Source of the DNA: an uncultured Candidatus Hydrogenedens sp.
GTDB lineage: Bacteria; Myxococcota; UBA4151
Length of the DNA stretch: 37,898 nt
NCBI GenBank assembly: GCA_902574205.1
Contig: CACGMS010000011.1
Location: 1-37,898, forward strand
Direction: 5' to 3'
The position numbers were made by a program, and so were the translations under genes. This document shows positions 1-37,898 of the stretch, one piece after another; within the stretch, counting starts at the first letter, position 1, and every line of letters begins with the position of its first letter. The notes under the pieces were generated by a model. It saw only the letters and a list, made by a program, of their open reading frames with translations. It was not told the DNA's origin and searched no databases.

Positions 1-582
1 GCTCAAGGTGTAGGTGGAGGCTTTCGTTTGGGCAGGTTCCTTGTTTCGGTCCAAGCGATTCAGAGCCAGGATCTGGAAGCATTCATCGAGTCCGGCGCGG
101 CTCAGGGCATGCCCTTAGGTAAAGCGTTGGTGAGCGCTGGTTTGGTTAGCGCACAGCAACTGTTGGCTGCCGTGCGACTGCAAACGACGAGTCTATTTTA
201 TGAGCTGCTCCGTTGGCGTGATGGTCAGGCCGTCGTTTTGGTTGAGCCTGAGCATGATGAACTGACACGTGAGACGGGTTTAGGTCTTACTGTGGAACAG
301 TTATTGATGGAGGGGTTTCGACATGAGGATGAATGGAATCGACTGCAAACGCTGCTGCCTCGCCCCGATCAAGAGCTTGAGCCTAATCTATTGGTGATCA
401 ATGGATTTGATCTTTCGCGACTATCGACTCTTGAGCGTGAGGCGCTTGGTTTGTTGCGAGACGGCGGAACCTTAGCACAAGTCCTGGCTCGTTTGTCCGC
501 ACAACCCATTGAGATCTGTCGAGCGGCTCATGTTTTGTTGGGGGCGCGTTTGGTTCGACGAAAAGACGAGGGAACTAGCTAA
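1..582 (+). CDS. DUF4388/MshEN-like (PATAN-type) domain protein, 5' truncated by window edge
   Basis: Frame is open to base 1 (..AQGVGGGFRLGRFLVSVQAIQSQDLEAFIE..MPLGKALVSAGLVSAQQLLAAVRLQTTSLFYELLRW); 'LG..LV..G.....L..A' repeats typical of MshEN/DUF4388-type proteins. Family call from pattern only. Confidence 0.5.
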   Translation, partial: AQGVGGGFRLGRFLVSVQAIQSQDLEAFIESGAAQGMPLGKALVSAGLVSAQQLLAAVRLQTTSLFYELLRWRDGQAVVLVEPEHDELTRETGLGLTVEQLLMEGFRHEDEWNRLQTLLPRPDQELEPNLLVINGFDLSRLSTLEREALGLLRDGGTLAQVLARLSAQPIEICRAAHVLLGARLVRRKDEGTS

Positions 583-1661
583 TGCTTATCATAGTTATGG
601 GTGCCTTATTGAACTCGAATGCATGGGTTGATCGAGGGGCGCTCGGTGCCGATCGGCTTGCAGTCGCCGCGGTCGATGAGAAAGCGCAAAGTAGACCCCT
701 TGAGGACTTGTGGTGGAGCGGAGAAGGTCAACAAGTGCTGGAGCTGATGGATCATCGAGCATGCGTCGGTGCACTCAGCCAAGGTTGCCTTTTTGGTACG
801 GGGCTTCCTGCCAAAGCAGCGATGGCACCGAAACGTATGGTTCAAGGGCGCAAGCGATGGGATTTCTCAAGCGATTCTCATGATATTTTAGCGCTTGAAA
901 TTGTAGGTACCGAGGGCGTGCTTTGGGTGTGGCGTGATCGAGATCAAAAGCTCGCCTCAGCGCCTGCGTTAATCCGCTCTACACCAAATTTACCGTCGCT
1001 TAATTCATCGGCTAACTCGCCACCACCGTCGTCTCCAGCGAGGTGGTTGTTGGTCATGGTACCCCTTGCTTTTGTTCTCGGACGCTTGACGAACCGTCGC
1101 ACGGTTGATGCAGTTGTTGATGATCAGGTCTTAATCGTTGAAGAACAGCTAGAAGCGGAGCGTTTGCGGCATGCGGTCGAGCGCAGTTCAGCGCGCGCCG
1201 AGCGCGATCAGTTGCGAGCTGAGCTTCGACGCGTACAAGAGGAGTCACTGAGCGCAGATGTGGAGCGGATCAGCGAATTGGAGCGTGCGCTGGCACGACT
1301 GCGTCAGCGGTGGGTCCACGTTCGTCATGAACTCGATCGAGAAGCTGACGTCAGCCGACGCGATGCAACACGTTTTTTGGCGCCGCTGCAGCAGTTTGCC
1401 GGAATGTTGCGTCAAATTGAGCGACGAATGCACTCGGTTAATGAAGGGGCTTATGCTCAGAAAATTCAGCAGCGTCGTTTGGGGTTGCAAGGTTTTGAGG
1501 CGCGCCTGCGGCAACACTTTGATGACAGTATGAGCTTTGATCAGCGCCGCTGGCAGGCGGTTCGTGAGGAGTTTGACGAGCTGCTTGAGGTGGCGAAGCA
1601 CTCACAAGAAGCCGCTGTCGAATCGAGTAGGCAGTTTCATGTTTTGCGCGGCGGTCGCTGA
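582..1661 (+). CDS. Hypothetical protein with one TM segment and long coiled coil
   Basis: Start overlaps previous stop (TAATG); TM RWLLVMVPLAFVLG followed by a long heptad-rich region (EEQLEAERLRHAVERSSARAERDQLRAELRRVQEE..). Confidence 0.6.
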   Translation: MLIIVMGALLNSNAWVDRGALGADRLAVAAVDEKAQSRPLEDLWWSGEGQQVLELMDHRACVGALSQGCLFGTGLPAKAAMAPKRMVQGRKRWDFSSDSHDILALEIVGTEGVLWVWRDRDQKLASAPALIRSTPNLPSLNSSANSPPPSSPARWLLVMVPLAFVLGRLTNRRTVDAVVDDQVLIVEEQLEAERLRHAVERSSARAERDQLRAELRRVQEESLSADVERISELERALARLRQRWVHVRHELDREADVSRRDATRFLAPLQQFAGMLRQIERRMHSVNEGAYAQKIQQRRLGLQGFEARLRQHFDDSMSFDQRRWQAVREEFDELLEVAKHSQEAAVESSRQFHVLRGGR

Positions 1662-1737
1662 ATACACCTTGATCGAAAAGCGTTAGATCGTACGAAGCGA
1701 GTATTAATCGCTGGTCATTCGGGAAGGAGCGGTCGTT

Positions 1738-2400
1738 ATGTTGAGCAATTTGCTCAGTCTAATCCTGCCTTTGTTCTCTGCTGCTGCGCCTGCCACGCAA
1801 AGCACCCCATCAGTTCATCTTGATGATCTGCTCAATCAGGTCGAACAACGCTACAACTCGATTCGAACACTCGATGCGGTCTTTGAGCAAAGTTTTCGCA
1901 ACAAGGCTTTTCGAAAAACACAACGAAGCAGCGGAAGCGTTCGTTTCGCTAAACCTGGATTGATGGAATGGCGATATGATCATCCGACGCCGCGGCGCTT
2001 TGTGCTTGATGGTAAGGATTTGTGGATTCATCAACTCGATGACGGCCAGGTTTTTGTTCGGCGTCAATATGATGGCGATGACCTTAAGGCAGCGCTTCGA
2101 TTTTTATGGGGTGATGGAAGCTTACGAGAAACGTACACTGTGCGGTTACTCAAGAGTGACCAGAAGCGGGCATTGCTCAAGCTGGTTCCGAAAAATCCCG
2201 TGGGATATTATAGGTTTGTCCGTTTGGCTGTGGATCTAAAATCGTACCGTGTGACCCATTCGGTGGTGGTGGACCACCGTGGGAATGAGAACCGTTTTGC
2301 CTTCCGTAATTCGCGCTACAACACCCGTTTGCCGGCTGCGACGTTTGAGTTCAAAGTGCCGAAAAATAGTGTGATCACCGAATTAACTGGGGCAAAATAA
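1738..2400 (+). CDS. lolA: Outer-membrane lipoprotein carrier protein LolA family
   Basis: Signal peptide followed by LolA-like pattern 'YNSIRTLDAVFEQSFRNKAFRKTQRSSGSVRFAKPGLMEWRYDHPTPRRFVLDGKDLWIHQLDDGQV..KNPVGYYRFVRLAVD'. Confidence 0.8.
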   Translation: MLSNLLSLILPLFSAAAPATQSTPSVHLDDLLNQVEQRYNSIRTLDAVFEQSFRNKAFRKTQRSSGSVRFAKPGLMEWRYDHPTPRRFVLDGKDLWIHQLDDGQVFVRRQYDGDDLKAALRFLWGDGSLRETYTVRLLKSDQKRALLKLVPKNPVGYYRFVRLAVDLKSYRVTHSVVVDHRGNENRFAFRNSRYNTRLPAATFEFKVPKNSVITELTGAK

Positions 2401-2443
2401 GGGCGTCACTTCGACAGTTCGCCTACCCTGTGGCACATGATGA

Positions 2444-5287
2444 GTGCGTCAGCGCGAAGGGGGCTGTTTGATTCTGTTTGGTTTGCTCGCGGTTGCTCAG
2501 GTTGCACCAGATGCGATTCCGGAGCGATTTGCGCATACGAGCTATCAGCGTTTGGACCGATCGGTCTCGATGCGTGCTTCAGCACGATTTATCTTGGTTC
2601 GACCAAGTCCCACCTATCGGCTTGAGGCAGTGGAAAAAATCTTGGCCGATCAAGGTTGGCTGGTTGGATTAGCTGGTCATTGGCCGAATCGGCAGAACCT
2701 TATCGAGCTGGATCTCGGGGAGTCGAGCAACTTTGGAACCTTGTTCGCTCTGGCGAACACACTTCGGTCTAAAGGATTAATCGAATCGTATTTTCCGGTT
2801 TGGACACGACCGCCGGATGGGCGTACTCACGTTGATGATCGTGTAGCCGTAAAGCTTCGAGAACCGAGTCATGAAACGAAGTTACTCAAGCGCTTTGGGC
2901 TAGTTGTTGCTCAGCGCTACCCCAACCTAAAGACCGTACTGAGTGTTCGGAAACCGACTGAGCTTGATGCTATCGCTTTAGCAGCGCAACTTCATGCAAG
3001 CGGAGCCTTTGCATGGGCTGAGCCGGATTGGATCTTTCATCCCAAGGCGACTTGGGATCCATCGGATCCACTCTTTGGTGATACCTGGCATCAGTCAGGA
3101 GGAGGAATTGCCGGATCAGTCAATGCGCCTGCTGCTTGGGATGTGACTCGAGGATCGGGGGTCACCGTCGGTGTGATCGATTCGGGTACTCAGCGTGATC
3201 ACCCCGATCTTGATGTGTTTGCGGGCTATGATTTGGTTGACGGCGACAACGATGCGAGTCCGGAGTGCATCGAGCGCGCCGACGGCCGCGGGCGCGCAGG
3301 CAGTTGTCCTGCTGAGCGCCCTTATCGCGAAAGTCATGGCACTGCTGTGAGTGGGGTTGTTGCCGCCCGTAGTAATGATTTGGGTAGCTTGGGCGTGTGT
3401 CCAGAGTGTCGGTTGGTGACGATCCGTATGGTGGGTGTTGCCCAGCGCCGGATCAGTCATGCCGATGGTCTTCGCTGGTTGATTGCTCAAAATACGGCGG
3501 TCGTAAATAATTCATGGGGACCAAGTATTGAGCGCTATTTCCCGATGGCGATTGCCGAAGAGCAAGCGGTTGAAGAAGCCATGACGCAGGGTCGTGGCGG
3601 TAAGGGGATGCTGCTCATTTATGCTGCCGGCAACGATCGCTTACTCAATGCCGAGAGTAATCCGTATTCTTCGCATGTGGAAACCGTGACCGTTTCGGGT
3701 TCGACCCGAAGAGATGATTTTGCTTGTTACAGCAATTATGGACCGACCATCGATGTCTCGGCACCGACGAAGGGGTGTTATGATGGCGAGCCCGGTTTGC
3801 GTACCACTGACCTGACCGGTGGCGAGGGATACAACGATGGTGATTTTCACTCGGAGATGGGTGGTACTTCTGGTGCCTGTCCAGTGGCTTCTGGAGTCGC
3901 GGGACTGATCGTTTCTGCTAATCCAGATCTAACGGCGCGCCAGGTGCGTCTCGTTTTACAAGCTTCGGCGGAACGAATCCGTGCCGATCAAGTCAATTGG
4001 CCGCGCCGGCTAGGCGTCGATTTGGAGGCGGTTTTTGATTACGATGAACGCGGACACTCGATCGGTTTTGGCTATGGTCGGGTTGACGCTGCGAATGCGG
4101 TGGTTATGGCGCAATCGTTCGCTTTGCTTGGGCCGTGCACAGACGACTGTGCGACCTGCCGCAATAATCAATGTGCAACCTCGTGTGAGCGAGATCGCGA
4201 CTGTCCAGGGCTGAGTGAGTGTTTAGAAGATGATCAAGGGGTGAAGGCGTGTCAGTGGCCAGAGCCGCAGCCCCTGCGCGTGGGCGCCGTGTGCACGGAA
4301 GCCTGTGAGCAGTGCGTTCGTGTCGTCTCTCAAGGGCAGAATTTTAGAAACCTATGCACTTCGTCGTGTGTAGCGAACGAAGACTGCCCCGGTGGGTGGA
4401 TGTGTGCCCCGGTGGGTGATCAAGGCAAGTTGTGTGTTCCTGGGTTTCCAGGGTGCGGAAGCAGTTGGGGCGATGAGCGCTGTACAGGAGGTATTCGTGT
4501 TCTTGACGAGCAAGAGCGCGCCTTTTGTTCGTGTCCATGTTATCCTGGCGAAGCTCAAGATATTGAGGGAAGTTCAGGTTACTGTCCCGAGGGCTTTCAC
4601 TGCGGAACACCTCAGTGTCGGTGTACCCGTCAAGGGCGCGGTGGATGTCGTGAGACGACCTGCGAAGAAGTGACCGGTCGTGGGAATTACAACCCGGTCT
4701 GTTTTCCAAATGAAGTGGAAGAAGGGCCGTGTGATGAAGACTCGGATTGTCCACTAGGTGATGCCTGTGTCGATTATGAATGCCGAGAAGACCCCTTCTT
4801 CTGCGCGGCTTGTGCGCCGTGTGAGCGTCACAGTGATTGTGGATCTGGTAATTGGTGCACACCTGTCGATGGCCGGAACGTGTGCTTAGTGGCATGTCCG
4901 GTCGGTAGGCGTTGTCCTGGTGATTCAATTTGTCGATCGATTTCGGCAAATGGTCGCCAACGTCAGTTCTGTTTGAATGACCCAGAAGAAACCTCAAACC
5001 GAGTCTGCCCTGCGGACTATATATGCCGCTCGCGAGAAGGCCGTTGTCGAGTTGCTGCGGATTGTCCGACGCGTGATCACTGGTGTGATGATGACGGGGA
5101 ATGCCGTTTGGATGATCCTGAACCGGAACCACCACCAGGGCCGCCGGTGATCGAGCCAACCGGTGATCCCACGCCAGTTAGCGGCTGTACATGTGCTCAA
5201 ACCGGTGGCTTTGATCCTTTGATGTGGTTGCTAATTATCGGAGTGCTAGGTCGTCGGCGGCTTGGCGGCCTGCGCCAGGCAGGGTAA
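2444..5287 (+). CDS. Secreted subtilisin-like (S8) protease with Cys-rich repeats and MYXO-CTERM-like C-terminus
   Basis: GTG start; triad motifs VGVIDSGTQRDHPDL (Asp), ESHGTAVSGVVAA (His), MGGTSGACPVASGVAG (Ser); Cys-rich 'DCPGLSEC' type repeats; C-terminus SGCTCAQTGGFDPLMWLLIIGVLGRRRLGG (Cys + short TM + RRR). Confidence 0.9.
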   Translation: MRQREGGCLILFGLLAVAQVAPDAIPERFAHTSYQRLDRSVSMRASARFILVRPSPTYRLEAVEKILADQGWLVGLAGHWPNRQNLIELDLGESSNFGTLFALANTLRSKGLIESYFPVWTRPPDGRTHVDDRVAVKLREPSHETKLLKRFGLVVAQRYPNLKTVLSVRKPTELDAIALAAQLHASGAFAWAEPDWIFHPKATWDPSDPLFGDTWHQSGGGIAGSVNAPAAWDVTRGSGVTVGVIDSGTQRDHPDLDVFAGYDLVDGDNDASPECIERADGRGRAGSCPAERPYRESHGTAVSGVVAARSNDLGSLGVCPECRLVTIRMVGVAQRRISHADGLRWLIAQNTAVVNNSWGPSIERYFPMAIAEEQAVEEAMTQGRGGKGMLLIYAAGNDRLLNAESNPYSSHVETVTVSGSTRRDDFACYSNYGPTIDVSAPTKGCYDGEPGLRTTDLTGGEGYNDGDFHSEMGGTSGACPVASGVAGLIVSANPDLTARQVRLVLQASAERIRADQVNWPRRLGVDLEAVFDYDERGHSIGFGYGRVDAANAVVMAQSFALLGPCTDDCATCRNNQCATSCERDRDCPGLSECLEDDQGVKACQWPEPQPLRVGAVCTEACEQCVRVVSQGQNFRNLCTSSCVANEDCPGGWMCAPVGDQGKLCVPGFPGCGSSWGDERCTGGIRVLDEQERAFCSCPCYPGEAQDIEGSSGYCPEGFHCGTPQCRCTRQGRGGCRETTCEEVTGRGNYNPVCFPNEVEEGPCDEDSDCPLGDACVDYECREDPFFCAACAPCERHSDCGSGNWCTPVDGRNVCLVACPVGRRCPGDSICRSISANGRQRQFCLNDPEETSNRVCPADYICRSREGRCRVAADCPTRDHWCDDDGECRLDDPEPEPPPGPPVIEPTGDPTPVSGCTCAQTGGFDPLMWLLIIGVLGRRRLGGLRQAG

Positions 5288-5308
5288 ACACCCCCCGGAG
5301 GGGGAGAC

Positions 5309-7420
5309 GTGATTCGCTTCCTAAGAACATTTTGTATCGGTCTCGCTCTGGTGCTCAGTGGTTGCAACTGTGAAGAAACACCAGTTTCGCGCCAGTGCGC
5401 CAATCAAGCGGATTGTCCGGCTGGTCAGACTTGCGACGATGGGCTTTGTCGCGAGGGGCAGCCGACCTGTCTTAAGGGTGTCGTTGAAGAGAACTGCAAA
5501 CGCTGCGCAGAACATAGTGACTGCCCTGACGGTGCTCGTTGTTCGCGCTCTGGTCTGTGCCTTCCTCCTCAATGTGATACCGATGCGGACTGTGCCAATC
5601 AATGCAGCGAACAAAGCTCTAAGCTTGAGGTCTGTCAGGCTGATGCTGAGACGGGTTGGCGTCAGTGTATCCCCTTTGCCTGTGAGAACGATCAGCAATG
5701 CAGTGATGCCTTTGTGGAGATCCCTGAAGGGTTGACTGCTGCTTGTGTCGCCCGTGGTTGTCGTTGTCGAAACCCTTGTGGTGGAACTTGCGCTGCCGGG
5801 ACGGTCTGTTGCGGTGAAGATGGGAACGAGCAATTTGGTCAATGCATCGATGATCCAGGCGCTTGCGGTAGTCAGCAATGCGGACTGGGTTTTGACACAG
5901 AGGTCGTCGCTGAAGGAGAGTGGTCGATGGCGCAATGTAGTCGTTCCGGCGATGACTGTAATTGTATCGAAAAGCCTCATTTGCCGAGCGGTATTACCGG
6001 AATTCAATCGGACCTAGCGGTTCAGGGCGATCGAGCGATTGTCGCGGCGTACAACAGCACCTATGGTGATGTGTGGGTGGGCTTAGGTAATGAGGATGGT
6101 TTGTCGTGGCAGTGGGTCGATGGTGTGCCTCTTGCTGATGCGGAGAACATGACCGGTGGACCCTCTGGTCCGCGCTTTGGTGTTTCGGCAATTGGAGTCA
6201 ATACAGGGCGATTTCCATCAATTGCTGTAGCGAATAATGGTACGGTCCATATGGTCTATCAAAACGTTGATGATCGGAGCTTAGTCTATGCTCGCTCGCT
6301 TTGTGGAGCGGGTTGTAATGACGGTGAGATATGTACCGATATTGGGCGTTGCATTGCGCCAACTGATGATTGTGCCGATGGCTGTTCTCCCGGTTTCGTT
6401 TGCTTACAAGGAAGCTGCGCAGAGGATGCTCGACCAAATCAGTATTTGATCTTTGAGCTCGATGGGCGCGGTGAGCTTGGTTATCACAACGCGATCACGC
6501 TGGATCGAAATGGGATACCCCATATTATGACTGCGGTTCACCGCTTCGATCATCAAGGGATCCAGTCGGCTGAATGGCGCCGTTATACAGGCAGTAACGA
6601 TCTGCCAAATGGTGCTGAGGATTTCGGCTTTATGGATGGGAGTTTGTCTTTGGATCCGCGCTTGGTGGCACCGCTTTCAGTGTGGCCGTGCGAGGGGGGT
6701 TGCCCAGAAGGGCAAGCCTGTATTGGTGAAACACGCCAATGCGTGACGCCAACCGATGACTGTGATCCAGGCTGTGATGAAGGGGCCGCATGCTATTCAG
6801 GTCAATGCGTGACTGAGATTGCGGCACTACCCCGAGGTGGTGAAGTGGTCGTTAACGCATTCAACGTGATGGAGACCGATGATCAAGGTCGCGTCTTTGG
6901 TGCTTGGTACGATGTTGTTAATGACCGTCCGGTTATTCTTGAGCCGAACGGTCGGGCGATTGATGTGCAAACGCAAGGCGGTCGATTTATTGCTCTGCAG
7001 GCTCAGGGTGCCGATCGTCACTTGGCGTTTGTTCGAGATGAAGAAGTGGTTTATGTACGGTCGATGCCGGACGGGACCGTCACCAGTCAGCAAATTGTGG
7101 ACAACGGCGCAAGGCAACTCGACAACCGATCACAGGTGCATGTGCTTGCTGATACGGCGCTGGATTTAGCACCTGATGGAACCCTTACTTTGTACTGGCA
7201 AGATGCGAGCGATCACACGTTGCGCTATGCCACCAAAGCAGTGGGTGAGGAGAATTTTAGTGAAGGTCGGATCTTGGCTGGTAATGTCCAGCCTTACGAG
7301 GGGAGTTTTGGTTTTTCGAACCGCACCGCACGTCATGACTCAGGGCATTGGGTGAGTAGTTTTAGATTTCATCTGCAGGATACACTCCCTGAAAGCGAAG
7401 TGGTGATTTTTGCGCGCTGA
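5309..7420 (+). CDS. Cys-rich lipoprotein with propeller/sialidase-like region
   Basis: GTG start, lipobox VLSGC (GCNCEETP), many EGF/DUF-like Cys motifs, 'GRFPSIAVANNGTVHMVYQNVDDRSLVYAR' sialidase-like repeats. Confidence 0.7.
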   Translation: MIRFLRTFCIGLALVLSGCNCEETPVSRQCANQADCPAGQTCDDGLCREGQPTCLKGVVEENCKRCAEHSDCPDGARCSRSGLCLPPQCDTDADCANQCSEQSSKLEVCQADAETGWRQCIPFACENDQQCSDAFVEIPEGLTAACVARGCRCRNPCGGTCAAGTVCCGEDGNEQFGQCIDDPGACGSQQCGLGFDTEVVAEGEWSMAQCSRSGDDCNCIEKPHLPSGITGIQSDLAVQGDRAIVAAYNSTYGDVWVGLGNEDGLSWQWVDGVPLADAENMTGGPSGPRFGVSAIGVNTGRFPSIAVANNGTVHMVYQNVDDRSLVYARSLCGAGCNDGEICTDIGRCIAPTDDCADGCSPGFVCLQGSCAEDARPNQYLIFELDGRGELGYHNAITLDRNGIPHIMTAVHRFDHQGIQSAEWRRYTGSNDLPNGAEDFGFMDGSLSLDPRLVAPLSVWPCEGGCPEGQACIGETRQCVTPTDDCDPGCDEGAACYSGQCVTEIAALPRGGEVVVNAFNVMETDDQGRVFGAWYDVVNDRPVILEPNGRAIDVQTQGGRFIALQAQGADRHLAFVRDEEVVYVRSMPDGTVTSQQIVDNGARQLDNRSQVHVLADTALDLAPDGTLTLYWQDASDHTLRYATKAVGEENFSEGRILAGNVQPYEGSFGFSNRTARHDSGHWVSSFRFHLQDTLPESEVVIFAR

Positions 7421-9893
7421 GCCTCTGCTCGCAGTTGCTTTTCTTCTGGCTGGAGCGACCGCTCTGGCACAGGAGCCTCTAGCTACGGACAAGTCGAGCG
7501 GCGCGACCGAGGAATTTGTTGAAGGTGTAGCCGATTCTGACAAGGAGGAGCTCACTGCGGCAGAGATTTTTCGGCGTTATGCGCCGCGGTTATTGTTTCT
7601 TGAGCCCACTTACGCAGAGGATTTGGAACTTCCGGAAGATCTGCGCGTCGAAGTGCAATTGGTGATCAAGAATGCACTGAAGCAAGAAGGTTCGTATCGC
7701 GTGCGAACCATGGGCGATTTGGAGCTTGATGATGAACAGCTTTTTGCTGAGGCCAAGCTCTGTACTGACGATGATTGCTTATACAAGGCTCTGAATCAGA
7801 CAGCGATCGGTCAGTTTTTGAGAACCCGAGTGACAGCGGCACCGAACAAGGGATTACGTGTCCAGATTGTTGCCCACCAAGTGAATCAACAAAAAAGTTA
7901 TCGCTCAGCCGATTTTGTGGTGCGCGCAGATCCGGCTATCGGGGCTTTAGGCGAAGTGTTGCTGCGGAGTCTTAGACGGCAAGCACGCCTCGCGGTCTAT
8001 GGCTTACCGCCAGCAGCTATGGTCAATGGAACAGCGCCCGCTTTTGATGCCGCAATTTCCATCTTAGCACCGACTGGGGCGTCGATTAAGGTTAACGGTG
8101 AAGCGGCAGGAGAAGTTCTTGAGCTCGATGTCTTTCGATTGGAGAGAAATGGCGGCAGCACTTATGTGATTGAGGTGGCTTTACCTGGGCATCAAAACGC
8201 AACAGAGACCGTCAAGCTTGAACCGGGCCAGGCGGCTTTTGTGGTGCTGCAACCGAAACGCTCCGAAGAAGAGAAGGTGAATCGTCCCGAGGCGGCAAAA
8301 GAAGGCCCTCAGTTTGCGAGCTTGATGGTGAACATGAAGGTTAAATCTGGCGCTGATGTGTATCTTGATGGTCGCTGGATTGGCGAAAATCCATTGACCT
8401 ACAACCGCTGTCCAGCCGGTCCGCATAAAGTAGTGATTAGGCACCCTCTCTATTATCGACTTTGGCGACAGATCACGTGCGTCCCCGGCGGAACGGTGAA
8501 GGTAGCCGCTGAGATGTTGCCCCGTTTTGGAAAAGTGTCGGTGACGAGTACGGTCAAGGGAGCCGGTGTCTTGCTTGATGGTGATCCGGTCGGCCGAACG
8601 CCGCTCTTGATTGACGAAGTACCAAGCGGGAAGCACACGATTCAGATTTTGGATGAGACCTGGCAATCCAAGCGCGTTAAGTTCAAGCTTGTGGAGCACA
8701 AAACAGCGAGTTTCAAACTTCCTGTTCGACGGCGCTTTGGTGAGGTCTTGATCGTCGGTTCAACCGAAGGCTTAACCGCATCGGCGAAGGGTCGAAAGGT
8801 TCGAGTTAAGGAAGGGCGATCTATCCTTAAGATACCGCCGGGCAAAGCCAAGGTGACTTGTCAGGCGCCTTTTCATCGAACCATTCGGCGATTTGTGCGC
8901 GTACGTCGAGGTCGAAAGGTCACGATTAAGTGTCAGCTTGAGGCCGTTTCTGCACGCTTGATTGTTGCTGATGGCGGTCAGCCCGGTCGTTTGTTGGTCG
9001 ATGGTCAAGCGATCGCTCGTGTGCCTGCGGAAGTGGCGATCGAGCCGGGTGATCATGAGGTAGTCGTTGAGCCTGATAGTCAGGCTCATCAACCCTATAA
9101 ACAAAAGATTACCGTTGCGAATAAAGGCGTCGCTCGAGTGAACCCTGTCTATTCGGCGATGGTCGGTGGCCTTGAGGTGAATTCAGAACCGGTAGGTGCG
9201 AGCGTCTATCTCGATGGCCGACCAATCGGTGAAACACCGTTGCTTCGAAAGGATTTGCCCGTCGGCATTTATTCGATGGAGGTTCGTAAAAAAGGGTACA
9301 ATCCCTATGGCCGTCGCGTCGTGGTTGCAATGGATGAGCTCGAGCGAGTTCGAAACGCACAATTGACGCGACGGGGTCAACTCAAGGTATCTACGGTCGT
9401 TCCGGGCTCGATGATCGTTGTCGGTGGGGTCCCTATGGGGGTCACGCCAGTCGTAATCGATAATTTGCCGCAAGGTCTCTATGAAATGCAGGCACAACGA
9501 GATGGCTTCGCGCCTCGTATTCTTGAGGTTGAAGTTCGGAATGGGCAGGAGGCGAGCGTCGTTTTTCGACGTTTGGTACCGCTGAGTTTGGTCAATGCCG
9601 TGTTTTATGATCGAGTAAGCGCGGGTCGGTACTTGTTTTTTGGCGGTCTGACGGCGTTGGGTGTAGGGGTCGCGGCGCGATATTCAGGTGCAGCGATTAC
9701 ACGAGATTCGGTAGTCACATACGAACGTGCTAATCGACAACGCACGATCGATGGCGCGCTCAGTCAGATGCGCTCTGGTCGCTCGCAAGCGCAGCAGGGT
9801 CAATGGCTTGAAGGCGGCGGTTATGCCCTGGTCGGCGTCGGCGTGTCGGCTTTATCGTGGTTTACGCTTAAGTTCCCTTGGGGTGACTTATGA
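7410..9893 (+). CDS. PEGA-domain repeat protein, secreted, with C-terminal TM region
   Basis: TTG start overlapping the upstream stop; signal peptide; multiple PEGA units (SGADVYLDGRWIGENPLTYNRCPAGPHKV; GAGVLLDGDPVGRTPLLIDEVPSGKHTI; GASVYLDGRPIGETPLLRKDLPVGIYSMEVRKKGY; GSMIVVGGVPMGVTPVVIDNLPQGLYEM). Confidence 0.85.
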   Translation: MRAEPLLAVAFLLAGATALAQEPLATDKSSGATEEFVEGVADSDKEELTAAEIFRRYAPRLLFLEPTYAEDLELPEDLRVEVQLVIKNALKQEGSYRVRTMGDLELDDEQLFAEAKLCTDDDCLYKALNQTAIGQFLRTRVTAAPNKGLRVQIVAHQVNQQKSYRSADFVVRADPAIGALGEVLLRSLRRQARLAVYGLPPAAMVNGTAPAFDAAISILAPTGASIKVNGEAAGEVLELDVFRLERNGGSTYVIEVALPGHQNATETVKLEPGQAAFVVLQPKRSEEEKVNRPEAAKEGPQFASLMVNMKVKSGADVYLDGRWIGENPLTYNRCPAGPHKVVIRHPLYYRLWRQITCVPGGTVKVAAEMLPRFGKVSVTSTVKGAGVLLDGDPVGRTPLLIDEVPSGKHTIQILDETWQSKRVKFKLVEHKTASFKLPVRRRFGEVLIVGSTEGLTASAKGRKVRVKEGRSILKIPPGKAKVTCQAPFHRTIRRFVRVRRGRKVTIKCQLEAVSARLIVADGGQPGRLLVDGQAIARVPAEVAIEPGDHEVVVEPDSQAHQPYKQKITVANKGVARVNPVYSAMVGGLEVNSEPVGASVYLDGRPIGETPLLRKDLPVGIYSMEVRKKGYNPYGRRVVVAMDELERVRNAQLTRRGQLKVSTVVPGSMIVVGGVPMGVTPVVIDNLPQGLYEMQAQRDGFAPRILEVEVRNGQEASVVFRRLVPLSLVNAVFYDRVSAGRYLFFGGLTALGVGVAARYSGAAITRDSVVTYERANRQRTIDGALSQMRSGRSQAQQGQWLEGGGYALVGVGVSALSWFTLKFPWGDL

Positions 9894-11680
9894 AGCTAAT
9901 GCGTTGGGTGCCTATCGTTTGCCTCTGGATTCATTGCACGCCGATCCCTGATTTGCCGTTGTGTAATTTAGACGGTGTTATCGATGAAGGTGAAGAGTGT
10001 GATGACGGTAACTCTGACCCTGCCGACGCATGCACGAATCTTTGTCGGTTGGCGCGATGCGGTGATGGTGTGGTGCGCATTGATTTGGATCCAGGTGTTA
10101 CTGATTATGAAGCGTGTGAAGCGACTCTTGATAGTGACTGCAATTTGAGGTGTTCGTTTGATCGCTGCGGTGATGGTGTCAAAGATACGGATGAAGAGTG
10201 CGATGACGCGAATGATAACGACGCGGATGCCTGTCGTGGTAATTGTGAAAAGGCGTCATGTGGCGATGGAGTGATTCGTCTGGATAAACAGCCTGGTGAA
10301 ACCGGCTACGAGAGCTGTGACGATCAAAATGATAATCAAGAGGATGGATGTACGACGGCTTGCGATCGACATCGCTGTGGCGACGCCATCGTTCGTGCAG
10401 ATCGAACACCAGGTAGCCAGACGCCTTGCTCAGCGTCTTCAGATTGCGAAAGTCCCGAGGTGTGTCGAGATGGTCGCTGCTTAGATCCGCTTTACGAGGC
10501 TTGTGATGACGGTAATTCAGAGCCGACCGATAACTGCAGTTCGGATTGTTTGAGCGCTCGCTGCGGCGATGGTGTTGTTCGTGTCGATGTCGATCTAGGT
10601 AGTGAGACCGTCTGCCGACCCGGCGGAGATGATTGTGTAGTCGGTGAGCGCTGCGTAGCGGGTCGCTGTACCAATGAGTTGTACGAGTTTTGCGATGACG
10701 GTGAGTCGAGCAATAATGATGCATGTGTTGAGGGTTGTGTCTTTAATCGTTGCGGCGACGGTTTTTTACGTGAGGGACTCAACCCTGGTGATCAAGGATA
10801 TGAGGCTTGTGATGATGGGAATACCGAAGATGGAGATTATTGTTCGGCAGATTGTCAGCAAGTGACCTCGCAATGTGGCGATGGTGTCGTGGTGTATCCT
10901 AATGAGCGATGTGACGATGGGAACACATTGGATCTCGATGATTGCGGCGCTGATTGTCGCATTGATTTGTTGCCGGTCGAAATCCCGGCGGGTTGTTTTG
11001 AGCGCGGATGGGGCGCATCAACGGATAATGGACCTGCCCATCAAACCTGCATGAGCGCCTACAAATTGGATCGCAAAGAGGTTACCGTTGGCCGTTACCG
11101 TCAATTTTTAGAGACACACCCCGACTATCAACGTCCCGAAGGCTGGGTTGAAGAAATAGCTGAAAACCAGCGTTTTCAGGGTGATGAGCTCAAACCCGTC
11201 ACGCAGGTTGGGCGCGCAGATGCGCTTGCTTACTGCAACTGGCTGGATAAAACGCTACCCACCGAAGCGCAGTGGGAGTTTGCTGCTCGAGGGCCTGATG
11301 CGCACCCATATCCTTGGGGTGTATCGCCGACACCCAGTTGTGGTTATGCCGTCCGGCAGCTGGTTAATAGCGATCGTGATCCCGAGTTGTGCGCGCGCAG
11401 GGGTCAATGGAAACCACCTTGTTCAGCAACTGACGGCAACAATGCTCAGGGTATTTGTGACTTGATTGGTAATGTCCGCGAGTGGACACTCGATGGTTAT
11501 CGCTTTCAAGTGTATACAACCCAGATCGCTGAGGGGTTACCACTCAACGACCCCTTCGTCCCTTTTGAGGAGGGAATGGCAGGAACTCTGCGTGGGGATT
11601 TTGGCGCCGCTTACGTACGAGAGAACGGACGTAATCCGAGTTCGAGTATCGGGTTTCGTTGTGCAGAGGCGATGCCCTAA
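9890..11680 (+). CDS. DUF4215 (Myxococcus cysteine-rich repeat) protein with C-terminal FGE-sulfatase-like domain
   Basis: ATGA overlap with upstream gene; repeated 'CGDGVVR.D..PG...YE.CDDGN...D.C...C'; C-terminal VEIPAGCFERGWG..DNGPAHQTCMSAYKLDRKEVTVGRYRQFL..LPTEAQWEFAARG..GNVREWT..IGFRC is FGE-fold. Confidence 0.88.
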   Translation: MKLMRWVPIVCLWIHCTPIPDLPLCNLDGVIDEGEECDDGNSDPADACTNLCRLARCGDGVVRIDLDPGVTDYEACEATLDSDCNLRCSFDRCGDGVKDTDEECDDANDNDADACRGNCEKASCGDGVIRLDKQPGETGYESCDDQNDNQEDGCTTACDRHRCGDAIVRADRTPGSQTPCSASSDCESPEVCRDGRCLDPLYEACDDGNSEPTDNCSSDCLSARCGDGVVRVDVDLGSETVCRPGGDDCVVGERCVAGRCTNELYEFCDDGESSNNDACVEGCVFNRCGDGFLREGLNPGDQGYEACDDGNTEDGDYCSADCQQVTSQCGDGVVVYPNERCDDGNTLDLDDCGADCRIDLLPVEIPAGCFERGWGASTDNGPAHQTCMSAYKLDRKEVTVGRYRQFLETHPDYQRPEGWVEEIAENQRFQGDELKPVTQVGRADALAYCNWLDKTLPTEAQWEFAARGPDAHPYPWGVSPTPSCGYAVRQLVNSDRDPELCARRGQWKPPCSATDGNNAQGICDLIGNVREWTLDGYRFQVYTTQIAEGLPLNDPFVPFEEGMAGTLRGDFGAAYVRENGRNPSSSIGFRCAEAMP

Positions 11681-11700
11681 GCTTTGACCAACGCGTTGAT

Positions 11701-13140
11701 TTAGTCGCGTACGTGGCGATTGAATTTGACGTATTCATGCTCGATCGGATTACCGTTGATCCCTCTTTTGGGCGGCGCGATCCAGTGCGCGAATTCGCCA
11801 GGCGTCGTCACTTGAACCATCAAACTCTTGACGTAGTTTCTGTCCTCGTCTGAGGCAATCCATTCATCTTTTTTCGCTTCGAAACGGTCTTCATCGATTA
11901 GTTCACCTTCTGGCGTGAAGAAATGCCCAGCATATTCACCTTGGTGACGATGAAATTTTCGATCTGGAAGCGTAAATTCAAAGGCGATGCCCGCCTTTTT
12001 ACACGCTCGATTCCACGAGGTCATCACGGTTTGGCAATCCTTGATGTATTCATCGCGCAGCACTTCGTTCATCGCGTTGCGCAAGGGGACTTCTTCGTTG
12101 GTGAGCGTGCCTTCACGCACCACATCCATGACCTTTGAACCTTCGAGCCCGATATGATCATCCCAGCGCCGCTGCTCTTGGAAACGCCCTTTGAGGCTGT
12201 TGGCGAAGAAGGTGGCGCCGTTGCTCGACACCTCAGACCCAAACAAATCTAAACTCAGACTGTACCATCGGTTAATGTAGCGCTGAATGATCTCCAGAGG
12301 TACGGCGCCATCTTTCGTGACATCGTGATCGCGGTCGCCTTTCATTAACTCACAAGTCCGTGTGATCACTCGCTCCACCCCCGTTTGACCGACGAACAGG
12401 TGGTGTGCCTCTTCAGTGAGCATGAACCGCGTGCTTGCCGCGAGCGGTGTAAAGGCGCTTTCAGCCAACGCGCCGAGTTGGTATTTTCCATCACGGTCGG
12501 TAAAAGTAGCGAAGCAAAAGAAGCTCAGCCAGTCTTCGATCGGTTCATTAAAGACGTTTAAGATGCGTGGTTTGTCAGGGTCACCGGATTGCCGCTCAAG
12601 TAACTCTTCAGCTTCTTCACGTCCGTCTCGTCCAAAGTAGGAATGAAGCAAATAGACCATCGCCCACAAATGTCGACCCTCTTCGACATTGATTTGAAAC
12701 AGATTTCTTAAATCATAAAGCGATGGGCAGCATTGCCCTAGGAGTCGTTGTTGTTCGACTGAGGCAGGTTCGGTGTCCGCTTGGGTCACGACGATACGCC
12801 GCAGCGCGTTGCGATACTCACCCGGAACTTGGTCCCAGGCATCTTTGCCGTAGTGATCGCCAAAACCGATCTTTCGATCTTCTTCCGTTGGGTTAAGAAA
12901 GATACCCCAGCGATAGTCGGGCATTTTAACGTAATCAAAATGCGCCCAGCCGGACTTTTCGACGCTAACTGCGGTGCGCAGGTAGATGTTGTCGTCTTGA
13001 AACCCTTCAGGCCCCATGGTTCGCCACCAGTCGATGTAGTTCGGTAACCAACGCTCTAGGGCGCGCTGAAGACGTCGATCCGACGATAATCCGACGTTGT
13101 TCGGGATACGAGCTTCGTAATCTACGGTGGTTGCGACCAT
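11701..13140 (-). CDS. boxB: Benzoyl-CoA 2,3-epoxidase subunit BoxB
   Basis: Recognised BoxB sequence (RWLPNYIDWWRTMGPEGFQDDNIYLRTAVSVEKSGWAHFDYVKMPDYRWGIFLNP; RFMLTEEAHHLFVGQTGVERV); sits downstream of boxC with overlapping start/stop. Confidence 0.95.
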   Translation of the reverse strand: MVATTVDYEARIPNNVGLSSDRRLQRALERWLPNYIDWWRTMGPEGFQDDNIYLRTAVSVEKSGWAHFDYVKMPDYRWGIFLNPTEEDRKIGFGDHYGKDAWDQVPGEYRNALRRIVVTQADTEPASVEQQRLLGQCCPSLYDLRNLFQINVEEGRHLWAMVYLLHSYFGRDGREEAEELLERQSGDPDKPRILNVFNEPIEDWLSFFCFATFTDRDGKYQLGALAESAFTPLAASTRFMLTEEAHHLFVGQTGVERVITRTCELMKGDRDHDVTKDGAVPLEIIQRYINRWYSLSLDLFGSEVSSNGATFFANSLKGRFQEQRRWDDHIGLEGSKVMDVVREGTLTNEEVPLRNAMNEVLRDEYIKDCQTVMTSWNRACKKAGIAFEFTLPDRKFHRHQGEYAGHFFTPEGELIDEDRFEAKKDEWIASDEDRNYVKSLMVQVTTPGEFAHWIAPPKRGINGNPIEHEYVKFNRHVRD

Positions 13141-14783
13141 TAGGTTCTCCTCCAGTCAAACTTGGGTGTTGTGGGTTCACCAAAGCTTTGAAGCGCTCCG
13201 GTTTCTCCTACTGCATTCGGGCGTTGAAAGATCCAGTTCTGCCAAGCAGACAGTCGACCGAACACTTTTGTTTCAACCGTCTCTGCACCAGCAAAGCGAA
13301 GGTTCGCCTCCATTCCAGTCAATGCGTCAGGAGACAGGCTTGTTCGTTCTTCGATCGCTGGGCGGACTTCGTCGGGATAATCGATGTCGTCGAGCGCAAA
13401 GGTGACTAAGCCGACCTCTTCGGCTTCGATACCATAATAACGGCCTTGTTCCTCGGCGAGTGCGTGACCCGCTTTGGGGTCGTGAAGAAAGCGACAGCCG
13501 ATACGCGTCAACCCATTGGACATCGGCAGGCTGCCATTTGAGAGCGCTCCAATAGCGATACCATTTTCTCCTGCTTCGTCTTCGAGTAGATAGCTGCGAT
13601 CCGCTGCTAAGCCGAGCTCAAGTAAGCTGCCTGCAAAACAGCTCTCTTCTTCCATCAGCGCATAGAAGGATCGAGCGGTCAGGTCCAACCGGCGCAGAAC
13701 AAAGCCCATATAAAGTACGACTTCACGGATGAACCAATCGTTCTCTTTCAGTTCGTGGAGCTTGGTATCCATCGCGAGGGTGGCGTCGATATCGCCTTCA
13801 GTCTTGATCAAAACCGTTCCCACTTCGATATGGTTGAAGCGCAGATGAAGCAGTGCTTCGTTGAGCTCACGATAGGCTTTAAGGGCCCAGAAATTCTCGC
13901 CTAGCTCACGAATTGCTTCAGCCGTCAGGTCATTGATTTGATCAGCTGTTTGATGGGGAGAGCGCATGGTCAGTGTCGCTAACCGGCGATGCGACTCGAT
14001 CTGAAGATCAACGAATTCAAAGTGGTACCCTGTGTCGTCGTGATTAAACTCAAGAGCGGTCAGTTCGATGCCTTGTTCGGTTCCTGTCGCTGAACCCGCA
14101 GCCTGTTGAGCACGCTCGGCGATGCGCTCTTCGAAACGAGATAGAGGGACCGCTTCATCGACCAGTCGCCACGCTTTGGCTCGCTTTCCTCGAACGCCGT
14201 CCGAGAGTGTTGAAAAGACATCGGCGTGATCGCGGCGAACCTTTCGCTTGTCGACCACCCGGGTCAGACCACCGGTGCCGGGAAGCACCCCAAGTAATGG
14301 GACCTCTGGTAGACTCACAGCCGAGCGACCGTCATCAGCAAGAAGAATCTCGTTGGCGCAGACAGCGAGTTCGTAACCACCGCCTGCACAGACACCCCGC
14401 ACGGCGGCAATCCAGTGTTGACCAGATTGGTTCTGAGCATCTTCGATGGCGAAGCGTGTTTCGTTGGTAAACTTGCAGAAATTGACTTTGAAGTGATGCG
14501 CTGACGATCGGAGCATGAGAATATTGGCACCCGCACACCACACTTTGTCGTCATTTGCTCGTAGAACCACCACCGCCACACCGGGGTGTTCGAACCGAAG
14601 TCGCATCAAAAGGTCGGCGAGCTCGATATCAACGCCGAGATCGTATGAGTTGAGCTTGAGCTCATAGCCGGGATTGAGGGGTTGTTGTGGGTCGACCCCC
14701 ATCGTCACCGTCGCGATCGCTCCATCAACGTCGAGCGACCAATGGTTATAGGTAGAAGGATGGCGCTGAAAGGTAATGCTCAT
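13140..14783 (-). CDS. boxC: 2,3-epoxybenzoyl-CoA dihydrolase BoxC (enoyl-CoA hydratase superfamily)
   Basis: MSITFQRHPSTYNHWSLDVDGAIATVTMGVDPQQPLNPGYELKLNSYDLGVDIELADLLMRLRFEHP..VWCAGANI..GVCAGGGYELA. The ORF is open to 14858; the start is uncertain among 14783/14816/14858. Confidence 0.93.
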   Translation of the reverse strand: MSITFQRHPSTYNHWSLDVDGAIATVTMGVDPQQPLNPGYELKLNSYDLGVDIELADLLMRLRFEHPGVAVVVLRANDDKVWCAGANILMLRSSAHHFKVNFCKFTNETRFAIEDAQNQSGQHWIAAVRGVCAGGGYELAVCANEILLADDGRSAVSLPEVPLLGVLPGTGGLTRVVDKRKVRRDHADVFSTLSDGVRGKRAKAWRLVDEAVPLSRFEERIAERAQQAAGSATGTEQGIELTALEFNHDDTGYHFEFVDLQIESHRRLATLTMRSPHQTADQINDLTAEAIRELGENFWALKAYRELNEALLHLRFNHIEVGTVLIKTEGDIDATLAMDTKLHELKENDWFIREVVLYMGFVLRRLDLTARSFYALMEEESCFAGSLLELGLAADRSYLLEDEAGENGIAIGALSNGSLPMSNGLTRIGCRFLHDPKAGHALAEEQGRYYGIEAEEVGLVTFALDDIDYPDEVRPAIEERTSLSPDALTGMEANLRFAGAETVETKVFGRLSAWQNWIFQRPNAVGETGALQSFGEPTTPKFDWRRT

Positions 14784-14868
14784 TCGGGTTCCGTGTGTCT
14801 GATGACTATGGCTCATTGCCTCGACAAGGAGGGGTTTACCAAGCATTATGAAGCGCATTTGATATCCG

Positions 14869-14884
14869 TATAGTGAGAACTATA
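14869..14884. promoter_or_regulatory. Inverted repeat TATAGT-GAGA-ACTATA in the boxC/boxR divergent region (candidate operator)
   Basis: Perfect 6-bp dyad with 4-nt spacer immediately upstream of the boxR ATG (14885). Direct repeats GCATT(N7)GCATT at 14843-14859 lie on the boxC side. Confidence 0.35.
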
Positions 14885-15754
14885 ATGCCTATTGGCGTAA
14901 GCAGTGAGGATCTCGGTCGTCGGGTTCGTCGTTTGAGGCAAGAGCGCGGCTGGTCTGTTCTTGCTCTTGCCGCAGGCGCATCCTTGTCTTCACGATATGT
15001 TATCGAAGTCGAAGGTGGTCGCGCCAACCCGACGCTCAAGGCACTGGATCAACTTGCTCAAGCCTTTGAGTTGAGTGTCTTTGATTTGTTGCCGAAGCCG
15101 CTTGCCGGGGGACCGCGCCAGCGTATTGATCGTATTTTAGAACGCCGAACTTTTGATGAATTACAAAATGTTGCGCGTGAACTTGAGTTACGCTTTGAGC
15201 AGCGCCACCGTCGTTTAGTTCTTTTATTGGGTGTTCGAGGAGCAGGTAAAACAACGATTGGCCGGCAGTTGGCAAATCGGTTGGCGATGCCGTTTGTTGA
15301 ACTCGATGATCGGGTTGAAGCGTATTCAGGTCTACCTGTTGCTGAGCTCATATCCGTTTACGGTGAGCGTTATTATCGACAGATCGAACATCAGTGTTTG
15401 GCTGAATTACTGGTTGAAGATCAGCCGGCTGTAGTCGCCGCAGGGGGAGGTGTTGTCGAGCACCTACAAAGTCACGATCTCATTCTGCGCTGCGCGTTGA
15501 GCGTTTATCTGAGCGCTCGTGCCGAAACCCTTTGGACTCGTGTTTTGGACCAAGGTGATAATCGACCGATGTCAGGCAGCGAAACGGCTCTTGCTCAATT
15601 GCGCTTACTTTTGGTTCGTCGCGAGCCGCTTTATGCGAAAGCTCAAATTCGGTTGGTTACTGATGGGAGAATGCCTTCACGCTTGGTTTCGGATTTGGTC
15701 GAAGAAATCCAACTACTGCGCGCGGATAGTGCTCAGTTACGCCAAGGTCTATAA
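14885..15754 (+). CDS. boxR: BoxR-type transcriptional regulator (XRE HTH + shikimate-kinase-like domain)
   Basis: N-terminal HTH (LGRRVRRLRQERGWSVLALAAGASLSSRYVIEVEGGRANPTLKALDQLAQ) fused to a shikimate-kinase fold (LLGVRGAGKTTIGRQLANRLAMPFVELDD); divergent to boxC-boxB. Confidence 0.9.
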   Translation: MPIGVSSEDLGRRVRRLRQERGWSVLALAAGASLSSRYVIEVEGGRANPTLKALDQLAQAFELSVFDLLPKPLAGGPRQRIDRILERRTFDELQNVARELELRFEQRHRRLVLLLGVRGAGKTTIGRQLANRLAMPFVELDDRVEAYSGLPVAELISVYGERYYRQIEHQCLAELLVEDQPAVVAAGGGVVEHLQSHDLILRCALSVYLSARAETLWTRVLDQGDNRPMSGSETALAQLRLLLVRREPLYAKAQIRLVTDGRMPSRLVSDLVEEIQLLRADSAQLRQGL

Positions 15755-15774
15755 ATGTGATCGAGCCGAAACTT

Positions 15775-16080
15775 TTATTTGTTGCGTAACTCGGCGCGCA
15801 ACAGATCACTGGCTTTAAAGTGAACTGTTTTGCGCGCTTCGATATGGACGGGTTTACCACCACCTTTGGTGAGATTGAACCCGTAGCTAATGCGCGGCTT
15901 TTGCGTGCGCACCTGGAACGTACCAAAGCCGTTGATGCGCACGGTGCTGCCGTCGCCGCCTTCGATCATTCCATCAGCCAAACCCTTAAAGACGGCATCG
16001 ACAACATCGCCTGCTAAACGCTGGCTAATGCGCCCATCGAGTTCTTGTGTTACAAAGCGAATAAGATCGGTTTTGTTCAT
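15775..16080 (-). CDS. HU/IHF family DNA-binding protein
   Basis: MNKTDLIRFVTQELDGRISQRLAGDVVDAVFKGL..GSTVRINGFGTFQVRTQKPR. Confidence 0.9.
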   Translation of the reverse strand: MNKTDLIRFVTQELDGRISQRLAGDVVDAVFKGLADGMIEGGDGSTVRINGFGTFQVRTQKPRISYGFNLTKGGGKPVHIEARKTVHFKASDLLRAELRNK

Positions 16081-16119
16081 CGCTTACTCCCGGGATTGTG
16101 TTAGCGAACAGTGAACACT

Positions 16120-16824
16120 CTAACTGAAGAAGTGTCTTTTGACGATATTGAGAAAGTCGCTCGCGAAACTTTCCATCTCAGCGCGCAAGACACGAATGCG
16201 GCTCAAGAAGTAATTATAGGCAATCACAGCCGGTATGGCGGCAGCTAAACCCGCGGCCGTAACCACGAGCGCCTCGCTGATTCCGGGCGCTACGGTGGCG
16301 AGGTTCGCGGAGCCTTGCATGCCAATGTCTTGGAAGGCACGAATGATTCCAACGACGGTCCCGAAAAGACCGATAAAGGGCGCGGCCGAGGCCGTCGTGG
16401 CCAAAAAGCTGGTCAATCGTTCGAGTTCAGTGCGTTCATCCAAAGCCGCTCGTTGCAGGGCGCGCTCGATGTTCTCGAAGCTGCCGAGTTCGATAGCAAA
16501 ACTGCCACCGTCTTCGCCGCCGGCACGACCCAACTCTCGATAACCGGCGATAAAGAGTTGAGCGACAGGTGAGCGCTCAAGTGTTTGGCTTTGTTGGTAC
16601 ACGACCTCAAGGTCGCTTGCGTTCCAAAAGCAGTCTAAAAACGTTCGGGTCTGGTGTTCTGCTATGCGAAGATGGTTGTATTTGAGCGCGATGATACCCC
16701 AACAGGCGACCGACATAGCGACCAAACTCAGCATCACCATGATGCCAACCGGACCGCTGTGCGCGATCATGGCTCCCCAGTCCATTGAGGCTTGGGCCGG
16801 TGCAGCGATAAACGAGACGGTCAC
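16120..16824 (-). CDS. MotA/TolQ/ExbB proton-channel family protein
   Basis: TM-rich with TolQ/ExbB signature (FLATTASAAPFIGLFGTVVGIIRAFQDIGMQGSANLATVAPGISEALVVTAAGLAAAIPAVIAYNYF). GTG start proposed; the ORF is open to 16881. Confidence 0.88.
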   Translation of the reverse strand: MTVSFIAAPAQASMDWGAMIAHSGPVGIMVMLSLVAMSVACWGIIALKYNHLRIAEHQTRTFLDCFWNASDLEVVYQQSQTLERSPVAQLFIAGYRELGRAGGEDGGSFAIELGSFENIERALQRAALDERTELERLTSFLATTASAAPFIGLFGTVVGIIRAFQDIGMQGSANLATVAPGISEALVVTAAGLAAAIPAVIAYNYFLSRIRVLRAEMESFASDFLNIVKRHFFS

Positions 16825-16887
16825 CTTGTTTCTCCTCGATGGTCCCGATGCGCAGCAACCCAACTTGGGCATGGATGTCAACCGGTG

Positions 16888-17340
16888 ATGCGCCCTTCGG
16901 ATTTTACTGTGCTTGTTTTGTGCCTGGTTTGCGGCATTTTATTCGCTCTGCGAAACGGTGATGTCCGCACCAATTTTAGCGCGGCGCCGGGGCTTGAAGC
17001 ACCAAGGTTGGTCGATGGTTTATTGCAGCGCGAGTCGATGCAAAAAACAATAGGTTCGTCTTTTTTGTGTAGGACTGAGTGTGCCTCAGTGAGCCCTTGG
17101 CCCGTGGAGTCAGACCCGAGGTCGTGGTTGGACGAAATTGGTCAAGCCCATGCGAAGCAGGGCATTGGTGACCGTCCTGATGCGCCAGCTTTGATCCGGT
17201 TTGAAGGCCGTTGGATGATCTTATGGGGCGAGCGCAGCGACCGACTTGAGGTTGTCGTCGAAAATCAGGGCGCTGGGGTTTGGCCACGTGAGCGCTATAC
17301 ATCACTCTATGGCCTACCGTGGTGGGGCCCGTTGCGATGA
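16888..17340 (+). CDS. Hypothetical protein with N-terminal TM/signal anchor
   Basis: ATG at 16888: MRPSDFTVLVLCLVCGILFALRNGD; stop overlaps the next ATG (ATGA). Confidence 0.5.
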   Translation: MRPSDFTVLVLCLVCGILFALRNGDVRTNFSAAPGLEAPRLVDGLLQRESMQKTIGSSFLCRTECASVSPWPVESDPRSWLDEIGQAHAKQGIGDRPDAPALIRFEGRWMILWGERSDRLEVVVENQGAGVWPRERYTSLYGLPWWGPLR

Positions 17341-18677
17341 CTTATGTGTTGGCTTTTTGCTGCGCTTTTCCCCTGGCTTTGAGTCATGATTTAGGGGGGC
17401 CTTTAGCATTGGTTGCGCTTGCGCCATTGATGGCTTTATCGCTGCGTGTGGAGCGTGCCTTTAGCCATGGGTTTATCTGTGGTTTTGCCGAAGTTTTCCT
17501 GACGATGTGGGGAGCTTCCAACTATACATTTTTGATTCCGGTAACGCTCGCACTTCAAGCCGGTTTGGTTCGTGGTTTTTTGGCTTGGGCAGTCGCTTGG
17601 CGTCGGGGTCCGATTCTGCCCGTTTCTGTACTCGTGATTGGTCAGGGTTTACGGACGACATCAGTGCTGACTCTTCCTTTATCTTGTGGTCATGACTTAG
17701 CTGCGGTTTGGTGGCTCTCTTGGCCCGCTGCGTGGGGCGGCGGCGCGTTGTTGACGGCACTTTGTGGTCTCGTTGCTTATGCGTTGGTGCAACCTTCATG
17801 GCGGCGAGCGGTCGGGCGTGGGATTGGCGTGGTTATTGTCGCCACGATGCTGCACGAGGCTGTGCGTCCTTCCCAAGGTAAAGAGATCCCAATCAACGCA
17901 AGCGTGATTCAAGGCGGTGTGCCTAACTGGGTTTATCGACAGGCTGCGGTGGATCCTCCCGCTGAGGCGCTCATTCGAGACCGCTATTTGACGGTTGCCC
18001 AGAACCAGTCGCCTGAACGTTTGCTGATTTTTCCGGAGACCGCTGTACGTGAGACCTGGGGCGAGGGGGCGATGACCGACGCCTATCGGGCTCTTCATGC
18101 ACGAGGACATGGTCTGGTCGCTGGTGTGAATCATCATATCGATGGCGCATTACGAAATACGGCCATGGTTTGGATTCGTGAGGCAAGCGAACCTGTTTTT
18201 CAGACAAAGCAGACAGTCGTGCCGGTCGTTGAGCGCGAATTTGAAGCGATGTCTGCCGACCTCGCTCAACTGCCTTTTGGGGGTCGGGTGCAATTGTGCA
18301 TCGAGTCTGTTTATCCTCGCTACAGCAAGCCACAGGCGACTTGGTTGCTGGTTTTGACCAATGATGCAGGCGTGGGTCGCAGTACGCCGCGGCGTGCCTT
18401 TGAGCGAGAGAGTCGATTACGCGCACTGGAAACGGGTCGAAGCCTGATTCGTGCCGGCCAGGATGGGCTAAGTTACCTAGTCTCGCCGCATGGGCGTCTA
18501 CTCAAAAGCCTTCCACCTTACCGAGCCGGAGTTTTACAGATCGATCGCATGCCGGGTCCTCTTTGGTCCTTGCGCGGAGCTTTGGGCGACTGGTTCTTTT
18601 GGGTGTGTTTTTTCGGCGTGATCTATGCTTGGTTTACGAGACCAAGGTCGCATGAGCGCGACGCGTCAGCTCCGTGA
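17337..18677 (+). CDS. Divergent apolipoprotein N-acyltransferase-like membrane protein (nitrilase-fold domain)
   Basis: Polytopic N-terminal half; nitrilase-like half with candidate Glu (LLIFPETAV), Lys ([10 protein letters not shown]) and Cys ([11 protein letters not shown]) in Lnt-like order. Confidence 0.7.
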
Positions 18678-19737
18678 TATCAACGTGCTCACCAAAGCGC
18701 GCATGAAGACCAAAAGGTGTAGCCCACCAACCTAAGCAAGGCTCGATACAGGCCAAAAAATTGCGTAGATATTTTGGGTCGTTGAGGAGATCTTCACCTG
18801 CGGCGGTAAGCGTTTGGCATGGGACTCCTGGGAGTTCTCCGTGAAGATTTTGGCTATCGATGACGGTTCCTTGATCAGAGCAATGGATAATGCATCCATG
18901 GAGGTTATCGAGTGACGCATCGGGCGGGAGAAAACGTCGTTGAGCGCTGCTGCTGACGCCGACGATGCCCTCAAGACCTGCCGCTCCAACCAAGGTTCCA
19001 GTGTCTTGACTTCCAGTCTTGCGCGCCCGAAACGCAATTCCTGCTCGGCGAGCCCAAGCGACAGCGTCGGCATGAAGCACCTTCGCGCCACCTCGCGCCA
19101 GGGCTTCTAGTGTACCAAATCCTATTTCATCGAGGAGTTTAGCATCGCTGACACAGCGCGGGTCAGCGCTGAAAACACCATCAACATCAGAATAGATTTC
19201 ACAGTGATCAGCACCCAGAGCAGCCGCTAAGGCAAGCGCCGTAGTATCGGATCCACCCCGTCCGAGTGTGGTAATTTCACGTTTGTAACTCATGCCTTGA
19301 AAACCAGCGACAATGACCACGCGACCCCGTTTGAGTTCGTCTTCCACACGGATCGGTCGAACATCAATAATGCGTGCATCAGTGTGGACGTCGTTGGTGA
19401 TGATTCCACATTGCGATCCTGTAAAACTTAGCGCTTCGATGCCGCGATCAGCGATCGCCATACTCAGTAAAGCCATGGTCACACGCTCGCCGGTCGACAA
19501 CAACATATCGAGTTCCCGACGTTTCGGGTGGTCCGAGATTTGTCCTGCGAGCTCAATCAATGCATTGGTCGATCCACCCATCGCAGAAACCACAACAACC
19601 AGTTTATTTCCTTGGCGGACACGCTCGACAACCGTATCGGCGACGCGTTGAATAGCGTGCGCGTCAGCCAACGATGATCCACCATATTTCTGGACAACGG
19701 TGGGGTGATTGGGGTCGAAGGTACTAGGGGCAGTCAT
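18634..19737 (-). CDS. lysC: Aspartate kinase, C-terminal regulatory region atypical
   Basis: [84 protein letters not shown]. Start ATG at 19737 (ORF open to 19803). Confidence 0.9.
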
Positions 19738-20257
19738 GTTTAAATCCATCTTACGTACGATCGATAAGCCAAAAGGCGCCGCCCCGCTACCGTTAGCACT
19801 CATTGATTTAATTGCGGTTAACGCCGTCGTTCAAGCCGCGGCAATTGGTTATCTCTCGGCTCTGTTTCGGCGCGATTGGTTTGCACCGGTTCAGGGCATC
19901 GTGATGCGTTTGGTCTATCCCATCATCACGGATTTAGTGGTCTTGGCTGTTCTGGGTCTGTTGCTCAGCGTCTTAACGCGGGTCAAATCGGATGAGAAAG
20001 CCACGCGGATCGATCGCTTAATTGCAGCCGGAACGCCGCTTTGGTTAGGTTATGCGTTGGGTCTAATTTGGCTGCGTATTGCCTATGTTTTCGCCAGTTT
20101 ACCCTCGACCCGAGATGCCTTTTTCTTGCCGCTTTGGGTCTTTGATTACGTGCCTGTTTATCGTGGCGTGACTGAGTTGACACGATGGCACCCTGAGCAC
20201 TGGACAATCGCCCTGATCTTTGTGGCTCTTTGTGGGGGGGGGAGGGTGGCTTTATAG
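19736..20257 (+). CDS. Polytopic membrane protein; probable N-terminal part of a gene split at a G9 tract
   Basis: [36 protein letters not shown].. several TM segments; ends shortly after a G9 run (20234-20242) while the hydrophobic segment continues in the adjacent frame. Confidence 0.6.
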
Positions 20258-20831
20258 CCGCTCAAGCGAGGATCGAACACGACGGCTGCATCAGGCCTTT
20301 CGAGTGAGTCTAATCATCGCTTTGCTGTGCTCTGCACCGGTCGCCTGGCGAGCGCATTCGAGTTGGCGCCCTGCGGTTGCCGGAGACCTACTCGTTGATC
20401 GCTTAGTAAAGACCCCTGAAATCGATGCTTCGGATTGGCTCCCAAAGGGCCTGCGTGGCCGGACTACTTTGGTGGAGTTTTGGACGACTTGGTGCGGCGC
20501 CTGTAAGCGTTTATTGCCACAGCTCAATCAACTCAAAGAGTCGATCAAAGACCCTGAATTTGAGATGCTTCTGGTCAACGTTGAGGGGCGTGGTCAACCC
20601 ACCCCTCAATTGTTAGATAAAGTGAGAAAATACAAAGCTGAAAGAGCACCGAAGTTGAAGGTGCTTGTCGATCGAGGTGCGTGGTCTGATGCGGTCGGAA
20701 TTACCGTCTATCCAACCTTGGCTTTGATCGGTCCCGATGGTCGCTTGATTAAGCTTTGGTCAGGGACCCCCAATATGGACGCCGTGGAGCGCTTGATTAG
20801 GAGCTCGTTAGAGAGTGCATTGCGGCTTTGA
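20220..20831 (+). CDS. Thioredoxin/TlpA-like domain protein; probable C-terminal part of the same gene
   Basis: TTLVEFWTTWCGACKRLLPQLNQL (WCxxC), VTVYPTLALIGPDG-type cis-Pro loop (ITVYPTLALIGPDGRLIKLWSG). Nominal TTG start lies inside the upstream ORF. Confidence 0.8.
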   Translation: MWLFVGGGGWLYSRSSEDRTRRLHQAFRVSLIIALLCSAPVAWRAHSSWRPAVAGDLLVDRLVKTPEIDASDWLPKGLRGRTTLVEFWTTWCGACKRLLPQLNQLKESIKDPEFEMLLVNVEGRGQPTPQLLDKVRKYKAERAPKLKVLVDRGAWSDAVGITVYPTLALIGPDGRLIKLWSGTPNMDAVERLIRSSLESALRL

Positions 20832-20848
20832 CAGCATGTGAGGTGTCG

Positions 20849-20875
20849 GGCAGGGTTCTGCCTTGCGTAGCAAGG
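20849..20875 (+). promoter_or_regulatory. Two mutually exclusive hairpins before the pqqD-like gene
   Basis: GGCAG-ggtt-CTGCC (20849-20862) and CCTTGC-gta-GCAAGG (20861-20875) share CC at 20861-20862; the 3' arm of the second contains the likely Shine-Dalgarno (AAGGA) for the ATG at 20886. Confidence 0.4.
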
Positions 20876-20885
20876 ACCTATTGTG

Positions 20886-21173
20886 ATGAATTCTGACGAT
20901 ACCCACCAACGCGTGCCGGTGATCCCTGATGGGGTAGCTTGGCGAGCCTATGATGGTGAGGTGTTGGTGGTGACCGGTGAAACCGCACAACTACGTACTT
21001 TGAGCGAGGTTGGAAGTTTCGCCTTTGAACGCTTCGATGGTCAGGCTACACTACAGTCAATCGCTCAGGCGATTAGTGACGAATTTGATGTGACAGAAGA
21101 AACCGCTTCAACTGATTTGACCGCGTTTGCAGAGGATTTGCATCGGCGTGGATTGATCGCTTGGGCGGATTGA
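20886..21173 (+). CDS. PqqD-like RiPP recognition element (RRE) protein
   Basis: Small PqqD-like winged helix: IPDGVAWRAYDGEVLVVTGETAQLRTLSEVGSFAFERFDGQATLQSIAQAISDEFDVTEETASTDLTAFAEDLHRRGLIAW. Confidence 0.85.
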   Translation: MNSDDTHQRVPVIPDGVAWRAYDGEVLVVTGETAQLRTLSEVGSFAFERFDGQATLQSIAQAISDEFDVTEETASTDLTAFAEDLHRRGLIAWAD

Positions 21174-21184
21174 AGGAGAAACGC

Positions 21185-24100
21185 ATGCTTCGGCTTGCTC
21201 CCATTCGCGCTTTAGCAGGCGCCGCTTTACTTGGAACCCTTAGTCTTGGCGGTTGTGCCTGCGAGGAAACACCGACCAACATTGTGGGTTTAGCTTTTGT
21301 TTCGCCAAACCCGGGCTCGCGCATTCAGGTGACGGATGATCTCGATCCGAATACGCCGGGAGTCCAAGTGGCATTTAGGCTTCGAGCGGTCGGACTCAAC
21401 GCAACGGATACGGCAGCCACGGTCAGTCTAATCAATAAGAGCGACGTCGATGGAGTGGCTGCGGAAGCGGTTTTGGTCGGTAACGGTACCACGAAATCAG
21501 CGTCGTTTGATGCCATCACGTTGGTGAGTGGAACCAATGAGATTGAAGCGACGCTGACTCAAACCTTTGGCTCGAACAAGGTAACCACCGCCAACTTCTC
21601 TGTGGTTGCGCCGGGTGGTCCAGCTTGCCGCTTTACCCAAGCGCCGAACGGTCCGGCGCTGAACTCTGGTGCAACGTTGACCGACGACCTTGATGTCATC
21701 AACGCAGGGTTTCAAACCCATGTCGGGGTGGCGTGCGACGGTGAAGGTGTTGTTGATGGTTTGACCGTCGGTTTGAATGTAGCAGGCGCTGCTTCAGCCT
21801 TGTCCGGAACCCTACAAGCCGGTTCAGTCGTGTTTAACAATGTGAGCTTACCCGAAGGCGCAGCTCGACTGACGACGTATGTTGTGTTGGGTCAGGACCA
21901 AGCTGGAACGGCGAGTCTTGACCTCGTTGTTGATACCGGTCGTTGCGACGTCTCGGTTACTTCTCCCGCGAATGGCGTGCCGATTTTAGCGGCTGATGAT
22001 GCGGATCCGTCGACACCAGATGTTGCCGATGTAGACATCGTCATTGCATCCTCACGTTGTGGTTCAGGCTCGACAGTTACGATTCCCGTCGGTGCGGATT
22101 CGTTTTCAGGAGCGATCGGTGAAGATGGTACGGGTACCGTACGTATTGCGCTGACCCAAAGCAGCGACAACCAAGACCTGAAAAGCTTTACGGTTGTGGT
22201 TTCGGATCAGTCGGGTTCTCGTAATCAGGGCACATCCTTGCTTCAGGTTCATCTGGTGGACACCATCGCGCCATCGATCGAGGTGGTAGGCCTAGCTGCT
22301 GACAGTACAACGGTGCTTACGGCTGCCGACGATCAAGACGAGAACCCGCTCGATGAGTTGACCTATCGAGTGCAGGTACGACTGACTGACTATGCCGATG
22401 TTGCCCTTGTCTTTGCCCGGGTGGGTGATGACGAAGCCGGCGTGGTATCAGCCGCTCCGAATGAGCTTGGTATTGCAACAATGGATGTGCGTTTGCCGGC
22501 GGGTAATCAAACCGTGACGGTTTATGCATCGGATGCAGCAGGTAATCAAACGAGTGTTGCGCGTCAGGTCGAAGTGGACATCACAGTACCCGTGGTGACG
22601 TTGCTTCAGCCAGCGCAATCGGGTGCGGTGCTGGCGAACGCTGACGCCGACCCGCAAACCGAAGGTTTTCAACTTGACTGTTATGTCTCGATCGAGAATT
22701 TTTCGACCATCTCGACGCTTGATCCCCGAGTGTTTTGCGAACTGCAAACTTTGGATGATCAAGGTAACGCCACAGGGCCTTGGGTTGCGAGTGCTCTTGC
22801 TGAGCCCGAAGCGCGAGAGGGCGACATAGGTGTTGGTGGTGTACGCCTAACCTTGCCGGATGGGCAGTGGGGTATCCGTGCCGGTGCGGTGACTCGTGGG
22901 GGTACTGGCAATCGAGCGGCGCCTTCTGATCCGCTCAACCTCAATGTCGATGGTACGGTGCCAACGATTGCTTTTGCGAGCCCGACAAACGGGTCGGTCA
23001 TCAATGCAGGAAATGCCAATATTGAACTCGCGATTACCGATGCAGAGGTCGGTCAGCCGGTCTCGGTCTCGGTCGATGGTGCTCCGGCGCTTAATCCGGC
23101 ACCAACCGTTGATCAAAACGGTCGAGCTTTGATCGAGAATGTCGTGTGGGCGGACCGAGATGGGACGTACACGTTGACTGCCGATGTTTCCGATGCGGCA
23201 GGTAATCCGGCGACTCAAGCATCGATCAGTGTGACTGTGGACTCGACGCCTCCTGTCGTGACCTTGCTTGGTTTGGATGGGAGCGCCGAAGGCAGTGTGC
23301 GCGATATTGTTGCTGACGGGATCCTTAATGCCACACAGAATATCAATTTGGATTGGGGAGCTGATGTGAGCAACGGCTTCCAATATGGTTTCCGCGTGGT
23401 CGTACGCAATGAGCCAGTTGGGCAATTGGTTGCCTTGCGCTTGAATGGTGCGCTGATCAACGGCGTAACGGTAGATGATAATGGCGCTCAAGTAGCGAAC
23501 TTTAATAACAACAACAACGGATTCACACTGCTTGAGGGGGTCAACACGGTTTCGGCAACCGTGATCGATAATGCGGGCAACACAGCATCATCAACGGCGA
23601 CCTTAACGGTCACTACAGGTCAACCCTTTGTCCGGATTTTAGCCCCCGCAGACGGGTCTCGAACCAATGCAAATCAAGTGGCGGTAACGGCGTCCAGTAA
23701 TGCCGCTGACGGCGCAACGTGTTCGCTAGTAGCGAGCCTTCAAGGGCAACAAGATGTCTCCGCTAATGCGAATGCCGGAGGCGATGGAGCGATTGATTTT
23801 GGAACGCTCAACCTCGCTGCTGAAGGCTCTTGGTCGTTGGTGGCAACGTGTCCTTACCAGGGTCGCGACCCGGTGAACTCGGCGGCGTCAACAGTGATTG
23901 TCGATCAAACCGCGCCGGTGCTCACATTCACAGGAGTTCCGCAGGTCAATGGCGAGAATGTGTACACGCTGGCGGATGAGCCAGATTCGACGCTCAATAA
24001 CCAGTACAGAAAAGATATTGTCGTGTCGGCAGCAGCGAACGGTGTGTGCACGGTTGAGGGGGTTAATCCCACGGCTTTATTGACGATTACCGGCGGTAAT

Positions 24101-27100
24101 GTTGGTCAAAACGATGTGGTTCGGACTCGCTTTACTGCAGGGAATGATTGCAGCTTTACGTTTGAAAATTTGGCGCTTGCCGATGAAGTGAACGATCCGA
24201 ATAGCTCCGTGAACTTGGCGGTCTCAACCGTTGATTTGGCAGGCAATCAAGGGGTAGCCAGTATTGCCTTGGTTGTGGATCGCGTTGGGCCGACGGTGGT
24301 GATCGATCAACCCGTTACGAACGCAATCTTATCCGCTGATGACGATGCAAACCAAGCAAGTCCGAATGTACAGTACGATGTGCAGGCGACCGCCCGTGGA
24401 GCGGTAGGTGTGGCACAGCTGCAGGTGGACGGACAAAATGTAGCACAACGAAATGTTACTGGTAACGGCAGCGTTGAGTTTGATAATGTGAGTTTTGCGG
24501 ATGGAACACACACCGTGCGCGTTTCAGGTGTGGATAACTACAACAACACAGGTTTTGCTGAGTCGACCAATGTACGCGTCGACGGCAGCGCGCCGACGCT
24601 GACTATTTTTACCCCTGGAAACAACCAACTCTTTGGAGCCAATGACGATTCGAATCCGCAGCTCGGTGGTTTTCAAACTAACGTGTCGATCACGATCCAA
24701 GGGGTCGAAAACGGAACACAAATTCAGGTCTTGGTTGATGGAGTACAAGAGGCTACCGGGGCGGTTGCTGGAAACTTTACTTCTATTCCCAATGTCCCGC
24801 TGACAGAGGGGACGCGCGAGATCACCGTTCGTGCTAGCGATGGGATTAACACGGCGACCGCAACTGTATCTGTGACGGTTGATCTTACGGCGCCGACAAC
24901 GACCGATTGCGTCTTTGCTGGGGACGATGGACCAAACGCCGGGATCTACACGTTTAATGTTGCCGAGGATGGTGACGGGCAAGCTGCTGGTTGGCAGGGG
25001 ACCTGCGCAACCACCGTAACTGGTGGTCAAGACGGTTCGGTCGTGCGTGTAGTGAGTAATAATCCCGCACCAAACACTGTGGTCGGTTCGGCGGTGTTGC
25101 AAAATGGTGCGGCAACCGCATCGATCAGCCTTCCCGACGGCAGTCATACCCTGACGATTCAGGCCACTGATGAAGCGGGCAATGTCAGCGCCGCGGGTAT
25201 TGGTCAGGTTGCTCGCGTCGATACCGTCGCTCCGGTTGTTTCCCTGACCTCGCCGGCTAACGGGGCATTCCTCTTGGCGAATCAGGACGGGGACAACGAA
25301 ACACCGGGTCTGCAATTCACGGTCGCCGCTTCGAGCGATGCTGAGGCAGGTACATCGATTGTGTTCAATGCAAACGATGCGCAACTCGGGACGAATGTGA
25401 TCGAAGGCGGAGCCGGTTCGGTTGTTGCAACCCTACCAGAGGGGTCGGTGTCGCTAACGGCTGTGTCGACGGATCAAGCGGGTAATTCGACAACGAGTGC
25501 TGCCGTTAGTGTGACGGTCGATTCACAGGCGCCGACAATTGCAATTACCAGCCCGGCGGCGAATACAGAACTTGGTGATAACGATGACGTCGATGAGGGT
25601 TTGATCGGTTTTCAAACGAATATTTCTGTCACGACGGGTCAAGTCGAAAACGGGCAACAAGTGAGTGTTCGAAGTACAGTTGGCGGTGAGCGCTGCAGCG
25701 AGGTAACGAGTGGCGCTCTTTTAACGATGCGCTGTACGTTACTTGAAGGTGCACCACAAACACTAACCGCTGTCGTATCCGATGCAAATGGAAACGAAAC
25801 CACAAGCGCTGGTGTCGTCATCAACCTTAACTTGCAGGCGCCAACCCTCATTTTTACAACACCGAATGTTAATCCAGCGAGACTAAATTCGGGTGATGAT
25901 GTCGATGGCGCCGAAGGGTTTCAATACACCTTTGTGCTGACTTCGGATGCAGATGGTCAAACGGTAGAGTTATCAGATGATGGTAACGCTATTGGTACTG
26001 GTGTGGTTGCCAACAACAGCGTGACCATTGGACCCGTGACCTTATCTGAGGGGACCCATCCGATCCGAGCCTCGGTGACTCAGAACAATAATACGGCGCA
26101 AACCGACCTGAGCGTTATTGTTGACGTCACAGCACCAACCATTGCTTTGAATTCACCAGCAGTAAGTCCAGCAACTTTTGCGGTTGCTAATGATCAACAA
26201 GCAGGTGCTCCGCTCAATACGAGTTTTGGGTTGCAGATCACTGGAGCCATTGGAGGGACACTGAGTGCTCAGTCAACGCAGACGGCAACGTTGGGTACTG
26301 TTGCCGTCAACGCAGACGGTGTGGTGACCATCACCGGTGCTACGCTTCAAACTGGGGTTACTCATGAGATCACCTTTACCGTTACTGATGAGGCGGGGAA
26401 TACTGCAAGCGTCGAATTGCAAGCTGTGGTTGATGTTGTTGCACCGAATGATTTAGCGATCACCGCAACGCCTCAAAACAATCGCTCGGGGACTGTGCGC
26501 TTGAATTGGTCTGAGTCAGGCGATGATGCCGATCAAGGCGTGGTCGCTGGTTATCAAGTCCGTTACAGCGAAAATGTAATTAATGAGGATAACTTTGGAG
26601 CCGCTACCCAAGTCCAAGAAGCGATTAACCCCGTAGCTCCAGGCAATGCGCTTCAAGTCGATGTTGCGGGTTTACCCTTTGATAATGCGAATGTGCGCAT
26701 TGCCGCTCGAGCGGTTGATGATGTGGGTAATGTCTCGGCGGTAGCAGGCGGGGCATTAGCTACTGTCGATTTATCCCTCAATTCGTCAATTAAAGCAGCG
26801 GCGGGCTCTGGCACTGACTTTGGTTATGATTCGTGTTCTGGTGATTTCAACAACGATAATCGTGCCGATTTGGTGCTTGGTGACTATAAGAATTCCAACA
26901 ATACGGGTGCGATTTGGATTTTGATGGGTAACGCGAACATGGAGAATGCTACGCTTACCCGCCGTCTCGGTAATGCTGCGGGTGATTATTACGGTTTTGC
27001 TTGTGCAGCGGCCGACTTCAACGAAGACGGTTTTGATGATCTAGCTGTGGGAGCGATTGGACCTGCCGGTTTCAATGGGCAGGTCTATATTTATCGAGGC

Positions 27101-27946
27101 TCAGCTAATGGTGTGTCTGAAACACCGGTGGCGACCATCACCGGCACCGGAAATACAGGCACCTTTGGTGCAGCGATTTCGGCAGGTGGTTCAGTGGTTG
27201 GTGATGGTACGGTTGATTTAGCCATTGGTGCCGGTTTCGCCTCGGGTCAGGCGGGTCAAATATGGGTCTTTGATGGTGACAACCTGACGGGGAACCTAAC
27301 CACTGCAGGTGTTCCTACTATTACGGGTCCGGCGGGGAGTCGATTAGGAACCAATGTGATCATCGGCAAAGATGTGACCGGCGATGGCCAAGCGGATTTG
27401 GTGACTGGTATGTGGCGCTACAACGGTATCGATGGTGGATTTTTGGTGATTGCAGGGCCGATCACAGATTCGGCGCTAACGTCAGCGCACCCGAGCGCGA
27501 CCTTGATTCCTGGTTCAACAGGTCGCCGAGTGGGGATCTATTTGGCTGTGGGCGACGTGGACGGAGACGGTGGTATGGATATTTTAGGTGCTACGGCGCG
27601 ATTTGGATATCAGGTTCATGTCTATCATGGCGGTCAAGCGCTCGATACAACTCTTGATCGTATCATCAGTCGACCGCCTGGCGTTGATACCAACTACTTT
27701 GGTGTTATCGACGAAATGAGCATCTGTGATATTGACGGTGACGGGGAGGATGAACTCTTTGTCGGAGGTCAAAATTACTCATGGTTGTTTGACCATGCCG
27801 CGTTAACGGCGACGCCCATGCGAGCCTATGATGACGGTGTAGGGTATATACACCCTGTATGCTACGGGGATGCAGATAATAACCAACAACGAGATTTTGC
27901 TATTATCGTGCGTAATGCAGACGGAAGCGTGATACTCAAACATTAG
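21185..27946 (+). CDS. Giant (~2250 aa) lipoprotein with tandem bacterial Ig-like domains and C-terminal FG-GAP/integrin-alpha-like propeller
   Basis: SD AAGGAG then ATG; lipobox LSLGGC (GCACEETP); repeated 'TVDxxAPxxxxxxPANGxxL..DDxDxxxxGFQ' and 'DxAGN' units; C-terminus with DFNNDNRADLVLGD, DFNEDGFDDLAVGA, DVTGDGQADLVTG, DIDGDGEDELFVGG. Confidence 0.9.
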   Translation: MLRLAPIRALAGAALLGTLSLGGCACEETPTNIVGLAFVSPNPGSRIQVTDDLDPNTPGVQVAFRLRAVGLNATDTAATVSLINKSDVDGVAAEAVLVGNGTTKSASFDAITLVSGTNEIEATLTQTFGSNKVTTANFSVVAPGGPACRFTQAPNGPALNSGATLTDDLDVINAGFQTHVGVACDGEGVVDGLTVGLNVAGAASALSGTLQAGSVVFNNVSLPEGAARLTTYVVLGQDQAGTASLDLVVDTGRCDVSVTSPANGVPILAADDADPSTPDVADVDIVIASSRCGSGSTVTIPVGADSFSGAIGEDGTGTVRIALTQSSDNQDLKSFTVVVSDQSGSRNQGTSLLQVHLVDTIAPSIEVVGLAADSTTVLTAADDQDENPLDELTYRVQVRLTDYADVALVFARVGDDEAGVVSAAPNELGIATMDVRLPAGNQTVTVYASDAAGNQTSVARQVEVDITVPVVTLLQPAQSGAVLANADADPQTEGFQLDCYVSIENFSTISTLDPRVFCELQTLDDQGNATGPWVASALAEPEAREGDIGVGGVRLTLPDGQWGIRAGAVTRGGTGNRAAPSDPLNLNVDGTVPTIAFASPTNGSVINAGNANIELAITDAEVGQPVSVSVDGAPALNPAPTVDQNGRALIENVVWADRDGTYTLTADVSDAAGNPATQASISVTVDSTPPVVTLLGLDGSAEGSVRDIVADGILNATQNINLDWGADVSNGFQYGFRVVVRNEPVGQLVALRLNGALINGVTVDDNGAQVANFNNNNNGFTLLEGVNTVSATVIDNAGNTASSTATLTVTTGQPFVRILAPADGSRTNANQVAVTASSNAADGATCSLVASLQGQQDVSANANAGGDGAIDFGTLNLAAEGSWSLVATCPYQGRDPVNSAASTVIVDQTAPVLTFTGVPQVNGENVYTLADEPDSTLNNQYRKDIVVSAAANGVCTVEGVNPTALLTITGGNVGQNDVVRTRFTAGNDCSFTFENLALADEVNDPNSSVNLAVSTVDLAGNQGVASIALVVDRVGPTVVIDQPVTNAILSADDDANQASPNVQYDVQATARGAVGVAQLQVDGQNVAQRNVTGNGSVEFDNVSFADGTHTVRVSGVDNYNNTGFAESTNVRVDGSAPTLTIFTPGNNQLFGANDDSNPQLGGFQTNVSITIQGVENGTQIQVLVDGVQEATGAVAGNFTSIPNVPLTEGTREITVRASDGINTATATVSVTVDLTAPTTTDCVFAGDDGPNAGIYTFNVAEDGDGQAAGWQGTCATTVTGGQDGSVVRVVSNNPAPNTVVGSAVLQNGAATASISLPDGSHTLTIQATDEAGNVSAAGIGQVARVDTVAPVVSLTSPANGAFLLANQDGDNETPGLQFTVAASSDAEAGTSIVFNANDAQLGTNVIEGGAGSVVATLPEGSVSLTAVSTDQAGNSTTSAAVSVTVDSQAPTIAITSPAANTELGDNDDVDEGLIGFQTNISVTTGQVENGQQVSVRSTVGGERCSEVTSGALLTMRCTLLEGAPQTLTAVVSDANGNETTSAGVVINLNLQAPTLIFTTPNVNPARLNSGDDVDGAEGFQYTFVLTSDADGQTVELSDDGNAIGTGVVANNSVTIGPVTLSEGTHPIRASVTQNNNTAQTDLSVIVDVTAPTIALNSPAVSPATFAVANDQQAGAPLNTSFGLQITGAIGGTLSAQSTQTATLGTVAVNADGVVTITGATLQTGVTHEITFTVTDEAGNTASVELQAVVDVVAPNDLAITATPQNNRSGTVRLNWSESGDDADQGVVAGYQVRYSENVINEDNFGAATQVQEAINPVAPGNALQVDVAGLPFDNANVRIAARAVDDVGNVSAVAGGALATVDLSLNSSIKAAAGSGTDFGYDSCSGDFNNDNRADLVLGDYKNSNNTGAIWILMGNANMENATLTRRLGNAAGDYYGFACAAADFNEDGFDDLAVGAIGPAGFNGQVYIYRGSANGVSETPVATITGTGNTGTFGAAISAGGSVVGDGTVDLAIGAGFASGQAGQIWVFDGDNLTGNLTTAGVPTITGPAGSRLGTNVIIGKDVTGDGQADLVTGMWRYNGIDGGFLVIAGPITDSALTSAHPSATLIPGSTGRRVGIYLAVGDVDGDGGMDILGATARFGYQVHVYHGGQALDTTLDRIISRPPGVDTNYFGVIDEMSICDIDGDGEDELFVGGQNYSWLFDHAALTATPMRAYDDGVGYIHPVCYGDADNNQQRDFAIIVRNADGSVILKH

Positions 27947-27955
27947 GATAAATCA

Positions 27956-28108
27956 ATGAGTGATAAATCAAACAAATTAAAGGGCGTTCAAGAGAACAAA
28001 GACGTTCGTAAACCATACATCAAGCCACATATCGTTGGAGAAGAAATAGTTGTTCAAGATGTCCTCGCTACGACGCCAGTCGCTGGTCAGCCTGAAATTT
28101 TTTGCTGA
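27956..28108 (+). CDS. 50-aa candidate modified-peptide (RiPP-like) precursor, not in the supplied ORF track
   Basis: Translation MSDKSNKLKGVQENKDVRKPYIKPHIVGEEIVVQDVLATTPVAGQPEIFC*. AGGA SD overlaps the upstream stop (TTAGGATAAATCAATG), 9-nt gap; YxxP motif as in RRE-bound leaders; flanked by PqqD, HprK-like, radical SAM and S26 peptidase genes. Confidence 0.75.
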   Translation: MSDKSNKLKGVQENKDVRKPYIKPHIVGEEIVVQDVLATTPVAGQPEIFC

Positions 28109-28916
28109 GGACCAACCTTTTCTCGTTGGTGATTTGAGCCTTCGGCTTCGGCTTTTGGGAGCGGACGAGGACTCGGTTGCAGACGCCCAGCTGTGGTTGG
28201 ATGATTACCAATCAACTGATGGTGGTGAACACGACTGGCTGATTGAGACATCGATTTGTGAGCAAGCGTCTGGATTGTATGGTAAACAGTGGCAAACGGG
28301 CGGTATTCAGTTAGATAATTTAGTCATTGATCACAGCGAGAAAAGAGTAAGCTTTAACGTACTAGAAAGTATGTACCGGCTGGGTCGTTGGGGGGTTCCC
28401 TTTGCCTTTCATTATAGTGTTTTGGGTGGTTTAGTAGCGATTTGCAGAGGTCAGAGTCAAAGGCGTGTCGTGCATGCCGCGGCGGTGGCTTTGAACGAGG
28501 ATGAAGCCATTATGATTACCGGCCCGAGCGGCGCAGGGAAATCATCGTTGAGTCGAGTACTGGGCCCTAAACAACTTGGGGATGAAGTGATTTTAACCTC
28601 GGTCGAAGATGATGGAATTTATGTTGCTGGAACGCCGGTTCCGGGTGAGCTTCGAGCCGTTGATACGCGTAAACGAAAGCTTCGAGCGATTCTTATTCCG
28701 GGTGTTCAAAACTCCGATCAGATGATGCTGCGTCAACTCAAAGGGGCGGAGGCGCCAAGCCGCCTTGTGCACACGACCGTTCGACTCCAAGGCGATGATT
28801 TCAACCCTGATTTAGAATGGTTTGACGCGGTATTGAGCGCAACACCTATGTACGAAGTGAGTTGGTCGAAAATGAGGGATTTTCCGCGCCGTCTACTCGG
28901 TGAGGTGTTGGCGTGA
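28050..28916 (+). CDS. HprK-related (HPr kinase-like) P-loop kinase
   Basis: VVHAAAVALNEDEAIMITGPSGAGKSSLSRVLG (Walker A), LTSVEDDGIYVAGTPVPGEL. TTG 28050 (SD GGAGAAG at 28037) or ATG 28059 start; overlaps the peptide ORF out of frame. Confidence 0.85.
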   Translation: MFKMSSLRRQSLVSLKFFAEDQPFLVGDLSLRLRLLGADEDSVADAQLWLDDYQSTDGGEHDWLIETSICEQASGLYGKQWQTGGIQLDNLVIDHSEKRVSFNVLESMYRLGRWGVPFAFHYSVLGGLVAICRGQSQRRVVHAAAVALNEDEAIMITGPSGAGKSSLSRVLGPKQLGDEVILTSVEDDGIYVAGTPVPGELRAVDTRKRKLRAILIPGVQNSDQMMLRQLKGAEAPSRLVHTTVRLQGDDFNPDLEWFDAVLSATPMYEVSWSKMRDFPRRLLGEVLA

Positions 28917-29974
28917 CACACGTGAAGCCACCTCGATTAAGTGCGCTGAGTATCATGGTGACCGATCGTTGCGATCAGGCCTGCTCCTTTTGTTATTCAA
29001 AGTACAAACCAAGGACCGAACTCAGTTTTGAAAAGATTGTTTCTGTCCTTGATCAAGCAGCCGACTTAGGCGCTGTGTGGTTAGTTGTCACTGGAGGTGA
29101 TCCGTACCGAAGGCGTGATTTGCATGCGATTTTGCAAGCGGCTCAAGAGCGCCGGTTTGCGGTGACGCTCAAGACACATGGTATGCATATTGATCAAGAC
29201 GAAGCGCAGCGATTATCTGATCTCGGTGTGCAGCGCGTGGATTTGAGTGTACACAGTCGTGATCCGCAAAAACATGACGCCGTGACCCGTGTTCCCGGCT
29301 CGCACCGTCGAACAATTGCGGCGTTAGAGGCTCTAAAAAACGTCGGCATTAGGGTGAAATCATCGTTGGTGGTGACGTCAAATAATGTCGAGGATGTCCC
29401 TGAAACCTTATCGATGTTGGTCGAGAAATCAGCCGTGAATGTTGGATTTTCAATGGGGCCTTCATTGACGGGATCTTTGGATCCACAAAAGCAACAAGCA
29501 CAGGGTGAAGCACTCATCCGCGCCCGCATGGCGGTGCTCAATCATGGGCCGCATTCAGGATGCGTTCCTGAAAGTTATCCGCGACCCGGTGATCAAGACG
29601 TGCCTTGTCAAGCCGGTCGAGGATTGGCTGCAATTTTACCCGATGGTAATGTGACGCCTTGCGAGGTTTTCCCGCTTATATTGGGTAATATTCATGAAGA
29701 GAGTTTAGCCAGTATATGGTCCGGTCAAGCGGTCCAGCCGCTTCGGGACTCGAGTTACAAAGACCATAAAGAATGCAGTGGTTGTGAAGCGCAAGGATAC
29801 TGTAAGTTCTGTCCCGGTTACTCGTACAGTGAACGCGGTGACTGGCGAAAAGCTTCTCGTTCGCATTGTATCCCTGCTTATGCGCTCAAAGAAGCCGTTC
29901 GACGGATCCAAGTGGAAAAGACCAAAGGCGATAAAGAAGTCAATCAACCCGCTGCGGTCTCTCGGTCGGCATAG
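28913..29974 (+). CDS. Radical SAM/SPASM peptide-maturase-like protein
   Basis: CX3CX2C (CDQACSFC), VTGGDPYRRRDL; SPASM-type C-terminal cysteines (CVPESYPRPGDQDVPCQAGRGLAAILPDGNVTPCEVFPLILGNI..CSGCEAQGYCKFCPGY..SHC). Confidence 0.92.
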   Translation: MTHVKPPRLSALSIMVTDRCDQACSFCYSKYKPRTELSFEKIVSVLDQAADLGAVWLVVTGGDPYRRRDLHAILQAAQERRFAVTLKTHGMHIDQDEAQRLSDLGVQRVDLSVHSRDPQKHDAVTRVPGSHRRTIAALEALKNVGIRVKSSLVVTSNNVEDVPETLSMLVEKSAVNVGFSMGPSLTGSLDPQKQQAQGEALIRARMAVLNHGPHSGCVPESYPRPGDQDVPCQAGRGLAAILPDGNVTPCEVFPLILGNIHEESLASIWSGQAVQPLRDSSYKDHKECSGCEAQGYCKFCPGYSYSERGDWRKASRSHCIPAYALKEAVRRIQVEKTKGDKEVNQPAAVSRSA

Positions 29975-29976
29975 CC

Positions 29977-30366
29977 TTGAGTGTGATTTATCGAGTGCGA
30001 GGATACTCGATGTTTCCGACACTTTTACCCGGCGATCATTTAATTATTGTTGCGAATACAGAGGTCAGGATTGACGATATTGTTGTCTTTGACCGTCCGA
30101 ACATGCCGTCTGCTGTGCATCGAGTAATCGAAATTAGCGGCGATGAGTTGCATACGCGAGGCGATACATCAGCAATTGCTGATGGCTGGATTCATCGACG
30201 CGAAGTGACGGGTACGGTCGTTGGCGTTCATCGGTTTGGCCTGCGCATGCCTTTGATACCTTGGCGCTTGGTGCGTTGGCTGAGTTACATTACTCGACCA
30301 TTACTTTGGCGTTATTATTGGCTGGTTGCCTCGGTAAAGAGGTTTCTCGCTAAAGCTCATCGCTAA
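29977..30366 (+). CDS. S26 signal-peptidase-like protein (SipW/ER-type, candidate Ser-His catalysis)
   Basis: RVRGYSMFPTLLPGDHLII..DDIVVFDRP..AVHRVIEISGDELHTRGDTSAIADGWI; no strong N-terminal TM. TTG 29977 or GTG 29983 start. Confidence 0.82.
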   Translation: MSVIYRVRGYSMFPTLLPGDHLIIVANTEVRIDDIVVFDRPNMPSAVHRVIEISGDELHTRGDTSAIADGWIHRREVTGTVVGVHRFGLRMPLIPWRLVRWLSYITRPLLWRYYWLVASVKRFLAKAHR

Positions 30367-32794
30367 GACCGACGGACTCGCTTTGTTGCGGGGCGCGCAG
30401 GCGCGCTTTGGGCACGGTTCCAGCGATAAAGGGTACGCGTACACCTTTACCGGGTTCCCCAGTTTTAGGGTTGATGTCGGCGAACTCAACACCTTTGGGT
30501 ATTTTAAAGCGCCCTGGTTCTAAATCGGCGATGGCTTGTTTGGTGTAATCGCGCCAGATTGGCGCCGCCGTTCGACCACCCGTCTCTGAGCGACCAAGTG
30601 GCCGGTCATTATGATCAAAACCGATCCAGACGCCGCTGACTAAACGCGGTGTATAACCGACAAACCAGGCGTCGTGACTGTCGTTGGTCGTCCCCGTTTT
30701 TCCTGCAACCGGGACGCCATCAATGCGCGCTCGTGTGGCGGTGCCTCGATCAACCACTTGCTGCAGTAAGTAGGTCATTACATACGCCAGTGCCGGTGAG
30801 ATGGTTGGCTCGCTCAAGCCGTCGACCTCACGGACTAAGCGATCGGCACGATCTTCTCGGCTAGCCCAGACGTCGCGGTAGTCCGCTTGGTCTCGCAGGA
30901 CGGTGCCTTCGGCGTCGGTAATACGGGTGATAAAGCGCGATCTCGGCGTCCGTCCACGCCGTGCAAAGAGACTGTAGACCTGAATCAATTCCCAAGGGAT
31001 CACGCAATGACTACCCAGAGCAATCGAGGCGTCTACGTTAAGCTTTTGTTTGATACCCAGTGTGCCCGCCCATTCGACGACCTTTTTAGCCCCAACTCGC
31101 TCGAACAAATCAATGGTGGGTAAGTTCATGGATCGCATGAGCGCAGTGCGTAACGGCACATCCATACTGTAACTGGAGTCGTAGTTGTTGGGTTTCCAGC
31201 GCACACCCGTGTCCCAATCATGGCGCACGATCGGTGTGTCGCTCAGGAGGGTGGCTGGGGTGACCACCTCGACGGGTGCACCTCGACGAATTCGACCGCC
31301 CATTTCTAGGCCAGCTGAATAGATAATCGGTTTGAATGATGAGCCGGGTTGGCGACAGGCTTGAAAAGCACGATTAAACTGACTGCGGTCAAAGTCATAT
31401 CCACCGACCATCGCAACCACGTAATCGGTTTCAATATCTTGGCTAACCAGCGCGCCTTCAACGACCGGGTCCTGGATAATGCGCGCCACCACTTTCCCTT
31501 TTTCTTCACGTAAGATGACACGCAAAATATCACCTGGGTTTAGGACCTTTGCCATGTCGGTTGGATAGTCTGATTTAGACAGGGCGTTGCGCCGAGCCGT
31601 TCGCATCCAGCGGTGTTCTTTGAGTAAAATAGGGTAGCGCTCAGTACCGACGAGAACGGTCGCATAACGCCGAGCAACACGCTCAACCACGGCAATGTAT
31701 TCTTGGTTAACCTTAGCTGTTTCTGAACCTAATTTGACCTCTTGAAAGGCACGTGCTGCGGCTTCGATTTGATTCGCTGCAACACGGTCGATGGGCCCCC
31801 AGTAGCCCATTCGTCGATCCAGTCGATCCAAACCAGTTTTAAGTGCTGAACGTGCGGCGCGCTGACGCGAAACATCGATGGTCGTTTCAATTAGCCAGCC
31901 ACCCTGCTTGAGGACAAGGTCTTCACCAAATTCTTCGACAAGGTCTCGGCGGACATGCTCAGTAAAATAAGGAGCCACATCGGCGAATAAATTCTCTTTG
32001 CTTTGTACCTTTTGCTCGGCGCGTTCAGCTTTGGCAGCCTTCATTTCATCCACCGAGATATAGCCTTCTTCGACCATCCGTCTGAGCACATACGCTTGTT
32101 TTGTGCGCGCCGCCTTCGGGTTTTTGATCGGCGAGTACCTCGAGGGCGCAGGGGGGAGTCCTGCGAGCAAGCTCATCTCCCCAAGGCTTAGGTCTTCAAC
32201 GTTTTTAGCAAAGTAACTCTCAGCCGCTGCTTGGACGCCATAAACCCCGGCGCCCAGATAAATCTCATTGAGATACAGATACAAAATGTCTTCTTTGCTG
32301 AGCGTGTATTCGAGTCTGCGAGCCAGTATAGCTTCACGTATTTTTCGACCCAATCCACGCTCAGTCCCTTTGGCATAACCGATTTTTCGCACCAGCATTT
32401 GTTTGGCGAGCTGCTGCGTGATCGTTGACGCACCTTGCCGCACACGCCCAGCGCGCAAGTTGACCATAGCGGCGCGCAAAACCCCCTTGGGATCAATTCC
32501 GTCGTGCTCAAAGAAGTTGGTGTCTTCTGCCGCGAGAAAGGCTTGAATTAGTTGTCGGGGAATTCGGCGATAGGGGACGACGATTCGACGCTGCTGAGCG
32601 AACTCGCCAATGATCGAGCCATCGGCCGCGACAAATCGAGTAATTGCGGGCGGGTCGTATTGACTCGCATCGTCAACGACTGGAAGGCCTTCTCGGTAGG
32701 TCTGATAGAGCCCGAGCGCGAACATGCCACCGGCAATGGTAATCGCCGGTACAAGTGCAAGTACAGCGCGTATGCCGAGCCCGACAAACCGCAT
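30350..32794 (-). CDS. mrcA: Penicillin-binding protein 1A (glycosyltransferase/transpeptidase)
   Basis: EDTNFFEHDGIDPKGVLRAAMVNLRAGRVRQGASTITQQLAKQML (GT51); QPGSSFKPIIYSAGLE, GKTGTTNDSHDAWFVGYTP (transpeptidase). Confidence 0.95.
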   Translation of the reverse strand: MRFVGLGIRAVLALVPAITIAGGMFALGLYQTYREGLPVVDDASQYDPPAITRFVAADGSIIGEFAQQRRIVVPYRRIPRQLIQAFLAAEDTNFFEHDGIDPKGVLRAAMVNLRAGRVRQGASTITQQLAKQMLVRKIGYAKGTERGLGRKIREAILARRLEYTLSKEDILYLYLNEIYLGAGVYGVQAAAESYFAKNVEDLSLGEMSLLAGLPPAPSRYSPIKNPKAARTKQAYVLRRMVEEGYISVDEMKAAKAERAEQKVQSKENLFADVAPYFTEHVRRDLVEEFGEDLVLKQGGWLIETTIDVSRQRAARSALKTGLDRLDRRMGYWGPIDRVAANQIEAAARAFQEVKLGSETAKVNQEYIAVVERVARRYATVLVGTERYPILLKEHRWMRTARRNALSKSDYPTDMAKVLNPGDILRVILREEKGKVVARIIQDPVVEGALVSQDIETDYVVAMVGGYDFDRSQFNRAFQACRQPGSSFKPIIYSAGLEMGGRIRRGAPVEVVTPATLLSDTPIVRHDWDTGVRWKPNNYDSSYSMDVPLRTALMRSMNLPTIDLFERVGAKKVVEWAGTLGIKQKLNVDASIALGSHCVIPWELIQVYSLFARRGRTPRSRFITRITDAEGTVLRDQADYRDVWASREDRADRLVREVDGLSEPTISPALAYVMTYLLQQVVDRGTATRARIDGVPVAGKTGTTNDSHDAWFVGYTPRLVSGVWIGFDHNDRPLGRSETGGRTAAPIWRDYTKQAIADLEPGRFKIPKGVEFADINPKTGEPGKGVRVPFIAGTVPKARLRAPQQSESVGLSDEL

Positions 32795-32797
32795 GGC

Positions 32798-33436
32798 CTA
32801 GTGGAGCCCCGCATCGCGCTCAAAAGCAGCAATTCCGCTGTCAGTTAGTGGGTGGTTGAGCAGCTTTTTGATTACCCCAAAGGGGATGGTGCAGACATCG
32901 GCGCCACGCAGAGCTGCTTGTTTGACATGCTCCGGACTTCGAATCGATGCAGCTAAGATTTCAGTATCGAAACCGTAGTTATCAAAAATGACTCTGAGCT
33001 CTTCGATCAAGTCCATTCCCGATGAACAGACATCATCGAGTCGTCCCAAAAATGGGCTCACGAAGCGCGCCCCAGCGCGTGCACAGAGTAAGGCCTGAAC
33101 AGGCTGGAAAATTAGCGTCATATTAACGTCAATTCCTTGATCTGAAAGCGCTTTACAGGCTTTGAGACCAGCCTCATTGGTTGGCAGTTTCACCACAACG
33201 TTTTTGGCGATCTTTGCCAGCTCAAGTCCTTCGCTGATAAAAGTATCGGCATCGGGACCAAGAGCTTCAGCGCTGACCGGGCCCGGAACGAAACCGCAGA
33301 TGGTTTTGATGGCATCTTCTCGCACTAGACCGGCGCGTTTAATCAACGTTGGATTGGTGGTCACTCCGTCAAGGAGTCCGAGATCTGCAGCTTGGCGAAT
33401 TTCGTCGGCATCTGCTGTATCGATAAAGAATTTCAT
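32798..33436 (-). CDS. Small transaldolase / fructose-6-phosphate aldolase-like protein
   Basis: MKFFIDTADADEIRQAADLGLLDGVTTNPTLIKRAG..NVVVKLPTNEAGLKACKALSDQGIDVNMTLIFQPVQALLCARAGARFVSPFLGRLDD. Confidence 0.93.
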   Translation of the reverse strand: MKFFIDTADADEIRQAADLGLLDGVTTNPTLIKRAGLVREDAIKTICGFVPGPVSAEALGPDADTFISEGLELAKIAKNVVVKLPTNEAGLKACKALSDQGIDVNMTLIFQPVQALLCARAGARFVSPFLGRLDDVCSSGMDLIEELRVIFDNYGFDTEILAASIRSPEHVKQAALRGADVCTIPFGVIKKLLNHPLTDSGIAAFERDAGLH

Positions 33437-33471
33437 GTTCGCTCCATAGTTGGGATTTTCAATAGTTAATT

Positions 33472-34083
33472 TTAGATCGTTGGGCCATGGCCCTGAAGAG
33501 TTTCTAGGGGTTTGGGGTATTGTGCATTAATCTGTGCTGCTTCTTTAGCGAAATCGGCGGCAACAAATTGTTGGTAGCTTGCTGTTGAGCAGAGCGTTGA
33601 TGAGTCCTTCATACGGTCGATAAACAACATCCCGTCTAAATGGTCGAGTTCATGTTGTAGGGTGCCGGCAGTAAGCCCTTCAGCGATCAGTGTAAATGGC
33701 TCGCCTTGCGCTGTATATGCTCGAACTTCGACGTGCGCTGACCGCTCAACCCGGCCGCGTAGGTTGGGTACGGATAAACATCCCTCGATAACTGAAATCG
33801 TTTCATCACTTAGGCTACGCAGTTCGGGATTCACAAGGACCGTCAAAGGAATGGTCGGTTTATAGGGGTAGCGAGGGTTGTCGTTGACTTCAATAATACA
33901 GACCCGTTGAGCAATACCTATTTGTGGCGCCGCTATTCCAGCGCCGTTTCGAGCGCGCATGGTTTGAATTAAATCATCGACTAAATTCGTTAGTTCAGTC
34001 GAATTAAAGGATTTTTGAGGGACCTCGGAACTGAGCGCTCTTAAGCGCGGGTCGCCGAGTTCGAGAACAGTATGTAGCGTCAA
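33472..34083 (-). CDS. def: Peptide deformylase
   Basis: Motifs NGAGIAAPQIG, EGCLSVP, HELDHLDG. Confidence 0.95.
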   Translation of the reverse strand: MTLHTVLELGDPRLRALSSEVPQKSFNSTELTNLVDDLIQTMRARNGAGIAAPQIGIAQRVCIIEVNDNPRYPYKPTIPLTVLVNPELRSLSDETISVIEGCLSVPNLRGRVERSAHVEVRAYTAQGEPFTLIAEGLTAGTLQHELDHLDGMLFIDRMKDSSTLCSTASYQQFVAADFAKEAAQINAQYPKPLETLQGHGPTI

Positions 34084-35156
34084 AGATCCACCCCTATCGC
34101 TTGCTGAACATGGCTAAAGCCATCTCGTTGCAAGGAGCGGTCCAATTCTCGAGCCATGCGCACTGCTAGCCAAGGTCCTTGATAAATAATCGCGCTGTAA
34201 ATCTGCACTGCTGAAGCCCCAAGCCGGATACGTCGATAGACTTCTTCTGCGCTATCAATACCCCCAACTGAGATCAGTGGAACGCGACCATTGAGTTGAC
34301 GCGCCAAGAGGGCTGTGACGTCACGCGAGCGCTGCTGCAGGGGGGCACCACTCAAGCCGCCAGGACCCATCGATTCGATGGTTTGACTCGATGCGCTTAA
34401 CCCTGCTCGAGCGATTGTTGTGTTGGTTGCGATCAATGCATCAAGTTTGGTTTCAACGACGAGTTCAGCAATGGCTTGGAGATCCTCGTCAGCGAGGTCT
34501 GGCGCCACTTTGAGCGCCAGCGGAACGGGTCTTTTTAGCTCGTTAATCGCTTGTTGAACGCCCATGATTAATGGGCGCAATGCATCGAGTTGTTGGAGGT
34601 CGCGTAAGCCCGGTGTGTTTGGGCTTGAGACGTTGATCACCAGATAGTCGACATGAGGACCAAGCGCCGCCACGCTTTGACAATAATCACTCAGTGCGTC
34701 GTCATTAGGGGTGATTTTGGATTTGCCTAAGTTTCCCCCAAGCGGGCAAGGTAGATGGTACCGAGCAAGTGTCTTTGAGGCGCTTTGACAGCCCGGGTTG
34801 TTAAAACCAAACCGATTGATAATGGCTCGATCATTTTTGAGCCGAAAAAGACGTGGTTTTGGGTTTCCTGGCTGAGCGTGGGCGGTGATGGTTCCAATTT
34901 CAATCGCCGCAAAGCCGAACCCGGCAAAGCCGGCTGCGGCGCTTCCGTCTTTATCCAACCCGGCAGCCAGACCGATCGGATGCGCCCACTGACCTCCGAG
35001 GAGTTCTTGTTGGAGCCGACTGCAGTCGGGCATGACAAGCCACCGAATTATTCGACTCAATGGAGCAACGAAACGTGCTAAAAATAGTCCAATATGATGG
35101 GCTTGTTCAGCAGAGAACAAAAACAGGAGGGGGCGAATGACGGCGTACACGCTCAC
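34080..35156 (-). CDS. pyrD: Dihydroorotate dehydrogenase (quinone)
   Basis: PIGLAAGLDKDGSAAAGFAGFGFAAIEIGTITAHAQPGNPKPRLFRL..NRFGFNNPG..VNVSSPNTPGLRDLQ..PLISVGGIDSAEEVYRRIRLGASAVQIYSAIIYQGP. Confidence 0.95.
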   Translation of the reverse strand: MSVYAVIRPLLFLFSAEQAHHIGLFLARFVAPLSRIIRWLVMPDCSRLQQELLGGQWAHPIGLAAGLDKDGSAAAGFAGFGFAAIEIGTITAHAQPGNPKPRLFRLKNDRAIINRFGFNNPGCQSASKTLARYHLPCPLGGNLGKSKITPNDDALSDYCQSVAALGPHVDYLVINVSSPNTPGLRDLQQLDALRPLIMGVQQAINELKRPVPLALKVAPDLADEDLQAIAELVVETKLDALIATNTTIARAGLSASSQTIESMGPGGLSGAPLQQRSRDVTALLARQLNGRVPLISVGGIDSAEEVYRRIRLGASAVQIYSAIIYQGPWLAVRMARELDRSLQRDGFSHVQQAIGVDL

Positions 35157-35162
35157 CCTTTC

Positions 35163-35927
35163 TTAGCGCAGGCAAGTGGCTCGCTTTGCGCCATAGCGCA
35201 TTCGGTAAGGGACATAGATCATACAGCTTTGTTGATGGCAGACCTCTTGGCATACTTCGTAGTTTTTTGTGTGTTGTACGGCCGGTGCCTCACCCGTTTG
35301 TGTATTCACGACACGATCATAAGCTTGGCGGCGATCGGACCGTTCGTCTGCACTATGTAAACTGGTGACTAAACCAGCGGGAACGCCTTTCGCCCAAATC
35401 CCTGCGCCGTTTTTTTGAGCATCGATTTGGAGCGCTACCAAATCGGGTTCGCCGGGTCCTTTGATCGAGAAGATATGCGCAAGCCCCTTTTGGATCAGGG
35501 TACGCTCCAAATCAGGACAATCGACCAGGAGCCGGCCATAACCGCCACCGCCAGGGAGCGTAGCGCATGTCCAGCCGCGTGCAGCGGCGACCTCGCCGGC
35601 GGCTTTGGCGAGTTGATACAATTCGGCATGCGTCCAGTCGCCCCATCGGTGGACCGGGCCATAGGATTCAAGAGCATTAAACCCGGCCAGACGGGCGTTC
35701 TTTCTTTTTCCCGTGAGGGAACGAAGACTGAACGTATCGCCGTCACCCCAGCGAACGGTAACCACGCGCCCGTCAAGTAAGATTTGACCAGGTTTTGGAA
35801 CGGGTCGAACAGGCTTTTTTATCGCTGTATCAAGAGGTTCATTTGCGTCGACATCAAGACTTGGCGGCGTACTCGCACAGGCGATGATTAAGGTGCACAA
35901 CGCTGCAGCCAGTGGTGGTCGTCGCAT
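35163..35927 (-). CDS. Staphylococcal-nuclease-fold (SNase-like) lipoprotein
   Basis: MRRPPLAAALCTLIIACAST lipobox; GQILLDGRVVTVRWGDGDTFSLRSLTGKRKNARLAGFNALESYGP..GGYGRLLVDCPDLERTLIQKGLAH..NGAGIW. ORF is open to 36224 but the lipoprotein start at 35927 is preferred. Confidence 0.75.
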   Translation of the reverse strand: MRRPPLAAALCTLIIACASTPPSLDVDANEPLDTAIKKPVRPVPKPGQILLDGRVVTVRWGDGDTFSLRSLTGKRKNARLAGFNALESYGPVHRWGDWTHAELYQLAKAAGEVAAARGWTCATLPGGGGYGRLLVDCPDLERTLIQKGLAHIFSIKGPGEPDLVALQIDAQKNGAGIWAKGVPAGLVTSLHSADERSDRRQAYDRVVNTQTGEAPAVQHTKNYEVCQEVCHQQSCMIYVPYRMRYGAKRATCLR

Positions 35928-35992
35928 CAGGAGACTCTCCTTAAATCGGCGGCAACCTTGCGCGACCTTCGACGGTTTGAAAAGCGTGAGCG

Positions 35993-37696
35993 GTGAAGGA
36001 GAGCGTGGACGTGGACAATCAGTTGCGCATGCAAGTCGAATCTTGGCTACAAGGTGATCCTGATCCGGTGGATCGAGCCGAGCTCGAAAGGGCACTAGAG
36101 GCTTCCGACGAAGAGTTTCTAAAAGAGCGTTTTTCCGGTCGTTTGAGCTTTGGTACAGCTGGGCTTCGTGGACCGATCGGTGCGGGCCCTTGTGCCATGA
36201 ACACCGCCGTAATTCGTCAGACATGTCATGGACTAGCCGATGTTCTGATCGCCTCCGAGGCTGATCTGAGTCGTGGTGTGGTCATCGGGTACGATGCTCG
36301 TCATCGCTCTGATCAGTTTGCTCATGAGTCGGCAGCGGTCCTGCGCGCCCGAGGGGTGGCCGTCTATCTTTGGGATCAACCCGGTCCAACCCCCGCAACA
36401 TCCTATTGGGTGCGCCAATTGGGTGCCTTGGCGGGGATACAGGTGACAGCATCTCATAATCCTCCCCAAGACAACGGATTCAAGGTGTATTGGGACCATG
36501 CCGCTCAAATTATACCTCCGGTCGATAGCGAAATTGCTGAGGCGATTGATCGACATGCCCTCGGTAAAGCCGCTGATTTGGCGGTTTTAGATGCTCGAGC
36601 AGCCGGTCCTGCGTTATCGTTTTTGGGGTCGGTTGAGTTAGCTAAATATTGGCAAGCTGTCGGAGAACAGACCCCGCGCGTCAGTTCGCCCAAAACGCCG
36701 ATGCGGGTCGTTTATACGGCGATGCATGGCGTGGGCGGTGAATCGGTAGTGGCCGTCCTCGAAGAGGCAGGTTTCGAGGTGCACCCCGTCGCCGAGCAAC
36801 ACGCGCCAGACGCGAGTTTTCCAACCGTCGCCTTTCCTAATCCCGAAGAAGATGGTGCGATGGACTTAGCGCTCGCGCTTGCCGAATCGGTTGATGCTGA
36901 TCTGGTCCTTGCCAACGATCCTGATGCTGATCGCTTAGCGGTTGCTGTGCCGAGCGGTCCCGGCTTTGAACTGCTCAACGGAAACGAAATCGGGCTGTTG
37001 CTCGGCGATCATTGTTTGCAGGCTTATGAGGGACCTCCAGCTATCTTTGCGGCGTCGATCGTTTCTTCTCAGGCGCTGCGCGCATGGGTTGAAGCGCAAG
37101 GTCATGCCTATGCATCGGCGCTCACGGGATTTAAATGGATTATGGCTGAGCGGCGACGACGACCGAATCAGAACTTCATCTTTGGATACGAAGAGGCGCT
37201 GGGTTACTGCATCGGTGAAACCGTTGCAGACAAGGACGGGGTTAGCGCAGCCTTGGCATTTGCGCACGGTGCGCGCTGGCTCAAGGAGCGAGGGAAAGAC
37301 CTTCGCACTCGTCTTGACGAGATCTATAAGCAGATCGGGTTCTTCGTGTCTGATCAATGGGTTCAGCGGTTCTCGGGCGCTCATGCCGCAGCCGATATGG
37401 AGCGAGCGGTTGATCAAGCCCGACGGTATGCGCCACAAGAGATTAACGGGCTTACCCTTGTTGAGCGCTACGACTTCAACGAGGGTGCGCCGTGGGAGCC
37501 GAGTTTGTCTGCCAATCTAATTGCCTTGAACTATGGAGCGTCTGCGGAGGGTTTGCGCGTCTTGATTCGTCCATCAGGGACGGAACCGAAAGTTAAGACG
37601 TATTTCGAATATCGCAGCGCCCACAGCGTTGAATATGCGCAAGAGGCGCTCAAATCGTCGATCAATTCATGGCGTCAAGCGCTGGAGAAAACATGA
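35993..37696 (+). CDS. Phosphohexomutase (phosphoglucomutase/phosphomannomutase family)
   Basis: FGTAGLRGPIGAGPCAMN, GYDARHRSDQFAHESAAVL, GIQVTASHNPPQDNGFKVYW (active-site Ser), NDPDADRLAVAV, FGYEEALGYC, IRPSGTEPKVKTYFE. Confidence 0.95.
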   Translation: MKESVDVDNQLRMQVESWLQGDPDPVDRAELERALEASDEEFLKERFSGRLSFGTAGLRGPIGAGPCAMNTAVIRQTCHGLADVLIASEADLSRGVVIGYDARHRSDQFAHESAAVLRARGVAVYLWDQPGPTPATSYWVRQLGALAGIQVTASHNPPQDNGFKVYWDHAAQIIPPVDSEIAEAIDRHALGKAADLAVLDARAAGPALSFLGSVELAKYWQAVGEQTPRVSSPKTPMRVVYTAMHGVGGESVVAVLEEAGFEVHPVAEQHAPDASFPTVAFPNPEEDGAMDLALALAESVDADLVLANDPDADRLAVAVPSGPGFELLNGNEIGLLLGDHCLQAYEGPPAIFAASIVSSQALRAWVEAQGHAYASALTGFKWIMAERRRRPNQNFIFGYEEALGYCIGETVADKDGVSAALAFAHGARWLKERGKDLRTRLDEIYKQIGFFVSDQWVQRFSGAHAAADMERAVDQARRYAPQEINGLTLVERYDFNEGAPWEPSLSANLIALNYGASAEGLRVLIRPSGTEPKVKTYFEYRSAHSVEYAQEALKSSINSWRQALEKT

Positions 37697-37898
37697 ACAG
37701 TCTGGTTCTCGCTGCTGCAGTCTTTATTATCGATGGTGATATCGATGTTGCTCATTTTGCAAAGGCTAAACCGGTCAAGCGAGCCGTTCAAGCGTATCTA
37801 AAGACGGCACCAAAGGGGTTAAAGACCTTCTTGGAAGAGACCGGTTTTCGACCACTTCGCGATTTGAATCGCATTCAAATTCGGATGAAGCAGCCGAT
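37693..37898 (+). CDS. Hypothetical protein, truncated at window end
   Basis: ATGA overlap with upstream stop; MNSLVLAAAVFIIDGDIDVAHFAKAKPVKRAVQAYLKTAPKGLKTFLEETGFRPL.. open to window end. Confidence 0.5.
   Translation, partial: MNSLVLAAAVFIIDGDIDVAHFAKAKPVKRAVQAYLKTAPKGLKTFLEETGFRPLRDLNRIQIRMKQP

Follow-up and report, generated by a model that had tools for sequence, protein, structure and literature searches.

A conserved short gene in Myxococcota very probably encodes the precursor of a ribosomal, enzyme-modified peptide beside a giant lipoprotein

Linear polyphosphorylated peptides (LPPs; Nat Commun 2026) provide experimental precedent for the binding of a YxxP leader by an RRE, phosphorylation by an HprK-like kinase and leader cleavage by an S26 peptidase, a combination reported in 2026 as restricted to Bacillota (PMC13381572). 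LPP leaders follow the consensus YxxPxVLxHQxIxFETxxS and are cut after Tyr+15; in LppB, D70 forms a hydrogen bond with the leader Tyr and F74 packs against the Pro, the phosphoserine S3 of the precursor lies at Tyr+18, and Ser-to-Thr variants are not phosphorylated by LppK (PMC13381572). HprK-like kinases also tailor paeninodin lasso peptides (PadeK/ThcoK), acting on a core Ser (PMC9266682). Our searches of family libraries, solved structures and papers found no earlier description of the gene system analyzed here.

The window, that is, the whole stretch of DNA that was analyzed (37,898 nucleotides), is an entire contig (G000:C11) of a 2.02-Mb, 60%-complete MAG. This genome shares its genus with the Myxococcota MAG JAPKCE010000291.1 and its family with the Myxococcales MAG PBND01000079.1. 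The operon genes all lie on one strand, in the order usual at the related loci: a PqqD-type RRE, a giant Ig/FG-GAP lipoprotein, the peptide, an HprK-like kinase, a variable tailoring enzyme (rSAM/SPASM in the window) and an S26 peptidase. Adjoining genes touch or overlap at the PqqD/giant and kinase/rSAM junctions, and the 3' end of the peptide gene overlaps the kinase start. The window operon encodes no exporter. The features of the operon and of the genes just upstream are as follows.

19709 to 20257, forward strand: small membrane protein, upstream and possibly a separate gene (ORF; marginal Pfam matches only)
20220 to 20831, forward strand: TlpA/ResA-like membrane-anchored thioredoxin with WCGAC (Redoxin 7e-11, TlpA 8.5e-13)
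20883 to 21173, forward strand: PqqD-family protein, predicted discrete RRE (PF05402, E=1.7e-13); overlaps the start of the giant gene
21161 to 27946, forward strand: giant lipoprotein of 2261 aa (Big_13 7e-29, FG-GAP 9e-21)
27945 to 27948, forward strand: Shine-Dalgarno-like AGGA, read from the sequence, 7 nt before the ATG
27956 to 28108, forward strand: precursor peptide gene, 50 aa, ATG to TGA, kept in 53 loci
28016 to 28033, forward strand: leader motif Y21-I-K-P24-H-I26, predicted RRE-binding site
28070 to 28075, forward strand: T39-T40 (Tyr+18/+19), which the HprK-like kinase is predicted to phosphorylate
28103 to 28105, forward strand: C50, the last residue of the peptide, a Cys on which the rSAM/SPASM enzyme is predicted to act
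28059 to 28916, forward strand: HprK-like P-loop kinase (PEPCK/HprK fold), starting at ATG 28059 or TTG 28050
28913 to 29974, forward strand: radical SAM/SPASM maturase with CxxxCxxC (PF04055 5e-24, SPASM 1e-13)
29977 to 30366, forward strand: archaeal/ER-type S26 signal peptidase of the Ser-His type (TIGR02228 3e-10, PF10502 7e-7), predicted to be the leader peptidase

The giant protein carries a GGC lipobox, tandem Big_13/Ig-like domains and C-terminal FG-GAP (integrin-type propeller) repeats, and shows N-terminal homology to the giants of other loci; its true start may be ATG 21182. Upstream of the PqqD gene, the thioredoxin is 41% identical to a protein kept at the same place in a same-family genome (G002, L008), where a single 353-aa ORF, L008:14509-15570(-), combines membrane and thioredoxin parts at the position equivalent to 19709-20831. 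A frameshift split of one membrane/thioredoxin gene in the window was considered but found no support, as the G002 protein aligns with the thioredoxin half alone. The membrane protein and the TlpA-like thioredoxin (19709-20831) may give redox control for Cys-containing cores. Elsewhere in the window, an unrelated cluster (2444-11680) encodes a subtilase (PF00082), a PEGA-domain protein, an FGE-sulfatase/DUF4215 protein and a large protein (5309-7420) that has no Pfam match.

A sequence-only reading of this DNA had proposed a 50-aa ORF at 27956-28108 with its own ribosome-binding site, a Y-x-x-P-x-I motif resembling RRE-recognized leaders, and a tail with TT and a terminal Cys as possible kinase or radical SAM targets. 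We found the ORF exactly as given, AGGA at 27945-27948 overlapping the TAG stop of the giant gene (27944-27946), and Y21, P24 and I26 in the motif. T39-T40 and C50 are likewise there, and kinase and radical SAM both remain plausible as modifiers of these residues, since a nucleophile is always present in the core stretch where the TT lies and the window type of rSAM is accompanied by cores with Cys. The position of the single C-terminal Cys is not conserved, and the two nearest relatives, from the same genus and the same family, have cores without Cys; the idea of a conserved Cys was dropped as it stood. No Pfam or NCBIfam family matches the peptide of the window or those of its relatives.

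A kinase search led to the same-genus genome (G001) and the same-family genome (G002). The window kinase alone as query gave no match in a scan of the genome contigs, and a three-row kinase alignment returned only these two known relatives. Both encode a giant, then a short ORF, then the kinase and S26 peptidase, with no rSAM. Their short ORFs, MNESNTTDSSIVKSSPSEKMARAYTRPTIIRCVSIIQDALASDGPPHPPGEGD and MAEEKKEEGRAPRLPTKERVPYFRPEVISEQELTQDVLLSESK, share the leader Y-x-x-P-x-[IV]...QD[VA]L with the window and differ in the core. Matches to a kinase profile and to a profile of the giant C terminus were often adjacent. The wide kinase profile by itself marks these loci poorly, with HprK-like proteins in 115 of 195 genomes, many of them in other contexts, and the FG-GAP profile by itself also matches unrelated proteins. 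Twenty loci were taken for their kinase or giant matches, not for a peptide, making 24 with the first four; a short [Y/W]xxPx[V/I/L] ORF lies just behind the giant in all 24 of these loci, chosen by giant and/or kinase. A profile built from 22 peptides then gave 35 matches at E<1e-5 across 195 Myxococcota genomes, about 30 of them no more than 1.5 kb from a kinase match of the independent search (manual count). In total, 53 peptide loci were counted by hand in 51 of the 195 genomes and 15 families; this search covered Myxococcota, many of whose genomes are MAGs, and peptide starts were set by eye. The check that the sequence-only reading had proposed, a conserved short ORF at the same position in related loci, thus came out positive, with ORF and leader motif kept across 15 families, and supports the precursor interpretation. 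The rest of the system, with a giant lipoprotein encoded between the RRE and the precursor, had escaped that reading.

Further analysis showed that the gene is real. A motif ORF lies within 100 nt of 46 of 46 giants of at least 1000 aa, a set in which some loci had been fetched by the peptide profile, compared with 2 of 583 other ORFs of at least 300 aa at these loci, and such an ORF arises in 0.9% of the downstream regions after shuffling; the place of the motif ORF behind the giant is therefore not due to chance. In the synonymous/non-synonymous comparison that had also been suggested, of the changes counted in the pooled independent close pairs, 56 were synonymous and 44 non-synonymous, the expected synonymous share being 24% (p = 9e-12), so that the reading frame is under purifying selection, and dN/dS of the peptide was 0.03-0.47 in all but one uninformative pair. 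The six pairs are relatives outside the family of the window, whose own members are too divergent for this test. An SD-like 4-mer precedes 48 of the 53 peptides in a permissive test. A giant or a fragment of one stands before the peptide in 50 of the 53 loci; the fragments (345-551 aa) look like giants cut by a contig end or a frameshift. The giants are mutually homologous over their N-terminal 260 aa, and 41 of the 46 full-size giants have a PqqD gene no more than 400 nt away. The kinase is present at most peptide loci and missing near a few (L144, L146, L158 and L159), and S26 was not detected at every locus.

Several loci depart from the common arrangement. L137 and L139 read rSAM, peptide, kinase, S26, with the rSAM gene and not the giant directly before the peptide, and in L139 PqqD stands in front of these genes; L163 reads PqqD, rSAM, kinase, S26, with no peptide recognized. 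L155:11469-11985 holds two tandem class-C precursors (ERMALACTGSF... and ERLALACTGSF...) and has neither a giant nor a kinase near them, and L156, the second locus of the same genome, has two consecutive rSAM genes. At L012:11009-12210(-), the rSAM gene is split into two ORFs, probably by a frameshift or an assembly error. L011 (7946-9973 and 11267-11446) holds a different YxxP, kinase and rSAM arrangement: an HprK-like kinase and a Radical_SAM protein follow a gene pair of the glycosyltransferase/WecA-like kind, and a lasso-like YEPPRLEKRRALVRATLFSGQSS peptide lies downstream of them. One genus (f13 g39) has a related but separate peptide family, MKKTEQ...YQPPRIVKKRAVSRATLFTGSGPDGGGVIGSG, in several copies per genome, with no giant recognized adjoining. 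Its members are as follows.

L147:8079-8297, L148:2105-2353, L149:290-466, L150:7568-7735 and 10206-10370: multi-copy peptide family of f13 g39
L154:12264-12857 and 14762-14929, L162:2921-3097: further members of the same family

Across 47 non-redundant peptides, the leader is strongly conserved and the core C-terminal to it is hypervariable. Position +0 is Tyr in 45 and Trp in 2, +3 is Pro in all 47, and +5 is Val, Ile or Leu in all 47. A Ser, Thr or Cys falls somewhere in Tyr+18 to +20 in every one of the 47, and no other three-residue window is as strongly enriched; most other such windows in the core and mid-leader hold a nucleophile at a frequency of about 0.2-0.6, and the SE-rich leader stretch from +6 to +9 reaches 85%. 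Tyr+18/+19 corresponds to T39/T40 in the window, and Tyr+18 is Ser in both G001 and G002, the core of G002 being only about 6 residues long. Because several peptides at loci with the window-type rSAM end in Ser or Thr, paeninodin-like phosphorylation of a C-terminal Ser was considered; it was rejected, given that the window peptide, its closest relatives and most other classes have no terminal Ser/Thr.

Among 46 PqqD homologues, the Asp equivalent to LppB D70 is found in all 46, window included, and the Phe equivalent to F74 in 45, again including the window, which strengthens the reading of the motif as an RRE-recognized leader; at the position of N33, 18 homologues have Asn, 25 including that of the window have Ser and 3 have another residue. 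The nearest PDB entry to the window PqqD is 9x8z, a PqqD family protein. The window kinase has a Walker A motif, GPSGAGKS, and a weak HprK_rel_A match, and H139 and G174-D175-E176, which we take to be the HprK His and the catalytic acidic pair, are invariant in the three kinases of the window and its two closest relatives. A low-confidence model of the kinase (pLDDT 55.6) has Foldseek matches to PEPCK and HprK/P, which share a fold; the model is weak because its input was limited to the window and related-locus sequences. Five aligned S26 proteins from these loci keep SM..P and VHR, presumably the Ser-His arrangement of archaeal/ER-type signal peptidases.

The core type follows the tailoring enzyme. 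All 12 loci with the window type of rSAM/SPASM enzyme have a core Cys, often in FERxxLxC, none of the 8 loci with a YydG-like rSAM does, their peptides ending in a [FY]GPxRxxPRR-like (GP-R-PP) stretch, and at all 15 loci with a GNAT acetyltransferase the core contains at least two Cys. The difference between the two rSAM types has a Fisher p=8e-6, a value that ignores the shared ancestry of loci. The pattern also holds inside families: in f4, five loci with the YydG-like rSAM lack Cys and one locus with the window type has it, and in the window's family the window has both rSAM and core Cys and two relatives have neither. The closest relatives of the window rSAM among fetched ORFs are from other giant-peptide loci, and its nearest solved structures are SkfB and PqqE.

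Together, these results make the 50-aa ORF very probably a RiPP-type precursor. We consider it quite probable that it encodes the precursor of a ribosomal, enzyme-modified peptide belonging to a Myxococcota family of systems whose logic is related to that of Bacillota LPPs. The discrete PqqD RRE (20883-21173) would bind the YIKPHI leader and present the core (about LATTPVAGQPEIFC), a predicted binding step with strong indirect support. By analogy with the described systems, the kinase would phosphorylate core Ser/Thr (T39/T40 in the window), the rSAM/SPASM enzyme would work on the Cys-containing core (C50 in the window) and the S26 peptidase would cut the leader off some 15-16 residues after the Tyr. 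The product may then act, with the cell surface as the most likely site, together with the giant Ig/FG-GAP lipoprotein that the operon also encodes. Counted against this explanation are the Thr at Tyr+18 in the window, which LppK rejects in place of Ser, the two relatives in the window's family with no rSAM at the locus, the very short core of G002, the gaps in kinase and S26 at some loci, the lack of an exporter in the window operon and the low pLDDT of the kinase model. At somewhat less than even chances, we tentatively extend the proposal to a phylum-wide new class, in which a RiPP that is phosphorylated or crosslinked works with, or joins, an Ig/FG-GAP surface lipoprotein of giant size (about 1,500-3,000 aa). 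The genes for precursor and RRE would lie on either side of the giant gene in one operon, and lineages would swap SPASM rSAM, YydG-type rSAM and GNAT enzymes together with the core.

The absence of a Pfam or NCBIfam match could fit a chance or non-coding feature of an intergenic gap, a reading of negligible probability that is refuted by the 53 loci, the purifying selection and the control counts. A lasso-peptide-like precursor, with cyclase and B2 peptidase elsewhere in the genome, would account for the [Y/W]xxPx[L/V/I] leader and discrete RRE, which are lasso hallmarks, and paeninodin lasso peptides are themselves tailored by HprK-like kinases (PMC9266682). It is nevertheless very improbable: the B2 family PF13471 has no match in the 60% complete genome, no asparagine-synthetase-like cyclase or B2 gene was recognized among the window ORFs around the operon, and inspection of 47 cores found neither a conserved Gly/Ala/Ser/Cys at residue 1 nor a conserved Asp/Glu at ring position 7-9. 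On the evidence available, the window peptide is not a lasso peptide.

The constancy of the giant raises the question of whether the peptide, instead of being released as a modified metabolite, could serve the giant as an accessory subunit (a sorting signal, an assembly factor or a short structural partner, for example), with PqqD, kinase and S26 modifying it so that the giant can be exported or assembled at the surface. The giant is the most constant neighbor (50/53 loci) and homologous over its N-terminal 260 aa, and the window operon has no dedicated exporter, all of which fits; yet hypervariable cores matched to differing tailoring enzymes resemble RiPP products, and in L137, L139 and L155 the peptide occurs without a giant behind it, two of these loci having kinase, rSAM and S26. 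We regard this subunit role as unlikely. Rather unlikely, too, is the view that the locus is a true LPP cluster that merely extends LPPs from Bacillota to Myxococcota. The discrete RRE, HprK-like kinase, archaeal-type S26 and YxxPx[V/I/L] leader are common to both, and the nucleophile lies at the identical Tyr+18 position, but no NTP transferase or MsbA-type ABC transporter lies near the window genes, the leader is closer to VxSExxLVxxLF or FERxxLxC than to one with HQxIxFET, the Myxococcota loci additionally have rSAM or GNAT enzymes and a giant lipoprotein, and LPPs are stated to be Bacillota-restricted (PMC13381572).

The preferred reading, a modified peptide made by LPP-related logic, would place the combination of RRE, kinase, S26 and YxxP leader in about a quarter of the sampled Myxococcota genomes, in a system with interchangeable tailoring enzymes, a constant giant surface lipoprotein and precursors that no Pfam or NCBIfam family covers. 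The conservation of the giant beside the peptide suggests a surface or cell-contact role rather than that of an ordinary antibiotic.

Compared with known systems, the locus has the general features of a RiPP cluster, namely a short ORF with conserved leader and variable core and a co-encoded RRE and modifying enzyme. Like the HPr-rel-A system (TIGR04352 kinase, TIGR04353 PqqD), it pairs a PqqD-family protein with an HprK-related kinase, but the window scores lie far under the cut-offs (22.1 versus 200 and 15.7 versus 35 bits). With sactipeptide systems (SkfB, StsB, AlbA), it shares a SPASM rSAM and a Cys-containing core, and the StsB model matches at 2.7e-29; all scores are far below the family cut-offs, however, the window core has a single Cys, and the Myxococcota system has a discrete RRE, a YxxP leader and a kinase. 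Sactipeptide-type chemistry is possible at loci with the window type of rSAM. The RRE with Y/WxxP leader and the HprK-like kinase recall paeninodin-type lasso peptides, from which the system differs in having no B2 protease or lasso cyclase found and in the predicted kinase target, at the start of the core here and at the C terminus in the paeninodin type. The likeness to LPPs is the broadest and comprises a discrete PqqD-type RRE, an HprK-like kinase (here with a P-loop and, on the low-confidence model, a PEPCK/HprK fold), an archaeal/SipW-type S26 leader peptidase (TIGR02228 3e-10, below the curated cut-off, with SM and HR motifs), a YxxPx[V/I] leader, a nucleophile at Tyr+18 and a variable C terminus. 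In contrast to LPP clusters, which have an NTP transferase and an MsbA-like transporter, neither of which was found among the window genes around the operon or recognized as a conserved neighbor cluster in the first relatives, the Myxococcota system has an rSAM or GNAT instead of the NTP transferase, a gene for a giant Ig/FG-GAP lipoprotein placed between those of RRE and precursor, and a leader without the HQ and FET of LPPs. Since the Myxococcota system lacks both the leader consensus of LPPs and their NTP transferase/transporter pair, we do not file the Myxococcota system as an LPP; by analogy, it would nonetheless work like one.
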